Below the pieces are notes generated by a model that was not told the origin of the DNA, ran no database searches, and worked only from the letters and a program-made list of their open reading frames with translations. A stretch of DNA of 64,000 nucleotides from Natronobacterium texcoconense (GTDB lineage Archaea; Halobacteriota; Halobacteria; Halobacteriales; Natrialbaceae), in the NCBI RefSeq assembly GCF_900104065.1, contig NZ_FNLC01000002.1, positions 850,995 to 914,994 on the forward strand, written 5' to 3'. Numbering within the stretch: position 1 is the first letter of the stretch; each line of letters starts with the position of its first letter. This document shows, one piece after another, positions 1 to 64,000 of this stretch. Made by a program: the position numbers and the translations under genes.

Positions 1-348
1 GACGTTATGGAGGAAAGTGCGAAACGGGACGATGATGAGTTCGTACTTCCGAGTAGGGACGAAGTCCGTCATATCCGATTGTCGAACGGAAGGTGTGAGG
101 TCAGCTTCGTCGGCTTTCTGTTCCAGAATGGCGAGCATCTCTTCAGAGATATCGATACCGTACGCGTCCACGCCGGCCCGAAGGAGATCGAGATATATGC
201 GGCCTGTTCCGCAGCCGACTTCGAGAACCGGACCATCGACCTCTTGAGCCAGGTTGACGTAAAATTCGACATCTCCGATTTCCTGGTCCTCGTAATTAGC
301 ATCGTAAAAGCCCGCCCACTCGTCGAAAAACCCTTTTGCGGGATGCAT
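1..348 (-). CDS. SAM-dependent methyltransferase, C-terminally truncated by window edge
   Basis: Class I (Rossmann-fold) SAM-dependent methyltransferase; substrate not predictable. The first 116 codons are visible. The SAM-binding motif I (VLEVGCGTGRIYLDLL) lies near residues 41-56, an acidic motif II (AYGIDIS) follows near 61-67, and a DMTDF motif lies near residue 90. The start ATG (complement of 346-348) is fixed by an in-frame TGA three codons upstream. The N-terminus (GFFDEWAGFYDANYEDQ) is typical of ubiE/SmtA-like methyltransferases. The reading frame is open to base 1, so the gene continues outside the window. Confidence 0.85.
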   Translation of the reverse strand, partial: MHPAKGFFDEWAGFYDANYEDQEIGDVEFYVNLAQEVDGPVLEVGCGTGRIYLDLLRAGVDAYGIDISEEMLAILEQKADEADLTPSVRQSDMTDFVPTRKYELIIVPFRTFLHNV

Positions 349-603
349 ACTCCGTCATTGTGATACGCCCCTTTCGTTCTACCGGTGGTGTGTCCCACGG
401 TGTCTCTTCAGACACTAGAAACTGAGGATCCATCACCATTGGAGCACACCCTGTATTGAGCGATTAGACTTTTCCCCAAAATGGGTACCAGCTCGTGTTA
501 CATTCGCGCCTTCTATTCAGCACGACCGTTGAAACCGATCACCTACCACGGGGTTCGACGAGGCCGAACTTCTCACTTTGCGTCGTCGAAGGCGAGGACC
601 AGA

Positions 604-1224
604 TCACTCGTCGGTCGCGTACACGCACTGCTCGAGGTAGGCGTCGACCTCTTCGCGGACGCCCTCGAGCCATTCGGTGTCGTCGACGGAGGAGCGCCGA
701 AAGAGCGCCCCGGTTAGAAGCGTCATCAGCGTCGAGGCGACGGCCTCGGGGTCGCACTCGCGAAACTCCCCCTGTTCGATCCCTTCTCGAACGATCGTCG
801 CGATTCGGCGATCGAACGTCCGATCGCTACGCGTGAAGTGGTCGCGATACGCTGAGTCGTAGTTCGCCCGCGCTCGCAGTTCTAGCGTCGTCGCGAAGAA
901 CTGTCGGTGTTCGGAATCGAGTTCGGGCGCGAGCATCCAGTCGACTACCCGCTCGAGTCGGTCGCGTGGGTCGTCGAGTTCGTCCTCGGCCATCGTCGCC
1001 TCGAACCGCTCGAGCATGAACTCGAGACACGAGAGTACGAGGTCGTCCTTGCCGTCGTAGTGGTGGTAGATCAGCGACTGGCTCTTCTCGAGTTCGTCGC
1101 CGATCCGTTCGATCGTCAGGTCGGCGTAGCCGTGTTCGACGAGCGCCTGGTAGGTCGCTGCGAGAATCTCTTCGCGCGTTCCGGACGGATCGTCGAAGAC
1201 GTCGTCACTCACGACGCCCACCAC
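604..1224 (-). CDS. TetR/AcrR family transcriptional regulator
   Basis: One-component repressor of 206 residues, typical TetR length. The N-terminal HTH (residues ~16-62) has the family pattern TREEILAATYQALVEHGYADLTIERI followed by SQSLIYHHYDGKDDL. The C-terminal all-helical domain is the ligand-binding and dimerisation part; the ligand is unknown. It is divergent from the COG1361/MMPL export operon, and a perfect 18-bp palindrome lies between them (1373-1390), about 150 bp from both start codons. The likely role, by inference, is to repress the export operon and perhaps itself. An in-frame later ATG could be the real start, since family members often begin only a few residues before the HTH. 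Confidence 0.9.
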   Translation of the reverse strand: MVGVVSDDVFDDPSGTREEILAATYQALVEHGYADLTIERIGDELEKSQSLIYHHYDGKDDLVLSCLEFMLERFEATMAEDELDDPRDRLERVVDWMLAPELDSEHRQFFATTLELRARANYDSAYRDHFTRSDRTFDRRIATIVREGIEQGEFRECDPEAVASTLMTLLTGALFRRSSVDDTEWLEGVREEVDAYLEQCVYATDE

Positions 1225-1541
1225 CGTTCGGACTCGAGCGATCGATCGGCTCCGTCGTGCGATGCTGATCCACCGTTCGGCGGTCGTGCCCCCACTCGAG
1301 TGTGTGACCGACGCCGAACACCCGCGAAATACCCATCACGTAGTCCCTCGGTTCGGTCCGGGATAAACGATGTGATTGAACGTTCAATCAGAACGATTAT
1401 GTCCTCGGTGTCATATTATCCCTCAATGAGTAATTTCGCCGCTCGTCTCCGCTCAGCGACTGGGCGTTTCAGTTCGTGTATCGAGAGGGCCGCGTTCGAC
1501 GATCGATGGACGGCCGATACGACGCGGCCGAGGGGGTGGCG
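1225..1541. other. Divergent regulatory region between tetR and export operon
   Basis: This 317-bp gap between divergent starts has no convincing gene. It contains the palindrome at 1373-1390 and a short AT-rich stretch just downstream (about 1393-1412, ATTATGTCCTCGGTGTCATA), which may hold the promoter of the operon. A short GC-rich open frame across the gap looks like frame shadow. Confidence 0.5.
1373..1390. promoter_or_regulatory. 18-bp perfect palindrome, probable TetR operator
   Basis: TGATTGAACGTTCAATCA is an exact inverted repeat with no spacer. Its length and symmetry match TetR-family operators, and it lies between the tetR gene and the divergent export operon. Binding is inferred. 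Confidence 0.75.
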
Positions 1542-3137
1542 ATGAACCGGAACCGAGCGCGGTTACTCGCCCTGGTCGTCCTCTCGTGTGCCGTCGTGGG
1601 CGCCATCGCCGCACCGGCGATCGTAAGCGCCGTCGAGCGCGGGAGCCCGAACCTGGGCGTCTACCTCGAGGACGAAGAGATCGAACCGGGAACCGAAGAG
1701 ACGCTCGAGTTGCAGATCCAGAACGACGCAGAGTTGATCGTCGGGTCCGGCCAACACGTGACGACCGCCCGCGGGGCTACCGTAGAGATCGAGGACGCCG
1801 GCCCGTTCGAAGCGAAGTCCGGAGAGACCGCGCTCGGGCCGATACAGGACGGACAGGTCGTCGAGGCACCACAGCGAATCGCCGTCCCCGACTCGGTCGA
1901 ACCGGGCGAGTACGACGTGAGCGTTCGCGTTCGGTACTCCTACATGGAATACGTCTCGGAGCGATCGGGAAGCTCAACCCGAGTGTCGACGAGCGATCGG
2001 TTCGACGTGACCGTCGTCGTTCCGGACGAGCCACGCCTCGACGTGACTGACGTCTCGACGGCAGCCGAACCAGGTGGAACCTCCGAAGCAGTACTCGAGA
2101 TCGAAAACACCGGTGCAGTACCGTCGAACCGGACGAAGGCAGCCGTTTCTGGTGGGAACGGCATCACCGTCGACGGCGGCACCGCTGAGATGCCGACCGA
2201 GGAGATCATCGGCGACCTCGAGCCGAACGAGTCGACGACGATGACCGTCGACGTCACCATCGACGAGGGCGTCAGCGCCGGCGACCGGCCTCTCGAGATC
2301 GACTTCTCCTATCACGACGAGGACGGCATCGAACGGCAGGCAAACAGCGTCGCTACGTCGCTGTCGACGATCGACCAGTCGTTCTCGATCGACGGTCTCG
2401 AGAGCACGCTCGCGGTCGGTTACGACGGTGTCGTCACGGGGACGGTCACGAACGACGGTCCGCGTGCGGTCGACGACGCCGTCCTGACCGTGACACCACA
2501 GAGTGACTCGCTGTTCGTCGAGGACACGCGGTACGCGCTGCCCGATTTGAAGCCGGGCGAGAGCACCGAGTTCCGGTATCCGACGGACGTCAGCGGCCAG
2601 GCCGATCCCGGCCCGCGACAGATGCAGTTTAGCGTGGAGTACTCCGCAGACGGCAGTTCGGTACTGGAAGATGGCCCGATGTCCGAACGCGTCGTCATCG
2701 CCGATCAACACGAGGAGTTCTCTATCGAGACCGCCGACGCCGACGTGCGACAGGGCGAGACGAGCGAGGTCTTCCTCGAGATCACGAACGAACGGCCGGA
2801 GACGCTCTCGAACATCGACGCCAAACTCTACACCGACAGTCCGCTCTCGGCTCCGAACAGCGACGCCTTCGTGAACGAACTCGGGCCGGGCGAGTCGGCC
2901 GAGATCCGCTTCGAGATCGGGGCCGCACCCGATGCAGCGATCGAGACCCACCCGATCGAACTCGACTTCGAGTACGACACCGAACGCGGCGATACGGTCG
3001 TCTCAGACTTCTACCAGCACCCGATCGACGTCGGCGCTGGCGAGGACGACGGCGGCAACGTCGGCTCGATCGTCACGGTGATGGCTCTCCTGACCGTCGC
3101 TGGCCTCGGCGTCGGCCTCTGGTGGCGACGAACGTAA
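1542..3137 (+). CDS. Secreted COG1361-type (CARDB/S-layer-like) protein, RND partner
   Basis: 531-residue cell-envelope protein. The ATG at 1542 is preferred because an N-terminal signal peptide (RARLLALVVLSCAVVGAIAAPAIVSA) follows it directly; earlier ATGs would add an Arg-rich tail. Several Ig-like/CARDB repeats follow, with recurring phrases such as LEIENTGAVPSN, LEPNESTTMTVDV, GTVTNDGPRAVDDAV and LEITNERPETLSN. One C-terminal transmembrane helix (GSIVTVMALLTVAGLGVGLWW) ends in Arg-Arg-Thr. The MMPL/RND gene starts 3 bp downstream, so the two are co-transcribed. In archaea this domain is often paired with MMPL permeases. Inferred role: extracellular or periplasm-like partner of the exporter. 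Confidence 0.82.
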   Translation: MNRNRARLLALVVLSCAVVGAIAAPAIVSAVERGSPNLGVYLEDEEIEPGTEETLELQIQNDAELIVGSGQHVTTARGATVEIEDAGPFEAKSGETALGPIQDGQVVEAPQRIAVPDSVEPGEYDVSVRVRYSYMEYVSERSGSSTRVSTSDRFDVTVVVPDEPRLDVTDVSTAAEPGGTSEAVLEIENTGAVPSNRTKAAVSGGNGITVDGGTAEMPTEEIIGDLEPNESTTMTVDVTIDEGVSAGDRPLEIDFSYHDEDGIERQANSVATSLSTIDQSFSIDGLESTLAVGYDGVVTGTVTNDGPRAVDDAVLTVTPQSDSLFVEDTRYALPDLKPGESTEFRYPTDVSGQADPGPRQMQFSVEYSADGSSVLEDGPMSERVVIADQHEEFSIETADADVRQGETSEVFLEITNERPETLSNIDAKLYTDSPLSAPNSDAFVNELGPGESAEIRFEIGAAPDAAIETHPIELDFEYDTERGDTVVSDFYQHPIDVGAGEDDGGNVGSIVTVMALLTVAGLGVGLWWRRT

Positions 3138-3140
3138 CCG

Positions 3141-5828
3141 ATGAGCGACCCCGACGGTTCCCGCGACGACCGCAGCCGAGACCGGCCTGCCGCCGACGGC
3201 GACGGCGGCTCGAGATTCGCCTCTCTCTTCGGGTTCCTCGCCTCGAGAGTCCCGTTCGGCGGCGAAGCGGACGGCAACGACACCGACGGGACCCCCTCGA
3301 GCGACAGCAGTAGTCGACCTGCGGAAGACAGCGATCCGTTCACCAGGCGAGTCAATCCCCTGATTACGGACCGCCCCTGGACCATCGTCCTCGTCTTTCT
3401 CCTCGTAACGGGCGTCTTCATGGTCGGCGCGATGGCCGGCGGTGGCGGACAGGAAGCCGGCACGGACCAGTTCACGGAGGACTCGGACGCCCAGGACGCG
3501 TTCGACGAGATGCAGGACAACTTCGAACAGTCGGACCACAGTAGCGGCGGCACCAGCGCCCAGCTATTCGTTACGGACCAGAACGACGGAAACGTCCTCT
3601 CGAAGCCGAACCTGTTGCGGATGCTCGAGTTTCAGGATCGGGTCGAAACCGAAGACGGACTCCGGGTCACCTCGACGACGAGTCCGGCCTCCCTGGTCGC
3701 GACACAGCTCGATCCCGAGGCGACGACCGCCGAACAGCAGTACCGGGAGATCGATCGCGCCTCGCCCCGGCAACTCGAGGCAGCCATCGCGGATGCCGAC
3801 GAGACGGCCGGGATCCCGGTCAGCACTGACTTCACGCGCCAGTCGGCGTCGGCGGACGTCGCCCAGATCGCAGTCACCTACGATACGCCGCCGGCCTCGG
3901 ACACGAGCGACAACGCTCACCTCCAGTTCCGGACCCAGGAAATCGCAGACGAGATCGACGGCTTCGACACCGGTGACAACGTCGTCATCTGGGGTGACGC
4001 GCTCCTCGACGAGGAGGTCGTCCAGTTGCTGGGCGATACGTCGATCGTCGTCTTCCCGGCGGCGATGATACTGATCCTGTTTTTCCTGCTGGTCGCCTAC
4101 CGCGACCCGATCGACCTCGGGCTCGGCCTGATGGCGCTGGTAATGACGTTGATCTGGACGTTCGGGTTCATGGGGATCGCGGGCATTCCGTTCTCCGACT
4201 CGCTGATCACCGTCTTCCCGCTGTTGCTCGCCGTCGGGATCGACTTCGGGATACACATCATCAATCGCTACCGCGAGGAGCGGGCTGAAGGGAAATCGAT
4301 CGGGGACTCGATGGGGATCACGACCGGTCAGTTGACGACGGCACTGCTGATCGTCACGCTGACGACGGTCTTTAGCTTCATGGCGAATCTCGTCAGCGAC
4401 ATCACGCAGGACTTCGGAATCGTCGCCGCTGCCGGCATCATCTTCACGTTTCTCATCTTCAGCGTCTTCCTCCCGGCCGGGAAGGTCGGACTCGATCGTC
4501 TCCGCGAGGGGACGCGATTCCCCGAGTTCGGCACCAGCCCGCTCGGGCAGGAAAACTCCGTTATGGGCAACGTTCTCCCGGTCGGCGTCCACATCGCTCG
4601 CACTATCCCCGTAATCTTCCTCGTCGTGATCCTCGTCGTCGGGGCGAGCGCGGCGGCGTACGGTACCGGCGTCGACACCGAGTTCGATCAGGAGGCCTTC
4701 TTCCCCGACGAAGACCGGATCGAACAGTACGAGTCCCTGCCCGGGCCGCTCCAGCCAAGCGAGTACACGTTCATGGCCGTCCTCGATCACCTCGAGGAGG
4801 ACTTCGACCAGAGTCTCGACGGGACAGTGACGATATACGTCGAGGACAACGATCTCAGATCCGACGGTGCGCTCAGAGAGATCGACCGCACACTCCAGAA
4901 CCCACCGGACGCGTTCGCGACCGACGGCCGGGAGGCAGACGCCGACACGATCCTCGGAGTTATCGACTCCCAGGCCGCAACCGATCCTGAGTTCGCGGCG
5001 ACCCGCGATCGATACGACAGCAACGGCGACGAGATTCCCGACCGGAACGTCGACGCCGTCTACGATGCGCTGTTCGACTCCAGCGCGGGCGACGAGGCCG
5101 CCGGCCGACTGACGACCGACCGGAGCGCGACCCGGATCGACGTTCGGATCGACGTCGACGCCGAACAGGACGAAGCCGTCGCCGCCGGCAGAGCCACCGC
5201 CGACGAGATGGCCCTCGACGCGACGGCGACCGGCCAACTGGTCATCTTCGAGGCCGTGATCGAACAGACCCTCGAGTCGTCGGTCAACAGCCTGATCGTC
5301 GCGTTCCTGCTGACGATGATCTTCCTCGTTCTCTCGTACTGGACTCTCGAGGGGCGGGCGATCTACGGGGTTTTGAACCTGGTGCCCGTGTTGCTCGCCG
5401 TGGCGCTGCTTGCCGGTTCGATGCGGTACTTCGACGTCCCGTTGACGCCGATCAACGCGCCGATCCTGTCGGTTTCGATCGGACTCGGGGTAGACTACAC
5501 CGTCCACTTCATGCACCGGTTCGTCGACGAGTACGAGAACGGGAACGGCGTTCACGAGTCGTTGCTCGTGACCGTCCGCGGCACCGGCGGCGCGCTCACC
5601 GGCAGCATGCTGACGACAGTCACCGGACTCGGCGTGCTCTACGTGGCTCTGATCCCGCTGATCATGGAGTTCGGTCTCCTGCTCGCGCTGGGGGTGTTCT
5701 ACGCCTGGCTCACGTCGATCGTCGTCCTTCCCTCCGTGATCGTCGTCTGGGATCAATACGAGCGAGGAGCGCTCTCGATCGACGGACTGCGAGACGATCT
5801 GACCGACGCGATCAGTTCCAATCGCTAG
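3141..5828 (+). CDS. MMPL/RND superfamily (COG1033) membrane exporter
   Basis: Proton-driven RND-type permease of 895 residues with the two-fold repeat of the family. TM1 (PWTIVLVFLLVTGVFMVGAMA) is at ~79-99, a first large extracytoplasmic loop follows, then a five-helix block at ~305-470. Near residue 487 the second half begins (IARTIPVIFLVVILVVGASAA), with a second loop and a final five-helix block at ~715-870. Both halves carry the family signature GIDFGIHIINRYREE and GLGVDYTVHFMHRF. The first ~75 residues are hydrophilic and disordered. Likely substrates are lipids or hydrophobic compounds, but none can be read from sequence. It follows the COG1361 partner by 3 bp, under the divergent TetR gene. 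Confidence 0.9.
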   Translation: MSDPDGSRDDRSRDRPAADGDGGSRFASLFGFLASRVPFGGEADGNDTDGTPSSDSSSRPAEDSDPFTRRVNPLITDRPWTIVLVFLLVTGVFMVGAMAGGGGQEAGTDQFTEDSDAQDAFDEMQDNFEQSDHSSGGTSAQLFVTDQNDGNVLSKPNLLRMLEFQDRVETEDGLRVTSTTSPASLVATQLDPEATTAEQQYREIDRASPRQLEAAIADADETAGIPVSTDFTRQSASADVAQIAVTYDTPPASDTSDNAHLQFRTQEIADEIDGFDTGDNVVIWGDALLDEEVVQLLGDTSIVVFPAAMILILFFLLVAYRDPIDLGLGLMALVMTLIWTFGFMGIAGIPFSDSLITVFPLLLAVGIDFGIHIINRYREERAEGKSIGDSMGITTGQLTTALLIVTLTTVFSFMANLVSDITQDFGIVAAAGIIFTFLIFSVFLPAGKVGLDRLREGTRFPEFGTSPLGQENSVMGNVLPVGVHIARTIPVIFLVVILVVGASAAAYGTGVDTEFDQEAFFPDEDRIEQYESLPGPLQPSEYTFMAVLDHLEEDFDQSLDGTVTIYVEDNDLRSDGALREIDRTLQNPPDAFATDGREADADTILGVIDSQAATDPEFAATRDRYDSNGDEIPDRNVDAVYDALFDSSAGDEAAGRLTTDRSATRIDVRIDVDAEQDEAVAAGRATADEMALDATATGQLVIFEAVIEQTLESSVNSLIVAFLLTMIFLVLSYWTLEGRAIYGVLNLVPVLLAVALLAGSMRYFDVPLTPINAPILSVSIGLGVDYTVHFMHRFVDEYENGNGVHESLLVTVRGTGGALTGSMLTTVTGLGVLYVALIPLIMEFGLLLALGVFYAWLTSIVVLPSVIVVWDQYERGALSIDGLRDDLTDAISSNR

Positions 5829-5861
5829 CGTTATACACTGTTCATATCTTACTACTACTGC

Positions 5862-6911
5862 ATGAAATTAGATCGGCGGTCGATGCTTCGACTCGCTGGC
5901 GGAACTGCAGCGGCGACGATGGCCGGCACCGCCGGCTGTCTGGATACGGTTGGACTGGGAAACACCGGAACGGCGACGTATAGCTCGTGGCTGGCCGCAG
6001 GTGATACCGACGACGAGACGTTCTACGCGTACGTCGACTGGGCTGCGTTCGAACAGTTCGACGACCTCGAGCCGGAATCGAACCCCGAGGAGGACGAAAT
6101 CGACGACGAGGCGGTAGCCGATCGGGACGATCCGATGCTGGCGGCACCACTGCTCGGCGTGGTCGTGGTCAGTTTCGGCGCGTCGTTTACCCTGATGGGG
6201 ACGGGACTGACGGACCTCGTTGCAGTCGACGACGAGTCAGCGTTCGAGACGAGCGTCGACGACGTTCTCCTCACCGACGAGGTCGTCGTGTTGACCGGCG
6301 ACGTCGACACCGACGAGATCGACGAGACGCTGGTCGAACCACCGGAGAGCGAGTGGGACGTGAAGACGGAGTACGAACAGACGACGACGATCGACGGATT
6401 CAGCGTCTACGAACCCACCGACGAGGACGGCTTCGGAATGGGGTTCAGCGAGGACGAGACGGTCGCCGTCGGGAACGATGCACTGCTGTTCGCGAACGGG
6501 TCGGATGACGCCGAGGCGATCGACCAGCTTCGCAACGCGATCGGCGCACATGCCGGTGACGAGCAGCGACAGCGCGAGGTGAACGAGGACATCGAGTGGC
6601 TCCTGACGGAAGCCGGAAGCGGCCACGTCGCCATCGGCAGCTACGGAAACCCCGACACCGACGACGACCTCGAGGCCGACGAGGAACTCGAGGAACTCGA
6701 CGGCGCCAGGGGGTTCACCGCCTCGCTCACCATCGAAGGGCCGTCGAAGTCGACCGGCGAGTTCGCGGCTATCTTCGACGACCTCGACGAAGACGTCGAG
6801 GCCACACTCGAGACCGAGGTCGGATCGACCGCTGCATCGGTCGAGTACGAGGTCGACGGCGACCGCATCGTTTCGACGGCGACCTGGGAAGAAGACGTCG
6901 CGGACCTGTAG
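5862..6911 (+). CDS. Tat-exported lipoprotein of unknown function
   Basis: 349 residues. The N-terminus has a twin-arginine signal (LDRRSMLRLAGGTAAATMAGTAGC) with a lipobox Cys at ~27, so it is probably lipid-anchored outside the cell. The rest is acidic, without membrane segments, and contains aspartate/glutamate-rich insertions (DDDLEADEELEELDG). No enzyme motif was recognised. It starts 33 bp after the MMPL gene on the same strand and may belong to that transcript. Similar Asp/Glu-rich lipoproteins are common in haloarchaea and remain uncharacterised. Confidence 0.8.
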   Translation: MKLDRRSMLRLAGGTAAATMAGTAGCLDTVGLGNTGTATYSSWLAAGDTDDETFYAYVDWAAFEQFDDLEPESNPEEDEIDDEAVADRDDPMLAAPLLGVVVVSFGASFTLMGTGLTDLVAVDDESAFETSVDDVLLTDEVVVLTGDVDTDEIDETLVEPPESEWDVKTEYEQTTTIDGFSVYEPTDEDGFGMGFSEDETVAVGNDALLFANGSDDAEAIDQLRNAIGAHAGDEQRQREVNEDIEWLLTEAGSGHVAIGSYGNPDTDDDLEADEELEELDGARGFTASLTIEGPSKSTGEFAAIFDDLDEDVEATLETEVGSTAASVEYEVDGDRIVSTATWEEDVADL

Positions 6912-6958
6912 ACCGAGTCCGCCTCGAAAAGACGCAGTCTTCGAATCTCGAATCGACT

Positions 6959-7021
6959 TCAGAACGGGAACAGCGAACCGGCCTCGAGGTCACGCTCGAT
7001 GAGTTCGATCTCGTGGCCGTC
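6959..7021 (-). pseudogene. Duplicated 3' end of the adjacent VOC gene
   Basis: Bases 6960-7021 match 7111-7172, the last codons of the VOC gene, at 60 of 62 positions and in the same orientation. The copy still reads DGHEIELIERDLEAGSLFPF plus a stop codon on the minus strand. It lies about 150 bp beyond the real stop, with unrelated sequence between. Probable remnant of a tandem duplication followed by deletion. Confidence 0.75.
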
Positions 7022-7109
7022 GGCTGCCACTTTTTCGTCGCTCGAACGCCACGCTCACGGCTTTGCCGTTCGCGACGCGTTCTCGCTCGAAAAATCTGGA
7101 CCAAAAATC

Positions 7110-7898
7110 TCAGAACGGGAACAGCGAATCGGCCTCGAGATCACGCTCGATGAGTTCGATCTCGTGGCCGTCCTGATCTTTGGTGAACGCGTACATGTTG
7201 TCGTTGCTCTCGGGGTCTCGGTAGTCGTCGGCTTCGCGTTCGATCAGCGTCTCCCAGTCGTCCTCGAGGTCGTCGACGCGGACGCAGAGGTGGCCCCAGG
7301 CGTCGCCCATGTCGTACGTGCGGCCGTCGTAGTTGTAGGTGAGTTCGACGGACATCGCCTCGTCCGCGGCGTCTGTGGGCTCGACGAAGTAGTTCGCGAA
7401 AGAGTCTGCCTCCCAGCGGCCGACCTCGTCGTATTCGAACTTGCGAGTCCAGAAACCGAGGGCTTCGTCGGCGTCCTCGACGCGGATCATCGTGTGGTCG
7501 AGCGACCAGGTTGCGCCCTGGTCGCGCTGGACGATCTCGATCTCGTGACCGTCGGGGTCTTTGACGAACGCGTAGCGACCGCCACAGGACTCGGGGTCGC
7601 GGTAATCCTCGACGCCCTCGTCCATCAGTTGCTGGTAGTGCTCTTCGAGTTCATCCTCGGGAACGCGGACGGCGATGTGCCCCCAGGCGTCACCTACTTC
7701 GACGTCTTCGCCCTCGTTGTGGGTGATCTCGAGCATCGCACCCTCCTCGTGCATCTCCTCGGGGCCGAGGTAGACGATGGTGAAGCCGTCGCCCTCGTAG
7801 CGGTCTTTCTCCTCGTACTCGAGGTGGGTCTGGTACCAGTCGAGCGACTCCTCGAGATCCGACACGCGGATCATCGTGTGGTCGAGCGTTCCGTCCAT
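7110..7898 (-). CDS. Two-domain VOC (glyoxalase/dioxygenase superfamily) protein
   Basis: 262-residue cytoplasmic enzyme with two tandem VOC domains (~4-130 and ~132-250). Each half keeps the four metal-ligand positions of glyoxalase I-like folds: His in LDHTMIRV, Glu in MLEITHN or VELTYN, His in WGHIAVRV or WGHLCVRV, and Glu in GHEIEIVQR or GHEIELIER. Both sites could therefore bind metal. A glyoxalase I-like activity on a methylglyoxal-thiol adduct is plausible; the thiol would be gamma-glutamylcysteine in haloarchaea. The start was placed at the ATG giving MDGTLDHTMIRV; a longer start adds nine poorly conserved residues. Confidence 0.85.
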   Translation of the reverse strand: MDGTLDHTMIRVSDLEESLDWYQTHLEYEEKDRYEGDGFTIVYLGPEEMHEEGAMLEITHNEGEDVEVGDAWGHIAVRVPEDELEEHYQQLMDEGVEDYRDPESCGGRYAFVKDPDGHEIEIVQRDQGATWSLDHTMIRVEDADEALGFWTRKFEYDEVGRWEADSFANYFVEPTDAADEAMSVELTYNYDGRTYDMGDAWGHLCVRVDDLEDDWETLIEREADDYRDPESNDNMYAFTKDQDGHEIELIERDLEADSLFPF

Positions 7899-7946
7899 AC
7901 GCGAGGGAACGCCCGGAAATATCAAAAACGTGGCGAAGCCGGCGGT

Positions 7947-9647
7947 CTACTCGCGGCCGGGGTCGTCCTGGCCGCTGCCGTTGGCTTCGACGGCGGCACC
8001 GGACTGGGCCTCGACCGAGGACGGCTTCGGATCGACGCCCTTTCGCATCGCGTCGAGTTCCGAGAGGCCGTAGACGAGTCCGACGAGTAGCACGACGCCG
8101 ATCGGGAGAAAGACCGTCCACGGGACGCCGAGGTAGCCGTACAGCGCGTAACAGACGACCACGACGAGCATGACGGTGCTCGCGTAGTACAGCTGCGTCC
8201 GGATGTGGTCGATGAGGTCCGCTCCGGTGAACGTCGAGGAGAGGACGGAGGTGTCCGAGATCGGCGAGGTGTGATCGCCGAAGATCGCCCCCGAGAAGAC
8301 GGCGCCGACCATCACCGGCATCAGGTCGAAGGTTCCGGTGAGTTCGTACGCGACGGGGAGTGCGATCGGCGTGACGATTCCCATCGTCGCCCACGACGAC
8401 CCCATCGTGAAGGCGACGAACGCGGCGACCAGGAGGACGACGATCGGAAGCAGGGCGGGCGAGACGACGTCCTCTGCGACGCCGGCGACGTACGCGCCCG
8501 TCCCGAGGCTCTCGGCGACCGCGCTGATCGACCACGCGAGCACGAGGATCGTCACCGCCGTCAGCATGAGTGAAAAGCCCTCGAGTACTGTTTCGACGCT
8601 CTCGCCGAGGTCGAACAGATCGTACGCGAGGCCGATGACGATCAGGACGAACACCATCGCGAACGACCCCCAGACCAGCGCGGCCGCGAAGTCGCCAGCG
8701 CCGACGACGTCGACGATGACCTGTAGCGTCCCTTCCTCGGCCATCGCCGCCTCGAGCGTCGTCGGCAGTCCTTCCTCGGCCTGTTCGTCGATCCACTCCT
8801 GGTAGCCGGTCCAGAACGCGCCGGCCAGCGTGACGACGATCAGGACGACGATCGGCGCGAAGAAGGTCCGCAGCATCGGCCGGTCCTCGATCGGCGGGCT
8901 CAGGTCGGCCTCGACCTCCTGGAGCGGCTGTGCGTCGTCGCGGTTGACCTTCCCCGTCTGCCAGGAGCGGTGTTCGGCGTCTAACATCTCGCCGTAGTCC
9001 CGACGAGAGATAACGATGATTCCGACCATCAAGATTGCAAGCAACGCGTAAGTGTTGTACGGGATCGACCCCACGAACGTCTCGAAGATCCCCGGCGTCT
9101 CCACGCCGTGATCCTCCTCGATGACGCCGTACCCCTCGTCGATCATCGACAGCTGAAACGCGACCCAACTCGAGATGCCGATCGTCGCGACGGGTGCGGC
9201 CGTCGAGTCGACGATGTAGGACAGTTTCTCGCGGGAGATTCGGAACTGGTCCGAGATGTCCCGCATCGTCGAGCCGACGATGGCCGTGTTGGCGTAGTCG
9301 TCGAAGAACATGAGGATACCGAGCACCCAGGTCGCAAGTCCCGTGTTTCGCTGGGTCTCGAGTCGTTTGGTCGCCCAGTTGCGGACGGCGGTCGCGCCGC
9401 CGAGCCGCCAGATGAGCGCGACCCCCGAGCCGAGCAACAGGGTGAACACGAGGATGTTGGCGTGGAAGACGTCGCCGATCGACTCGGTGATCCAGGCGAA
9501 CGTCTGCCCGATTCCGAGACTACCGGTCGCGATGACGCCACCGGACCAGATTCCCAGAAACAGCGAGAGGATCGGTCGCCGCGTCACGATCGCGAGGACG
9601 ATCGCGAGTACCGGCGGGACGAGCGAGAGCGCCCCGAATTCGGACAT
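7947..9647 (-). CDS. nhaC: NhaC-family Na+/H+ antiporter
   Basis: 566-residue integral membrane protein with about 11-13 hydrophobic helices. The family hallmark FGDHTSPISDTSVLSS is present in the C-terminal half, and the N-terminal half has FFDDYANTAIVGSTM, also typical of the NhaC/ArsB superfamily. A long hydrophilic loop (EHRSWQTGKVNRDD...) separates the halves. Expected role: exchange of cytoplasmic Na+ for protons at the plasma membrane. The symbol marks family only, since haloarchaea carry several paralogs and some NhaC-like proteins carry organic acids. It stands alone, 48 bp upstream of the VOC gene on the same strand. Confidence 0.88.
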   Translation of the reverse strand: MSEFGALSLVPPVLAIVLAIVTRRPILSLFLGIWSGGVIATGSLGIGQTFAWITESIGDVFHANILVFTLLLGSGVALIWRLGGATAVRNWATKRLETQRNTGLATWVLGILMFFDDYANTAIVGSTMRDISDQFRISREKLSYIVDSTAAPVATIGISSWVAFQLSMIDEGYGVIEEDHGVETPGIFETFVGSIPYNTYALLAILMVGIIVISRRDYGEMLDAEHRSWQTGKVNRDDAQPLQEVEADLSPPIEDRPMLRTFFAPIVVLIVVTLAGAFWTGYQEWIDEQAEEGLPTTLEAAMAEEGTLQVIVDVVGAGDFAAALVWGSFAMVFVLIVIGLAYDLFDLGESVETVLEGFSLMLTAVTILVLAWSISAVAESLGTGAYVAGVAEDVVSPALLPIVVLLVAAFVAFTMGSSWATMGIVTPIALPVAYELTGTFDLMPVMVGAVFSGAIFGDHTSPISDTSVLSSTFTGADLIDHIRTQLYYASTVMLVVVVCYALYGYLGVPWTVFLPIGVVLLVGLVYGLSELDAMRKGVDPKPSSVEAQSGAAVEANGSGQDDPGRE

Positions 9648-9757
9648 GGTCGGACACTCACCGAACAGCGGGATAATGCTACTGGTTCACACACCAGTTT
9701 CGGAAAATCACAGGTCCTGAGAGACCGGATTACGAATCGGGGCGCGAGATGACGGTG

Positions 9758-10870
9758 TTACCGCCGGAGAATCAACTTCAGTACGTCCTCGTCCTCGAGG
9801 ACGTGGTCCGTCCCGACCTGCTGTTCGTCGTGGGTGGCGCTGGGGCCGGTGACGCGGGCGAACCGGAACCGCTCTTCCATCTCGCCGCCGAGTTTCTCGA
9901 TGGCCTCGCCGACGGTCGTTCCACGCTCGATTACGAGCGGTTCCTCCCAGTCGATGCCGCGACCGGGCTTGTTCATGTAGACCCGGATGAGCCCGAGGTT
10001 CTCCCAGATGCGGTCTTTGAGCGCCTCGAGACCTTTCTCTTCCGCGGCGCTGATGAAGGTGACCTCCTCGGGATCCAGATCGCGTTCCCTGAGTTGCTCG
10101 TCGACCGTCTCCTTGTAGTCGGGCTCGATGAGGTCGACCTTGTTGACGCAGGTGATCGACGGGATGTACTCGCGGTTGTCCATCAGACCGTCGATCAACC
10201 GATCGATGGTGACCGTCTCCTGAAGGTTCAGATCGGCGTTGACGTAGCCCTGGTCGCGCAGCACGTCCTTGATCGTATCCTCGTCTAGCTCTTGTTCGGT
10301 GCTCGAGGTGATCTTGATGCCGTCTTTGATCTTCGGACGGACAGTGACCCGAGGGGGCGCTTCGTCGACGCGGATGTTGATGTCGTACAGCTCCTTCTGC
10401 AGGCGATCGTACTGTTCGATCTCGAACACCGAGAGCACGAACACGATCAGGTCGGCGTTGCGCACGACCGCGAGCACCTGCTGACCGTCGCCTTTCCCTG
10501 TCGCCGCCCCCTCGATCAGCCCGGGGACGTCTAACATCTGGATGTTCGCCCCGCGGTGGCTCAACATCCCGGGATTGACGTCAAGCGTCGTGAACTCGTA
10601 GGAACCGGTCTCGCTTTCCGCGTTGGTCAGCGAGTTCAGCAGCGACGACTTGCCGACGCTCGGGAAACCAACCAGCGCGACGGTCGCGTCTCCGTGCTTT
10701 TCGACGGAGTAACCACCGCCGCCGCCCGAACCCGATTGCTGTTTCTCGAGTTTCTCCTTTTTCTCGGCAAGTTTCGACTTGAGCCGGCCGATGTGGGCCT
10801 CCGTCGACTTGTTGTAGGGCGTGTTGGCTATTTCTTCCTCGATCTCGTCGATCTCCTCCTCGAGCCCCAT
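9758..10870 (-). CDS. drg: DRG-type (Obg/DRG) GTP-binding protein
   Basis: 370-residue developmentally-regulated GTP-binding (DRG) protein, near universal in archaea and eukaryotes and linked to translation. An N-terminal coiled helix (MGLEEEIDEIEEEIANTPYN) precedes the G domain. Motifs are G1 GFPSVGKSS, G3 DVPGLIEGA, G4 NKVD, and a C-terminal TGS domain (IRVYMNKPGRGIDWEEPLV) ending in EDEDVLKLILRR. The start ATG at 10870 gives the conserved MGLEEEI opening; an upstream in-frame extension of 47 residues is basic and unlike the family. It stands alone. Confidence 0.93.
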   Translation of the reverse strand: MGLEEEIDEIEEEIANTPYNKSTEAHIGRLKSKLAEKKEKLEKQQSGSGGGGGYSVEKHGDATVALVGFPSVGKSSLLNSLTNAESETGSYEFTTLDVNPGMLSHRGANIQMLDVPGLIEGAATGKGDGQQVLAVVRNADLIVFVLSVFEIEQYDRLQKELYDINIRVDEAPPRVTVRPKIKDGIKITSSTEQELDEDTIKDVLRDQGYVNADLNLQETVTIDRLIDGLMDNREYIPSITCVNKVDLIEPDYKETVDEQLRERDLDPEEVTFISAAEEKGLEALKDRIWENLGLIRVYMNKPGRGIDWEEPLVIERGTTVGEAIEKLGGEMEERFRFARVTGPSATHDEQQVGTDHVLEDEDVLKLILRR

Positions 10871-11069
10871 TTGTCTATATCCAGCCGGTCGTGCCGAAAA
10901 ACCCTTTCCATGCGTCACCGCCGGAATCGGTGGCCTGCGTCGTGGCGGGTTCCGCTGCTCCGACTCACGATAGACCGGGCGCATCTGGGTAGATCGCCCA
11001 ATAGTACTCATTACCGTTGCAAACCGACTTCGACACGTATATCACAGGGACAGCTAAATCCACAGCCGA

Positions 11070-11273
11070 ATGCCCGACCCGTCACGGCTGCGTGACAGCA
11101 CGCAAATCGTCGTCCACCGAGACACCCTGGACGGCCTCGAGCCGCCGATAGACGAGGAGTTTACCGTGACGGTTTTCGAGGAGAACGAGGAGTACTACCG
11201 GATCATCGGCAGCCCCGTCGAGATCAAGGAAGCCGGCGAATACCTGGCGCGTCGCGGCGTTTCCGTTCCCTGA
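11070..11273 (+). CDS. Conserved haloarchaeal small protein, function unknown
   Basis: 67 residues, cytoplasmic, acidic, no membrane segment. It begins MPDPSRLRDSTQIVVHRDTL and ends in GEYLARRGVSVP. Composition and codon use look like a real haloarchaeal gene, and it is divergent from drg with a ~200-bp gap. I recognise the type as a conserved small hypothetical of haloarchaea but know no function. Confidence 0.7.
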   Translation: MPDPSRLRDSTQIVVHRDTLDGLEPPIDEEFTVTVFEENEEYYRIIGSPVEIKEAGEYLARRGVSVP

Positions 11274-11704
11274 CCGATATCGCGGGGTTCCAACCGAACT
11301 GCGGTTGATCTGCACGACTCGGGTCACTGACTGGACAGTACGTGCGGTTTCGAATCGTCGCACCTGTACCGATACCACGCTGAGCCGTTCTGCCCGCACT
11401 GAAATCATACTGGTCACACGCGCACCGACAACCACACCAAACCGTCCTGCTCGCGCTGGCAACCACACCAAACCGTCCTGCTCGCGCTGGCAACCACACC
11501 AAACCGTCCTGCTCGCGCTGGCAGCGATGAGTATCCACGCCCTCCCCACCCGATTCACTCGTTCGTTCTACTCACTCGCTCATCCCTCGCGAGTCAGCGA
11601 GACGACCGAGCCGAGTGGCTCGGTCGCCCCGCCAGCACGCCACAGACACGGGAGAAAACGGTGTGAAACAGTGGAAAAGCGATAGTGCAGAGACCGATCT
11701 CAGT
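11274..11704. other. Intergenic region with tandem repeat, no gene seen
   Basis: 431 bp between the small protein gene and the 3' end of ilvE. Apart from the three-copy 31-bp repeat, no convincing reading frame or promoter was found. Confidence 0.5.
11430..11522. repeat. Tandem repeat, 3 exact copies of a 31-bp unit
   Basis: Units at 11430-11460, 11461-11491 and 11492-11522 are identical, beginning AACCACACCAAACCGTCCTG and ending CTCGCGCTGGC. There are no spacers, so it is a minisatellite and not a CRISPR. Confidence 0.95.
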
Positions 11705-12634
11705 TCAGACGTAGTCGAACCACTCGTCGTACTCGTCGGTCCGCCGTTCGACGACCTCGAAGAACTTCGACTGAATCTCTTCGGTGACCGGGCCGCGCGA
11801 GCCGTCGCCGATGACGACGTTGTCGACCTTCCGAATTGGCGTCACCTCGGCCGCAGAGCCGGTGAAGAACAGCTCGTCGGCGGTGTTGAGTTCACCTCGA
11901 GAGATCGAGACGTTGTCGTGGACGGTGTAACCCAGATCCTCGGCGAGCGTGATCACGGTGTCGCGGGTGATGCCGTCGAGGATCGACTCCGAGAGGCCGG
12001 GCGTGTAGAGTTCGCCGTCTCGCACCAGGAAGAGGTTCTCGCCGGGGCCTTCCGCGACGTCGCCTTCCTTGTTGAGGACGATCGCTTCCGCGTAGCCGTT
12101 GCGCCGGGCCTCCTCCCCCGCTAGCATGCTGTTGACGTACAGTCCCGTCGTCTTGGCGTTGGTTGGGATCTGGCTCGAGGCGTGTTTCCGCCACGAGGAG
12201 ACCATCACGTCGATGCCGTTCTCGAGGGCGTCTTCGCCGAGGTAGGTGCCCCAGGGCCAGGCGGCGATAGCGGTTTTCGTCGGGCAGTCACCCGGGCTGA
12301 CGCCGAGCGACTCGTATCCGTAGAAGGCGATGGGACGGATGTAACAGGAGGCGAGGTCCTGTCGCCGGATGAGTTCGAGGGTTGCCTCGGTGAGTTCCGC
12401 CGCCGTGTGATCGATCTCCATCTCGTACGGTTTCGCGGACTGGTAGAACCGCTCTAAGTGTTCTTCCCAGCGGAAGATCGCGGGGCCTTCCTCGGTGTCG
12501 TAACAGCGGGCACCCTCGAAGATGCCGCTGCCGTAGTGGAGACCGTGGGTGAGCACGTGGATCTGTGCGTCCTCCCAGTCGACGAACTCACCGTCCATCC
12601 AGATCGTGTCGACATCCATCTCGTCGAATCCCAT
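11705..12634 (-). CDS. ilvE: Branched-chain amino acid aminotransferase
   Basis: 309-residue class IV PLP enzyme (EC 2.6.1.42) catalysing the last step of valine, leucine and isoleucine synthesis. It opens with MDVDTIWMDGEFVDWEDAQI and HVLTHGLHYGSGIFEG, has the PLP lysine region in PTNAKTTGLYVNSMLAGEEA and the cofactor phosphate region in EGPGENLFLV and DGITRDTVITLA. Length is standard for bacterial and archaeal IlvE. The start ATG at 12634 was chosen; the open frame extends upstream but through non-family sequence. Monocistronic and divergent from the YVTN lipoprotein. Confidence 0.93.
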   Translation of the reverse strand: MGFDEMDVDTIWMDGEFVDWEDAQIHVLTHGLHYGSGIFEGARCYDTEEGPAIFRWEEHLERFYQSAKPYEMEIDHTAAELTEATLELIRRQDLASCYIRPIAFYGYESLGVSPGDCPTKTAIAAWPWGTYLGEDALENGIDVMVSSWRKHASSQIPTNAKTTGLYVNSMLAGEEARRNGYAEAIVLNKEGDVAEGPGENLFLVRDGELYTPGLSESILDGITRDTVITLAEDLGYTVHDNVSISRGELNTADELFFTGSAAEVTPIRKVDNVVIGDGSRGPVTEEIQSKFFEVVERRTDEYDEWFDYV

Positions 12635-12816
12635 GGTCGTGTGTGTCGAAACCCACCGTACTAAGTGTTCGCGATTTTCCCAGCAGAAAACGTTCGATCG
12701 ATCGCCTCGACGCCGGAATCGACTGGACGTTCCTCTCAGACGCCAGTGAAACCCTTTCCCACGGTTTCTACTATTGAACCAGAACCCGAAATATGAGGGG
12801 CGTTCTTGCAACTCGC

Positions 12817-14064
12817 ATGAACGGTTCGATCGATCGACGACGATTCGTACAGGTGGTAACTGGCAGTGCCGTGATCGGACTCGCCGGCTGTCTCGGCGAC
12901 GGCGGCGAAGGCGACGATGGCGATGACGACGCCGACCAGGGTGAAACCGGCGACGACGGGACCGACGACCCCGAGACCGAGGGGAGTGAGGGAATGGTCT
13001 ACGCCTTCGCCCCGAACACGATCTCGATCATCGACCCCGAAGAGGGCGAAGTAGTCGACGAAATCACCGATGACCTCTCCGACGAGGGATGGGGCGACCC
13101 GCGGATCACGGCCGACTATAGCGAGATTTACGTCGTTCGGGAGTCCCCCTCGCAGGTGCTCGTCATCGACACCGAAGCCCGCGAAATCGTCGACGAGGTC
13201 GACGTCGGCCCCGGCGTCACGCACATGTACCACCCCAACGACGACGAGATGTGGGCACACAGCGACGACGAGGGGGCGTTCTACGTCATCGACACTGACT
13301 CCCACGAGGTCACCGAGATCGTCCAGTCGGGTCTCGAGAACGAGGGCCACGGGAAACTGCTCTACCACGAGGATCTCGGCACGAGGGCGTACGCGACGAA
13401 CGTCAACGATCCCGCCGCGTTGATCATCGACCTCGAGGAGTACGAGCGAACGGACGACGTCGAACTCGAGAACGACGAGGAGGGAACCCACTACAAGGCC
13501 TACGCTCCCGAGACGGGGCTGGCGTACTTCGAACACGGCGACGAGACGGCAGTCGTCGACAGCGAGACCGACGAGATCGTCGACACGCTCGACGTTGCGG
13601 GCGGAATGTACCTCTCACCCGACGAGGAGGTTATGGGCGTGCTCGACGGCGACACGATCCGCTTCCTCGACGCAACGAGCGAAGATAGCGAGGAACTCGG
13701 CTCCGTCGAGGTCGACGACGGTCCCGACGCCCTCCGGTACCACGAGAGCGACGACGGAACGCTGTACGCCTACACCGCACATACGCAGACCGACGAGGCG
13801 TCGGTTATCGACGTCGAAGAGTTCGAGGTCGTCGAGACGGTCGACGTCGGCGACATCGTCCGTCCGGAGGGTGCTCGGCACCTCCACCGGACCGGGATCG
13901 CGGGCGGCGGCTACTTCGTCACGCCCGCGGACGACGACGGGATCGTCGCTATCGTCGACATGGAAGCCCAGGAGGTCGTCGACCACGTCGAGGTCGAGGA
14001 CGGCGTCGACACGGTCCAGTACGTCGGCGATTCGGGCGTCGGCTACTCCGGACAACTCAGGTGA
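12817..14064 (+). CDS. Tat lipoprotein with YVTN-type beta-propeller
   Basis: 415 residues. The signal sequence has a twin-Arg motif (IDRRRFVQVV) and a lipobox (IGLAGC), so it is probably exported by Tat and lipid-anchored. A disordered Asp/Glu/Gly linker (~30-65) follows. The rest is repeated blades with phrases such as VIDTEAREIVDEVDVG, VVDSETDEIVDTLDVAGG and IVDMEAQEVVDHVEVEDGV, the pattern of YVTN/WD-like propellers of surface or metal-linked proteins. The start ATG at 12817 places the signal correctly. copCD follows after 3 bp, suggesting a copper or other metal-linked extracytoplasmic role. Confidence 0.85.
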   Translation: MNGSIDRRRFVQVVTGSAVIGLAGCLGDGGEGDDGDDDADQGETGDDGTDDPETEGSEGMVYAFAPNTISIIDPEEGEVVDEITDDLSDEGWGDPRITADYSEIYVVRESPSQVLVIDTEAREIVDEVDVGPGVTHMYHPNDDEMWAHSDDEGAFYVIDTDSHEVTEIVQSGLENEGHGKLLYHEDLGTRAYATNVNDPAALIIDLEEYERTDDVELENDEEGTHYKAYAPETGLAYFEHGDETAVVDSETDEIVDTLDVAGGMYLSPDEEVMGVLDGDTIRFLDATSEDSEELGSVEVDDGPDALRYHESDDGTLYAYTAHTQTDEASVIDVEEFEVVETVDVGDIVRPEGARHLHRTGIAGGGYFVTPADDDGIVAIVDMEAQEVVDHVEVEDGVDTVQYVGDSGVGYSGQLR

Positions 14065-14067
14065 CCG

Positions 14068-16128
14068 ATGGCGTCGAACCCGTCGGTCGGTCGTGACGAT
14101 ACCTCCCGCCGCCCGTCGTCCGTCACGGCGGTAGCCGTCGGTCTCCTCGCCGTCGTGCTCGTGCTGGGACTCGTCGCGACGCCCGTCACCGCTCACGCTT
14201 ACCTGAGCGAGACCGATCCCAGCAACGGCGAACAGGTCGAGACCGTTCCCGACGAGATCACGCTCCACTTCTCGGGCGACGGCGTCGTCAACGCCGACGT
14301 CACCGTCGAGGGGCCAAACGGCGAGGTCGTCTCGGCTGACCCCGATATCGATCCCGACGATACACAGATCGTCCGCGTGCCGATCGAGGACGACATCGAC
14401 GACGAAGGCATGTACACCGTCGACTGGGAGGTGCTCGCCGAGGACGGCCACACTACCTCGGGGTCGTTCTTCTTCGCCGTCGGCGACGAACCACTCGATC
14501 GAGACGCCGTTCTCGAGGCCTACGAGGACGGCGAAGGTGAAGCAGACGAATCCGTCTCGCCGCTCGAAGCGGGAGCGAAGTCGTCGTTGCTGGTCGGCGT
14601 CGTCGGCCTGCTCGGGATTCCGGTGGCCGTCGCCGTGGTGATCGGACCGCGTTTCGCCCGACGGGAGTCCCCGCGGAACGGGGTCGCCGGACGGATCGAC
14701 CGACTCCTCACTGGCGCTGCCGTGCTCGCCGCCCTCGGTGCGTTCGTGCTCGGACTCGCCCGGAGTCGAGCGCTCGGCCCGCTCTCGCTCGAGACGCTGA
14801 CCCGGTTCGTGGAGACGCCGCTCGGACAGGCGTGGCTCGTTCAGGTCGCGCTCGGTGCGGGTCTCGTCGCGCTCACGGTTGCGACGATGCGCGGACGGCT
14901 CTCCCGTCGCGGTTCGCTCGTCGGAGTGTTCGTCGGGGCACTGGCACTCGCGGCGACGGTCGCCTGGACGAGCCACTCCGCGACCGCGATCGATCGGTTC
15001 TCGGGGACGGTCGTCGATCTCGTCCACCTTCTCGGGGCCGGCCTCTGGGCCGGTGGGCTGGTCGTTCTCGCGTTCGTCGTCGCGCCGGCGGTTCGAGACG
15101 CCGTTCCCGATGACCGTCCTTCACTCCTCGCGGACGCGATTCGCCGGTTCTCCGTGCTCGCCCTCCTCGGCGTTACGGCCGTCGTGACGACAGGATTCGT
15201 CCTCGCGTCCTGGCACGTCCCGACCGCAGACGGCCTCACGGAGACGTTCTACGGACTCATCCTGGTCTCGAAACTGGCCCTCATCGCCGCCGCGCTCGTA
15301 CTCGGCGGAATCACCCGGTTCGTACTCCTGGATCGCCTCGAGTCCGCCCGCCCCACCGAAGCGGGCGACGCCTCGCGACCGACGAGCACCGACGGCGGGA
15401 GAGAAGAGAGACACGAGGACCGACACCGACGGACAGTCAGATGGATCACCCGAACCGTCCGACTCGAAGTCGCTCTCCTGCTCGTCGTCGTGGTGCTTTC
15501 CGGCGTACTCACCTCTGCACCGACGGCAGCGGTCGCGGGTGCGGGTGCGGACGCTGACGAACCGGTCGAGGGGACCATCGAGTACGAGTACGACGACGCT
15601 CTCGTCGAGCTATCGGTGCTCCCGGTCGTCGAGGAGACGGACGACGACTCGCTGGTCCTCCAGGCCGCCGAGCCGATCGTCTTCGAGGCCACGTTCCACG
15701 CAGACGGCGATCCGATCGAGTCCGAACAGCCCGTTCGGTTGCTGGCCAGCGACGGGGACACGGAGATCGAAGTCGAACTCGAGGAGACCGACGACGGAAG
15801 CTACGCGACGGTTCAGCCGTTGCCCGACGCCGGCGAGTGGGACCTCCGTCTCACGGGAGCACCCGACGGCTCCTACGTGAGCGAGTGGATCGACGCGACG
15901 GTAGTCTCCGAAGCTGGTCACGAACACGACCCAGATGACCACGAGGAGCACGAGCACGCGGACCACAACCACGACCCAGACGACCACGAAGAACACGATC
16001 ACACGGTCCACGAACCCGACGACGCGTCGCCGTTCCAGACGCTTCTCGAGTTCGGCGCCGTCGCGACAGCGATCGTCGGAACGATCGGCGTCGTCGTCGA
16101 GTCACTCCGGCTGCGGGATCGAGAGTGA
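14068..16128 (+). CDS. CopC-CopD fusion, copper resistance/uptake membrane protein
   Basis: 686 residues. A signal peptide ends near residue 37, and mature CopC begins with the copper-ligand His in AHAYLSETDPSNGEQV; a second typical His lies in EDGHTTSGSFFFAV. The CopD membrane domain (~175-490) has about eight helices with HLLGAGLWAGGLVVL and SHSATAIDRF. A second extracytoplasmic beta domain follows. A striking His/Asp-rich stretch comes next (~615-650, repeated HDPDDHEEHEHADH), probably metal-binding, then a final helix. Expected role is copper binding and import across the membrane. Co-transcribed with the upstream propeller lipoprotein. Confidence 0.88.
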   Translation: MASNPSVGRDDTSRRPSSVTAVAVGLLAVVLVLGLVATPVTAHAYLSETDPSNGEQVETVPDEITLHFSGDGVVNADVTVEGPNGEVVSADPDIDPDDTQIVRVPIEDDIDDEGMYTVDWEVLAEDGHTTSGSFFFAVGDEPLDRDAVLEAYEDGEGEADESVSPLEAGAKSSLLVGVVGLLGIPVAVAVVIGPRFARRESPRNGVAGRIDRLLTGAAVLAALGAFVLGLARSRALGPLSLETLTRFVETPLGQAWLVQVALGAGLVALTVATMRGRLSRRGSLVGVFVGALALAATVAWTSHSATAIDRFSGTVVDLVHLLGAGLWAGGLVVLAFVVAPAVRDAVPDDRPSLLADAIRRFSVLALLGVTAVVTTGFVLASWHVPTADGLTETFYGLILVSKLALIAAALVLGGITRFVLLDRLESARPTEAGDASRPTSTDGGREERHEDRHRRTVRWITRTVRLEVALLLVVVVLSGVLTSAPTAAVAGAGADADEPVEGTIEYEYDDALVELSVLPVVEETDDDSLVLQAAEPIVFEATFHADGDPIESEQPVRLLASDGDTEIEVELEETDDGSYATVQPLPDAGEWDLRLTGAPDGSYVSEWIDATVVSEAGHEHDPDDHEEHEHADHNHDPDDHEEHDHTVHEPDDASPFQTLLEFGAVATAIVGTIGVVVESLRLRDRE

Positions 16129-16161
16129 GCGGGAAGAGCGCCGATCGATCGGCGTCGCTGG

Positions 16162-16680
16162 CTACGGCGGCCCCTCGAGCAGTTCGTCGACCAGCCGCGT
16201 GAACCGGTCGAGCAGCCGGTCGGGGACGGTCGGTTCGACTTCCGAGAGCAGTTCGCCGGTCCGTTCGGGGCTGGCGAGCGCGAGCGTCACCCGGTTCCGG
16301 TGGTCGTACCGTTTCTCGACGATTTCGCGTTCGACGAGTCGATCGAGGTGGTACTCGAGCGTGCTGCGGGCGACCCCGAGGGCGTCCGCAACCTCTCCCG
16401 GGGCTGCGGATTCGTGTTCGATCAGGTAGACGACGATTTCGCGGGCTGTCTCGCGGCGAAACAGTGCGAGCGCGGCCCGTTGCCACTCGTCGTACTCGGG
16501 TGGATAGTAGTGGGTGCGGCCATAGAACTCTCCGCGAACGAGGTCGTCCTGGGAGATCAACTGCCGGACGTGGTACTGGATCTGGCCCGGCGCGAAGTCG
16601 GACTCCCTGACGAGTTCGTTGAAGTGGATACCGGCGTTGTTGCGGACGTGTGCTCTGATCTGGTGTCTGGTCTCGTTCAT
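16162..16680 (-). CDS. Two-winged-helix transcriptional regulator
   Basis: 172 residues, DNA-binding, no membrane segment. The N-terminal wHTH reads NNAGIHFNELVRESDFAPGQIQYHVRQL and a second wHTH reads ESAAPGEVADALGVARSTLEYHLDRLVEREI, with a basic wing (EKRYDHRNRVTLAL). Such tandem wHTH proteins are common haloarchaeal regulators. It is convergent with copCD (33-bp gap), so a copper link is possible but unproven. An upstream inverted repeat was not evident. Confidence 0.85.
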   Translation of the reverse strand: MNETRHQIRAHVRNNAGIHFNELVRESDFAPGQIQYHVRQLISQDDLVRGEFYGRTHYYPPEYDEWQRAALALFRRETAREIVVYLIEHESAAPGEVADALGVARSTLEYHLDRLVEREIVEKRYDHRNRVTLALASPERTGELLSEVEPTVPDRLLDRFTRLVDELLEGPP

Positions 16681-16848
16681 AGATATCGGGATAGACCGGT
16701 CGCTACCGGTGGCTAGGGCAGTGACGTTGATAACGGCTTTCGACCGTTCCCGGGAGCTGGGAACGGGTCATACAACGGGGCAGATCGGTGCGTCACTCCC
16801 TACGATAAAAGTACATACGTCATCGACTGCTCGTTACGAACGAGGGTC

Positions 16849-17208
16849 ATGGATCACACGAACCCGCTCGAGGTCGGCTGGCTGGATCCGGAACTCGCAC
16901 CGATCCTGCTCGCGGTGATCGTACTGGCAGTGCTCGGGACGACGATCCTCTTTCTGTGTGGCGTCGTCGCCTACTCGCGACGTCGATCGACCCGATATCT
17001 GCTGATTACGATCGTCCTCGGACTGCTCGTGGCGCGGTCGTTCGTCGGCCTCGGGACGGCGTTCGGACTCGTTCCCATGACCGTCCATCATCTCGTCGAA
17101 CACGGCGTCGACTTCACGATCGCCGTGTTGATACTCTACGCTGTCTACCGGAGCGGATCGGGAACGGACGAGCCAGCAAGCGAGTCGATGGTCGGCTCCG
17201 ACGACTAA
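16849..17208 (+). CDS. Small membrane protein, DUF7471-like
   Basis: 119 residues with three predicted helices: LAPILLAVIVLAVLGTTILFL, YLLITIVLGLLVARSFVGLGTAF and VDFTIAVLILYAVYR. The hydrophilic tail is acidic. It resembles short haloarchaeal membrane proteins found next to wHTH regulators like the divergent gene at 16162-16680, so the two may form a regulator/membrane-sensor pair (inference). No function known. Confidence 0.72.
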   Translation: MDHTNPLEVGWLDPELAPILLAVIVLAVLGTTILFLCGVVAYSRRRSTRYLLITIVLGLLVARSFVGLGTAFGLVPMTVHHLVEHGVDFTIAVLILYAVYRSGSGTDEPASESMVGSDD

Positions 17209-17285
17209 CGTCTTCTGCCGGATCTGGGAGAACGAACCCCGTCGTGTGGTTCGATTCAGCCCGTCAGTCGACGCCTGAAACGGTA

Positions 17286-17999
17286 CTACCCCAGTCGCTC
17301 GAGGACGTCTTTCCCCTCGAGATACGCGAAGTCGTGGCGCTCGGCGTAGGCTCTGGCGTCGACGGGCGAGAGTGCCTCGCCGGTCTCGTCGTCTAACATC
17401 TCACAGACGACGACCGCGGGCGAGAGGTCAGCGGCGTCGGCGAGCGCGATTCCGAGTTCGGTGTGTCCTTCCCGCTGGGCGAGCAGGTCGGGTGCGGCCT
17501 TCAGCAGGTGGACGTGGCCGGGGACGCGAAACTGCTCGCTGAACGTCGTCTCTTCGGGGGTTGCTGCGGCCTCCCCGAGCGACCTGATCGTCAGCGATCG
17601 ATCGTTGTCGGTGATCCCTGTGTAGGTGTCGCGGTGGTTGACCGTCAGCGAGAACGACGAGCGTTCGTCGTAGCCGAGGTCGTGGCCGCCGGACGCGGGG
17701 TGGTCGACCTCCTCGGTGTAGAACGGAAGGTCGAACGCCTCCGCGATTTCGTGGGCCAGCGCGACGCAGATCAGGCCACCAGCGTCGTTTCGCAGTCGGC
17801 TGACGGCCTCCGGCGTGACGGCGTCGGCGTGATAGATGAGATCCGTCTCGCCTTCGCGGTCGGCCGCGTCGTGGACGAGCACCGGTTCGCCCGTCCGCAG
17901 CGACTCGAGGGCTCGATCGATACTATCCGTCGGGGTGGTCGGTCCGTGGTCGCCCTCGCGTGCGTTCGAACGCGCTCCCCGGTGGTTCGTTCCCGTCAT
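17286..17999 (-). CDS. ribB: 3,4-dihydroxy-2-butanone 4-phosphate synthase
   Basis: 237-residue enzyme (EC 4.1.99.12) converting ribulose 5-phosphate to the four-carbon riboflavin precursor. It has the acidic loop signature [17 protein letters not shown] near the N-terminus (Mg2+ and substrate binding), then [34 protein letters not shown] and GHVHLLKAA, and the C-terminal [12 protein letters not shown]. The first ~25 residues are a haloarchaeal extension. Its ATG overlaps the stop of the upstream riboflavin kinase gene by 4 bp (ATGA), so translation is coupled. Confidence 0.93.
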
Positions 18000-18703
18000 T
18001 GGCGATCACCCACGGCGACGGTGACGAAGTCCCCGTCTTCGAGACCCAGTTCCTCGCGGAGTTTCTCGGGGGCGATGATCTCGAGTTGATCGTCGTCGTG
18101 GTGGGTGCGTTCGGGCGCGATGGTGTGGGCGTTCTCGTAGGTTTCGCCGTCGCTGGTCTCGATCGTCGCAGGGTAACAGACCGCGGGGCCGTAGGTGCGT
18201 TCGTCGTCCTCCCAGCCGTCGATGGGAACCGGCTCGAGCGAGCCGATGGCGCTGCGTCGCCGAACGCTATCCTCGCGCAGGTCGAGATTCAGCGTGCCGG
18301 GGAACGGCTCGTAGCCGAGTCGGTCCTCGAACTGGCGTTTGTAGCCCGGCAGGGAGATGTAGTGGCGACCTTCACCCATGCCGCTCGTGACGGTTCCCTC
18401 GAGTTCGACCTCCGAATCGGTCTTGAAGATCCGTCGGTAGTCCTCGTACTCGGCGTGAAGGGCGCGTTCGCCGTCGTCGGTGATCGCGACCCACTGGCCG
18501 TCGCTGACGGTGTCGCGCTCGAGCAGTTCCGCCCCCTCGAGACGCTGGAGGCGGCGCGAGGCGGTCTGGTTCGAGGCGTCGAGGCGATCCGCGAGGTGAG
18601 AACAGGAGATCTTGACGTCGCCCTCGAGCCCGCCCTCGAGTGCCAGCAGTTTCAGCACCGCGAGTTCGTCGGGGCCGACGGCGGACTCCGTTGATAGTGA
18701 CAT
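17996..18703 (-). CDS. ribK: CTP-dependent riboflavin kinase with N-terminal HTH (RbkR)
   Basis: 235 residues from the preferred ATG at 18703. Residues ~1-90 form a winged helix ([25 protein letters not shown]). The rest is the archaeal DUF120 CTP-dependent riboflavin kinase (EC 2.7.1.161), with [21 protein letters not shown] and [10 protein letters not shown]. This fusion is known as RbkR, an enzyme that also represses riboflavin genes. An inverted repeat at 18733-18752 lies just upstream and is a candidate autoregulatory operator. A longer start at 18757 would add 18 residues and place the operator inside the gene, so the shorter start is preferred. It forms an operon with ribB. Confidence 0.9.
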
Positions 18704-18732
18704 ATCTTCGGATTCGCCGTCGGCCCTCAAAA

Positions 18733-18752
18733 GCATACCGAATGTGGTATGC
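18733..18752. promoter_or_regulatory. Inverted repeat upstream of ribK, candidate RbkR operator
   Basis: GCATACC-GAATGT-GGTATGC: perfect 7-bp arms separated by 6 bp, 30 bp upstream of the preferred ribK start. Symmetric operators upstream of riboflavin genes are known for RbkR-type proteins; that this site is one is inferred. Confidence 0.6.
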
Positions 18753-18844
18753 ATCACACAATCGTTATTCAGTTGGCGAGAGTTTACTCGTACTCGTCGG
18801 TTGGTCGAGCGGTGGAAAAAGGCAGCGATGTCGACAGTACGAGG

Positions 18845-19873
18845 TCAGTCCCCGGTAACTGGATCTCGCTGCCAGAACTCGCTGTCTTTCTTCAGTTTGG
18901 GGACCCAGGTGTCGCTCGTCTTCGAGAGTAGGGCAACCCGCGAGGCCGGCACCTCTTTGACTTCGGTGAACTCGGGCATGTACTTCGCGACCTCGCGGGC
19001 GAACTCCGCGACCTCTTCGTGGTCGGGCATCGAGGTGCGATCGAGTCGGCCTCGCGAGTGACCGACGTGCATGTACGCCTTGAGTTCGACGAAGTCCGGA
19101 TCGGCCTGCCCGTAGAAGCCGGCGTACCAGTCGGGGTGGTGCATGTTCTCCCCCTTGACGAGCGTCGTCCGCAGGACCGTACGCGTCTCGTCTTTCTCGG
19201 CGAGGACGTCCATCGTCTCGAGCAGTCGGTCCCAGGCGTCGTCCTCGACGGCCTTGACGACCTGGTCGAAGGTGTGGCGCTCGGGGGCGTCGACGCTGAC
19301 GTACAGTTGCGTCGGCTCACACTCCCGGAGGACGTCGGGGTTGGTCCCGTTCGAGACGAGGAACGTCGTGATATCGCGGTCGTGGAAGGCCTCGAGCAGT
19401 TCCGGCAGGTAGGGGTACAGCGTCGGTTCGCCGTCCAGCGAAATCGCGACGTGTCGGGGTTCCATCGCCTCCTCGAAGACCTCGCGGGGAACCTCCTCGT
19501 TGCCGCCGAAGCCCGAGAGCAGTTTCTTCTGCAGTTTGATCGAGGCGTCGACGACCGCCTCGGGGTCGTCCCACTCGACGTCGCCCAGTTCGTAGGCGTG
19601 ACCGCGGTGGTCGCGCCAGCAGAACACACAGCGTTCGTTACACTTGACGATGGGCGTCATCTGGATACAGCGATGGGACTCGATGCCGTACCAGATGTTC
19701 TTGTAGCATTTTCCCTCGCCGCGCAAGGCGTTTGCCGTCCAGCCGCAGGTCTGGGCCGCCGTGTGGTTCTCGCTGTGGTAGTCCGGACTCGAGACCTGTG
19801 CCGGACCCCCGTCGTCGCCGTCCTCCCCGACGTCGGTCCCCGGATCGACGCCGGAATCGGCGGAGTCGCTCAT
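18845..19873 (-). CDS. taw1: 4-demethylwyosine synthase (radical SAM), TYW1/Taw1
   Basis: 342-residue radical-SAM enzyme making the tricyclic base of wyosine derivatives at position 37 of tRNA-Phe (EC 4.1.3.44). The Cys triad C78-x3-C82-x2-C85 (KCNERCVFCWRD) binds the catalytic [4Fe-4S]; extra upstream Cys (C43, C56, C69) fit the second cluster of TYW1. Further signatures are ISLDGEPTLYPYL, LVSNGTNPDVL and LVKGENMHHPDWYA. The N-terminal ~30 residues are an acidic extension. No flavodoxin domain is present, as expected for archaea. Monocistronic. Confidence 0.93.
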   Translation of the reverse strand: MSDSADSGVDPGTDVGEDGDDGGPAQVSSPDYHSENHTAAQTCGWTANALRGEGKCYKNIWYGIESHRCIQMTPIVKCNERCVFCWRDHRGHAYELGDVEWDDPEAVVDASIKLQKKLLSGFGGNEEVPREVFEEAMEPRHVAISLDGEPTLYPYLPELLEAFHDRDITTFLVSNGTNPDVLRECEPTQLYVSVDAPERHTFDQVVKAVEDDAWDRLLETMDVLAEKDETRTVLRTTLVKGENMHHPDWYAGFYGQADPDFVELKAYMHVGHSRGRLDRTSMPDHEEVAEFAREVAKYMPEFTEVKEVPASRVALLSKTSDTWVPKLKKDSEFWQRDPVTGD

Positions 19874-19931
19874 GTTGCCCGCGCTTGGACGGGCGCGGAC
19901 AAAAGACGTGTGGTCCGTGCCCGCCGTCCGA

Positions 19932-20231
19932 TCACTTCTGGTCCGGGAGCGTCCCCGGCTCTGTCGGTTCGGCTGACTCGTCGCTCTCGTTCACGACCTC
20001 GCGCTCGAACCCGTACAGGACGAGTCCCGTGTTGGCGGTCATGATGACGCCGGTCGTCGGGACAGAGGCGAACAGGTACATGAGGACGCCGACCGCGAAC
20101 GCACCCGCGACGGCCACGGCCCACAGCCACGGCCTCGAGACGGCGACACGATTGGCGTCCCGGTAGGTCCAGGCGAAGAGGCCGACGGTCGTCGCGAGCC
20201 CGAAGACCGCGACGAGCGTGTCCAGTACCAT
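19932..20231 (-). CDS. Small membrane protein, function unknown
   Basis: 99 residues with about three hydrophobic helices: MVLDTLVAVFGLATTVGLFAW, WLWAVAVAGAFAVGVLMYLF and ASVPTTGVIMTANTGLVLYG. The C-terminal tail is acidic (NESDESAEPTEPG). The ATG at 20231 sits at the start of the first helix; the longer open frame upstream is hydrophilic and probably not translated. Such proteins are conserved in haloarchaea without known role. Confidence 0.72.
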   Translation of the reverse strand: MVLDTLVAVFGLATTVGLFAWTYRDANRVAVSRPWLWAVAVAGAFAVGVLMYLFASVPTTGVIMTANTGLVLYGFEREVVNESDESAEPTEPGTLPDQK

Positions 20232-20366
20232 ACGTGTGAGTTCGTCGGGTGGAAGAAAAGCGTTCTGAGGAACAGACGTCGAAACCGATCGGGCGGTTCC
20301 GTCGTGAAACCGTTCGATCGATACGTCGGACCCTCGTTGTCGTCGTTTCTCCACCGATCGGCAACG

Positions 20367-20537
20367 TCACACGTTCGCACGTTCCGCGGTCGCCAGCGCA
20401 GAGAGATCTCCGATCGCTGTGTTGTCCTGCAGGACGTGGTCGCTCACGTCGACCCAGACCGATTCGGTGGCGACCGCCTCGAGTCCGGTCTTCAGAAAGA
20501 GAATCGACTCGTCGACCGTTCGTGGCGAAGAGCAGAC
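20367..20537 (-). pseudogene. Remnant of a second PIN-like gene, C-terminal fragment
   Basis: Directly after the stop of vapC, the same minus-strand frame reads on as protein-like sequence: VDESILFLKTGLEAVATESV, then WVDVSDHVLQDNTAIGDLSA and LATAERANV, ending at a TGA at 20367-20369. The IGDLSALATAERANV segment resembles the last conserved helix of PIN-domain toxins, where a conserved Asp sits before ALATA. No start codon, ribosome site or N-terminal half is present. Probably a decayed toxin gene or the lost tail of a neighbour. Confidence 0.5.
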
Positions 20538-21005
20538 TCAGTTTTCGAGAAACCGGTTCAGTTCGCTAAACTCGGCAGGTGAGAGAATGATCTCGGTATC
20601 GAACTCGTCGAATCGTTCGAAGTCCTCGTCGATCGTCAGCACAGTATTCACGCCTTCGTCGATCGCTACCTGAGCGTAATACCCGTCCCACCTGTTAATA
20701 TTTGCGTCACTCGAGCACGAAAGCCCACCTCGAACGATGTCCTCAGGCATCCTGTCGTACCAGTGGATGCGCTTTGCGTCCATGAAATTTTGTAGCAGCC
20801 GGGATGCCTCCGTGTTCGAATGTCCGTAGTACGTCGTCAGGACAGTATGTGCACCGAATAGCGCGGGATATGGAACAATGGCCTCTATCTCACCGGCAAT
20901 GGCATCTCGGACGTACGAGAGAGCAGCATCGCGGACCGGTGTCTCCGTGTGTGCGAGAGCAATCACTCCAACGTCGAGAAGATACGGTCCGCTCGGGTCA
21001 CTCAT
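20538..21005 (-). CDS. VapC-like PIN-domain toxin
   Basis: 155 residues. The N-terminus YLLDVGVIALAHTETPVRDAA places the first catalytic Asp of a PIN nuclease, an acidic EIEAIVPYPALFGAHTVL region follows, and NINRWDGYYAQVAIDEGVNTVLTIDEDFERFD supplies the late acidic residues. Type II toxins of this family are Mg2+-dependent RNases. Its ATG overlaps the stop of the upstream antitoxin by 8 bp (ATGAGTGA), as expected for a co-translated toxin-antitoxin pair. The target RNA is unknown. Confidence 0.83.
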   Translation of the reverse strand: MSDPSGPYLLDVGVIALAHTETPVRDAALSYVRDAIAGEIEAIVPYPALFGAHTVLTTYYGHSNTEASRLLQNFMDAKRIHWYDRMPEDIVRGGLSCSSDANINRWDGYYAQVAIDEGVNTVLTIDEDFERFDEFDTEIILSPAEFSELNRFLEN

Positions 21006-21282
21006 CGCTGTCTCTGTTTGCCCCGCTTCGAATAGCGGATCGATGCTTCTGGGCAACTGGGTCGACCTCCCTGTCAAGTGGGGTAGTCTTCTCCCGTTCT
21101 GAATCCGTTTCCACAACCAGTTGTTCCATACGTTCGATAATCCGCTCGGGATCGTCTTCAGGCTCAACGACGGCCTTTCCGCCCTCTTCGTGGATCTCTA
21201 CTTCCGTTCCAGGTGTGATCCCGAGACGCTCCCGAACCTCCTGTGGGAGGACGATCCGCCCTTTCGAATCCACTTTCACCAT
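20998..21282 (-). CDS. AbrB/SpoVT-type antitoxin
   Basis: 94 residues. The N-terminal swapped-hairpin DNA-binding domain is clear: MVKVDSKGRIVLPQEVRERL then GITPGTEVEIHEEGGKAVVEP. The C-terminal tail (~50-94) is charged and would wrap the toxin. The ATG at 21282 is chosen because it begins the AbrB domain and sits directly beside an inverted repeat (21283-21303) that would be its autoregulatory operator. It overlaps vapC by 8 bp. Confidence 0.87.
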   Translation of the reverse strand: MVKVDSKGRIVLPQEVRERLGITPGTEVEIHEEGGKAVVEPEDDPERIIERMEQLVVETDSEREKTTPLDREVDPVAQKHRSAIRSGANRDSDE

Positions 21283-21303
21283 ATTCCCACTAGATGTGGG
21301 AAT
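21283..21303. promoter_or_regulatory. Inverted repeat at the antitoxin start, TA autoregulatory operator
   Basis: ATTCCCAC-TAGAT-GTGGGAAT, exact 8-bp arms with a 5-bp centre, adjoins the antitoxin ATG. AbrB-type antitoxins bind such sites; repression of their own operon is inferred. Confidence 0.72.
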
Positions 21304-21378
21304 GTCTATAACGGTTGTGGTCAGTACCAACGACGAATACGGGAGATCAGCCGCTGGAACCCGCTTCTCGAGTGCCGA

Positions 21379-22059
21379 TCACGTCCCGTGAACCCGCTCG
21401 AGTACCGCCAGCGTCCCGTCGGCGTGGGCCTCCTCGAGTAGTTCGTCCGCCGCCGCTCGTGCCGGTTCGTCGGCGTTTGCGACCGCGAAGCTCCGACCGA
21501 CGACCTCGAAGGTGGAGACGTCGTTGATCGAGTCGCCGACAGCGACGGCCGCCTCGAGGTCGAAGCCGACGTGGTCGGCGATCCGTTCGACCCCGTCGCC
21601 CTTGTTCGGATCGGCGTCCTTGACGTGGTAGGCGTAGCCGGTGTCGATCACCTCGAGGCCGTACTCCCTGGCGATTTCCCGCAGCGGGTCGACGGGCGAC
21701 TCGAGGTTGACGGCGATTTCGGTCTCGCGCCAGCGATTGACGGTGTCTTCCTCGCCCCAGCCGAGGTCGTAGCCCGCGGCGCGGTACTCCTCGACGACGG
21801 CCTGGGCGGCCTCGCGGTCGGCAGTGAAGAAGACGTCGTCGCCGGTGTAGACGACGCCGCCGTTCTCGGCGACGACGAGTTCCGGGATGCCGGCGAAGTG
21901 ACAGAGCGCGACGGGATACGGGAAGGCCTTCCCGGTCGCGACGACGACGGAAGCATCCCACTCACGCAGCGGATCGAAGATACGTGGGTCGATGCCCCAC
22001 CCTTCCGGGCGGGTGAGGGTACCGTCGATGTCGAGCACGAGCGGCGGATCGGCAGTCAT
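21379..22059 (-). CDS. Phosphoglycolate phosphatase-type HAD hydrolase
   Basis: 226-residue HAD-superfamily phosphatase, cytoplasmic. HAD motif I is LVLDIDGTLTRP (nucleophile Asp ~10, acid Asp ~12), motif II VVVATGK, the motif III Lys is likely in HVKDADPNKGDGVERI, and motif IV is VAVGDSINDVSTF. Length and motif spacing match archaeal phosphoglycolate phosphatases (Cof-type cap). Product of the reaction would be glycolate plus phosphate. Monocistronic, opposite in strand to nothing of obvious relation. Confidence 0.88.
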   Translation of the reverse strand: MTADPPLVLDIDGTLTRPEGWGIDPRIFDPLREWDASVVVATGKAFPYPVALCHFAGIPELVVAENGGVVYTGDDVFFTADREAAQAVVEEYRAAGYDLGWGEEDTVNRWRETEIAVNLESPVDPLREIAREYGLEVIDTGYAYHVKDADPNKGDGVERIADHVGFDLEAAVAVGDSINDVSTFEVVGRSFAVANADEPARAAADELLEEAHADGTLAVLERVHGT

Positions 22060-22189
22060 ACCCGTGGTTGGGTGGGCCGTCGCCTAAAGTAGCTGGTTCT
22101 CGGAGACGACGTCGGTACTCGAGCGGACGGACACGACTGCGAGACGACCGACGTCGATGGCAAAAATCGAAGCGGTCAGACGGCGACCC

Positions 22190-23281
22190 TTACGGCGTCG
22201 GGACCCAGACCACGTCGGGGAAGATGCCCGCGAAGTACATGAGCGCGACGAGGAACGTCCCGAAGACGATCGCCGCGGCGGGCGGGTCGACGTGGGTGTC
22301 GCCGTGGGCGTAGAAGACGCGCTGGAACAGCTCGCCGAACAGCGCGGAGACGAGACCGAAGACCAGCGCGACGATGAGCGCGCCGCTCTCACCGACTCCG
22401 GCGAGGACGGCGTCGCCCTCGGCCATCACGGCGAGCGCGGCCGTCCCGGCCGGCAGCGTGATGTGGTGGGTCACCGGCACTTTCTCGATACCGAGATTGA
22501 GGAACAGCAGCGACGCCGCGCTGATCCCGAACCCGAGGAACGCGCTTCCGGTCGCGATGGAGATCCAGCCGCCGAGGATTCCCACGAACGCACCGAGGGT
22601 GGCGACGTGGGTCCACTTGTATTGGTGGGGCAGCCACGGTTCGACGGCAAGCCGGCCGGCAGCCGCACCGCCAGCCTGCTGTTCGGGAGTGATGGCGTCG
22701 CCGCCTTCAGGGGTTGCCGGGGCCTCGGCCATCCGTTCGCCCCCGTCGGCCGTCGTCCGGCGCTCCTCGCGCTCGAACGGGCTCATGTCGAGGATATTGC
22801 TACCGCGGACTTTGCCGATGATGCTGTAGCCCAGGATGAGGCGGTGGAAGATCGCCGAGAGGACGACACCCATCGCGATGGGGTCGTACGGCATCCCCAG
22901 CCCGGCAGAGAGTTCCGTCAGCCAGTAGCCGAGAAGACCGAACGCAGCGCCGACCGCGAGGACGTCGGGCTTGGTGCCAAGCGCCTGCGCGATGTTCTTT
23001 GCCTGATGGTAATCGTGCTCGAAGTCGTCCATGTACCCCTGCTTGGCAGCGTAGGCCGTCGCGGCCACACCGCCAGCGAAGCTCACTGCTGGGGAGAACG
23101 CCGGACCGAAGGCGATCTCGTCGGTGATGAACCCGTCACCGCCGGCGAGTACGGACGCTTCGCCGGCGATCACCATGAACCCGGTGAAGACGAACGCCGG
23201 GAGCGGGCCGAGCGCCGCACCGAAGGCTCCGCCGGCGAGCGAGGCGATGATGGCCGCGAGATCCGTGAGCGCCTCGATCAT
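22190..23281 (-). CDS. Multi-pass membrane protein linked to glycerol kinase, candidate glycerol transporter
   Basis: 363 residues with about ten hydrophobic segments. The first is IIASLAGGAFGAALGPLPAF and one of the last is VFGTFLVALMYFAGIFPDVVW. A hydrophilic, probably cytoplasmic loop (~170-215, MSPFEREERRTTADGG) divides the protein. There is no aquaglyceroporin NPA motif. The ATG overlaps the glpK stop by 4 bp, so it is translated with glycerol kinase. Similar proteins sit beside glpK in other haloarchaea as far as I recall. A glycerol-uptake role is inferred from position only. Confidence 0.82.
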   Translation of the reverse strand: MIEALTDLAAIIASLAGGAFGAALGPLPAFVFTGFMVIAGEASVLAGGDGFITDEIAFGPAFSPAVSFAGGVAATAYAAKQGYMDDFEHDYHQAKNIAQALGTKPDVLAVGAAFGLLGYWLTELSAGLGMPYDPIAMGVVLSAIFHRLILGYSIIGKVRGSNILDMSPFEREERRTTADGGERMAEAPATPEGGDAITPEQQAGGAAAGRLAVEPWLPHQYKWTHVATLGAFVGILGGWISIATGSAFLGFGISAASLLFLNLGIEKVPVTHHITLPAGTAALAVMAEGDAVLAGVGESGALIVALVFGLVSALFGELFQRVFYAHGDTHVDPPAAAIVFGTFLVALMYFAGIFPDVVWVPTP

Positions 23282-24819
23282 TCGCCACCACCGTCGTTCG
23301 CCCAGTCACGCGATCGCTCGACCGCGTCCTGCCAGCGGCCGTACTTCGCGTCGACGTCGTCGTCCTGGTCGGGTTCGAACTCGCGGTCGACCTGCCAGTT
23401 GTTCCGCAGGCTGTCGACGTCGTCCCAGTAGCCGACCGCGAGCCCGGCCGCGTACGCAGACCCCAGCGCCGTCGTCTCGTCGACGATCGGCCGAACGATT
23501 TCCGAGCCGATGATGTCCGACTGAAGCTGACAGAGATAGTTGTTCTTGACCGCACCACCGTCGACTTTCAGGCTCGTCATCTCGATGCCCGAATCGGCCT
23601 CCATCGCCTCCGTGACGTCACGGGTCTGGTAGGCGATCGACTCGAGGGTCGCCCGCACGATGTGTTCTTTGCGGGTGCCGCGGGTCATGCCGACGATGGT
23701 GCCACGCGCGCGTTGATCCCAGTGGGGCGCTCCAAGGCCGGTAAAGGCGGGGACGACGTAGACGCCGTCGGTCGAGTCGACGCTGCGGGCCAGTTCCGCG
23801 GTTTCGGCGGGGTCGGCGATCAGGTCGACGTCCTCGAGCCACTCGATCGCCGCGCCGGTGACGAAGATCGATCCCTCGAGGGCGTACTGGACTGGCTCGC
23901 CCGATCGCTGGAAGCCGATCGTCGTCAGCAGGCCGTGGTCGCTCTCGACGGCTTCCTCGCCGGTGTTCATCAGGACGAACGACCCCGTCCCGTAGGTGTT
24001 CTTCGCGTCGCCAGCGTCGAAACAGGTCTGGCCGAACAGCGCCGCCTGCTGGTCGCCGAGTGCGCCCGCGACCGGAACTTCGGCCTCGAGGAAGCCATCG
24101 GGATCGGTCGACCCGTAGGTCGCGTCGTCGCTCGAGGGCCGCACCTCCGGGAGCATCTCGCGTGGGATCGAGAATTCCTCGAGCAGTTCGTCGTCCCACT
24201 CGCAGTCGTGGATGTCGTACAGCATCGTCCGCGAGGCGTTGGTGACTTCGGTGACGTGGTTACCCGTGAGGTTGTAGATCAGCCAGCTATCGATCGTCCC
24301 GAACAGCACGTCGCCCGACTCGGCCCGATCCCGGACGTCCGCTGGACGGGCCCGTTCCATCTTGATGGGGTCGCCTTCCTCTAGGAGCCACTCGGCTTTC
24401 GTTGCCGAGAAGTAGGCGTCGGGCTCGAGGCCCGTCTTCTCGCGGATCCAGTCGGCTTTGCCCTCGTCCTCGAGTTCTTCGATCCGGTCGGTGGTTCGTC
24501 GATCCTGCCAGACGATGGCGTTGTAAACCGGTTTGCCGGAGTCGGCGTCCCACAGGACCGTCGTCTCGCGCTGGTTGGTGACCCCGATGGCCGCGAGCTG
24601 GTCCGGCGAGATTCCGGCCTGCCCGAGCGCCTCCGTGACGACCGTCTTCGTGTTCTCCCAGATCTCTACGGGGTCGTGTTCGACCCAGCCGGGTTCCGGA
24701 TAGATCTGTTCGTGGGTCTCGTAGGCGTTCGCAACGACCTGGCCCTCGTGGTCGAAGACGATGAATCGAGTTCCGGTCGTTCCCTGGTCGATTGCGCCGA
24801 CGTACGTGCGTGCTGTCAT
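23278..24819 (-). CDS. glpK: Glycerol kinase
   Basis: 513 residues, standard GlpK length (EC 2.7.1.30): ATP-dependent phosphorylation of glycerol to sn-glycerol 3-phosphate. FGGY-family motifs are clear: AIDQGTTGTRFIVFDHEG at the N-terminus (phosphate-binding), GVTNQRETTVLWD, NAIVWQDRRT, GALGDQQAALFGQ and GTGSFVLMNTGEE. In the second half are YVVPAFTGLGAPHWD and SLKVDGGAVKNNYLCQLQSD. It heads a two-gene operon with the membrane protein at 22190 and is divergent from glpABC, together forming the haloarchaeal route for using glycerol. Confidence 0.96.
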   Translation of the reverse strand: MTARTYVGAIDQGTTGTRFIVFDHEGQVVANAYETHEQIYPEPGWVEHDPVEIWENTKTVVTEALGQAGISPDQLAAIGVTNQRETTVLWDADSGKPVYNAIVWQDRRTTDRIEELEDEGKADWIREKTGLEPDAYFSATKAEWLLEEGDPIKMERARPADVRDRAESGDVLFGTIDSWLIYNLTGNHVTEVTNASRTMLYDIHDCEWDDELLEEFSIPREMLPEVRPSSDDATYGSTDPDGFLEAEVPVAGALGDQQAALFGQTCFDAGDAKNTYGTGSFVLMNTGEEAVESDHGLLTTIGFQRSGEPVQYALEGSIFVTGAAIEWLEDVDLIADPAETAELARSVDSTDGVYVVPAFTGLGAPHWDQRARGTIVGMTRGTRKEHIVRATLESIAYQTRDVTEAMEADSGIEMTSLKVDGGAVKNNYLCQLQSDIIGSEIVRPIVDETTALGSAYAAGLAVGYWDDVDSLRNNWQVDREFEPDQDDDVDAKYGRWQDAVERSRDWANDGGGE

Positions 24820-25017
24820 GGATGATCACTGTGGCGTATCGCAGACCGTCACTAGCAGGGTCGCGAGCCAATAGTAATGGCTACAACTATCATTATAAAT
24901 ATTATCACTACGACAGTATTACAATGTAATTGGGTTGGGGTGTTCCCAGTATAGCTGGTAATAATTTAGTGTTGGCGACAAAGTAAAGGCCCGGGCAGTC
25001 GACCTTCCACCGAAGAA
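24820..25017. promoter_or_regulatory. Divergent promoter region glpK / glpABC
   Basis: 198 bp, AT-rich in the middle. On the minus strand TATTTATAATGATAG (about 24887-24901) could be the glpK TATA region. On the plus strand GGTAATAATTTAG (about 24956-24968) could serve glpA. A small inverted repeat CCAG-TATAG-CTGG sits between them at about 24945-24957. A shared regulator is likely; the operator is not certain. Confidence 0.5.
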
Positions 25018-26721
25018 ATGGCACGGGACACGGACGTCCTCGTTCTCGGCGGCGGATCGACTGGTTGTGGCATCGCTCGCGACCTGGCGATACGCGGCCT
25101 CGAGGTCACTCTCGTCGAACGAGGGAATTTGACCGACGGGACGACCGGCCGGATGCACGGCCTCCTCCACAGCGGCGGCCGGTACGCCGTCTCCGACCGG
25201 GCGAGCGCACGGGAGTGTATCGAGGAGAACAGAGTCCTGCGGGAGATAGCCGGCCACTGCGTCGAGGAGACGGGCGGCCTGTTCGTCAAACGGCCGGACG
25301 ACTCGGACGCCTACTTTCAGGAGAAACTCGAGGGCTGTCGCGACTGTGGGATTCCAGCGACGGTGCTCTCAGGTCGGGAGGCCCGCGAGGTCGAGCCCTA
25401 TCTCGCGGACGATATCGAACGTGCGATCGAGGTGCCCGACGGCGCGGTCGACCCGTTCCGTCTCTGCGTCGCAAACGCCGTCGACGCCGAACGCCACGGT
25501 GCCCGAATCGAGACCCACGCCGAGGTGATCGATCTCTTGCGGGAGGGCGACGACGTCTACGGCGTCGAAGTTCGCCACGAGTCGGGCCCCGGAAAGCGAA
25601 CGCACGCGACGCCGGGGACGACCGAGGAGATCACCGCCGAGTACGTCGTCAACGCGACCGGCGCGTGGGCCGGACAGATCGGGGCGCTGGCCGACCTCGA
25701 GATCGAGGTCCGACCCTCGAAGGGCGTCATGACGATCATGAACGTCCGGCAGGTCGACACCGTGATCAACCACTGTCGGCCGAAAGGCGACGCCGACATC
25801 GTCGTTCCCCACGAGACGACCGCGATTCTGGGAACGACCGACGAGGAAGTCACGGACCCCGACGACTACCCCGAGGCACAGTGGGAGGTCGACGAGATGA
25901 TCGACCAGTTATCGAAACTCGTCCCTATCCTCGAGGACGCACGCACGATCCGCTCGTTCTGGGGCGTGCGGCCGCTGTACGAACCGCCGGGGCGAGGGAC
26001 ACAGGATCCGACCGACATCACGCGGGACTTCTTCCTGCTGGACCACGCCGACCGCGACGGTGTCTCGGGCATCTCGAGCATCGTCGGCGGCAAGTTCACC
26101 ACCTATCGGGCGATGGCCGAGGAGATCGCCGATCACGTCTGTGACAAACTCGGCGTCGACGCCCGATGTGTGACCGCCGAGAAGCCGCTTCCAGGAAGCG
26201 AGAACGGTGGGGTGCTCGAGGACGCGATGGCCGACTTCGGCCTGCGGTCGCCGATCGCCCGCCGGAGCAAACAGCGGCTGGGATCGCGCGCGAAGGAAGT
26301 GCTCGAGACCGACGAGCCGAATCCGGTGATCTGTGCCTGCGAGGGCGTCACGCGCGCGGAGATACAGGATGCGATCGAGGGGTCCGGATCGGATCTGAAC
26401 GCCGTCCGCATCCGGACGCGGGCGTCGATGGGCAACTGCCAGGGTGGATTTTGCTCCCAGGAGATGGCCCACGAACTCCATCCCGAGTACGACGAGGAGA
26501 CCGTCCGTGCGGCCCTGGACGAACTCTACCAGGAACGCTGGAAGGGCCAGCGCCACGCGCTCTGGGGCGAACAGCTCTCGCAGGCGATGCTGACCCACGC
26601 CCTGCACGCGACGACGATGAACCGCGACCGGGATCCCGCGGACGGCCGCGAGGAGATCGAGTACGCGGCGTTCGACGCGGGCCAGAAACGGGGACAGGCT
26701 CCTAGCCAGGAGGGACCCTGA
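25018..26721 (+). CDS. glpA: Anaerobic-type glycerol-3-phosphate dehydrogenase subunit A
   Basis: 567 residues; FAD-containing catalytic subunit (EC 1.1.5.3) oxidising glycerol 3-phosphate to dihydroxyacetone phosphate and feeding electrons to the quinone pool through GlpB and GlpC. The dinucleotide motif [15 protein letters not shown] is at ~10-24, followed by [25 protein letters not shown]. The C-terminal BFD-like [2Fe-2S] domain has C439-x-C441 and C474-x4-C479 (NCQGGFC). glpB follows with stop and start codons abutting (TGA-ATG). Confidence 0.96.
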
Positions 26722-28005
26722 ATGGCGATCGAGGACGACGTGCTCGTCGTCGGCGGCGGACTCGCCGGAACGATGGCGGCGCTGTCGGCGGCAGAACGCG
26801 ACGTCGACGTTCGACTCGTCACCCACAAGGAGAGTACGCTCCGACACGCCAGCGGCCTGATCGACGTGCTCGGGTACGCGCCGGACGGCGACGGTCCGAT
26901 CGTCGATCCCTTCGAGGCGATTCCCGACCTGCCCGACGGCCACCCCTACGAACGGGTCGGCCTCGAGAACGTCCGCGAGGCCCTGTCGAGGTTCGACTCG
27001 ATCGCAGGCGACGCCTACGCCGGCGGCCACACCGACAGGAACGCGCTGATGCCGACCCACGGCGGGACCGTCAAACCGACCGCGCGGTATCCCATCTCGA
27101 GCGCGGCAGCCCTGGCCAGCGACGACCGCGACGCCCTGCTGGTCGGCTTCGAGACGCTGCCGGCACTCGAGGCACCGCTGACCGCAGAACACCTCGAGGC
27201 CGCGGGCGTTCCCTTCGAGGCCCGTGGCGTCACGATCGGCTTCCCCGGCATTCGACGGGACGACGCGAAGGTGACGCGGTACGCACACCTGCTGGACCAC
27301 GACGAACCGGTCGCGACGGGAAGCGGGGAGACCGGTGCGCGCGAGGCGCTGGTCGGTGCCGTCGAACCCCACCTCGACGGGGAAAAGCGGGTCGGCTTCC
27401 CCGCCGTGCTGGGGGACGATCAGACGGAGGAAGTACGCGCCGCGCTCGAGGACGCCCTCGGCGTCGACGTCTTCGAGGTCCCGATGGGGCCGCCCAGTCT
27501 CCCTGGGCTACGACTCGAGGACCTGCTGTACGACGCGCTCGAGGATGCTGGCGTGCAGGTCCGGTCGGGCGTTCCGGTCGTCGACTACGAGACGGACGGC
27601 AGGCGGATCGATCGGGTCGTCGTCGACCGCAACGGAGCCGAGATTCCGCATCGGGCGAGCCAGTACGTCCTCGCAACGGGCGGGCTGGTCGGCAAGGGAG
27701 TCGACTCGAGTCGCGAGCGGGTGTACGAACCGATCTTCGACTGTCACGTCCCGCACGCGGACGATCGGTACGAGTGGTTCGTCGACGACGCTTTCGGCGA
27801 GCATCCCTTTGCCCGGTTCGGGGTCGTTCCCGACCGCGACCTGCGGCCGCTCGATGCGGACGGCGAACCGGAGTTTCCGAACCTGCGGGCCGCCGGCGGC
27901 GTGCTGGGGGGCTACGACTACGCCGCCGAGAAGTCCGGTGCCGGCGTCTCGATCGCGACGGGATACGTCGCCGGGAAGCGGGCGGCAGAAGAGGTGGATC
28001 GATGA
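26722..28005 (+). CDS. glpB: Glycerol-3-phosphate dehydrogenase subunit B
   Basis: 427 residues, FAD/NAD(P)-fold flavoprotein subunit of the GlpABC complex. Signatures are VLVVGGGLAGTMAALSAAERDVDV near the N-terminus, RHASGLIDVLGYAPDG, PTHGGTVKPTARYPISSAA, and the C-terminal PNLRAAGGVLGGYDYAAEKSGAG with GVSIATGYVAGKRA. It starts directly after glpA and overlaps glpC by 4 bp (ATGA), so all three subunits are translationally coupled. Confidence 0.95.
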   Translation: MAIEDDVLVVGGGLAGTMAALSAAERDVDVRLVTHKESTLRHASGLIDVLGYAPDGDGPIVDPFEAIPDLPDGHPYERVGLENVREALSRFDSIAGDAYAGGHTDRNALMPTHGGTVKPTARYPISSAAALASDDRDALLVGFETLPALEAPLTAEHLEAAGVPFEARGVTIGFPGIRRDDAKVTRYAHLLDHDEPVATGSGETGAREALVGAVEPHLDGEKRVGFPAVLGDDQTEEVRAALEDALGVDVFEVPMGPPSLPGLRLEDLLYDALEDAGVQVRSGVPVVDYETDGRRIDRVVVDRNGAEIPHRASQYVLATGGLVGKGVDSSRERVYEPIFDCHVPHADDRYEWFVDDAFGEHPFARFGVVPDRDLRPLDADGEPEFPNLRAAGGVLGGYDYAAEKSGAGVSIATGYVAGKRAAEEVDR

Positions 28006-29402
28006 CGAACCGACGAGACGCGAACGGATCCGGTGATTCGATGACCAACGAGAACGGCTCGACCGACAGGGAGACAGCACAGGACGACGAGCGAGGGGAG
28101 ATCGCGACGGACGGCGCTGGCTCGGCGACGGACAGCGAGTTCGACCCCGTCGAGGTCTTCCCCGAGACCGAGGAGATGGACCTCCGGCCGGGTGCAGACG
28201 ACTGTTACAAGTGTTCGACCTGCGACACCGCCTGCCCCGTCGCCGAAGTCGACGACGAGTTCCCCGGCCCAAAGTTCCAGGGACCCGAACAGTGGCGGCT
28301 CAAACGCCAGGACGACCATGATATCGACGAGTCCGTAATGAAGTGCTCGAACTGCATGCGCTGTGACGGCGCCTGCCCCTCGAGCGTCCCGCTTTCCCAG
28401 ATGCACAACACGGCCCGCGGGGAGTACGTGGAGGAGAACATGAGCAAACTCTCCCGGGAATACCTGCGAAACCGGATGCTCGCGAACTACCGACGGCTCG
28501 CTCCGCTTGCCGCCACGTTCCCACGGACGTCGAACTTCGTGATGGGACTGGCTCCCGTCCGCTGGCTCGGTGAGAAGGTACTCGGCGTCACGAGCGAGCG
28601 GGAGTTTCCCGATTTCGCGACCGAGACGTTCCGGGAGTGGTGGCGGAAACGAGGCGGCGCGAAGGTCGAAAGCGACGAGAAACGGATCGCCTACTTCCAC
28701 GGCTGCTACGCCAACTACAACACCCCAGAGGTCGCGAAGGCGCTGGTCCGGGTGTACGAACAGTTCGGCTACGAGGTCATGGTTCCCGAGCAGCGCTGTT
28801 CAGGGACGCCGATGTTCGCAAACGGCATGCTCGCGGACGCACGCCGGGCGGCCGAGACCAACGTCTCCGAACTCGCGGCCGCGATCGAAGACGGCGCGGA
28901 CGTCGTCGCCTCCTGTAGCTCCTGTTCGATGTCGATCCGTCAGGAGTATCCCGAACTGTTCGACCTCGAAGGGGTCGAAGACGTCGCCGCGAATACGTGG
29001 GACGCCGTCGAATACCTGCAGGTTCACGAGGACCTGCTCGGCGAACTCGAGGGAACCAGCGTCGAGGCGTTCGACGACTTCGCCTACCACGCCCCCTGTC
29101 ACGCCCGCAACCAGGGGCTTGCCGGCCAGACCCTCGAGGTGCTCGCACCGATCGACGGCGTCGAAGTGGAAGACGTCGGCGACTCCTGTTCGGGCATCTC
29201 GGGAACCTACGGCTGGAAAGAGGAGAACTACGAGACCTCCATGAAGATCGGCGCGGAGATGTTCGAGCACATGGAGTCGGCCGAGGCCGAGTCGGGGCTC
29301 ACCGAGTGTCCGACCTGTTCGATGCAGATGGGCCACGGGACGGGCTACGAGATCACCCACACCCTCGAGGTGCTCGAGGCGGCGCTGGTCGGCGACCGGT
29401 AG
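28002..29402 (+). CDS. glpC: Glycerol-3-phosphate dehydrogenase iron-sulfur subunit C
   Basis: 466 residues. It carries two [4Fe-4S] motifs, C68-x2-C71-x2-C74-x3-C78 and C115-x2-C118-x2-C121-x3-C125, then two CCG domains with HGCYANYNTPEVAKALV, CSGTPMFANGML, CSSCSMSIRQEYP, YHAPCHARNQGL and CSGISGTYGWKEEN. These are the membrane-side electron-transfer elements of GlpC and related heterodisulfide-reductase-like proteins. The ATG at 28002 is used because it overlaps the glpB stop; the first ~55 residues are an acidic haloarchaeal extension, and a second in-frame ATG lies 13 codons in. Confidence 0.94.
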   Translation: MTNRRDANGSGDSMTNENGSTDRETAQDDERGEIATDGAGSATDSEFDPVEVFPETEEMDLRPGADDCYKCSTCDTACPVAEVDDEFPGPKFQGPEQWRLKRQDDHDIDESVMKCSNCMRCDGACPSSVPLSQMHNTARGEYVEENMSKLSREYLRNRMLANYRRLAPLAATFPRTSNFVMGLAPVRWLGEKVLGVTSEREFPDFATETFREWWRKRGGAKVESDEKRIAYFHGCYANYNTPEVAKALVRVYEQFGYEVMVPEQRCSGTPMFANGMLADARRAAETNVSELAAAIEDGADVVASCSSCSMSIRQEYPELFDLEGVEDVAANTWDAVEYLQVHEDLLGELEGTSVEAFDDFAYHAPCHARNQGLAGQTLEVLAPIDGVEVEDVGDSCSGISGTYGWKEENYETSMKIGAEMFEHMESAEAESGLTECPTCSMQMGHGTGYEITHTLEVLEAALVGDR

Positions 29403-29463
29403 TCGGCGTGCTCGAAGGTACCCTTTTAGTGATAGCGTCGAATACTCTCTGTACTTACGAGTA

Positions 29464-31569
29464 ATGATCGAAATCGAGGCGACGACGGATCCACCGGGGC
29501 TCGAGGTGTACGATTCGATCGAGCAGCGCCGGCTTCGGTTCGAAACGGGAGCCGTCGCCACACCCCGGGACACGTCCACGGAGGAATTTCCGTTTCCCGT
29601 CGACACGACGTGTTCGATCGAGACGGACGAACTCGTTTTCGATCGGCCATACGCCATCACGCTCCACGACGGCGCGGGCGTCACCGAATCGAGCCTCGAG
29701 ATCGGCGAAACCGCGTCGCTCGACGACCGTCACCAGTTCGTCGGCGTAAGCGGTCCGATCAAACTCTACGTTCGAGCCGAAGGACCCGGACGGGTCGAAC
29801 GGCGACTGCGGTCGTTTCGGATCGCTTTCGACCGGGAGACGACGCTCGTTCTCGGTGCCAGATCGTTACACGATCGACCGGCAGGGACGATCACGACGTC
29901 GCCGGACCTCGAGTCCATGCTGACCGCGATTTCGGCGTCGGCCTCCGCACTGAAGACGACCTCGCCGGAGCGAACCTGGCCGACCCTGCGAGGCCACCCG
30001 CCGCTGATCGAACTCGGGGACCGACTCGAGATCCCCGCGGCTATCGAACAGGAGCGGCCCGACCCCGGCGTCACCCTGACGATTCCACCCAACTACGCGG
30101 CGCTGTTTGCCGCTGCGCCGCTTGCGTACTTCCTCGGAGCCGACCTCCGGACCGGCGACGAACCAGCGCTCGCAACCGACCGGTTCGACCACCCGTTACC
30201 GACGGGAACGGCCTTCGAAGATGCGGTGGCACAGCTCCTCAAGCAGTGTTTCTTCCTCGACTGTCTCGCCCGGACGGAAGGCATCTTCCAGTCTACGCTC
30301 CACGAACGGGTTGCACTCGAGGACGACCTTCCCTTCGAGTTCGCGTCGCTCTACGACGCACCGTTAGCCGAACGACTGAATCGATACCTCGAGGTTCCCT
30401 ACGAACGGATCGAACCGTACGTCCCACGGTGGCCGCTGACGGCCCACGTCCCGGCCGACCCGGACAGCGTCGAGATCGTCCCGTTCGTCACGCACGAACT
30501 CGGCGTGATTCGTGCGGCCCGGAGAACCGAGATCGACGGCGTCGACAAGACGTCGGCTCCCTCGACGGCAGAAGCCGCCGACTCACAGCTCGTCCGGTCG
30601 GCGAGTCGATCACAGCGTCTCGATCGGTCGCCAACCCGCGGCCCGGCGGGGACGACACTGATCGAACCGGACGTCACCACCGAGTCGGTCGAACACGCCT
30701 GGTTCGGGGACGCGATTCCCTACGGCGCGTCGAAAGCGACCGTCGAAGCCTACCGAAACCAGCTGGATCGCGGAACGCGAAAGGAATCGATCGACATCCT
30801 GCTCGTCTGTAACGACGCGCGAATGATCGACGAACACGACCTGCTCGACGACGCCTACGACGGACACGAGCAGGTGCCGTTCGACGTCGACTCCGAGTTC
30901 GGCGTCGACACCGACCGGCTCGCGACGCTTTTGACCGACGGCGGCTACGACTTCTTCCACTACATCGGTCACGCAACCGAAGACGGGCTTCACTGTTCGG
31001 ACGGCAAACTCGACATCCGACGTCTCGAGTCGGTCGACGTCAGCGTTTTCTTCCTGAACGCCTGTCGCTCCTACGAACAGGGGCTGGCGTTGACCCGCAA
31101 GGGTGCCTACGGCGGCGTAAGCACCTACGCCGACGTCGAAAACGAGCGAGCCGTCGAAGCCGGCGAAACGATGGCACAACTGCTCAACTGCGGGTTCCCG
31201 CTCCGGGGCGCACTCGAGATCGCTCGCGAGAACGCCGCGATCGGCGACCAGTATCTGATCATCGGCGACGGCTCGACCGACATCGCCCAATCGGACGGCG
31301 GTGCGCCGATTCTGGTCGACCTCGAGAGCCGCGAGGACGGGTTCGCGGTTGCGGTCCAGTCGTACTCGACCAAAGAGTACAAACTCGGAACGACGACCGA
31401 ATCGACGCTGCCGACGGTGTCGGACCGACACCTCGGGCCAGCACACACGTCGTTTGTCGGGGTCGATCGGGCGTCCCTCCAGGAGTATCTCGTCTGGAAC
31501 GATCCGCCGGTGCGACTGGACGGGGAGCTACAGTGGTTCCACGGGATCGGCTCGACGCCGCTGGACTGA
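29464..31569 (+). CDS. Large CHAT-domain (caspase-like) protein
   Basis: 701 residues, no signal peptide or transmembrane helix, acidic. The first ~300 residues are beta-rich and unlike anything I recognise (MIEIEATTDPPGLEVYDSIE). A linker rich in Ser/Arg lies at ~360-400. The C-terminal part (~435-600) has the CHAT protease pattern: beta strand SIDILLVCNDARM, then DFFHYIGHATEDGL with catalytic His503 in GHA, then DVSVFFLNACRSYEQG with catalytic Cys534 in NACRS, and KGAYGGVSTYADVENE. Both catalytic residues are intact. Target unknown. It converges on a 38-residue hydrophobic peptide gene with a 26-bp gap. A short TATA-like CTTTTAGTG lies ~30 bp upstream of the ATG. Confidence 0.82.
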   Translation: MIEIEATTDPPGLEVYDSIEQRRLRFETGAVATPRDTSTEEFPFPVDTTCSIETDELVFDRPYAITLHDGAGVTESSLEIGETASLDDRHQFVGVSGPIKLYVRAEGPGRVERRLRSFRIAFDRETTLVLGARSLHDRPAGTITTSPDLESMLTAISASASALKTTSPERTWPTLRGHPPLIELGDRLEIPAAIEQERPDPGVTLTIPPNYAALFAAAPLAYFLGADLRTGDEPALATDRFDHPLPTGTAFEDAVAQLLKQCFFLDCLARTEGIFQSTLHERVALEDDLPFEFASLYDAPLAERLNRYLEVPYERIEPYVPRWPLTAHVPADPDSVEIVPFVTHELGVIRAARRTEIDGVDKTSAPSTAEAADSQLVRSASRSQRLDRSPTRGPAGTTLIEPDVTTESVEHAWFGDAIPYGASKATVEAYRNQLDRGTRKESIDILLVCNDARMIDEHDLLDDAYDGHEQVPFDVDSEFGVDTDRLATLLTDGGYDFFHYIGHATEDGLHCSDGKLDIRRLESVDVSVFFLNACRSYEQGLALTRKGAYGGVSTYADVENERAVEAGETMAQLLNCGFPLRGALEIARENAAIGDQYLIIGDGSTDIAQSDGGAPILVDLESREDGFAVAVQSYSTKEYKLGTTTESTLPTVSDRHLGPAHTSFVGVDRASLQEYLVWNDPPVRLDGELQWFHGIGSTPLD

Positions 31570-31595
31570 ACTGCAAGAAGGATCCGCGAGCTGTT

Positions 31596-31712
31596 TTACG
31601 GGCCGACCTGCGACGCACTCGAGGCTGCAGCCGTTCCTGCCTGACTCAGGAGGACGAACAGGGTAAACAGCGCGCCGATCATTCGTGGATGCTGTGCGAG
31701 GTAATTCGTCAT
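31596..31712 (-). CDS. 38-residue hydrophobic peptide, DUF7503-like
   Basis: Tiny protein beginning MTNYLAQHPRMIGALFTLFV and ending LLSQAGTAAASSASQVGP. One hydrophobic helix (~11-30) and an AxA-like sequence make it either a short membrane peptide or a cleaved signal-like peptide. It resembles a family of very short haloarchaeal proteins with the pattern HPRxIGxLFTLxxLLxQAG (recognised from memory, so moderate certainty). It has its own AT-rich promoter (31757-31780) and converges on the CHAT gene. Role unknown; see the CHAT finding. Confidence 0.7.
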   Translation of the reverse strand: MTNYLAQHPRMIGALFTLFVLLSQAGTAAASSASQVGP

Positions 31713-31756
31713 GGTGTCTGTGTCGGACATCACAAGCCAATAGTTATTGCCATTAG

Positions 31757-31780
31757 ATTTATATTTATCTTAAATATACG
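31757..31780 (-). promoter_or_regulatory. Strong TATA-like region upstream of the 38-residue peptide gene
   Basis: The stretch complementary to about 31759-31779 reads TATATTTAAGATAAATATAA on the minus strand, 45-65 bp before the ATG, and is far more AT-rich than its surroundings. It fits an archaeal TATA box with a short leader. Confidence 0.5.
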
Positions 31781-31884
31781 TACAGTAGAAGTGGAAAGAA
31801 AAACCCATGATCGATTGTCATGAGTTGGAAGGCTGGTTCCCGACAGCGAGACACCACCGATACGACGGGCCGCGTTTAGCCACG

Positions 31885-31966
31885 ATAGTAGCCACTGCAA
31901 GTCAATGCACACCTGATCGCACGACAGCTGTGCGATCAGTGTGTAAATAGTTGCAGTTGTTACTAT
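31885..31966. repeat. Nested palindromic element, MITE- or hairpin-like
   Basis: Outer arms TAGTAGCCACTGCAA (31886-31900) and TTGCAGTTGTTACTA (31951-31965) pair with two or three mismatches. Inner arms CTGATCGCAC (31913-31922) and GTGCGATCAG (31930-31939) pair exactly. All share a centre near 31926, giving a ~82-bp hairpin. No coding capacity. Structure seen directly; mobility is inferred. Confidence 0.7.
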
Positions 31967-32145
31967 AGAATTGATTCGCAACGAAACCTGCTCCCGGCTG
32001 TCGCGGTCAGATATAGTGACTCTCGAGGACCAGACAACTCACGCCATTTCTACCGTCGTCCTCGAGATCGGAGCGGTGCAGCTACCGGGTGTAGCGTCCG
32101 TCGAAGAAAAGCGAAATACGGCGGGAACGAAACCGGTGGGTTCAG

Positions 32146-32153
32146 TTAGTTAG
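32146..32153 (-). repeat. TTAG x2 at the stop codon of S-layer gene 1
   Basis: Two TTAG units (TAACTAA-type on the coding strand) include the stop codon. The homologous place in the paralogs holds 3, 2 and 4 copies. Confidence 0.8.
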
Positions 32154-35100
32154 TCCTGTCGCCGCAGCGCCAGCATCGCGGTTGCGAGCAAGGCGACGAC
32201 AGCGACAGCGACTTCGAAGCCGGGCGTTCCGTCTTCGTCGTCGTCATCGTCCACCGGTTCCGGGTCGGACTCCTCTTTTTCTTCTTTTTCGCCGACGGTC
32301 AGGATGCCGCTTCTGGTGTCGAAACCGGCAATGACGACCCAGTCGACGTCGCCTTCAGTCGACGTGTCGAAGTCGAAGCTCTCGCTCCAGGTATCACCGG
32401 TCTCGAGGACGACAGTCGTGTCTTCGACGTCCTCGTCGTCGATCGTGACCGTCACGTCGACGTCGTCGGCGGCACTGTCGTCGTTGCTGACGGTCACGTC
32501 GAGGGTGGCAGCCTCGCCTGGTTCGACGTCGTCGGGTGCGGTTGCCTCGAGGTCGATCGGAGAGCTGGGAACACCAACGAGGACGGCGTCGACGTCGTCC
32601 TCGAGCAGAGCGTGGTCATCGCCGTCGAATGGAGCCCGGTCGTCGTGATACGCCTCCAGTTCGAAGGCAATGCCGGGCTCGTACTCGCTGAAGTCGTACT
32701 CGACGGTGAAGGTGCCGTCGTCGGCGACGACGGCGCTCGCCGAGTCGGTGAAGTTACCGGGCGACTCGGCGGTAGATTCGACGGCGCTGCCGGGCGCGAC
32801 GTTGGTCGTCCCGATCACGTCGGCGTCCGCAGCGTTCGGGATTTCGTCGTTGGTGGGATAGAGGTCGAACTCGGGGTCGACGATTTCGAACTCGGTCTCG
32901 ATCTCGATCGTCTCCTCGGCGTCGGCGGCAAAGATACTCTCCTCGGTGGCTTCGAACGTGAGATCGTAACTCCCGACGTCGAGGTCGGCACCATCGTAGT
33001 CGACGTGAGCGACGAGGTCGCCGTCGTACTGTGCGAGATCGGTAACCGTCGCGTTCGCGTCGAGACGATCCTCGGCACCGGGGTAAGTGGACCAGGTGGT
33101 CGCGGCGACGTTCGGACCGGGATCTCGCTCCTCGACAGTGATATTCATCCCCGAGGTGGTGAGCATCTCGCCGATGCCGTCGCCGTAGTCGTGGGCGGAG
33201 ACGTCACCGGACATCCCGTAGTCTTCGAGAATCAACACGAGTTCGTCGCCGTGAGCGACCGTCGAACTGGCCGTGCGCTCGGCGTCGTCGTAGTCCTCGT
33301 AGTCGCCGAAATCGGTGCCCGCCGGTGCAATCTCGAAGTCTACGCCCGAGACCGGTTCGGGCTCCTGGACGGTGAAAAACGCCGTGTCGGTCTCTTCGTC
33401 TGTCTCGACGCGCTCCAGGGCAGCCGAATCGTTGTAGTCGGTCCCGGCGACCATCTCGTAGTCGTGAGCACCGAGGACGACGTCGTCTCGGTCGCTGAAG
33501 GCAGCGTCCGTGAACGTGTCGTCAGTCAGTTCGCCACCGGACGTCTCGGGAATCCGCCAGGCGTCGCCGCTGGCATTTGCCGCACTCGTGTCGAACTGGA
33601 GCGTAACCTCGTCGACGTCGTGGCTGTCGACGGTAAACTCGGCAGCAGCCCGGAAGTTGTCCTCCTCGTAGTCGCCAATGTGGACAGCACCAGCCTGTGT
33701 GTGCTCGAGTTCGATCGGGATCTCGATCACATCCCCGCGTTGGCCTTCGGCGTCGCCAGCAAAGTCGACGGACGCGTCGTCGTCGACGACTTCGATCGTG
33801 GCGTTGTCCCACGCGTGAGAGTCCGTGGTGTCGAACTCGAACTCGTACTCGCCGGGTTCGACGTCGTCGAAGCTCACGTCGAACGTCGACGTATCGTCGC
33901 TGGCGTCGACGTGCTCGAGCGTCAGGACGTCGTCCGTGTGGGCGTCGGCATCGCCGGCGTACGCGTTCTCGTCGTGGCCGACGAACATCCCGTAGAGGTC
34001 GTCACCGTCGAACTCCTCGCTGGTGACGTTTACGTGCTGGTGGTCGCGGTCGGAGTCGATCGAGAGTTCCGCTTCACCACCTTCGATAACGGTGTTGGTC
34101 GTGAAGTCGACGTCGAGGTCTTCCTCGTCGGTCCAGAACTCCACCTGGTCGAAACTATCGGCGATGTTCGGGCTGTCCCCCGTATCGAAGTGGTACACCT
34201 CACCGGGTTCCAGATCGGACGTGTCGAACGTTGCCGTGCCATCGTCCCGAACCCGAATCGCCGTTTCGACGTCGCCGAACTCCGCGTTCCGAGGTCCGGG
34301 ACGAACCACGAGACTGCTGTGATCGTCGAGGACGCCACCGGTGAGCGTGACCTCCTGTCCGCTCCAGACCGTGTCGACGTCGTCCGGCTCCCAAGTCGGC
34401 CCCGCCTCGTGGTATTCGTGACCGACACTGCCGGGATCGACGACCGGAATGATACCCCGTATATCCAGCACGAGATCGGCGTTCGCCCCGTCTCCGTAGG
34501 CATCAATATCGACGATCTCACCCGGTTCGTCGACGGTGCTGAACGTCAGGGGTTCGTCCCAGTCGTCCCACTCGTCGTCGACGACGATTCCGTCCTGCTC
34601 GTAATGCTCGCTGGTTTCGGCACCGTCACCACCGATATCGACGCCGAGATCGAGTTCCACCTCACCGTCTCGGAGGTGATTGACCGCCAGGTCGAACTCG
34701 GCATCGTCTCGATCAGCTTCGAACTCCAGCGAAGCAGGGTCGAAGACGACGTCCGCGGCGTACATGGCGTATTCGGAGTCCGCTACACCGTCGTCTTCTT
34801 CAGCATCGTGGACGTGCCTGTCGTATTCGGAGGCCACCACGACGTCGTCCTCGCCAGCCACCTGAACGTCGACCTCGTGTGCGATGTCACCCGCCTCGAC
34901 GGGCTCGAACTCGAGTTCGGCCGGCTCTTCGTCCTCGAGATCACCCTCGTCCGAGGCAGTCCACGCCTGGCCCTCGTCGAGCTCGAGTTCGCCACCCGCG
35001 AAGGTCTCTTCGAAAGTGACGCCCGGATCGACTGCACCCGTATCACCGTCTGCGACGTAGACGTCGATTCGCTCTATCGTGACGTCGTCCTCGGTTGCAA

Positions 35101-35320
35101 CGACGGTAACGTCGAAGTCGTCGACGGTTTCTCCAATCGCGAGGTAGCCGTACTCGTTAGTTACTTCGGGATAGTCAATCGTAATCTCGACCGGTTCCTC
35201 CCCCTCGTCTGCCGCCGCGGACCCCGCAAACAGAGCGGACATCGCGACGACAGAGACGATCATGATCGCTGCCAGGAACGCTGCACGTCCCTTTTCGCGA
35301 CGTGATAGTTCGCCTGTCAT
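32150..35320 (-). CDS. S-layer/surface glycoprotein paralog 1, PGF-CTERM
   Basis: 1056-residue secreted, very acidic glycoprotein. The signal peptide (RREKGRAAFLAAIMIVSVVA, then MSALFAGSAAA) is the haloarchaeal surface-glycoprotein type. Ig-like beta domains follow, an acidic linker (DPEPVDDDDDEDG), and a PGF-CTERM tail (GTPGFEVAVAVVALLATAML, then ALRRQD) for archaeosortase processing and lipid anchoring. Sequons shared with the paralogs: VNVTSEEF, WDNATIEV, MNITVEE, GNFTDSA; others of its own include SAANASGD and DYNDSA. It has the longest N-terminal region of the four and is the most divergent, with Glu-Val instead of Gly-Val after PGF. Own promoter and leader. Confidence 0.9.
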   Translation of the reverse strand: MTGELSRREKGRAAFLAAIMIVSVVAMSALFAGSAAADEGEEPVEITIDYPEVTNEYGYLAIGETVDDFDVTVVATEDDVTIERIDVYVADGDTGAVDPGVTFEETFAGGELELDEGQAWTASDEGDLEDEEPAELEFEPVEAGDIAHEVDVQVAGEDDVVVASEYDRHVHDAEEDDGVADSEYAMYAADVVFDPASLEFEADRDDAEFDLAVNHLRDGEVELDLGVDIGGDGAETSEHYEQDGIVVDDEWDDWDEPLTFSTVDEPGEIVDIDAYGDGANADLVLDIRGIIPVVDPGSVGHEYHEAGPTWEPDDVDTVWSGQEVTLTGGVLDDHSSLVVRPGPRNAEFGDVETAIRVRDDGTATFDTSDLEPGEVYHFDTGDSPNIADSFDQVEFWTDEEDLDVDFTTNTVIEGGEAELSIDSDRDHQHVNVTSEEFDGDDLYGMFVGHDENAYAGDADAHTDDVLTLEHVDASDDTSTFDVSFDDVEPGEYEFEFDTTDSHAWDNATIEVVDDDASVDFAGDAEGQRGDVIEIPIELEHTQAGAVHIGDYEEDNFRAAAEFTVDSHDVDEVTLQFDTSAANASGDAWRIPETSGGELTDDTFTDAAFSDRDDVVLGAHDYEMVAGTDYNDSAALERVETDEETDTAFFTVQEPEPVSGVDFEIAPAGTDFGDYEDYDDAERTASSTVAHGDELVLILEDYGMSGDVSAHDYGDGIGEMLTTSGMNITVEERDPGPNVAATTWSTYPGAEDRLDANATVTDLAQYDGDLVAHVDYDGADLDVGSYDLTFEATEESIFAADAEETIEIETEFEIVDPEFDLYPTNDEIPNAADADVIGTTNVAPGSAVESTAESPGNFTDSASAVVADDGTFTVEYDFSEYEPGIAFELEAYHDDRAPFDGDDHALLEDDVDAVLVGVPSSPIDLEATAPDDVEPGEAATLDVTVSNDDSAADDVDVTVTIDDEDVEDTTVVLETGDTWSESFDFDTSTEGDVDWVVIAGFDTRSGILTVGEKEEKEESDPEPVDDDDDEDGTPGFEVAVAVVALLATAMLALRRQD

Positions 35321-35531
35321 GTACTGTGATTCGGTCGCGTCGGTTGGCCTGCGGTCGATGCCTCAGAAAACGGTGAGTTTGCCCCGTTCACGTGCGTCGC
35401 TCGACAGCACGGCCTCCCGAATAGCGGTGTCTCTATCAAGTCATCTATATGTAATAAATTTTCTCGCCAGTGGCTAGAACCAGACGCTACCGACACGAGA
35501 TAACACGACGTAGAGCAATCTGTCGAAACGA

Positions 35532-35553
35532 CCTCGAGCGCGGTAGCTCGAGG
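35532..35553 (-). terminator. Perfect 8-bp hairpin, possible terminator after S-layer gene 2
   Basis: CCTCGAGC and GCTCGAGG flank a 6-base loop, ~215 bp past the gene 2 stop. CTCGAG is a frequent word in this genome, so the function is uncertain. Confidence 0.35.
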
Positions 35554-35743
35554 GTGTTCCCGGTTTCTTCAGCCACGTCGTAGCACTCTCTGTGCCGTTG
35601 AAACGAAATCTCGAAAATACGCGTCTATACTCACTCTGTCGTCCTACGAGAGTACTGATTCGACGGCTACCAGCTACTCGGACGAGAGTGCTGCAGCTAC
35701 GGGGTGTAACGTGCGTCGAAAGAAAAGCGAAATGCGGCGGAAA

Positions 35744-35760
35744 CTGAACGCGGTGTTCAG
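35744..35760 (-). terminator. Conserved hairpin right after the S-layer gene 2 stop
   Basis: CTGAAC-GCGGT-GTTCAG (17 bp) lies just beyond the TTAG repeats. On the coding strand a pyrimidine-rich stretch (TTTCGCTTTTCTTTC) follows it. The same hairpin and tract recur after genes 3 and 4, so it probably sets the 3' end. Confidence 0.55.
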
Positions 35761-35772
35761 TTAGTTAGTTAG
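35761..35772 (-). repeat. TTAG x3 across the stop codon of S-layer gene 2
   Basis: Three TTAG units give TAACTAACTAA on the coding strand, with stop codons in all three frames. The annotated stop is the first unit reached. Confidence 0.85.
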
Positions 35773-38501
35773 TCCTGTCGGCGCAGCGCCAGCATCGCGG
35801 CTGCGAGCAGGGCGACGACAGCGACAGCGACTCCGAAGCCGGGCGTTCCGTCTTCGTCGTCGTCATCGTCATCGTCGTCGTCCGTGGTGTCGTCGTCATC
35901 GTCGTCGACGACTTCCTCTTCTTCAGCGACGGTCAGGGTGCCGCTGTCGGAGTTGTCTCCGGCAGTGACGTCCCAGTTGATGTCGCCTTCCTCGGCGGTG
36001 TCGAAGTCGAAGCTCTCGCTCCACTCCTCACCAGCGTCGAGGGTGACCGTGGTGTCCTCGACGTCCTCACCGTCGATCGTAACGGTGATGTCGACGTCGT
36101 CACCGGAGCCACCGTCGTTGCTGACGGTCACGTCGAGCGCGGCAGCGTCGCCAGGCTCGACTTCACCGGGTGCGTCAGCGTTGAGGTTGATCAGCGGGTC
36201 CTCAGCGTCAACGAGGACGGCGTCCATGTCGTCCTGAGCGTCGCCGCGCGTGGTGTAGGCATTTTCGTCGGCTTCAGCGTCCAGTTCGAACGGCGTGCCG
36301 GCCTCGTACTCGCTGAAGTCGTAGACGGCCGTGAAGGTACCGTCGTTCTGGACGACAGCGTCTGCGGCGGCGGTGAAGTTACCGGGCGAGTTCGCACCGG
36401 TGTCGACGTCGTTACCGGGTGCGATGTTGGTCATGCCGGTCACTTCAGCCGAGTCGCTGTTGGGGATCTCGGCGTTGTTCGGGTGGAGATCGAGTTCGGG
36501 CTCCTCGAGTTCGAAGCTCGTCTCGAACTCGATCGTGTCATCGGCATCGTCGACGAAGATGCTGTTTTCGTTCGCCTCGAAGATGAGCTCGTACTCACCG
36601 TACTCGAGGTCGGTGGCATCGTAATCGATAACGAGCACGAGGTCTCCGTCGTACTCGTTGAAGTCGCTAATCACGGTGGACGTCACGAGTTGACCGTCGT
36701 AATCGTCGAGGGTCCCATAATCGTCGTGGGTCGTCCAGACCTGCGGTGCGACGTTCGGACCGGGGTCCTGTTCCTCGAGCGTGATGTTCATACCGGCGTG
36801 CTCGAAGACGTCGTGGGCATCGCTGGCCCCGTCGACGGCACCGGACATGCCGAAGTCCTCGAGCGTCAGGATGAGTTCGTCTCCATCGGCGACGATGTCA
36901 CCGGACGAGAGGAGGTCGTCCTCCTGCGCCTCGGCCAGGTCGTCGGCGTTGTTGAAGTTAGTGTCGGCCGGCGCTCGCTCGAGCACGACGTCCGAGATCG
37001 TCTCGGGTTCGGTCACGGAGAGGAACGTCGTGTCAGTTTCCGAGTCTTCCGCGACGGCGTTGGCTCCGTCGTCGTGCTCGGTACCGGCGGTCATCTCGTA
37101 GTCGTAGACACCGAGCACGAGGTTGTCTTCAGCTTCTGGGTCGTCGACCCAGCCGACGTCAGCCTGGTCGTCTACCAGCGTAAGGTCGTACTCGTCTTCG
37201 TACTCTTCAGGAACGTTCCATGGGTCCGCTGGATCGTTCGTGTCGAACAGGATCACGATCTCGTCTGCGTTCGGCGTATCGAGACTGAATCCAGTAGATG
37301 CCTGATAGTTCTCCTCGTCGATATCGCCGACCTGAATCGCACCCTCTTCGGTGTGTTCGGGCTCGAGGACGATTTCGATCATGTCACCGCGCTCGCCAAC
37401 GGGGTCTTCGGCGAAGTTGACAGCGGTGTCTTCGTCGGTGACTTCGATCGTCGCGTTGTCCCACGCGAGCGAGTCAGTGGTTTCGAACTCGAACTCGTAG
37501 ACACCCGGGTCGACGTCTTCGAACTCGATTTCGAACTCGGCACCGTCTGCAACGTCCGTAAGCGTCAGGATTTCGTTATCGCTGTCGACCAGCTGGTCCG
37601 TTCCAGTCTCGCCGTAGTCGATGTAGTCATCGAGGTCGCCAGCGTCGAAGTCCTCGCTGGTGATGTTGAGGTGCTGGTAGTCGCGGTCGCTGTTGACTTC
37701 GATCTCAGTGCCGTCGTCCTGTGGGACGGTGTTGACACTGAAGTCGACGTCGAGTTCTTCCTCAGCGGTCCAGAACTCCTCACCGTCGAAGTGGGAGCCA
37801 TCAGCGTCGAAGTGGTACGCTTCGCCCGTTTCGAGGTCGGACGTGTCGAACACGGCAGTCCCGTCAGTTGCTTCGATCGACGTCTCGTGGTCGGGGTTGT
37901 CGAGCGACTCGGGGCCTTCGTAGAGAATGACGGCACTCACGGTGTCGCCAAAGGCAGCGTCCTCGAGCGTGATTTCCTGCCCGATGTAGACGGTACTGAC
38001 GTCATTTTCGTCTTCCCAGGTTGGGCCATCGTCACTGTAGAGGTGGCCGACTCCGGATTCTTCCTCGCCGGATTCAGGCTCTTCGACGGTGACAGTCTGT
38101 ACACCCGACTCCCAGGTGCTGCCTTCACCGTCGTCAAGGGCGACCGACCACTCGATCGTGTCGCTGTCAGTCATTCCGGAGGCGTCGAACTCGACGTTCC
38201 ACGTCTCGGAGTCTTCGTGGTCAATCGTCACCGATTCATCGACCGAAGTAGCTCCGTCGACAGTGATCGTGACGTCAACTTCGTCTGCAGGGTCTACTTC
38301 CTCGTTCGATACCGTAATCGTACGGTCCTCAGTTGCGTCTTCATCGATGGTATCGTCATCGATGTCAACGGAGTAGTTACTCTGATCGTATGCCACCGCA
38401 CTGCCCGCGAACGCTGCGGACATCGCGACGACAGAGACGATCATAATCGCTGCCAGGAACACTGCACGTCCCTTTTCGCGATATGATGGTTCGTTTTGCA
38501 T
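35769..38501 (-). CDS. S-layer/surface glycoprotein paralog 2, PGF-CTERM
   Basis: 910 residues from the ATG at 38501 (MQNEPSYREKGRAVFLAAIM), which aligns with the starts of the paralogs; an upstream in-frame extension is not conserved. The signal peptide ends near ...AGSAVA. The N-terminal ~110-residue Ig-like domain (DIDDDTIDEDATEDRTITVS) is not shared by paralog 4. The common core begins YSDDGPTWEDENDVSTVYIG. Sequons: NYSVD, LNITSEDF, WDNATIEV, MNITLEE, GNFTAAA. An Asp-rich linker and the tail GTPGFGVAVAVVALLAAAML ending ALRRQD follow. It would be exported, N-glycosylated by AglB and anchored through PGF-CTERM processing. Confidence 0.91.
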   Translation of the reverse strand: MQNEPSYREKGRAVFLAAIMIVSVVAMSAAFAGSAVAYDQSNYSVDIDDDTIDEDATEDRTITVSNEEVDPADEVDVTITVDGATSVDESVTIDHEDSETWNVEFDASGMTDSDTIEWSVALDDGEGSTWESGVQTVTVEEPESGEEESGVGHLYSDDGPTWEDENDVSTVYIGQEITLEDAAFGDTVSAVILYEGPESLDNPDHETSIEATDGTAVFDTSDLETGEAYHFDADGSHFDGEEFWTAEEELDVDFSVNTVPQDDGTEIEVNSDRDYQHLNITSEDFDAGDLDDYIDYGETGTDQLVDSDNEILTLTDVADGAEFEIEFEDVDPGVYEFEFETTDSLAWDNATIEVTDEDTAVNFAEDPVGERGDMIEIVLEPEHTEEGAIQVGDIDEENYQASTGFSLDTPNADEIVILFDTNDPADPWNVPEEYEDEYDLTLVDDQADVGWVDDPEAEDNLVLGVYDYEMTAGTEHDDGANAVAEDSETDTTFLSVTEPETISDVVLERAPADTNFNNADDLAEAQEDDLLSSGDIVADGDELILTLEDFGMSGAVDGASDAHDVFEHAGMNITLEEQDPGPNVAPQVWTTHDDYGTLDDYDGQLVTSTVISDFNEYDGDLVLVIDYDATDLEYGEYELIFEANENSIFVDDADDTIEFETSFELEEPELDLHPNNAEIPNSDSAEVTGMTNIAPGNDVDTGANSPGNFTAAADAVVQNDGTFTAVYDFSEYEAGTPFELDAEADENAYTTRGDAQDDMDAVLVDAEDPLINLNADAPGEVEPGDAAALDVTVSNDGGSGDDVDITVTIDGEDVEDTTVTLDAGEEWSESFDFDTAEEGDINWDVTAGDNSDSGTLTVAEEEEVVDDDDDDTTDDDDDDDDDEDGTPGFGVAVAVVALLAAAMLALRRQD

Positions 38502-38601
38502 GTATATTGTCTCGTAATTTCGTCTTCGTTGGTTGGTCTGGATTCGATTCATCGGGAGGCGGCCATTATCGGCGTTTACGACGTGTCTCACCGACCAGCT
38601 C

Positions 38602-38654
38602 GGCCTTCCGGGTAGGGGTACTGTGAGAGATGAAAGTAATGAGTAATAAGCTTT
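38602..38654 (-). promoter_or_regulatory. Conserved promoter and leader block of S-layer gene 2
   Basis: AAAGCTTATTA (TATA-like) is followed ~25-40 bp later by ACCCCTACCCGGAAGGCC. Both elements recur at the same distances upstream of S-layer genes 3 and 4. Confidence 0.6.
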
Positions 38655-38979
38655 CCGTTTAACAGGTCAGAATTTGTGGTTGTTCTAATGGCATATTACT
38701 GGATTATAGTGGCCTATTACCTTGATAGAGAATAGACATAATAGTCTAACGGTTGTTTGGGGTGGCTGGAGACAGTCAAGAACTATTCTCGAGAGGACTC
38801 GATCAAAAGAGTTCACACCAACGGTGTTCGACGGCCGATACCGATCGTCGACCATCTACGCCCGCTTCTCGGTTCGGTTCGTACGGCCGAGCACGGCCAT
38901 CCGGATACCGGTCACCAAAATCAGTGCTGCAGCTACGGGGTGTAACGTGCGTCGAAAGAAAAGCGAAATGCGGCGGAAA

Positions 38980-38996
38980 CTGAACGCAGTGTTCAG
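38980..38996 (-). terminator. Conserved hairpin after the S-layer gene 3 stop
   Basis: CTGAAC-GCAGT-GTTCAG, same position and pyrimidine-rich downstream tract as after genes 2 and 4, with one loop-base change. Confidence 0.55.
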
Positions 38997-39000
38997 TCAG

Positions 39001-39008
39001 TTAGTTAG
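39001..39008 (-). repeat. TTAG x2 (plus degenerate TCAG) at the stop of S-layer gene 3
   Basis: Two exact TTAG units adjoin one TCAG unit; the second TTAG contains the stop codon. Confidence 0.8.
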
Positions 39009-41902
39009 TCCTGTCGGCGCAGCGCCAGCATCGCGGCTGCGAGCAGGGCGACGACGGCGACAGCGACTCCGAAGCCGGGCGTTCCGTCTTCGTCGTCGTC
39101 AGTTTCGTCGTCGTCAGTTTCGTCGTCGTCATCGTCGACGACTTCCTCTTCTTCGGCGACGGTCAGGGTGCCGCTGTCGGAGTTGTCTCCGGCAGTGACG
39201 TCCCAGTTGATGTCGCCTTCCTCGGCGGTGTCGAAGTCGAAGCTCTCGCTCCAGGTGTCTCCGTCAGCGTCGAGGGTGACGGTCGTGTCCTCTTCGTCCT
39301 CACCGTCGATCGTGACGGTGATGTCGACGTCGTCGGACGCGCCGCCGTCGTTGCTAACGGTCACGTCGAGCGCGGCAGCGTCGCCAGGCTCGACTTCACC
39401 GGGTGCGTCAGCGTTGAGACTGATCAGCGGGTCGCCAGCGTCGACAAGGATGGAGTCCATGTCGTCGCCGTTGTCGCCTTCGTGGTCGTCGTAGGCGTTT
39501 TCGTCGGTTTCAGCTTCGATTTCGAACGGCGTGCCAGCGTCGTACTCGCTGAAGTCGTAGACAGCCGTGAAGGTGCCGTCATCCTGGACGACAGCGTCTG
39601 CGGCGTCCGTGAAGTTACCAGGCGAGTTCGCGTCGGTGTCGATGTCGTTACCGGGCGCGACGTTGGTGATGCCAGTCACTTCGGCACTATCGGAGTTTGG
39701 CACTTCATCGTTCTCGGGGAGCAGGTCAACTTCAGGCTCCTCGAGCTCGAAGTTCGTTTCGAATTCGATGGCGTCCTCGTCGTCGTCGACGAAGATGCTG
39801 TCGTCAGTTGCCTCGAAGGTGAGATCGTATTCACCGTAGTCGAGACCGCTGGTTTCGCTGCTGCGGTCGCCGGGCATGTCGTAGTCGTCGTAATCGATCA
39901 CGAGCACGAGGTCGTCATCGTATTCCTCGATGTCGCTGATGACGTTGGACAGTTCGATGCCCTCGACGTCACCTTCGTCTGCGCTGGCTTCGTAATCGTC
40001 GAGGTTTTCAACGCCCTCGTAGGTCGTCCACCATGCTGCGTCCTGGTTCGGACCAGGGTCTTCTTCTTCGATGGTGATGTTAATGCCGGCGGTGTCCTCG
40101 AAGACATCTTCGCTGTCGGCGGAGCCTTCGATGAGACCGGACATGCCGAAGTCTTCGAGGGTCAGGACGAGTTCGTCACCGTAGGCGGCTTCCGTACCGT
40201 CCGTCAGGAGGTCGTCCTCGTAGGCTTCCTCGAGGTCCTCGGCGTCGTCGAAGCCGGTGTCGTGCGGCGCACGTTCGAGCACCATGTCCGAGATCGTTTC
40301 GGGCTCGGTCACGGAGAGGAACGTGGTGTCGGTTTCGTGTTCGCTGTCGACGGCACCAACGTACCCATCAGGGGTATCGTCAGCATCTTCTTCGTACTCG
40401 GTGCCGGCGGTCATCTCGTAGTCGTAGATACCGAGGACGTAGTTATCGTCGTCCTCTTCCCAGCCGACGAAGGTGTCGTCTTCGGGGTCGTTCTCGATTG
40501 TGAGGTCGTACTCGTCTTGGTACTCCTCAGGTTTGGTCCACGGGTCGTGTGGATCGTTCGTGTCGAACAGGAGTCCGATTTCGTCGGCGTCAGGGGTGTC
40601 GATGTCGAACTCGACGGTCGACTGGTAGTTCTCTTCGTCGTAGTCACCAACCTGAACCACACCTGTTTCGGTGTGGTCGGGTTCGATCACGATCTCGACC
40701 ATGTCACCCTGCTGGCCGATCGGGTCCTCACCGAAGTGGACAGCGGTGTCCTCGTCGGTGACTTCGATCGTGGCGTTGTCCCATGCGAGCGAGTCGGTGC
40801 TCTCGAATTCGAATTCGTAGACGTCAGGTTCGACGTCTTCGAATTCGAGTTCGAGTGCGTCACCATCGTCGACACCCTCGAGCGTCAGGGCGTCGTCATC
40901 GTAGGCCTCAACGTTGGTGAAGTCACCTTCGTCGATGACGTACTCTTCGAGATCGTCACCATCGAAGTCTTCGCTGGTGACGTTGACGAACATGTCGTCA
41001 CGGTCGGTCGCGAACTCGATGTCGGCGTCGTCATCCTGTGGGACGGTGTTGACGCCGAAGTCAACAGCGAGGTCTTCCTCGGCAGTCCAGAACTCATCGC
41101 CGTGGAAGTCGTACGTGTCTTCGTCCTCGTCTACGTGGAAGTGGTACGCTTCGCCTGGCTCGAGTTCGTCAGTTTCGAACGTACCGTATGGGTGGGGATG
41201 GTCATCATCTTCCTGAATTTCGATCGATGCTTCGTGGGTGCGGTCGTCTCCAGAGAGGCTTGCCGGCCCTTCGTAGAGGATGACAGCACTCACGTCATCA
41301 TTGTCAGGTCCTTCGTCATCTGCGAACTCTTCGGACATGATGGTGATTTCCTGTCCGATGTACGCGTTGTCGCCAGCTTCATCGATCCAGACCGGTCCAG
41401 CATCGTCGTATGCCTGCTCTTCGTCGAATGCGTCAGGGTCTTCGACGGTGACAGTTTCGGAGTCAGTGTCGAAGTCAGACCCATCGTCACCGGCGGTTTC
41501 CCAAAGTTCGACGTCGATGTTGACGTCACCTGGAGAGTCCTCGTCGATGACGTCAGTGTAGGTGATCGAGTCGTCACCTTCCGCAGCGAGGGCGACTTCT
41601 GCCGCGCCAGAGCCGTCGTACTCTACTCCGTCGTCTGCCTCGACGGTTTCACCGCCGATCTCGATATGCGCGTAGACATCGTGCGCGGCGTCTTCAGTGT
41701 TATCGATTTCTACCGTAACAGTACCTTGGTCATCGACATCAACCGTCGCCGGCGCGTCGATATCGTCAATTACAACGTTTCCGTCTGGCGTCGCTGCCGC
41801 GCTGCCCGCAAATGCTGCGGACATCGCAACGACAGAGACGATCATAATCGCTGCCAGGAACACTGCACGTCCCTTTTCGCGATATGAAGGTTCGCTTGTC
41901 AT
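39005..41902 (-). CDS. S-layer/surface glycoprotein paralog 3, PGF-CTERM
   Basis: 965 residues. The signal (MTSEPSYREKGRAVFLAAIM, ending AGSAAA) is nearly identical to those of paralogs 2 and 4. Its N-terminal module (DIDAPATVDVDDQGTVTVEI) differs from that of paralog 2. The common core starts YDDAGPVWIDEAGDNAYIGQ. Sequons: FVNVTSEDF, WDNATIEV, GINITIEE, GNFTDAA. The acidic linker is DDDDDETDDDETDDDEDG and the PGF-CTERM tail matches paralogs 2 and 4 exactly. The last ~170 residues (LISLNADAPGEVEPGDAAAL) are almost the same as in paralog 2, pointing to recent duplication or gene conversion. Confidence 0.91.
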   Translation of the reverse strand: MTSEPSYREKGRAVFLAAIMIVSVVAMSAAFAGSAAATPDGNVVIDDIDAPATVDVDDQGTVTVEIDNTEDAAHDVYAHIEIGGETVEADDGVEYDGSGAAEVALAAEGDDSITYTDVIDEDSPGDVNIDVELWETAGDDGSDFDTDSETVTVEDPDAFDEEQAYDDAGPVWIDEAGDNAYIGQEITIMSEEFADDEGPDNDDVSAVILYEGPASLSGDDRTHEASIEIQEDDDHPHPYGTFETDELEPGEAYHFHVDEDEDTYDFHGDEFWTAEEDLAVDFGVNTVPQDDDADIEFATDRDDMFVNVTSEDFDGDDLEEYVIDEGDFTNVEAYDDDALTLEGVDDGDALELEFEDVEPDVYEFEFESTDSLAWDNATIEVTDEDTAVHFGEDPIGQQGDMVEIVIEPDHTETGVVQVGDYDEENYQSTVEFDIDTPDADEIGLLFDTNDPHDPWTKPEEYQDEYDLTIENDPEDDTFVGWEEDDDNYVLGIYDYEMTAGTEYEEDADDTPDGYVGAVDSEHETDTTFLSVTEPETISDMVLERAPHDTGFDDAEDLEEAYEDDLLTDGTEAAYGDELVLTLEDFGMSGLIEGSADSEDVFEDTAGINITIEEEDPGPNQDAAWWTTYEGVENLDDYEASADEGDVEGIELSNVISDIEEYDDDLVLVIDYDDYDMPGDRSSETSGLDYGEYDLTFEATDDSIFVDDDEDAIEFETNFELEEPEVDLLPENDEVPNSDSAEVTGITNVAPGNDIDTDANSPGNFTDAADAVVQDDGTFTAVYDFSEYDAGTPFEIEAETDENAYDDHEGDNGDDMDSILVDAGDPLISLNADAPGEVEPGDAAALDVTVSNDGGASDDVDITVTIDGEDEEDTTVTLDADGDTWSESFDFDTAEEGDINWDVTAGDNSDSGTLTVAEEEEVVDDDDDETDDDETDDDEDGTPGFGVAVAVVALLAAAMLALRRQD

Positions 41903-42009
41903 GTGTTGTGTATGTGTTGTGTTTTCGTTCGCTTAGGTTGGTTATCGCGCGATCAGATCGGAAGCGACCGTTATCGGCACGACCTGCACATCGTCGCGTC
42001 CCGACACAG

Positions 42010-42060
42010 CCTTCCGGGTAGGGGTGTTCGATGCAAGATACTACCCCGTAATAAGCTTTC
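42010..42060 (-). promoter_or_regulatory. Conserved promoter and leader block of S-layer gene 3
   Basis: Minus-strand AAAGCTTATTA (42050-42060) is followed by ACCCCTACCCGGAAGGC (42010-42026). The TATA-to-ATG distance is ~150 bp, implying a leader of roughly 120 nt. Upstream, CTGACCTATCAG forms a short inverted repeat. Confidence 0.6.
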
Positions 42061-42331
42061 TGTCTGATAGGTCAGAGAAAAGGACGGTTTCAATGTACGT
42101 TTTCTCTCGCGTAATTAGTCGTTACGAGCCTCTATGAGACATAGTACGCCGAATATAGACTGAAAACAGATACGTCAGAACCGTAGCGGTTTTTGGTATC
42201 ACGCCACAAACAAATAGCAGTGCTATCGGTCTCGAACTCGAGTTCTCAGAACACAACGATCGATTACGACAACCGGTGCCGTCGCTACCGGGGACAACGA
42301 GCGTCGAAAGAAAAGCGAAATGCGGCGGAAA

Positions 42332-42348
42332 CTGAACGCGGTGTTCAG
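42332..42348 (-). terminator. Conserved hairpin after the S-layer gene 4 stop
   Basis: CTGAAC-GCGGT-GTTCAG, identical to the hairpin after gene 2, just beyond the TTAG repeats and followed by a pyrimidine-rich tract. Confidence 0.55.
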
Positions 42349-42364
42349 TTAGTTAGTTAGTTAG
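42349..42364 (-). repeat. TTAG x4 across the stop codon of S-layer gene 4
   Basis: Four exact TTAG units; the last one on the plus strand (42361-42364) contains the stop codon, and the rest place stops in all frames. Confidence 0.85.
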
Positions 42365-44763
42365 TCCTGTCGGCGCAGCGCCAGCATCGCGGCTGCGAGC
42401 AGGGCGACGACAGCGACAGCGACACCGAAGCCGGGCGTTCCGTCTTCGTCACCGTCATCGTCGTCGTCATCGTCTTCCGGTTCCGGTTCCGGTTCCGGCT
42501 CTTCCTCTTCTTCGGCGACGGTCAGGGTACCGCTGTCGGATTCGTCTCCGGCAGTGACGTCCCAGTCGATGTCGCCTTCCTCGGCGGTGTCGAAGTCGAA
42601 GCTCTCGCTCCAGGTGTCACCGGCGTCGAGGGTGATCGTCTCGTCCGTGAGCTCCTCACCGTCGAGCGTGACGACGACATCGACGTCGTCGGCAGCACCG
42701 CCGTCGTTGCTGACGGTCACGTCGAGCGCAGCGTCCTCACCGGGCTCGACTTCATCAGGTGCGTCAGCGTTGAGGTTGATCAGCGGGTCCTCGGCATCGA
42801 CGAGAACGGAACTCATGTCGTCCTCGAGGTCACCTGCGAACTCACCGAACTCCGAACTGTCGTCGTGCTCGGCCTCGAGGTCGAACTCGATACCAGCTTC
42901 GTAGTCGCTGAAGTCGTAGACGGCCGTGAAGGTACGGTCGTCGTCGACGACTGCGTCAGCACCGTCGGTGAAGTTACCAGCGGAGGACGCACCCGTGCTG
43001 ATATCGCTACCAGGCGCGACGGTAGTCGTACCGATCACTTCAGCCTCGTCGCTGTTCGGAATCTCATCGTTGTCGGGGTGGAGGTCGAGTTCGGGTTCGA
43101 CGACTTCGAAGCTAGATTCGATTTCGATCTCTTCGTCCTCGTCGTCCGCGAACATGCTGTCCTCGCTGATCTCGAGCGTCAGGTCGTAGCCACCGACGTC
43201 GAACTCGTCGGCCTCGGTGTAGTCGAGGGTCGCGACGAGGTCGCCGTCGTAGTACTCGAGGTCGGTGTAGACGGCGCTCACGTCGATCGCCTCGTCACCC
43301 TCGGCTGCAGTCGACCAGACCTTCGGATCGACGTTCGGACCAGGGTCTTGCTCTTCGACGGTGATCTCCATACCCGCTTCTTCGAGCATCTCGCCGACGT
43401 CGTCGGTGGTCATGCCGTCGACGGCACCGGAGAGACCGAAGTCCTCGATGGTGACCACGAGCTCGTCGTGGTAGGCGACTTCGGACGAAGACGTCATGTA
43501 CGCCTCGTCGTACTCGTCGTAGTCGCCGAGGTCGGTCCCGGCCGGAGCGATCTCGAAGTCGACGTTACTGACCGGTTCCGGTTCGAAGACGCTGAAGAAC
43601 GACGTGTCGGTCTCGGAGTCTTCCTCGACACCTGCGTGCGTTTCAGCGTCGCCTTCGTCGTACGACGTACCGGCGATAATCTCGTAGTCGTGGACGCCAA
43701 GCGGCTCACCCTCTTCGAAGTTGATGGCCGTGTAGCCCTCGAGGATCTCGGCGTCGTATTCGTCTGCGTCGTCGGGGTGGACGGACCAGGAGTCCTCGCC
43801 GTCGTTCGGCGCGTACGTGTCGAACCGCAGCGTGATCTCGTCTGCGCTGTAGTCGTCGACGTCGAAGTGGGCGGCAGCCTGGAAGTTGTCCTCGTCGAAG
43901 TCACCAATCTGGACGGCACCGGTCTGGACGTGCTCGAGGTCGAGCGTGATGTCGATCACGTCACCGCGCTCGCCACCGATGTCGTCGGCGAAGTCGACGG
44001 ATGCGTCGTCGTCGACAACCTCGATCGTGGCGTTGTCCCACGCGAGCGAGTCAGTCGTCTCGAACTCGAACTCGTAGTCACCGGGTTCGATGTCGTCGAA
44101 GTCAACCTCGATGTCTTCGCCCGCCGAGACGTTCTCGAGCGTCAGGACGTCGTCAGTGTAGTCGTTCTGCCACTCGTCCGTGTAGTTGAACAGATCGTCG
44201 AGTTCGCCACCGTCGAACTCCTCACTGGTGACGTTGAGGTGCTGGACGTCGCGCTCGGAGTCGAACTCCAGGTCGACGGTGTCGTCCTGAGTGACGGTGT
44301 TGACCTCGAACTCGACGTCGAGTTCTTCTTCAGCCGTCCAGAACTCCTTCTCGTCGAACTCCGAGTCGCCAGCGACGAAGTGGTACGCTTCGCCCGGCTC
44401 GAGGTCGGCAGTTTCGAACTCGCCCCAGTGTCGGTCCTCTTCCTGATCGTGGTGGATCTGGATCGAGGCTGCTCGCTCCGGATCGTCGAGCGAGGCGGGG
44501 CCTTCGTACAGGATGACGGAGCTTTCACTGGCGAGGCTCTCGTCTTCGATCGTGATTTCCTGGCCGATGTAGACGGTCTCGACGTCACCGTCCGTCCACG
44601 TTGGGCCAGCAGCGTCGTATGCTTGGTCGAGCGTTTCTCCTTCGGGGTCCTCTGCCACCGCGGTGCCCGCAAACGCTGCGGACATCGCGAAGACAGAGAC
44701 GATCATGATCGCTGCAAGGAACACTGCACGTCCCTTTTCGCGATATGATGGGTCGCTTGTCAT
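42361..44763 (-). CDS. S-layer/surface glycoprotein paralog 4, PGF-CTERM (shortest)
   Basis: 800 residues. The signal is MTSDPSYREKGRAVFLAAIM ending AGTAVA. It lacks the variable N-terminal Ig-like module: the conserved core (YDAAGPTWTDGDVETVYIGQ) begins about 20 residues after cleavage. Sequons: LNVTSEEF, FNYTDEW, LENVSAG, WDNATIEV, AGNFTDGA. The site that is MNIT in paralogs 1 and 2 and INIT in paralog 3 is MEIT here, so that sequon is lost. The linker is EPEPEPEPEDDDDDDDGDEDG, then the standard GTPGFGVAVAVVALLAAAML tail. It is the first of the array in transcription order and lies nearest aglB. Confidence 0.91.
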   Translation of the reverse strand: MTSDPSYREKGRAVFLAAIMIVSVFAMSAAFAGTAVAEDPEGETLDQAYDAAGPTWTDGDVETVYIGQEITIEDESLASESSVILYEGPASLDDPERAASIQIHHDQEEDRHWGEFETADLEPGEAYHFVAGDSEFDEKEFWTAEEELDVEFEVNTVTQDDTVDLEFDSERDVQHLNVTSEEFDGGELDDLFNYTDEWQNDYTDDVLTLENVSAGEDIEVDFDDIEPGDYEFEFETTDSLAWDNATIEVVDDDASVDFADDIGGERGDVIDITLDLEHVQTGAVQIGDFDEDNFQAAAHFDVDDYSADEITLRFDTYAPNDGEDSWSVHPDDADEYDAEILEGYTAINFEEGEPLGVHDYEIIAGTSYDEGDAETHAGVEEDSETDTSFFSVFEPEPVSNVDFEIAPAGTDLGDYDEYDEAYMTSSSEVAYHDELVVTIEDFGLSGAVDGMTTDDVGEMLEEAGMEITVEEQDPGPNVDPKVWSTAAEGDEAIDVSAVYTDLEYYDGDLVATLDYTEADEFDVGGYDLTLEISEDSMFADDEDEEIEIESSFEVVEPELDLHPDNDEIPNSDEAEVIGTTTVAPGSDISTGASSAGNFTDGADAVVDDDRTFTAVYDFSDYEAGIEFDLEAEHDDSSEFGEFAGDLEDDMSSVLVDAEDPLINLNADAPDEVEPGEDAALDVTVSNDGGAADDVDVVVTLDGEELTDETITLDAGDTWSESFDFDTAEEGDIDWDVTAGDESDSGTLTVAEEEEEPEPEPEPEDDDDDDDGDEDGTPGFGVAVAVVALLAAAMLALRRQD

Positions 44764-44858
44764 GTATTGTTGTATTTCGTTCGCGTTGATCGGTTAACGG
44801 GCGATTCACTGGAGGGGACCGTTATCGGCACGTCCGACGCCTTCTCGCTAGCCAACTC

Positions 44859-44910
44859 GGCCTTTCGGGCAGGGGTGTTCGGAGAATATAATCATCCCAT
44901 AATAAGCTTT
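44859..44910 (-). promoter_or_regulatory. Conserved promoter and leader block of S-layer gene 4
   Basis: AAAGCTTATTA (minus strand, ~44900-44910) and ACCCCTGCCCGAAAGGCC (44859-44876), spaced as in genes 2 and 3; TATA-to-ATG distance ~140 bp. The sequence GACCGTTATCGGCACG, also found in the gene 3 leader, lies nearer the ATG. Confidence 0.6.
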
Positions 44911-45096
44911 CTGTTCAGAAGGTGCTTCTGAGAGTCTAATTAATAGTATATTGTTCGAAATATCCTCTATGGAGTCCTGTAATCCAGAATACTATATTGA
45001 AAGTGAATGGCCAAAATATATAAATGAAATAACCTTCTTGAAAAGGCAATCATTGGATGCTACCGCTTCGAAAGCTCAGGGCCCTCCAAGCTGAAA

Positions 45097-45172
45097 CGGA
45101 CTGCTGTGCTGATTTACCGGCACAACCGCAGGACGGGTCGCGGTTGCGGTAGAAATGACCCACAGTAGTCCG
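45097..45172. repeat. 76-bp nested hairpin element
   Basis: Outer arms CGGACTGCTGTG (45097-45108) and CACAGTAGTCCG (45161-45172) pair with one mismatch, and inner arms CAACCGC (45123-45129) and GCGGTTG (45140-45146) pair exactly. Both share the centre 45134.5. No coding capacity. It may be a MITE-like repeat or a structured RNA. Confidence 0.7.
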
Positions 45173-45309
45173 TCTGACCGCAGGCCCGTCATAGACCAGG
45201 CGATCTGACGATCGTTGTCGTCGGAGAAAGCAGTGCTACGATCGACTGAAACCCGCAACAAAAAAAGACCAAATATCGGTTCGACCGAGCCTACCACCGC
45301 GGTGAACCG

Positions 45310-48081
45310 TCAGTTTTCGCCGTCGAGCTCTCCGAAGTCGACTTCGAGCGTCTCACCTTCGACAACTGCCGTCTCGGGGACCTCCTGCTGTGTCTCGTAC
45401 GTTTCGCCTGCCGACTCGACGACGATCTCGTAGTCGTCGATCGTCTCGACGGCACTGTCGGTGTAGCCGTCCTCGACGCCGAGTTCGTCGTTGGTCGCGT
45501 ACGGCACCGTCAGTTCGAAGCTGCCGTCGGCCTCGAGTTCGACTTCCTGCTCGTAGACCGCGTCTTCGGTCTCGTCGCGGTCGACGCCGGTATCGAGTTC
45601 GGCAGTGGCGGTGACCGTCGCGTCGTCGGTAACGTTCGGATCGTCGATCGATCCAGTTAGCGTCGCGCCTTCGACGCGCTCGTAGGTCTTCACCTCGGAG
45701 CCGATCCGGTCGTCGAAGATCTCGTAGTCGAGTTGCGGATGCCGGTCGTAGAAGTTGAAACTCGACTGTGCCTGTGCGAAGTCCTGGTTGAGGACCACCT
45801 GCGGGGTGCCGTCGTCGACCAGAACGTTGCCGGTCTCCGCGTTGACGATCGCGTAACTGACGAACAACGTCTGGTCGTCGCTCTCGTGGACGAGCCGGTA
45901 GTTCTCCATGCCCGACGCGTCGTCGAAGTACAGCTGTGCGACGGTCGTGTTGTAGTACGGCATACCGTCGAGTTGCTGTGGGACCTCGTCACGCGGAATC
46001 TGGTCTGTCGGCTCGAAGTCCGGCGGCGTGGTGTAGTGGTCCGGTCCGGGATCGGTCCACGTGGCGATCGCATTGAATTTGCCACCGACCATCGAATCGT
46101 CGACCATCACGTACCGGATCTCCTCGCCGGAGTCGCCGTCACCGATCATCGCCTCGAGTTCCTCGTTGGACTCGTTACTCGGCGATTCGCCTTCGGCGAT
46201 CGCGTCGAGGATCAGTTCGGACCGTTCTTCGTCCTCGGCGGTCAGGAACGCCGAGGACGACGTCGCTCCGGACTGGAACGGGTTCGAGTGTGGAATCCGT
46301 TCGGCCTGGGTCGTGATCAGGTGGCCGTAGTCCCACCAGGAGATGACGCCGTAGGTACCTTCGGGATAGTCATAGTTCCCGTCCTCGGGATGGTCGTAGG
46401 TGCCGTAGAGCTCGAGCTCGTCGGCGTACTCCGCGTCACCCCAGTTACCGGGTTCGGGGGTATTCTCCTGGAGCCAGTTGTTCGAGTCTTCCCAGGACAT
46501 GGCCTCGTGATGGGGCTCTGCCGCCGCGCCACGGTCCATCGCAGTTGCACCCGAGGCAGCGACCGGCGGCAGGAGTGGTGCGAACAACAACAGGACGACC
46601 ATTACCAGGACGATAATCTGGTACGTTTCGACCTGCCGCAGGGAGTCGATGCCGCCACTGACGTCGAAGTCGAAGTCAAAGAATCGAACGACATCCGCGA
46701 CGAAGACCGCGTTGACGACCGCCACACCCAGCGCGAGATAGTACGCAAACCGGATCTGGGTCGCCGCCATACTCACCAGGAACAGCGACCAAACGATGAT
46801 GAGCGTATGCTCGGTGCGATACTCACGTCCGAAGAAGGGACGGGCAACGAGCAGGGCGAGGCCGGCCAGCATCGTGTAGAAGGTCGCACCGAACTCCTGG
46901 AAGACGTGTGCGCCGAAGTTATCCGGTGGCTGGGCCTCCGAAATAGTCTGTGCACCAGTCCCTGGATCGAGCGGGAGCAGTCGACTCGTGAGATTCCCGA
47001 CGAACGTACTGTAGAAGTCGGGAAGGACGACTGCCATGGCAGCGAACGCGCCGAGGATCAGCGCGCCGATCGCTGCAGGGTAGTATCGACGATCGACGTC
47101 GTACGTATTCCACTGGCGCGCGAACCAGGCCATGAACACACAGCCGGTTGCGACGAGGGCCGCACTGACGGGCTGCAGATAGCCGAAACTCGTCACGCTG
47201 GTTCCTGGCTCCTCGATGAGAAGCGCCGTGATGAGGGCCGTCACGCCGAGACTCACGGCTCCGACGTACGCGACGTGGTCCGGCGACACGTTCCGGACGT
47301 AGTCGAGACAGAGCTGGACGGTAAAGAACACTGCAAGGATACCGATCAGGACGATACCGGGCGGCCAGACCCAGATGTAGAGAGCGAGGGAAACCCCGGC
47401 GAGAACGCTGTAGATCGTTGGCTCCCGGAGCGTCTCCCAGTCGCGGTCGACCACGAGTTCGTAGATCGGCTGGTCACGTTCGGCGACGCGAAGCGCGACC
47501 ATCATCGCGAGCACGGCGATCGCCATGAACAGAACTTCGGCGACGTGGTGTTGCAGCTGACCTGCCGTCGTCCGCGTGAGGAACTGTCCAGGCACGAGCG
47601 CGAGGATAACGACCGAAACGATTCCGCCGATCGTCCCGCCGAGCCGCCGTCCGATGTAGAAGACGGGGATCGCGACGAGGGCAGCCATCGCCGGGACAGC
47701 GAACAGCGAGACCATATACAGCGTCTCGGTCGACGGATCGCCGAGACCGACGATCATCGCGACCGTCACGATGATCTGGTCGAACAGGGTCCCGAACTGG
47801 CCGACGTATCGGCCCGTCGGGAAACTCGTCCAGACCTCGTAGGGCATCGTGTACGGGTAGTTTTCGGCGGTCCACTGGACAGTACGCCAGTGGTACCACG
47901 AGTCGACTCCAGCTAGAGCGGGCGTTCCATCCTCGGTAACGAACCTGTCGTACGACTGGGTTCGCACCCAGAACATAAACAGCATCACGGCCCCGATAAC
48001 GGGGATGTGATACCAGTCTTCCCACGTCTCGAGGAAGGACGTCTCCGTGTCCTCCTCGACGCGTTCGGTCTCGGTACTCAT
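45310..48081 (-). CDS. aglB: Dolichyl-phosphooligosaccharide protein glycotransferase AglB
   Basis: 923 residues. This is the archaeal STT3-type oligosaccharyltransferase, which moves the lipid-linked glycan to Asn-X-Ser/Thr on exported proteins at the outer face of the membrane. The N-terminal ~530 residues hold about 13 helices, with the first acidic loop motif VDSWYHWRTVQWTAENYP (catalytic divalent-metal Asp). The hallmark WWDYGH is at 582-587, followed by a soluble extracellular domain of ~340 residues. The start ATG at 48081 lies 27 bp from a TATA box, implying a leaderless transcript. It sits between four S-layer genes and the rest of the agl locus. Confidence 0.96.
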   Translation of the reverse strand: MSTETERVEEDTETSFLETWEDWYHIPVIGAVMLFMFWVRTQSYDRFVTEDGTPALAGVDSWYHWRTVQWTAENYPYTMPYEVWTSFPTGRYVGQFGTLFDQIIVTVAMIVGLGDPSTETLYMVSLFAVPAMAALVAIPVFYIGRRLGGTIGGIVSVVILALVPGQFLTRTTAGQLQHHVAEVLFMAIAVLAMMVALRVAERDQPIYELVVDRDWETLREPTIYSVLAGVSLALYIWVWPPGIVLIGILAVFFTVQLCLDYVRNVSPDHVAYVGAVSLGVTALITALLIEEPGTSVTSFGYLQPVSAALVATGCVFMAWFARQWNTYDVDRRYYPAAIGALILGAFAAMAVVLPDFYSTFVGNLTSRLLPLDPGTGAQTISEAQPPDNFGAHVFQEFGATFYTMLAGLALLVARPFFGREYRTEHTLIIVWSLFLVSMAATQIRFAYYLALGVAVVNAVFVADVVRFFDFDFDVSGGIDSLRQVETYQIIVLVMVVLLLFAPLLPPVAASGATAMDRGAAAEPHHEAMSWEDSNNWLQENTPEPGNWGDAEYADELELYGTYDHPEDGNYDYPEGTYGVISWWDYGHLITTQAERIPHSNPFQSGATSSSAFLTAEDEERSELILDAIAEGESPSNESNEELEAMIGDGDSGEEIRYVMVDDSMVGGKFNAIATWTDPGPDHYTTPPDFEPTDQIPRDEVPQQLDGMPYYNTTVAQLYFDDASGMENYRLVHESDDQTLFVSYAIVNAETGNVLVDDGTPQVVLNQDFAQAQSSFNFYDRHPQLDYEIFDDRIGSEVKTYERVEGATLTGSIDDPNVTDDATVTATAELDTGVDRDETEDAVYEQEVELEADGSFELTVPYATNDELGVEDGYTDSAVETIDDYEIVVESAGETYETQQEVPETAVVEGETLEVDFGELDGEN

Positions 48082-48100
48082 CAGGTTGCAACAGACCCAA

Positions 48101-48116
48101 GCCAAGAATAAGCCTT
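48101..48116 (-). promoter_or_regulatory. aglB promoter (TATA)
   Basis: Minus strand AAGGCTTATTCTTGGC centred ~27 bp before the aglB ATG. The distance fits a leaderless transcript. The core AAGGCTTATTC is shared with the divergent aglG promoter. Confidence 0.65.
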
Positions 48117-48198
48117 GTCATATGTCTACGGTGTTCCATCGTTGACATTTGGCTCTTTCAGGGGGACCCTACGGCGAACACAGCGTGAGCGGCGAACG

Positions 48199-48213
48199 AA
48201 AAGGCTTATTCGC
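48199..48213 (+). promoter_or_regulatory. aglG promoter (TATA)
   Basis: AAAAGGCTTATTCGC, about 28 bp before the aglG ATG at 48237. Same AAGGCTTATTC core as the aglB promoter. Confidence 0.65.
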
Positions 48214-48236
48214 CGATCCCGGTAATCGATCGGTCA

Positions 48237-49196
48237 ATGAAGATTTCCGTCGTCGTGTGCACGTACGCGATGGATCGGTACGACGTCTTCTCGGAGTGTG
48301 TCGACAGCGTCCTCGCACAGACCTACGAGTCACTCGAGGTCGTCCTCGTCGTCGACGGCAACGAGGACGTGTTCGAGCGAGTCCAGGACGATTACGGCGA
48401 CCTCGAGGACGTCGTCCTCCACTGCAACGACGAGAACCAGGGTATCTCGTACAGTCGGACTCGAGGTGCCGAGATCGCGACCGGCGACGTCGTGGCGTTC
48501 ATCGACGACGACGCCGTCGCCGAACCGGACTGGGTAGAAGAACTCGCACGAGTGTACGAGGAGACCGACGCGATCGCGGTCGGCGGCCATGTCGCCCCCG
48601 ACTGGGTGACCGAGAAGCCGGACTTCTTTCCCGAGGAGTTCTACTGGCTCGTCGGCTGTGACGAACGCGGCTTCGGCGAGCACATGGAGGAGTTGCGAAA
48701 CACCTACGGCTCGAACATCTCCTACCGGCGCGACGTCTTCCTGAACGTCGGCGGCTACGACGAGAACACGGGTCGCAAGGGCGACCGTCACATCCAGGCT
48801 CACGAGGCACCCGTCTGCATCCGGATCAACAACCAGTACGGCAAGGGCGTGATCTACAACACCGACGCCGTCGTCCATCACAAACTCTTCGACTACAGAG
48901 GCGACTTCCAGTGGCTCGTGAGTCGATCGTTCTGGCAGGGCTACTCGAAGCGGATCATGGACTTGCTGTTACCGGAAGCGTCGGGCGACAAAAACGAATA
49001 TCTGAAACAGTTGTTACTCGAGTTCGTTCCGGATCGACTGTGGAAGCTCCTGCGGCGGCCGTCGGCGGCGAAGGCGAAACAGCTCGTGACGATCTTCGTC
49101 TTCACCGCGGCAGTCGGGTTCGGCTATCTTTACGGGCTGATCAGTGTCGACCAGTCGGAGCTGGTTACCGAACGCGACGCGCCAGTCGAAACCTGA
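48237..49196 (+). CDS. aglG: Glucosyl-dolichyl phosphate glucuronosyltransferase, AglG-like
   Basis: 319-residue GT2-family transferase. GT-A signatures: ISVVVCTYAMDRYDVFSEC at the N-terminus, VLVVDGNEDVFERV, and the metal-binding DVVAFIDDDAVAEPDWVEE. A later NTYGSNISYRRDVFLNVGGYDEN carries the acceptor region. A C-terminal membrane segment (LVTIFVFTAAVGFGYLYGLI) anchors it, as in Haloferax AglG, which adds the second sugar (glucuronate) to the dolichol-linked glycan. The divergent position next to aglB matches the Haloferax aglB-aglG neighbourhood. Sugar specificity is inferred. Confidence 0.87.
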   Translation: MKISVVVCTYAMDRYDVFSECVDSVLAQTYESLEVVLVVDGNEDVFERVQDDYGDLEDVVLHCNDENQGISYSRTRGAEIATGDVVAFIDDDAVAEPDWVEELARVYEETDAIAVGGHVAPDWVTEKPDFFPEEFYWLVGCDERGFGEHMEELRNTYGSNISYRRDVFLNVGGYDENTGRKGDRHIQAHEAPVCIRINNQYGKGVIYNTDAVVHHKLFDYRGDFQWLVSRSFWQGYSKRIMDLLLPEASGDKNEYLKQLLLEFVPDRLWKLLRRPSAAKAKQLVTIFVFTAAVGFGYLYGLISVDQSELVTERDAPVET

Positions 49197-49203
49197 CTGC
49201 TTC

Positions 49204-50103
49204 TTACTCGAGTTCCGGAAGTCCGCCCTCGAGACCGTCGTGGCGCTCGCCGGTGGCGTACTCCTGATAGTACCCGAATCCGCGAACGCCGGTGAGAAAC
49301 CGCGAGAGTACACCGAAGGCGAGTCGATCTTTTCGGGGGAGGTCCCGGTCGGGACGTTTGATCCCGCTCGGACGCGGTGGAATTCCGGGCGTACCGTACC
49401 GATCGGGATGGTGGCGCTGGAGCTGACAGAGACCACGGCCGACGCGGCGATCCTTCTTCACGAGTTCGGCGATCGAGTTACGTGTCGGGTGGAACATCGT
49501 GACGTCGCTGGCGTAGTGAAGGCCGTACCCTGCCTCGTGAACCCGGTTACCAAACTCCTTGTCGCCGCCGGACTCGAGGCGATGATCGAACACTCCCACG
49601 TCCTCGAAGACCTCGCGACGAACGAACAGACAGCAAGTCGGGGCGAACTGCTGGCGCTCGAGATACTGTTGGACGGGAAACCCGGTGTGGTGATCGTACC
49701 GGGCCGCGAGCGTGGGTTCGTCGGAAAGCGTGAGTTCGACGTTACAGCCCACGTAGTCGGCGTCCGTGGCGTGAACTGTCTCGAGAACCGACTCGAGCCA
49801 GTCCTCTGGGACGGTCATGTCCGCGTCGACGAACGCAAGGAGGTCGCTCGAGGTGTTGCGGATGCCGGTGTTGCGGGCAGCGTAGGAAGACTGGATCTCG
49901 GATTCGTGGCAGAGCGTGATCCGGTCGTCGTCGTAACTGCGCACGACCGCTGGGGTTCGGTCGGTGGAATCGTTGTCGACGACGACGATCCGGTAGTCGT
50001 CGATGGTTTGAGTGAGCAGCGACTCGAGAGTCGTTGTGATACCGTCGGGATCGTTGTAGACGGGAACGACGATCGAGACTGCTGAGCTTCGTTCGGTCGT
50101 CAT
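49204..50103 (-). CDS. Family 2 glycosyltransferase of the agl locus (AglE/AglI-like)
   Basis: 299-residue GT-A transferase, cytoplasmic, no clear membrane helix. Nucleotide-sugar motifs are VSIVVPVYNDPDGITTTLES, RIVVVDNDSTDRTPAVV and the DXD-type LLAFVDADMTVPEDWLESVL. The catalytic-base region is FDHRLESGGDKEFGNRVHEAG. A long C-terminal tail is basic and then acidic. It converges on aglG (7-bp gap) and overlaps the upstream AglQ-like gene by 4 bp, forming an operon with it. Donor sugar cannot be read; extension of the glycan is the likely role. Confidence 0.85.
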   Translation of the reverse strand: MTTERSSAVSIVVPVYNDPDGITTTLESLLTQTIDDYRIVVVDNDSTDRTPAVVRSYDDDRITLCHESEIQSSYAARNTGIRNTSSDLLAFVDADMTVPEDWLESVLETVHATDADYVGCNVELTLSDEPTLAARYDHHTGFPVQQYLERQQFAPTCCLFVRREVFEDVGVFDHRLESGGDKEFGNRVHEAGYGLHYASDVTMFHPTRNSIAELVKKDRRVGRGLCQLQRHHPDRYGTPGIPPRPSGIKRPDRDLPRKDRLAFGVLSRFLTGVRGFGYYQEYATGERHDGLEGGLPELE

Positions 50104-51224
50104 TGGGGTTCGAACTCTGGAAGCGAGATGTTTTCCAACCGTGTTGCCTGATAGATCCTCGCCGTCAGCGTCTCGGGATCTTCAGTATTCCTATCCAGGC
50201 GGTTCGTTTCTGGATTGTAGTGACGCTCGAACTGTTTCGTGATCCAATGCCGGCGCTCCTCGAGCGTCCCGATATCGAACACCTCCATCGCGAACGGAAC
50301 CTCGAACCCGACCGGATTGTATGGCGACCCGTATTCGTTTTGCCAGACGTTCTCGCGGTACTCGTCGGTCCTGACGTACTCGAGTGCACGCTGCCACTTC
50401 TCTGTCTCCCAAAATTCGTGGTCCGGATACTGTCGTTTGAGCAACGCGAACGCATAGAGGTTGAACGCGTGGTAGCCGATCGCCTTCCACTCGAGTTGTC
50501 GCCGTCGGGACGGCAGCGGGACGCTGCTCGTCAGAAACGTCAGGCCGATACGTCCTCGTTCGTCGGCACGGACGAGGTGCAAGCGTCGTCTCGTCGAGTC
50601 GGGCTTGAGCGGATGAAAGATCAATCCAGAGGGGTAAAGGCGGAGATTGGTCTCGAGTTCGTCGAGGAATCGGCGAACGCGGTCGTCGACTCGTTCGCTG
50701 GTCCAGGGAAGATCCGCGAGGATTGCACCGGCAGCCCCGAACCAGAGCTGGTGGTTGAACGTCGCATCGAAAGGTAACGTTTGGCCGTCAACTTCCACTC
50801 GCTTCCAGAGACCTGTCCGGCGATCCTGCGAATGCAACAAAAACACATCTTTGGCGAGATCACCGAGCGCCGAGTCACCTAACACGTGAGCAGCCACGGC
50901 GAGGCCCTCAATTGTCCAGGCCTGTCCAATGAGGCCGTTACATCTGTCCTTGTCCGTCACTTTTCTATGAAAAAAGGTATGCTCGCCCGGCCGCGCGTCG
51001 GAGGTATTCAAATATTCGCTTACTCGTTTTGCTGCTTCCTGGAACCGCCGATCGCCAGTCGACTCATAGAGAAGCGAAAACGTGAGAAGCCAGTGAGACG
51101 AGTTTCTGACCGGGGTTTCGTCGTCTCGATACAGACCATTGTGTCCCGAGGGAACCGAACCATCACTTCGGACGGCCTCGAGTTGGGTTTCGGCTATCTG
51201 TGAGATGATCGACGAAAGTTCCAT
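50100..51224 (-). CDS. AglQ-like protein of the N-glycosylation locus
   Basis: 374 residues from the ATG at 51224 (MELSSIISQIAETQLEAVRS); an in-frame ATG seven codons upstream is less family-like. The sequence looks like an alpha/alpha-toroid of the glycoside-hydrolase or lyase type: DGSVPSGHNGLYRDDETPVR, SHWLLTFSLLYESTGDRRFQ, LIGQAWTIEGLAVAAHVLG and FNHQLWFGAAGAIL. This matches my memory of haloarchaeal AglQ proteins, needed for correct assembly of the N-linked glycan, but I could not align it. Catalytic residues are not assigned. It overlaps the GT2 gene by 4 bp (ATGA). Confidence 0.68.
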   Translation of the reverse strand: MELSSIISQIAETQLEAVRSDGSVPSGHNGLYRDDETPVRNSSHWLLTFSLLYESTGDRRFQEAAKRVSEYLNTSDARPGEHTFFHRKVTDKDRCNGLIGQAWTIEGLAVAAHVLGDSALGDLAKDVFLLHSQDRRTGLWKRVEVDGQTLPFDATFNHQLWFGAAGAILADLPWTSERVDDRVRRFLDELETNLRLYPSGLIFHPLKPDSTRRRLHLVRADERGRIGLTFLTSSVPLPSRRRQLEWKAIGYHAFNLYAFALLKRQYPDHEFWETEKWQRALEYVRTDEYRENVWQNEYGSPYNPVGFEVPFAMEVFDIGTLEERRHWITKQFERHYNPETNRLDRNTEDPETLTARIYQATRLENISLPEFEPQ

Positions 51225-51354
51225 AGCCGGTTGGACAGACTGCATGTATAAAATAAACCGTGATTTTCACCTCTGATCCATCGATAGGGAAGAGAGACTG
51301 AAAACCGGATAATGATAAAAAAGATTATTGGCACTATCGCTATTGGGTAGATAA

Positions 51355-52062
51355 ATGAATCTCTGTAAACGAGGGCGCCTCTTCTGGGTTAAAGGGTGGG
51401 GGCTTCCGAGACGGAAAATCGACGAATTAGGCCAACAACGAGTCCTCGAATTGGCCCATGCCACGAAAGCACGACTTCGTCCGGACAAGTACACACCGAT
51501 CAGCCCCTACCGGTACATCAAAATCAAACCATCGAGGGTTTCGTACGTTCAAACACTCCCCGTCAATCATCCTCTGGCCGAACACAGAGGACGATTTTAC
51601 AAGTATAGTCCAGGCAGAATTATTTCGGGAGAGTGGGATCAAAAGATTACACCGATCGAAAAGGTACCGCTGTTTACTGGTCTTCGAGAACACTTCGTAG
51701 AAGGAAAAGACTGGGAAGAGACGATTCTACACCCTGAACGGTACGAAATAGACCACCCAAACCTCTCTGAGCGATACCATGAATATACTCTCGATGAATT
51801 TCACGAGCGCTGTGAGTATCTCGACGAGTTATACTACTCGCTGCAAGAAAGCGGATACGTCGTGCCGGACAAACGAAGTGCGCTCGACGAGCTTGCAGTT
51901 AACGTCGGCCGAAACGGACAGTTTATACGAAATTCAGAGGGGATACACCGACTTGTGCTAGCAAAGCTACTCGACCTCGATCACATCTTTGCACGTATCC
52001 ACGTCGTCCACCCTGAGGTAGTTACTGAATCCCAATCTAACCTACAAACAAAACCTGGATGA
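51355..52062 (+). CDS. ParB-like glycan-locus protein (paralog A), function unknown
   Basis: 235 residues, basic, no membrane segment or signal. The paralog-shared core is GEWDQKITPIEKVPLFTGLR (~80-100) and EHFVEGKDWEET, and the C-terminal AVNVGRNGQFIRNSEGIHRL then VLAKLLDLDHIFARIHVVHP looks like a ParB/sulfiredoxin-type fold, with the GR-G-I-R-H-R pattern. The second copy is at 55544-56392. Similar proteins occur in polysaccharide clusters of haloarchaea and bacteria; the reaction is unknown. Codon use is more AT-rich than in the surrounding genes. Confidence 0.7.
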   Translation: MNLCKRGRLFWVKGWGLPRRKIDELGQQRVLELAHATKARLRPDKYTPISPYRYIKIKPSRVSYVQTLPVNHPLAEHRGRFYKYSPGRIISGEWDQKITPIEKVPLFTGLREHFVEGKDWEETILHPERYEIDHPNLSERYHEYTLDEFHERCEYLDELYYSLQESGYVVPDKRSALDELAVNVGRNGQFIRNSEGIHRLVLAKLLDLDHIFARIHVVHPEVVTESQSNLQTKPG

Positions 52063-52303
52063 CATTATATAGTCCTTCGGCCAGCACTGTTCTGTCAATT
52101 ATATTATGGTGTTCCCAGGAATTCCCTACTGGAAGAATGAACTCTGGTTGGAGAGAAATACTTTCAAAACGTAAAAACAGACTAACATCTCGTGTCGGAA
52201 CTTATAGGTGAAATTCACCAGGTCGAGTATCTTTGTCTTAACCAGAGAGATTAAAGACTGAGGAAACATAAATGATAATAATGGATAGCATTTGGAAGTG
52301 ATT

Positions 52304-53542
52304 ATGTCTGCAATTGGACTCCTACAGCGGGCGCTACGAAAGTACAAGCAGGATGGTGTACGGTCATTCTTGAAGGAGGGCAAATATTCATTCTTCGAAT
52401 CTAAACCGGTTAGATCCGTTCTCAGATACCAAATTCTCGAGAAAAACGGGATGAAACCGATCGTGTACGACGACCTACCAGAACTTTCACAGCCGGTGGA
52501 TACGATCTGGGAGGTTTTTGATGACGATCAGCGAGCAGCAGTTCCCGATCCAATCCCTCCCAAGACACGGATTTCGAAAACACGCTCTTTCGATCAGGTC
52601 GAAACGCATTCACCCGTCTCTCCAATCGTAATAGAGATCCGTGATTGCAGACTTCTCCATCCTTTTGGTCTTACCCTGTGTGAGCAAGGCGTACTACCGG
52701 AGACGATTGCTAAGAGTACGTCACCGTCTTCTAGAGTCGGAAAAGCATTGTCCAAAAGCGTCTCCGATCATGGATACCGTGAAGTCGACAACTTCATTTC
52801 TGGACAATATCCGGATTCACTCGAATCACTGCCGGTCGCTACACCACTTCTTCCACTCTGGGGAAACTACTACCACTGGACGATAGAATGTCTCCCACGA
52901 CTCGCAGGGGTCGAACGACATCAAAACAAAACAGGGGTAAAGCCGACCATCATTATTCCAGAGAATCCCTCCTCGTGGATGCTTGAGTCACTCGAGTTAC
53001 TCGGTATCGATGACGACCGTCTCCACCCGCTAGAGGATCACTGCACCGTCGATCAACTGGTTGTTCCAACGCATCCCGGCCCAACGGTGGCGGAATGTGA
53101 GTGGGTCCGAGATCAAATGCACGACGCTGTCGATTACCCGACTATTGCCAACGACACGGCTAATAATCGGATCTATATTTCCAGACGAAATGCAACGAGG
53201 CGGCGGGTAAAAAACGAACGCGAAGTCGCCGATCTGCTTCGTTCCCGGGGATTCGACCGATACGTCCTCGAGGAGTTGTCTGTCTCGGACCAGATAGCGC
53301 TGTTCGCAAACGCTGAGGTTATCATAGCTCCACATGGTGCCGGACTCGCAAACATAGTCTATTCCGAGTTTAGCTCAATCATTGAACTATTCGGAGATTC
53401 CAAAAAGACGACGTTCTACCGATTAGCCGAACTACTCGGTCACGACTATCAGTATACGCACAATCCGACCAAGTTTGGTGACATCGTCGTCAATCTCGAG
53501 CGACTAGAACAGTGTCTTACCAAAGCAGGTCTCGAAGAGTAA
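52304..53542 (+). CDS. Family 61 glycosyltransferase
   Basis: 412 residues (GT61, formerly DUF563). The conserved region is WGNYYHWTIECLPRLAGVER, followed by RIYISRRNATRRRVKNEREV, LEELSVSDQIALFANAEVII and APHGAGLANIVYSEFSSIIE, with His344 in the APHGAGL motif. The first ~20 residues (MSAIGLLQRALRKYKQDGVR) form an amphipathic helix like the start of the 55544 protein, perhaps a membrane-association element. The start at 52304 has GGAAGTGA upstream as a ribosome site. Likely adds a sugar in the agl pathway; donor unknown. Confidence 0.85.
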   Translation: MSAIGLLQRALRKYKQDGVRSFLKEGKYSFFESKPVRSVLRYQILEKNGMKPIVYDDLPELSQPVDTIWEVFDDDQRAAVPDPIPPKTRISKTRSFDQVETHSPVSPIVIEIRDCRLLHPFGLTLCEQGVLPETIAKSTSPSSRVGKALSKSVSDHGYREVDNFISGQYPDSLESLPVATPLLPLWGNYYHWTIECLPRLAGVERHQNKTGVKPTIIIPENPSSWMLESLELLGIDDDRLHPLEDHCTVDQLVVPTHPGPTVAECEWVRDQMHDAVDYPTIANDTANNRIYISRRNATRRRVKNEREVADLLRSRGFDRYVLEELSVSDQIALFANAEVIIAPHGAGLANIVYSEFSSIIELFGDSKKTTFYRLAELLGHDYQYTHNPTKFGDIVVNLERLEQCLTKAGLEE

Positions 53543-53665
53543 TCCAGTCAGCGAAAGGAGAAAGAATGGCATGGTACGATTCCTATTTTGCCCTGTCTTG
53601 GAAGATAGTAGCGAAAGTTTGCTTAATCAACAAGCTTATTCGTCCAACGAAAGCAGTAGAGAAAG

Positions 53666-55528
53666 ATGGTAGGGATCTGTGGAGCAACAGGCTCAATACA
53701 CCGTGACATCGATACCACACTCCTTCCTGTCCAAACAGGTAATGTGAAAGAAACGTTTTCAGAAGGAGATATTACAGTCCATACTGCCTTCCACAAATTC
53801 CTAGCAGAAGAACAACCAGTTCGAACCGACGATAACACACTCATCTGGCTGTGGGGCGACATCTATGGCCACGAGTCGCCAGATACCTATTTGTCGAAAG
53901 CATCGTTCGCCCCGGACGACTCAAACGCCACATACTGTGGGACCCTCTACAATGACTTTGGAGAAGAATTTCCAGAAATCCTAAACGGCGAATTTTGCGG
54001 AGTTATGTACCATGCGGACCAAAATACCCTGACTCTCTTCACAGATCACCTATCGAGTCGGCCGCTTTACTATATCAGTAGCAGTGATGGAATCGCCTTC
54101 TCGAGTTCGATCACACCTCTGGCTCCGTTTTCCAGGGGATTTTCCGGCGACCGGGTCGCAGAGTACATGCACTTCAGGCGAGTGTTCGGAACGAGAACTG
54201 TTTTCGAAGACGTGTGGCAGGTCCCGCCAGCCTCAATTGTTCAGTTCGACGCACAAACCGGCGAAAAGCTTCGAACCGAGACCTACTGGGAACCGACGTA
54301 CAATTCCACCTCGAAACCGCTCGAAGACTACGTTGACGAGTTCGCCGAACTGTTTTCTGCCGCCCTCGAGGATCGAATGCGCGAAGACGGTGAGTACGGC
54401 GTATTTCTCAGTGGTGGAAGCGACTCGAGGTTGTTCGTGGCGAGTTCTGAAAGGCCCATCACCGGCCTTCACATGAACGACTGGATGAACGAGGAGGCCC
54501 AGGTCGCAAAGCAGGTCGCAGACACGTCGGGGAACGAATTCGTACTGCTGAAACGGGAACCGGATCACTACCCGTCCATTCTCGATACTGGCCTCCAATA
54601 TTCGAACTTCAGCGGAGTATACACTGAAGGTCACGTCATCGGTTTCGAAGATAGGTTATGTGAGGCGGTCGACGTAACCTTTTCCGGCCATCTATCCGAC
54701 GTGTTGTATGGGCGAAACAAAATCCCACAGTACGAGTTCAGGATACCTGGAACCGGCGAAGCAGCCGAGATTCCAATCTATAAAGATGCGAGTACGGAGG
54801 AAGAAGTCGTAGAAATCCTGTCCGATAAAGAAGACTATATTTTCGGTCCGACGTATAATGGGACGTTCCGCTCGGGTAATCCAGAGCGAGTTCCCGTCGA
54901 CAGATCCGTGGAAGAAATTCTTGCGAATGCGTGTCGTATCGAGAATTCCGGCGCAATGCTTGGGGACATCGAATACAACAGTGTCGAAGACATGCTTCTG
55001 TACAACTACGTCTATCCGTTGACCAACGCCTGGTCTGCGTTCTGTCACTATGCATACGTTCATACCCACCCATACCGAAACCCGTTCCTCGACCGACGAC
55101 TGGTAACACTCCAGACGAAAATACCACTCAAATACCGTCTCCGCGGAGAGATCGTAAACAAGGCGATAGCGAAGCTGTCACCAGAGCTGGCAAGCATCCC
55201 TCGAGCAGGAACTCGGACGCCACTCGACCGAAGCTTCCCAGTTCGATACGTGTGGCGACACTGGAGCGGTGTCAGACGGCTACTGTTCTCGTCCGAACCC
55301 GACGATCATCGGACGCATGGTCCCTGGCCGGACAAAGATATCGTTCGAAACGAGTACATGGACAGAGAACAGCGAATAGCTGGACACAAGGAGAGAATTC
55401 AGTCAGTACCGGGGCTGTCCTGGAACGACGTCGAGACGTCCAATGGTGGCACAACGCAGCTTCTAACGCTTATAGAGCATCCAGCAACCGAATTATTAGT
55501 CGAGAACGAAGTCTCCTCAGAAGCATAA
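53666..55528 (+). CDS. Asparagine synthetase B-like amidotransferase, Cys2 replaced
   Basis: 620 residues with the AsnB layout: an N-terminal Ntn-glutaminase-like domain (~1-200) and a C-terminal ATP-pyrophosphatase domain with the PP-loop GVFLSGGSDSRLF (SGGSDS at 249-254). The first residues are MVGICGATGS, so the catalytic Cys normally at position 2 (MCGI) is Val; glutaminase activity is doubtful. TFSGHLSDVLYGR replaces the usual GxGGDEL-type motif. In glycan loci such proteins may amidate a uronic acid (inference), perhaps using free ammonia here. It follows the GT61 gene. Confidence 0.82.
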   Translation: MVGICGATGSIHRDIDTTLLPVQTGNVKETFSEGDITVHTAFHKFLAEEQPVRTDDNTLIWLWGDIYGHESPDTYLSKASFAPDDSNATYCGTLYNDFGEEFPEILNGEFCGVMYHADQNTLTLFTDHLSSRPLYYISSSDGIAFSSSITPLAPFSRGFSGDRVAEYMHFRRVFGTRTVFEDVWQVPPASIVQFDAQTGEKLRTETYWEPTYNSTSKPLEDYVDEFAELFSAALEDRMREDGEYGVFLSGGSDSRLFVASSERPITGLHMNDWMNEEAQVAKQVADTSGNEFVLLKREPDHYPSILDTGLQYSNFSGVYTEGHVIGFEDRLCEAVDVTFSGHLSDVLYGRNKIPQYEFRIPGTGEAAEIPIYKDASTEEEVVEILSDKEDYIFGPTYNGTFRSGNPERVPVDRSVEEILANACRIENSGAMLGDIEYNSVEDMLLYNYVYPLTNAWSAFCHYAYVHTHPYRNPFLDRRLVTLQTKIPLKYRLRGEIVNKAIAKLSPELASIPRAGTRTPLDRSFPVRYVWRHWSGVRRLLFSSEPDDHRTHGPWPDKDIVRNEYMDREQRIAGHKERIQSVPGLSWNDVETSNGGTTQLLTLIEHPATELLVENEVSSEA

Positions 55529-55543
55529 CTGATAGTGATTGTT

Positions 55544-56392
55544 ATGAATGGGTTGTTATCGCGGGCGATTGATCAAATCAAATCAGATGGAGTTTCTGGA
55601 TTGATAAACGGTGCTCTGAGTTTTGTTAGCAGTGGTGAAGCAAGATACAAAATAATCGGATCGATTCCAGGTACAACATCGATTATTAGATCGTACGTCA
55701 GTATCGGTCACGAGATCTTTCCTGGACAGTACACCGATGCTAACCCGTTCAAATTACTGTGGATAAGCCCCACTTGCATCCAGTACGAAATTTCTGGACG
55801 TAACCACTATCTTCGCCGTTTTGGACGCGTGTACGACGGCAACTGGGATCAGGATTTAGACGAGATTTCGCACAACACTGTCTACAAAGCTTTTGACAAA
55901 CGGTTTAACGACGGGAAGGACTGGGAAGAGACCGAATACTACCGAAAGCTTCGGGCCAAAATAGTAGACGGAAAATCGACTCGAGCGGGCCATTCACAGT
56001 CAGAGTTACAGCAATACTTCGGCGATCTCGAGACGCTCTACGAAAATATTGTCGACAATGGATATCAAACGCAATCCGAATTGGAAGAGACTGCACCAAA
56101 AAGGACTCGAGTGAAGAATATGGATGCCCCGATCCCATCGATGAACGAGATCGGGGTCTGTATCGGTCGGGACGGAACCCTGATCCATCGGTATCGTGGG
56201 GCTCACCGACTTGCTGTGGCAAAAACTGCTGGTATCGATGCAGTCCCCGTTCAAGTCCTTTCACGCCACAAACAGTGGCAGTGTATCCGTGATACCTTCC
56301 GGGACGCACGAACCCTCGACGATGTGGACCAGGAGTACCGATCGCACTACGGGCATCCCGATCTCGAGGATGTAGCTCCAGAAACTGATTGA
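55544..56392 (+). CDS. ParB-like glycan-locus protein (paralog B), function unknown
   Basis: 282 residues from the ATG at 55544. It starts MNGLLSRAIDQIKSDGVSGL, a helix resembling the GT61 N-terminus. The core YDGNWDQDLDEISHNTVYKA and KDWEETEYYRKLRAK pairs with paralog A, and the C-terminal IGVCIGRDGTLIHRYRGAHR then LAVAKTAGIDAVPVQVLSRH is the ParB-like signature. Ends with acidic residues. Fifteen bases separate it from the upstream asparagine-synthetase-like gene, so both probably share a transcript. Function unknown. Confidence 0.7.
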   Translation: MNGLLSRAIDQIKSDGVSGLINGALSFVSSGEARYKIIGSIPGTTSIIRSYVSIGHEIFPGQYTDANPFKLLWISPTCIQYEISGRNHYLRRFGRVYDGNWDQDLDEISHNTVYKAFDKRFNDGKDWEETEYYRKLRAKIVDGKSTRAGHSQSELQQYFGDLETLYENIVDNGYQTQSELEETAPKRTRVKNMDAPIPSMNEIGVCIGRDGTLIHRYRGAHRLAVAKTAGIDAVPVQVLSRHKQWQCIRDTFRDARTLDDVDQEYRSHYGHPDLEDVAPETD

Positions 56393-56546
56393 GGAACCGT
56401 CCGCCGTTGAGGACGCTGTACGATGGAAATAGGAAAAAGGAGTGTTTGCTGCGCTCGTTCGGCCTCAAGTAGCAATACCGACATCGTAGTCCCTGGTGGA
56501 TGAAAAGGTCTATTTGTAGCACCTGAGTACTGTGAAACTGCTATAG

Positions 56547-57989
56547 ATGCGACTTGGTCAAACGTCCGCTATTTATTTTCTCTCGAAAGTTCTCGCGTCG
56601 GTAGTTGGATTTCTCGCCACGATTTATTTTACTAGAACACTCGGAGAGGAGATATACGGCTTCTACTCGGTTACACTCGCTCTCGTCTCTTGGCTTGGAC
56701 TCGTAAAAACCGTCGGCTTCGGGCAAGCGATCATCAAGCGAATGAGTGAGGAGGATAATCCTCACGCTTATTTTACTGCAGGAATACTCGTGAAAGGAGT
56801 GCTTACACTTCCGGTTATTCTGGGCGTTTTTCTCTTCCGTGATCACGTAAATTCATACGTTGGACAACCAGTCGCCGAATTCGTCATACTAATATTAACT
56901 GTCTCTGTCTTCAGAGAGTTGGTGAGTGCTGCACTGAAGGGAACACATAGAGTCCACATTTACGCTCCGCTCAATACGGCAAAGCAGGGAGCACAAAGCA
57001 TCGCGATGGTAGCACTGGTCTTTCTTGGGTGGGAACTCACTGGAATGTTATTCGGGTATGCGATCGGGACGTTCGTAATCGCAATTATTGGATTGTGGAT
57101 TGCAGGGCCAAAAATCGTGCTGCCACAGTGGAACCATATCGTTCGACTGTTCGATTTCGCCAAGTTCTCCTGGCTCGGGAATATGAGGAAGAAAACATAT
57201 AGCAACATGGACATAATCATGCTGGGCATATTCGTTCCAGCAGGACCCATTGGGATCTATGCAGTCGCTTATACTATCGGGAGTTTTCTCGGTACGTTCG
57301 GAGATGCAATGAGAGGGACACTGTTTCCCGAATTGAGCAAACAGTCCGCGTCAAACGACGTCAGTATGGTGCGATCGCTTACTAACGATGCACTGTCTTA
57401 CGCCGGATTGCTCCTGATTCCGGGTATCGTCGGTGCAGCAGTTATCGGTGACCGTTTGATGCTCGTATACGGCGATGGATTCGAGGTCGGTGCACAGGTG
57501 TTGACGATTTTGATAGTGGGGAAATTGATCTACTCCTACAACAACCAGCTTCTCAATACCCTCAACGCGATAGATCGGCCTGACCTTGCATTCCGTGCTA
57601 ACGCCGTCTTTATCGCTGGCAACCTCGTTCTCAACGTTGTCCTTATATACAGCATCGGCTGGGTCGGCGCAGCGATTGCTACGGCAAGTTCGGCCGCGAT
57701 CGGGCTGGTCTTCGGTTTCTACTACACTCGCCGACACGTCGGATTCCGGATTCCGCTGGGAGAAATATCGAGACAGTGCCTCGCTGCTCTGATCATGGGT
57801 ATAGCAGTCTACGGCGCTCGAGCCGTCGGCGAAACCCATCCCATCGCCGCCTACAACGAGGTGTTCGTCGTGTCACTGGTTGGTCTCGGGGCGGGCATCT
57901 ATTTCCTCGTCTTGCTCGCAATCTCGAGTGCGTTCCGCACGACGGTCTCGAGAAACCTTCCGTTCGACGTTCCGCTGGCTGGGAACTAA
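56547..57989 (+). CDS. Wzx-type polysaccharide flippase (AglR-like)
   Basis: 480 residues, about 12-14 hydrophobic helices, MATE/Wzx superfamily. The N-terminus MRLGQTSAIYFLSKVLASVV then GFLATIYFTRTLGEEIYGFY is the usual opening of such flippases. Central FAKFSWLGNMRKKTYSNMDI and FGDAMRGTLFPELSKQSASN are typical loops. Expected role: flipping a dolichol-linked oligosaccharide or dolichol-phosphate sugar to the outer face before AglB acts. In Haloferax, AglR is linked to dolichol-phosphate-mannose flipping; the exact substrate here is inferred. Confidence 0.85.
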   Translation: MRLGQTSAIYFLSKVLASVVGFLATIYFTRTLGEEIYGFYSVTLALVSWLGLVKTVGFGQAIIKRMSEEDNPHAYFTAGILVKGVLTLPVILGVFLFRDHVNSYVGQPVAEFVILILTVSVFRELVSAALKGTHRVHIYAPLNTAKQGAQSIAMVALVFLGWELTGMLFGYAIGTFVIAIIGLWIAGPKIVLPQWNHIVRLFDFAKFSWLGNMRKKTYSNMDIIMLGIFVPAGPIGIYAVAYTIGSFLGTFGDAMRGTLFPELSKQSASNDVSMVRSLTNDALSYAGLLLIPGIVGAAVIGDRLMLVYGDGFEVGAQVLTILIVGKLIYSYNNQLLNTLNAIDRPDLAFRANAVFIAGNLVLNVVLIYSIGWVGAAIATASSAAIGLVFGFYYTRRHVGFRIPLGEISRQCLAALIMGIAVYGARAVGETHPIAAYNEVFVVSLVGLGAGIYFLVLLAISSAFRTTVSRNLPFDVPLAGN

Positions 57990-58028
57990 CCAGGCCGATA
58001 GAGACACGTTAGCGATAGCGGTGGACTG

Positions 58029-58295
58029 TTATTTGGACTCGTCGTTCTCGAGGTCGTCCGCGTCGAGTTTGCCCTCGAGGTATGCCGCTCCAGTTTCCGT
58101 AAGTTGATACAGACCGGTATCGATATCTTCCAACAGTCCTGCTTCCGAGAGGGTCCGACAGCGTTTACTCACGTACTGACGGTCGTACCCGGTGTTTGCT
58201 GCGAGTACCCGGGGAGAGACCTGTATTGCATGCTCGTCGAAGAAAAGCATAATCTCGTAGTCGACAGGCGCCATCCAGGGAACCCGCTCAACCAT
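58029..58295 (-). CDS. Winged-helix regulator (PhiH1-like)
   Basis: 88 residues, DNA-binding. The core reads MLFFDEHAIQVSPRVLAANT and GYDRQYVSKRCRTLSEAGLL with a wing (IDTGLYQLTETGAAYL), the layout of PhiH1 repressor-like haloarchaeal wHTHs. It is convergent with the flippase and divergent from the gene at 58527. Two palindromes at 58352-58369 and 58378-58389, next to its probable TATA (minus-strand TTGATATAAATTC, ~58392-58404), look like autoregulatory operators. Confidence 0.82.
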   Translation of the reverse strand: MVERVPWMAPVDYEIMLFFDEHAIQVSPRVLAANTGYDRQYVSKRCRTLSEAGLLEDIDTGLYQLTETGAAYLEGKLDADDLENDESK

Positions 58296-58351
58296 CTATT
58301 TACGATGTCGGAGTGGCGAAACGGAAAAATCAGTACTATCCGCCGATGCCT

Positions 58352-58389
58352 AAACTACGTACGTAGTTTTACAAAATCTACGAACGTAG
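58352..58389. promoter_or_regulatory. Tandem palindromes upstream of the wHTH gene, probable operators
   Basis: AAACTACGTACGTAGTTT (58352-58369) is a perfect 18-bp palindrome. CTACGAACGTAG (58378-58389) repeats its core with one change, 23 bp centre to centre. They lie just downstream of a TATA-like sequence on the minus strand, at the expected start of transcription of the wHTH gene. Confidence 0.72.
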
Positions 58390-58526
58390 TAGAATTTATA
58401 TCAAAGTGGATCATTATCACCTGGCATGGAAGCTATACGCGGCTCACTCGAAAGTAGAGTCACAAAATCTCGGACTCGAGTTCCCAAATACTGATCCGCG
58501 ACAAGCTTCCGCACCCACCCTGAACC

Positions 58527-58841
58527 ATGGCGAACGACGATTCGCGGGAGACTACGACTCCCGCCCGACAGAACGTATCGACGCCAGCCGACGTGAATTC
58601 GATTCGTGACGCCCTCGAGGTCCTCGACCAGCTCACGTACGCGATGCTCGAGCGACTCCACGATCCGTCGGCAGAGATCGATGGCGATCCTCGCTCCCCG
58701 GAAACTCGACGGGAGGCTCGCCGACGATGCCGGGAGATCAGGGCCGAGACGAGTCAGCTCGGGCTGTTGCTGTACGGCCCGGAGGCGGCGATCCCGTACC
58801 GTCCGGACGACTCGAGCGGGTGTACCGAAACCGACGAGTAG
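58527..58841 (+). CDS. Small haloarchaeal protein, function unknown
   Basis: 104 residues, soluble and charged. It begins MANDDSRETTTPARQNVSTP, has an amphipathic helical part (IRDALEVLDQLTYAMLERL) and ends in PYRPDDSSGCTETDE. Codon use looks haloarchaeal. Function not recognised. It is transcribed toward aglF with a 109-bp gap that holds the aglF promoter. Confidence 0.6.
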   Translation: MANDDSRETTTPARQNVSTPADVNSIRDALEVLDQLTYAMLERLHDPSAEIDGDPRSPETRREARRRCREIRAETSQLGLLLYGPEAAIPYRPDDSSGCTETDE

Positions 58842-58915
58842 AACGATGACGGTTCGATGACGGCGACTCGTCGTTCGACGATACGAGATCCGTTTCCTGC
58901 AGCCGCGTGGCGCAC

Positions 58916-58926
58916 AAAGTATATAG
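58916..58926 (+). promoter_or_regulatory. aglF promoter (TATA)
   Basis: AAAGTATATAG, centred ~30 bp before the aglF ATG at 58951, suggesting a leaderless transcript. Confidence 0.6.
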
Positions 58927-58950
58927 TCGCGGGTCGAAACCAGACGAAAC

Positions 58951-59700
58951 ATGCAAGCAGTCGTATTAGCGGCAGGCAAAGGCACACGCCTCCGGCCGCT
59001 TACCGAGGACAAGCCGAAAGTCCTCGTCGAGGTCGACGGCAAACCGCTCATCGAGGACGTCTTCGACAACCTGCTCGAGGTCGGCGCGACCGAGTTCATC
59101 GTGGTCGTCGGCTACCAGAAAGAACAGATCATCGAACGCTATGGCGACGAGTACGAGGGCGTTCCGATCACGTACTCACACCAGCGCGAACAACTGGGGC
59201 TGGCCCACGCGATCCTCCAGGCGGAGCCACACGTCGACGACGACTTCATGCTCATGCTGGGGGACAACGTCTTCCGGTCGAATCTCGGGGACGTCATCAA
59301 CCGCCAGCAGGAAGACCGTGCGGACGCCGCGTTCCTCGTCGAGGAGGTTCCCTGGGAGGAAGCGAGCCGGTACGGCGTCCTCGACACTAACGAGTACGGC
59401 GAGATCGTCGAGGTCATGGAGAAACCCGACGATCCGCCGTCGAACCTCGTGATGACTGGCTTCTACACGTTCACGCCCGCGATCTTCCACGCCTGTCACC
59501 TCGTCCAGCCGAGCGATCGGGGTGAGTACGAACTTCCCGACGCGATCGACCTGCTGATCCAGTCCGGGCGGACGATCGACGCTATCCGAATGGACGGCTG
59601 GCGGATCGACGTCGGCTACCCCGACGACCGGGATCGGGCCGAGCAGCGACTCGAGGACGGCGACGAAATCGAGGCGACAGAGATCGAAGTCGACGACTGA
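58951..59700 (+). CDS. aglF: UTP-glucose-1-phosphate uridylyltransferase, AglF-like
   Basis: 249-residue nucleotidyltransferase making UDP-glucose for the N-glycan (EC 2.7.7.9; AglF role by homology in haloarchaea). Family motifs: MQAVVLAAGKGTRLRPLTED with KPKVLVEVDGKPLIE at the N-terminus, FMLMLGDNVFRSNL with the metal Asp, and WRIDVGYPDDRDRAEQRL near the C-terminus. It feeds AglM, which oxidises UDP-glucose to UDP-glucuronate. Standalone promoter upstream; about 410 bp separate it from aglM. Confidence 0.88.
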   Translation: MQAVVLAAGKGTRLRPLTEDKPKVLVEVDGKPLIEDVFDNLLEVGATEFIVVVGYQKEQIIERYGDEYEGVPITYSHQREQLGLAHAILQAEPHVDDDFMLMLGDNVFRSNLGDVINRQQEDRADAAFLVEEVPWEEASRYGVLDTNEYGEIVEVMEKPDDPPSNLVMTGFYTFTPAIFHACHLVQPSDRGEYELPDAIDLLIQSGRTIDAIRMDGWRIDVGYPDDRDRAEQRLEDGDEIEATEIEVDD

Positions 59701-60111
59701 TCGGCCACCGTCGAACGGCGTTTGTACCCGATCGACAACACACGAAACGGCCTATTCGGGATACGAACACCCCACGAAGACCAAAGTACGTTCGACCCGG
59801 GGTGGGCGTCTACGAACGAATACGTGCTCGAAACCGAGACGACGAGACGCTCTTCGAGGCGGCCGAACGATTCACGCGGGAGTACTCTCTGGTTCGAGTT
59901 TCCAGCGACGAGGGCGCTAACGCACAGGGTGGCCTCCATGGGCGGTTCGAGACTGCCGCACTGGAGGATCGTCGCGAACTTCTCGAGCGGCGCGAAATCG
60001 ACACCGAGTGTCAACGAGCTCGCTGTCGAACACTACGATCGATAGCTGTCGCTACAGATCGCTGCGCTCCGAACCCAAAACGTCTACCTTCTACCACCAT
60101 ACCTACACTGT
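59701..60111. other. Gap between aglF and aglM with a possible gene fragment
   Basis: 411 bp. A plus-strand frame from a GTG at 59802 reads GVYERIRARNRDDETLFEAA then ERFTREYSLVRVSSDE, with codon use like real genes for roughly 70 residues before it degenerates and runs into aglM in another frame. It may be a remnant of a gene, but it lacks a clear end and family. No other structure seen. Confidence 0.35.
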
Positions 60112-61407
60112 ATGAACGTCTCTATCGTCGGCAGCGGCTACGTCGGTACCACCGTCGCCGCCTGTCTCGCCGACCTGGGCCACGAGGTCGTCAACGTCGA
60201 GATCGACGAGGACGTCGTCGAGACCATCAACGCCGGTGACGCGCCGATCCACGAGTCCGGCCTCGAGCAGCGCATCGCCGACCACGCAGGCACGAATCTC
60301 CGTGCCACGACGGACTATGCCGAGGTCCGTGACACGGATGTCACACTCCTCTGTCTCCCGACTCCCCAGAGCGAGGACGGGAGCCTCGACCTCGCGCCGA
60401 TGCGTGCCGGGACGGAGATGCTCGGTGAGGCCCTCGCCGACAAAGACGGCGACCATCTCGTGGTCGTCAAGAGCACGGTCCTCCCTGGCACCACCGAAGA
60501 CGTCGTCGCACCGATCCTCGAGGAAGCCGCCGCCACCCCCATCGGCGAGGGAATCGACGTCGCGATGAACCCCGAGTTCCTCCGGATGGGGACTGCAGTA
60601 ACCGACTTCCTCGAGCCGGACAAGGTCGTTCTCGGAACCCGTACCGACGACGCGGCTGCCACGCTCCGGGAGCTCTACGCCCCCATTCTCGCGAACGACG
60701 ACACCCACCTCGTCGAGACCGACGTCCGCGAGGCAGAGCTGATCAAGTACGCGAACAACGCCTTCCTCGCGTCCAAAGTATCCCTCGTCAACGAACTCGG
60801 CAATATCGCCAAGGAGTACGGCGCGGACGCCTACGAGGTGCTCGAGGCGGTCGGCCTCGACGACCGCATCTCGTCGCGGTTCATGCGCTCGGGACTGGGC
60901 TGGGGTGGCTCCTGTTTCCCGAAAGACGTCGCCGCACTGCGAGCCGGCGCGCGCGAGCAAGGATACGATCCCGACCTGCTCGACGCCGTCGTCTCGGTCA
61001 ACGACGAACAGCCGCGTCGACTCGTCTCCCTGCTTGCCGACCACGTCGACCTCGAGGGAGCCCGCATCGCCGTCCTCGGCCTCTCGTTCAAACCGGGAAC
61101 GGACGATATTCGAAAGTCCCGCGCCCTAGACGTCCTCGAGCACCTCGAAGAGCGGGGTGCGACGGTCGTCGCCTACGACCCCGTCGCCATGGACAACGTC
61201 CGCGAGACGTACCCCGACCTCGATCTCGAGTTCGCCGACTCCCCAAAGGCGGCACTCGAGGGGGCAGACGGCGCGGTCGTCGCGACCGACTGGCCGGCGT
61301 TCGACGACCTCGAGTTCGACGGGATGCGCCGGAAGGTCCTCGTCGACGGGCGACGGATCGACGTCGACGAGGACGACTTCGAAGTGTACGAAGGGCTAAC
61401 CTGGTGA
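60112..61407 (+). CDS. aglM: UDP-glucose 6-dehydrogenase, AglM-like
   Basis: 431 residues (EC 1.1.1.22), NAD+-dependent oxidation of UDP-glucose to UDP-glucuronate. N-terminal Rossmann motif VSIVGSGYVGTTVAACLADL; the active-site Cys268 in GWGGSCFPKDVAAL; linker helix EAELIKYANNAFLASKVSLV; C-terminal FKPGTDDIRKSRALDVLEHL. Length is usual for the family. With AglF it supplies glucuronate for AglG. Confidence 0.92.
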   Translation: MNVSIVGSGYVGTTVAACLADLGHEVVNVEIDEDVVETINAGDAPIHESGLEQRIADHAGTNLRATTDYAEVRDTDVTLLCLPTPQSEDGSLDLAPMRAGTEMLGEALADKDGDHLVVVKSTVLPGTTEDVVAPILEEAAATPIGEGIDVAMNPEFLRMGTAVTDFLEPDKVVLGTRTDDAAATLRELYAPILANDDTHLVETDVREAELIKYANNAFLASKVSLVNELGNIAKEYGADAYEVLEAVGLDDRISSRFMRSGLGWGGSCFPKDVAALRAGAREQGYDPDLLDAVVSVNDEQPRRLVSLLADHVDLEGARIAVLGLSFKPGTDDIRKSRALDVLEHLEERGATVVAYDPVAMDNVRETYPDLDLEFADSPKAALEGADGAVVATDWPAFDDLEFDGMRRKVLVDGRRIDVDEDDFEVYEGLTW

Positions 61408-61818
61408 TCAGTACGATGTCCAGTCGACGACCGTAACGCCATCCATCCGCTCGAAGTGATCGACGTTTGCCGTCAATACCGGAAGCTGTTCGACTTTCGC
61501 GGTCGCAGCCACATAGACGTCGTGAAGGTCGTGAAGTGGCTTTCCGCTCCGTTGTAGCTCGGTAATGATGTCGGCTGCGGCAGTCGCCACTGCTCGATCG
61601 ATCTCCAGTAGTTCGAATCGAGCGAGTAACCGATCGAGGTCATCGAGCGCATCCTGACGACTCGTTTCGTCCTCGTACCGTTTGTTGACTCCGTGGCGAA
61701 GCTCGGTCACCGTAACGCTACTAATTGCGTGGCAGCCTTCGTCGTCGAGCTTGGCTACGCGTTCGTCGACGCCGCCACGATCTATATCGACGAGTACCGA
61801 CGAGTCACAGAGCTTCAT
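61408..61818 (-). CDS. VapC-like PIN-domain toxin (second pair)
   Basis: 136 residues. PIN signatures: MKLCDSSVLVDIDRGGVDER (first Asp), SSVTVTELRHGVNKRYEDE (Glu), LHDLHDVYVAATAKVEQLPVLTANVDHFERM (late Asp residues). Predicted RNase toxin. Its ATG overlaps the stop of the antitoxin by 4 bp. It converges with aglM with no gap, so the pair sits inside the N-glycosylation locus. Confidence 0.88.
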   Translation of the reverse strand: MKLCDSSVLVDIDRGGVDERVAKLDDEGCHAISSVTVTELRHGVNKRYEDETSRQDALDDLDRLLARFELLEIDRAVATAAADIITELQRSGKPLHDLHDVYVAATAKVEQLPVLTANVDHFERMDGVTVVDWTSY

Positions 61819-62039
61819 CGGTCCTCGTCGAGTCGCGAGAACGTTCCACGGCTCAGCTGCTCGATGTCATCTTTGACTGCTTCGTGTGTTTCGTGATCAA
61901 GTACCCCTTTCCCCGTGACGTCGGCGAGCTTTCGTCGGTCTTCGAGATGGTCTCGAATCACGTCACTGAAACTCCGGTCTCCTTTCTCCTGCTTTAGCTC
62001 CCGATACACATCGTCGGAGATGGCGATGTTCTTGCTCAT
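61815..62039 (-). CDS. VapB-type antitoxin (RHH-like)
   Basis: 74 residues from the ATG giving MSKNIAISDDVYRELKQEKG, then DRSFSDVIRDHLEDRRKLAD, the ribbon-helix-helix opening of VapB/DUF217 antitoxins. The C-terminal half (HETHEAVKDDIEQLSRGTFS) would contact the toxin. Alternative ATGs 7 and 9 codons upstream would add residues unlike the family. Overlaps vapC by 4 bp. Confidence 0.82.
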   Translation of the reverse strand: MSKNIAISDDVYRELKQEKGDRSFSDVIRDHLEDRRKLADVTGKGVLDHETHEAVKDDIEQLSRGTFSRLDEDR

Positions 62040-62289
62040 GTATTGTGTATATGTACTCATACGCAAAAATATTGTCGAGGGTCAGTTGCCGACTGATCCG
62101 TAAGAGACATCGAACTGATGCGCTCTCGAGTGGGGAACCACCTGCTTACCCTCTTTCGTCTCTCTGTTGAATAGAACCGTTACACCACGACGGCTTTCAG
62201 TAACCTTTTGCGGCCCGACGAAGGAGTGACTGGCGATGGAGAATGACGGGACGCTCGCGCACCCGGATCGTCGCGGGGAGGTCGTCGCC

Positions 62290-63267
62290 ATGAGTGAGGC
62301 CGAAACGACGCGCGAGATTTCGTCCGAGGAGGTGTGCATACTCATCCCCACCCTGGACGAGGCAGCCACGATCGGCGACGTGATCGACGGCTTCCACGAG
62401 CAAGGCTACGGGAACGTCGTCGTGATCGACGGCGGTTCCGAGGACGACACCCAGGAGATCGCGAGCGAACACGGCGCACAGGTACTGGTCCAGTCCGGCA
62501 ACGGGAAAGGGCAGGCCGTCCGCGAGGCCGTCGACTACATCGACGTCCCCTACGTCCTGATGGTCGACGGCGACGGCACCTACGATCCCGCGGACGCAGA
62601 CGTGATGCTCGAGCCGCTCTCGAGAGGCTACGAGCACGTGATCGGTAATCGCTTCGCCGACATGGACGACGACGCGATGAAGGCACTGAACGGCTTCGGG
62701 AACCGGATGATCAACCGGTCGTTCCGCTTTATCCACGGCGCGGACTACGACGACATCCTCTCGGGCTACCGTGCGTTTACGGTCGACTCGTTCAGGCGAC
62801 TCTCGCTGGACTCGGACGGCTTTACGATCGAGACCGAACTCGCCGTCGAGTGCGTGAAACACGGGATCGAGACGACCGTCGTCCCGATCAGTTACAGCGC
62901 CCGGCCCGAGGAGTCGGAGACGAACCTCCACCCGATCAAAGACGGCGGGACGATCATCCTCGCGCTGTACTCGCTCGCCAAGACGAACAACCCGCTGTTT
63001 TATTTCGGGAGTCTCGGTGTCTCGGGTATCGGCGCTGGGAGCGTCGTCGCAGCCTACGTCCTCTGGCAGTGGGTCCAGTACGGCCAGGGTCACGAGATCC
63101 TGGCGCTGGTCTCTGCTGCGGGAATTCTACTGGGCGTCCAGTTGCTGATGTTCGGTGTGCTCTCGGACATGCTCGTAACGCTTCACCGCGAACAGCGTCG
63201 GCGACTCGAGCAGATCACGCGCGAGCACCGCGAGACGAGATCGGACAGCGAACCCGACGACCGCTAG
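62290..63267 (+). CDS. aglJ: Dolichyl-phosphate hexosyltransferase AglJ
   Basis: 325 residues from the ATG at 62290, which has a good ribosome site (GGAGGT) upstream; an ATG 18 codons earlier is possible. A GT2-type transferase like Haloferax AglJ, which adds the first hexose to dolichyl phosphate. Motifs: CILIPTLDEAATIGDVIDGF, VVVIDGGSEDDTQEIA, YVLMVDGDGTYDPADADVML (DXD) and DYDDILSGYRAFTVDSFRRL. Two C-terminal helices (GIGAGSVVAAYVLWQWV and LALVSAAGILLGVQLLMFGV) anchor it. It starts the glycan that AglG and others extend and AglB transfers. Confidence 0.9.
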   Translation: MSEAETTREISSEEVCILIPTLDEAATIGDVIDGFHEQGYGNVVVIDGGSEDDTQEIASEHGAQVLVQSGNGKGQAVREAVDYIDVPYVLMVDGDGTYDPADADVMLEPLSRGYEHVIGNRFADMDDDAMKALNGFGNRMINRSFRFIHGADYDDILSGYRAFTVDSFRRLSLDSDGFTIETELAVECVKHGIETTVVPISYSARPEESETNLHPIKDGGTIILALYSLAKTNNPLFYFGSLGVSGIGAGSVVAAYVLWQWVQYGQGHEILALVSAAGILLGVQLLMFGVLSDMLVTLHREQRRRLEQITREHRETRSDSEPDDR

Positions 63268-63593
63268 AAGGGTAGCAACGATCGGACTTGCTGGAAGACG
63301 CCGCCGGAGTGTTCTCGGCGGTACTCCTCGAAGGGGCCGTGGAGTTCGTTCAGCAGTTCCTGGCGGGAGCGAAACTCCTCGGCGTCGACTTCTGCCAGCA
63401 TTTCGCCCAGTGAGACGTCGTTCCCGTGGACGTCGTAGGGAATGCGTTCGCTCCCGAGTTCGGCAGCGACGTCGTCTTTCGAGGCGGGAAAGGAGAGATC
63501 AGTACGTTCGAGTCGAGCGTCGACGGCAGCGATGCCGAACTCGACGCTTTCAGGTTCGTCGTCGTCGCCGTTCGATGGTGGCCGGACTCCCAT
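63264..63593 (-). CDS. DUF5789-like small haloarchaeal protein
   Basis: 109 residues, soluble and acidic. It starts MGVRPPSNGDDDEPESVEFG and has IAAVDARLERTDLSFPASKD and EFRSRQELLNELHGPFEEYR, recognisable as the DUF5789 type common in haloarchaea. No function known. It converges on aglJ with a 4-bp overlap of 3' ends. Confidence 0.72.
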   Translation of the reverse strand: MGVRPPSNGDDDEPESVEFGIAAVDARLERTDLSFPASKDDVAAELGSERIPYDVHGNDVSLGEMLAEVDAEEFRSRQELLNELHGPFEEYRREHSGGVFQQVRSLLPF

Positions 63594-63689
63594 GGCTCCC
63601 TATTGACAGTCGGATATAAAAACCGCTACGAAACCCATACCGGTCGCGCCGTCGACACGCATTTGGCGGGCCGTATCCCAACCACAGGT

Positions 63690-63899
63690 ATGACCGAATA
63701 CACCACGGTTTCGATCCCGAAGGACCTCGCCGAGCGCGTCGACGAGACGATCGAGGGGACGAGCTTCCAGAGCACGAGCGACCTCGTCCGCTTTCTGCTG
63801 CGCAGTATCGTCATCCAGCACCAGAAGGAAGGCCAGCTTACGGAGGCCGAGTTCGAAGAGATCACCGAACAGCTCCGGGGACTGGGCTATCTCGAGTAG
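63690..63899 (+). CDS. Ribbon-helix-helix (CopG-like) DNA-binding protein
   Basis: 69 residues. The ribbon-helix-helix is plain: MTEYTTVSIPKDLAERVDET then IEGTSFQSTSDLVRFLLRSI, with an acidic helix at the C-terminus. Homologs are small haloarchaeal transcription regulators. The ATG at 63690 was chosen because the RHH starts there; upstream in-frame codons lie in antisense of the DUF5789-like gene. The target is unknown. Confidence 0.82.
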   Translation: MTEYTTVSIPKDLAERVDETIEGTSFQSTSDLVRFLLRSIVIQHQKEGQLTEAEFEEITEQLRGLGYLE

Positions 63900-63953
63900 A
63901 CGGCGAGTGAATTTTCTAGCTCGAGCGACTAGCCACGACCGGAGGCTGAGCCT

Positions 63954-64000
63954 ATGCCCAGCAACCCGGACTTCCCGTCTCCCGACGACGAGACCGACGA
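63954..64000 (+). CDS. Start of an unidentified gene, cut by the window edge
   Basis: Only 15 full codons are visible (MPSNPDFPSPDDETD), preceded by GGAGGCT as a likely ribosome site 7-14 bp upstream. Too short to assign. Confidence 0.5.
   Translation, partial: MPSNPDFPSPDDETD

Follow-up and report, generated by a model that had tools for sequence, protein, structure and literature searches.

Haloarchaea have the S-layer as their outermost wall, and viruses are known to use it as a receptor. How can such an interlocking coat diversify without lattice incompatibility? The locus described here and its relatives offer a concrete answer: the exposed dome would be swapped as a cassette, the lattice domains would descend vertically, and the anchor would be homogenised. 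The locus lies in a stretch of 64,000 nucleotides from Natronobacterium texcoconense, hereafter the window. The subject genome is 4.0 Mb in size, on nine contigs. The genus is represented by five genomes; the species haloterrestre is filed by NCBI under Natronobacterium, family Natrialbaceae. With one genome compared per species, exchange can be inferred between species; it is not an observation made within one population.

Four tandem genes and their flanks

The array contains four intact open reading frames, S1–S4, which are arranged head to tail on the minus strand between aglB and one conserved 701-codon gene. Ng_A, Ng_B and Ng_C denote the paralogues in the congener genome G001.

29464–31569, plus strand: gene of a 701-residue protein, the conserved opposite flank, 82% DNA identity to the congener
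32150–35320, minus strand: S1, S-layer glycoprotein paralogue, 1056 residues, with a 268-residue N-terminal module
35769–38501, minus strand: S2, S-layer glycoprotein paralogue, 910 residues, with a 119-residue CARDB/Ig-like module
39005–41902, minus strand: S3, S-layer glycoprotein paralogue, 965 residues, with a 129-residue module, positional orthologue of Ng_B
42361–44763, minus strand: S4, S-layer glycoprotein paralogue, 800 residues, without module, positional orthologue of Ng_A (81% amino acid identity)
45310–48105, minus strand: aglB, encoding an archaeosortase A-type oligosaccharyltransferase (TIGR04154, 841 bits), a conserved array flank

The earlier note had described four surface-glycoprotein genes on one strand, and all four were recovered intact with these positions and lengths. 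Outside the homogenised 3′ ends, dN/dS is 0.2–0.6; S1–S4 are not decaying and are under purifying selection in these parts. Long open reading frames also lie on the plus strand opposite S1–S4 (32612–35305, 36483–38486, 39482–41887 and 42865–44748); they were dismissed as genes and attributed to the Asp/Glu-rich codon composition. An Rfam scan of 28–52 kb of the window gave no match. Scans for sigma-70 promoters and terminators were set aside, being uninformative for archaea.

Two further paralogues are located elsewhere in the genome. The fifth gene (S5, L023:2909–5680) is full-length and encodes 923 residues. The sixth (L024:2016–3890, C2:78 kb; 624 residues) is shorter and divergent; it carries one BGTF domain and PGF-CTERM, and has a counterpart in G001 (L027).

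The aglB gene is immediately upstream of S4. Beside it is an AglG-type glucuronosyltransferase gene (48237–49196, plus strand; NF041394, 542 bits, above the cut-off), so the array borders an N-glycosylation cluster. S-layer genes are close to aglB only in few genomes (G000, G001, G013 and G014), and the linkage is loose, 17–50 kb, in others; therefore, we did not count the aglB adjacency as part of the system. In the congener, one 294-residue open reading frame (L025:4287–5171) is located between aglB and the S4 orthologue; no frame of ∼294 residues is listed at the matching position of the window. The 701-residue flanking protein has no Pfam or NCBIfam match.

Protein architecture and the N-terminal modules

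The four proteins were said to share signal peptide type, core and PGF-CTERM tail, and profile searches bore this out. All of them score above cut-off with TIGR04207, the haloarchaeal S-layer signal peptide (42–46 bits, cut-off 24.6), with NF045517 halo_surf_dom (64–68 bits, cut-off 40) and with the PGF-CTERM archaeosortase anchor models TIGR04126 and PF18204. Each carries one acidic linker ahead of PGF-CTERM; Asp and Glu together make up 29–33% of the residues. There are 7, 5, 4 and 5 N-X-S/T sequons in S1, S2, S3 and S4, respectively, with aglB nearby. The csg model NF041335 gave 62–111 bits with S1–S4, which missed its equivalog cut-off of 1100 bits; by sequence, the four proteins are related to csg, but they are no equivalogs of that narrow model.

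To compare folds, AlphaFold models of S1 and S3 were used, with mean pLDDT of 65 and 69, respectively; the core is good and the modules are poor. In Foldseek, the csg structure 7PTP is the best PDB match of the S1 model (E 2.8e-18) and the second-best PDB match of the S3 model (E 1.0e-15). The matches of both models span ∼850–900 columns and support a chain of Ig-like domains as in csg but, with low TM-scores (0.2–0.3), not the relative placement of the domains. The A5 profile, with Haloferax-like relatives, retrieved 7PTP/7PTR from the PDB (E 1.6e-18), the best stretch being the C-terminal linker/anchor; when A2 or S4 was the sole query, PDB sequence searches gave no S-layer match. Taken together, the profile matches, the fold matches to 7PTP and the A5 match place S1–S4, as predicted from sequence and models, in the csg-type S-layer family in the wide sense.

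Among the csg domains, D1 has diverged most, and the D1–D2 dome points outwards, on the side opposite the membrane (PMC8640222). The D2/D3 junction is inferred to lie at residue ∼250 of S4 (∼512 of S1), given the model's strand pattern and the conserved YEFEFETTDS..NATIEV block.

44014–44652, minus strand: predicted D1–D2 'dome' equivalent of S4, residues 38–250, from the model, with the orientation taken from PMC8640222

Between signal peptide and core, S1, S2, S3 and S4 have 268, 119, 129 and 13 non-core residues, respectively.

34406–35209, minus strand: S1 N-terminal module, residues 38–305; no Pfam match, no confident model
38034–38390, minus strand: S2 N-terminal module, residues 38–156; resembles the C-terminal CARDB-type domain
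41405–41791, minus strand: S3 N-terminal module, residues 38–166; replaced relative to the orthologue Ng_B

The similarity between the S2 and S3 modules is weak (E = 1.5e-4) and the S1 module resembles neither, which agrees with the earlier description of differing N-terminal regions in S1–S3 and none in S4. The S2 module matches the C-terminal CARDB-type domain (blastp E 2e-7), with a weak match to BIg21. No family match and no confident fold was found for the S1 module. The modules were modelled poorly (pLDDT < 50), so an Ig-like nature is shown, by CARDB similarity, for S2 and Ng_C only. The N-terminal module of Ng_C (L026:4462–7590) consists of two near-identical tandem CARDB domains, a pair showing module growth by domain duplication.

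Replacement, descent and homogenisation along the genes

Two array genes in G001 lie between flanks that match those of the window, with DNA identities of 84–91% on the aglB side and 82% on the side of the 701-residue gene. The third gene, Ng_C, is at the locus of the fifth paralogue, where the flank is 89% identical over 3.9 kb. In the core tree, S4 pairs with Ng_A (100), S3 with Ng_B (97–100) and the fifth gene with Ng_C (100); S2 stands beside S3/Ng_B. This pairing indicates that the paralogues are older than the species split, and that G001 lacks orthologues of S1 and S2. The class is rich in tandem duplicates, and neutral tandem duplication could be invoked for the array, as could an assembly artefact. 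However, the paralogue cores are mutually only ∼45–70% identical and older than speciation, both flanks are syntenic with the congener, and dN/dS is well below 1; we regard this explanation as hardly credible.

The orthologous pairs do not align over their full length. In blastn, S3 and Ng_B are 81% identical in DNA through S4, the intergenic region, the promoter, the leader and the signal peptide; the alignment breaks off at residue 37 and picks up again at residue 150, with 76.5% identity. The two modules do not resemble each other convincingly (E 0.02). The fifth gene and Ng_C are 76% identical through the signal peptide, followed by one gap (residues 37–324), which covers the module and D1–D2, and then by 80% identity. 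These alignments show that the predicted modules at one locus differ between congeners, and that the block between signal-peptide end and core, as delimited by them, was replaced between positional orthologues; the block comprises the module in S3, and the module and D1–D2 in the fifth gene. By the core tree, D3–D6 stay orthologous, showing a pattern of vertical descent.

Tree tests gave conflicting histories for the gene parts. For D1–D2, the tree joins Ng_C to S2 (100), and this part rejects the C-part topology (AU p = 2.0e-4). The N-part tree fits the C part worse by 372 log units and is rejected there. All three gene parts mutually reject each other's trees (AU p ≤ 2.4e-4). The grouping of Ng_C with S2, together with the mutual rejection, indicated that at least one N/C chimera exists. 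Very fast substitution, instead of replacement, could in principle have made the orthologous modules diverge; it does not account for the grouping of Ng_C with S2 in D1–D2.

The third gene part is the 3′ end.

35687–36100, minus strand: homogenised 3′ end of S2 and 82 nt downstream
38923–39340, minus strand: homogenised 3′ end of S3 and 82 nt downstream
42361–42690, minus strand: homogenised 3′ end of S4, with CARDB-type domain, acidic linker and PGF-CTERM

Over the last ∼170 residues, the identity between S2 and S3 climbs from ∼76–78% to 92–100% at the amino acid level. The earlier note had called the whole of this stretch almost identical, which was slightly overstated: it is true of the last ∼115 codons, which are 92–96% identical in DNA, but not of the earlier, 76–78% identical part. 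In the tail, S2 and S3 share one stretch of 98 identical bases, and the DNA similarity continues 82 nt beyond the stop codon (96%). In the tail (the last ∼110 codons), the dS between S4 and Ng_A is 1.13, versus 0.43–0.51 elsewhere; between S3 and S4 it is 0.21, versus 0.76–0.82 elsewhere. The PGF segments of S2–S4 are 98–99% identical in DNA to each other, 94–95% to S1 and 79–86% to the orthologues; that of the unlinked fifth gene reaches only 80–85%. The tail rejects the trees of the other two parts, and these parts in turn reject the tail tree. These comparisons show that the 3′ ends were homogenised within the genome, the outcome expected of gene conversion. With orthologues that differ in their modules, one N/C chimera and homogenised 3′ ends, the phylogenetic tests support the earlier proposal of swappable modules and recombination between conserved ends.

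Promoters, alternative readings and relatives

Each of the four genes is preceded by its own promoter-like element.

35452–35463, minus strand: BRE/TATA-like element GAAAATTTATTA upstream of S1
38644–38655, minus strand: BRE/TATA-like element GAAAGCTTATTA upstream of S2
42049–42060, minus strand: BRE/TATA-like element upstream of S3
44900–44911, minus strand: BRE/TATA-like element upstream of S4
38606–38619, minus strand: leader element ACCCCTACCCGGAA of S2
42012–42025, minus strand: leader element of S3
44863–44876, minus strand: leader element ACCCCTGCCCGAAA of S4

The window contains four copies of GAAARYTTATTA, one per gene, ∼130–147 nt upstream of the start codons; none is expected. The leader element sits ∼25 nt after BRE/TATA. 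It occurs in exactly four copies in the 4.0 Mb, all of them in S-layer leaders (S2, S3, S4 and the fifth gene); S1 has one diverged version. Over the upstream 220 nt, S3 and Ng_B are 88% identical, S4 and Ng_A 76%, and the paralogues 49–62%; judged by these identities, the upstream regions are orthologous and not homogenised.

Campylobacter fetus sap has one promoter and silent homologues. Like the array, it is an S-layer gene family whose ends are conserved and in which chimeras occur (sapAB chimeras, PMC4943207), and recombination through conserved ends, producing chimeras, was found here as well. Expression-site antigenic variation of this type, with one active locus and the others as silent donors, would also agree with the homogenised ends. 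Different from sap, however, a BRE/TATA element stands before every gene of the array, which leaves no simple silent-cassette scheme, and the exact leader element is present in three of the four genes. No invertible arrangement is seen, as every gene is complete and all share one strand. The four intact predicted promoters argue against a single-expression-site switch and are compatible with regulated or simultaneous expression; we consider the sap-type scheme very improbable.

Promoters of their own would also suit a condition-specific division of labour, in which four fixed coats are regulated separately by salt, pH or growth phase and recombination is incidental. Upstream regions that are conserved between orthologues and differ between paralogues, and paralogues that predate the species split, are consistent with it. 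A fixed role predicts conserved modules, but congeners have different modules at the same locus despite the conserved promoters, and we find this reading unlikely. It is less likely still that S4 is the one dominant S-layer protein, and that the others are minor or accessory surface proteins which merely share the fold. S4 is indeed the best conserved (81% amino acid identity to Ng_A; dN/dS 0.21–0.26 versus 0.41–0.43 for S3), has no module and adjoins aglB; in two congeners, H. haloterrestris and the G003 species, only one match each scores above the family cut-off. However, the lattice core, the anchor and the promoter are intact in all four genes.

Our best explanation, which we hold with moderate confidence, is a tandem repertoire of four complete csg-type genes with their own promoters, recombined in parts. 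Homologous recombination swaps the outward part as a cassette, from the signal-peptide end to the start of D1 in S3 and to the D2/D3 junction in the fifth gene. Such a swap leaves promoter, leader and signal peptide in place on one side and D3–D6 on the other. D3–D6 are inherited vertically, and the 3′ end (the last Ig-like domain, the linker, PGF-CTERM and the start of the 3′ UTR) is kept alike within the genome, as by gene conversion. Lattice packing and archaeosortase processing may constrain D3–D6 and the anchor, whereas D1–D2 and the module would make up the exposed dome, the part in contact with viruses and partner cells, and may diversify under virus (or mating) selection. The array would supply different, lattice-compatible coat proteins, either one in place of another or in combination, and would be a source of new chimeras. 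Under this explanation, S4, which lacks the module, is best conserved and adjoins aglB, is likeliest to be the basic lattice protein. On these comparisons, the array looks like a repertoire for varying the virus-bound surface. An archaeal analogue of antigenic variation, with dome cassettes (signal peptide to D2/D3) exchanged within populations under virus pressure and ends kept compatible by gene conversion, is a more tentative proposal, to which we give a lesser chance. The favoured scheme of repertoire and recombination yields testable predictions on breakpoints, virus host range and mixed lattices.

Earlier work has already described multiple S-layer genes, tandem pairs and S-layer gene recombination (PMC5867893, PMC4535781). 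Haloferax volcanii csg (7PTP/7PTR; PMC8640222) shares the chain of Ig-like domains, the signal peptide class and the PGF-CTERM anchor with the present proteins. It is one single gene of 827 residues with a Thr-rich linker, whereas here there are four to five genes, whose proteins have N-terminal modules, an acidic linker and, ahead of that linker, an additional CARDB-type domain. Haloarcula hispanica has two S-layer proteins in one cell (PMC9943897), csg1 and csg2, whose consecutive accessions (G0HV85/G0HV86; PMC8640222) point to probably adjacent genes; they are two, versus four here, and we found no report of cassette exchange or end-homogenisation for them. Haloferax gibbonsii LR2-5 and Halorubrum lacusprofundi also have more than one S-layer paralogue, one of which is a virus receptor whose loss is tolerated (PMC9973310, PMC10544981). 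Their two copies, different from the present genes, have distant locus numbers (41% identity in Hrr.), and no array or conversion was described. Virus-escape changes map, in the two hosts' own S-layer numbering, to residues 237–246, 209/210 and 45–46 (PMC9973310, PMC10544981). Haloquadratum walsbyi strains differ in the N-terminal extension of the S-layer protein (PMC3119063); in GI1, such strain-specific extensions sit on one conserved C-terminal S-layer core, with recombination and presumed virus evasion (PMC3119063, PMC4535781). There, one gene or island is replaced between strains, whereas the present array is an intragenomic tandem repertoire. Neither a four-gene array nor a three-mode history, in which the dome is replaced, the lattice vertical and the anchor converted, was found described in the open-access literature searched.

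The earlier note took one dominant S-layer protein as the rule among studied haloarchaea, which holds only in part: tandem S-layer-type pairs are common in the class, and several haloarchaea have at least two such proteins (PMC9973310, PMC10544981). In the family, at least 14 of 125 genomes have two or more such genes within 10 kb on one strand; the arrays of the listed genomes contain five genes in G015, four here, three in G043 and G044, and otherwise two. Tandem pairs are also frequent outside the family, with 15 genomes recorded, among them all eight sampled members of one genus (g36).

Several of these arrays also have gene parts that differ in history or divergence. In G043 and G044, with the three-gene array of another genus, the N parts form orthologous pairs. 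Homogenisation within the genome affects the core in two G044 genes and the tails in two G043 genes, and the parts mutually reject their trees (AU p ≤ 0.0043). In G095, the last 200 residues are 99–100% identical in DNA, versus 58% in the N part. In G015, the N parts are 29–35% identical in most pairs and the cores mostly 56–70%; its five-gene tandem array, bigger than that of the window, spans L039:4304–15304 and L040:3–2789 (C2:321–340 kb). Decay inside an array was observed in G038, where one truncated S-layer paralogue (L051:7264–8322, an open reading frame of 352 residues) has a tail identical to that of its full-length neighbour.
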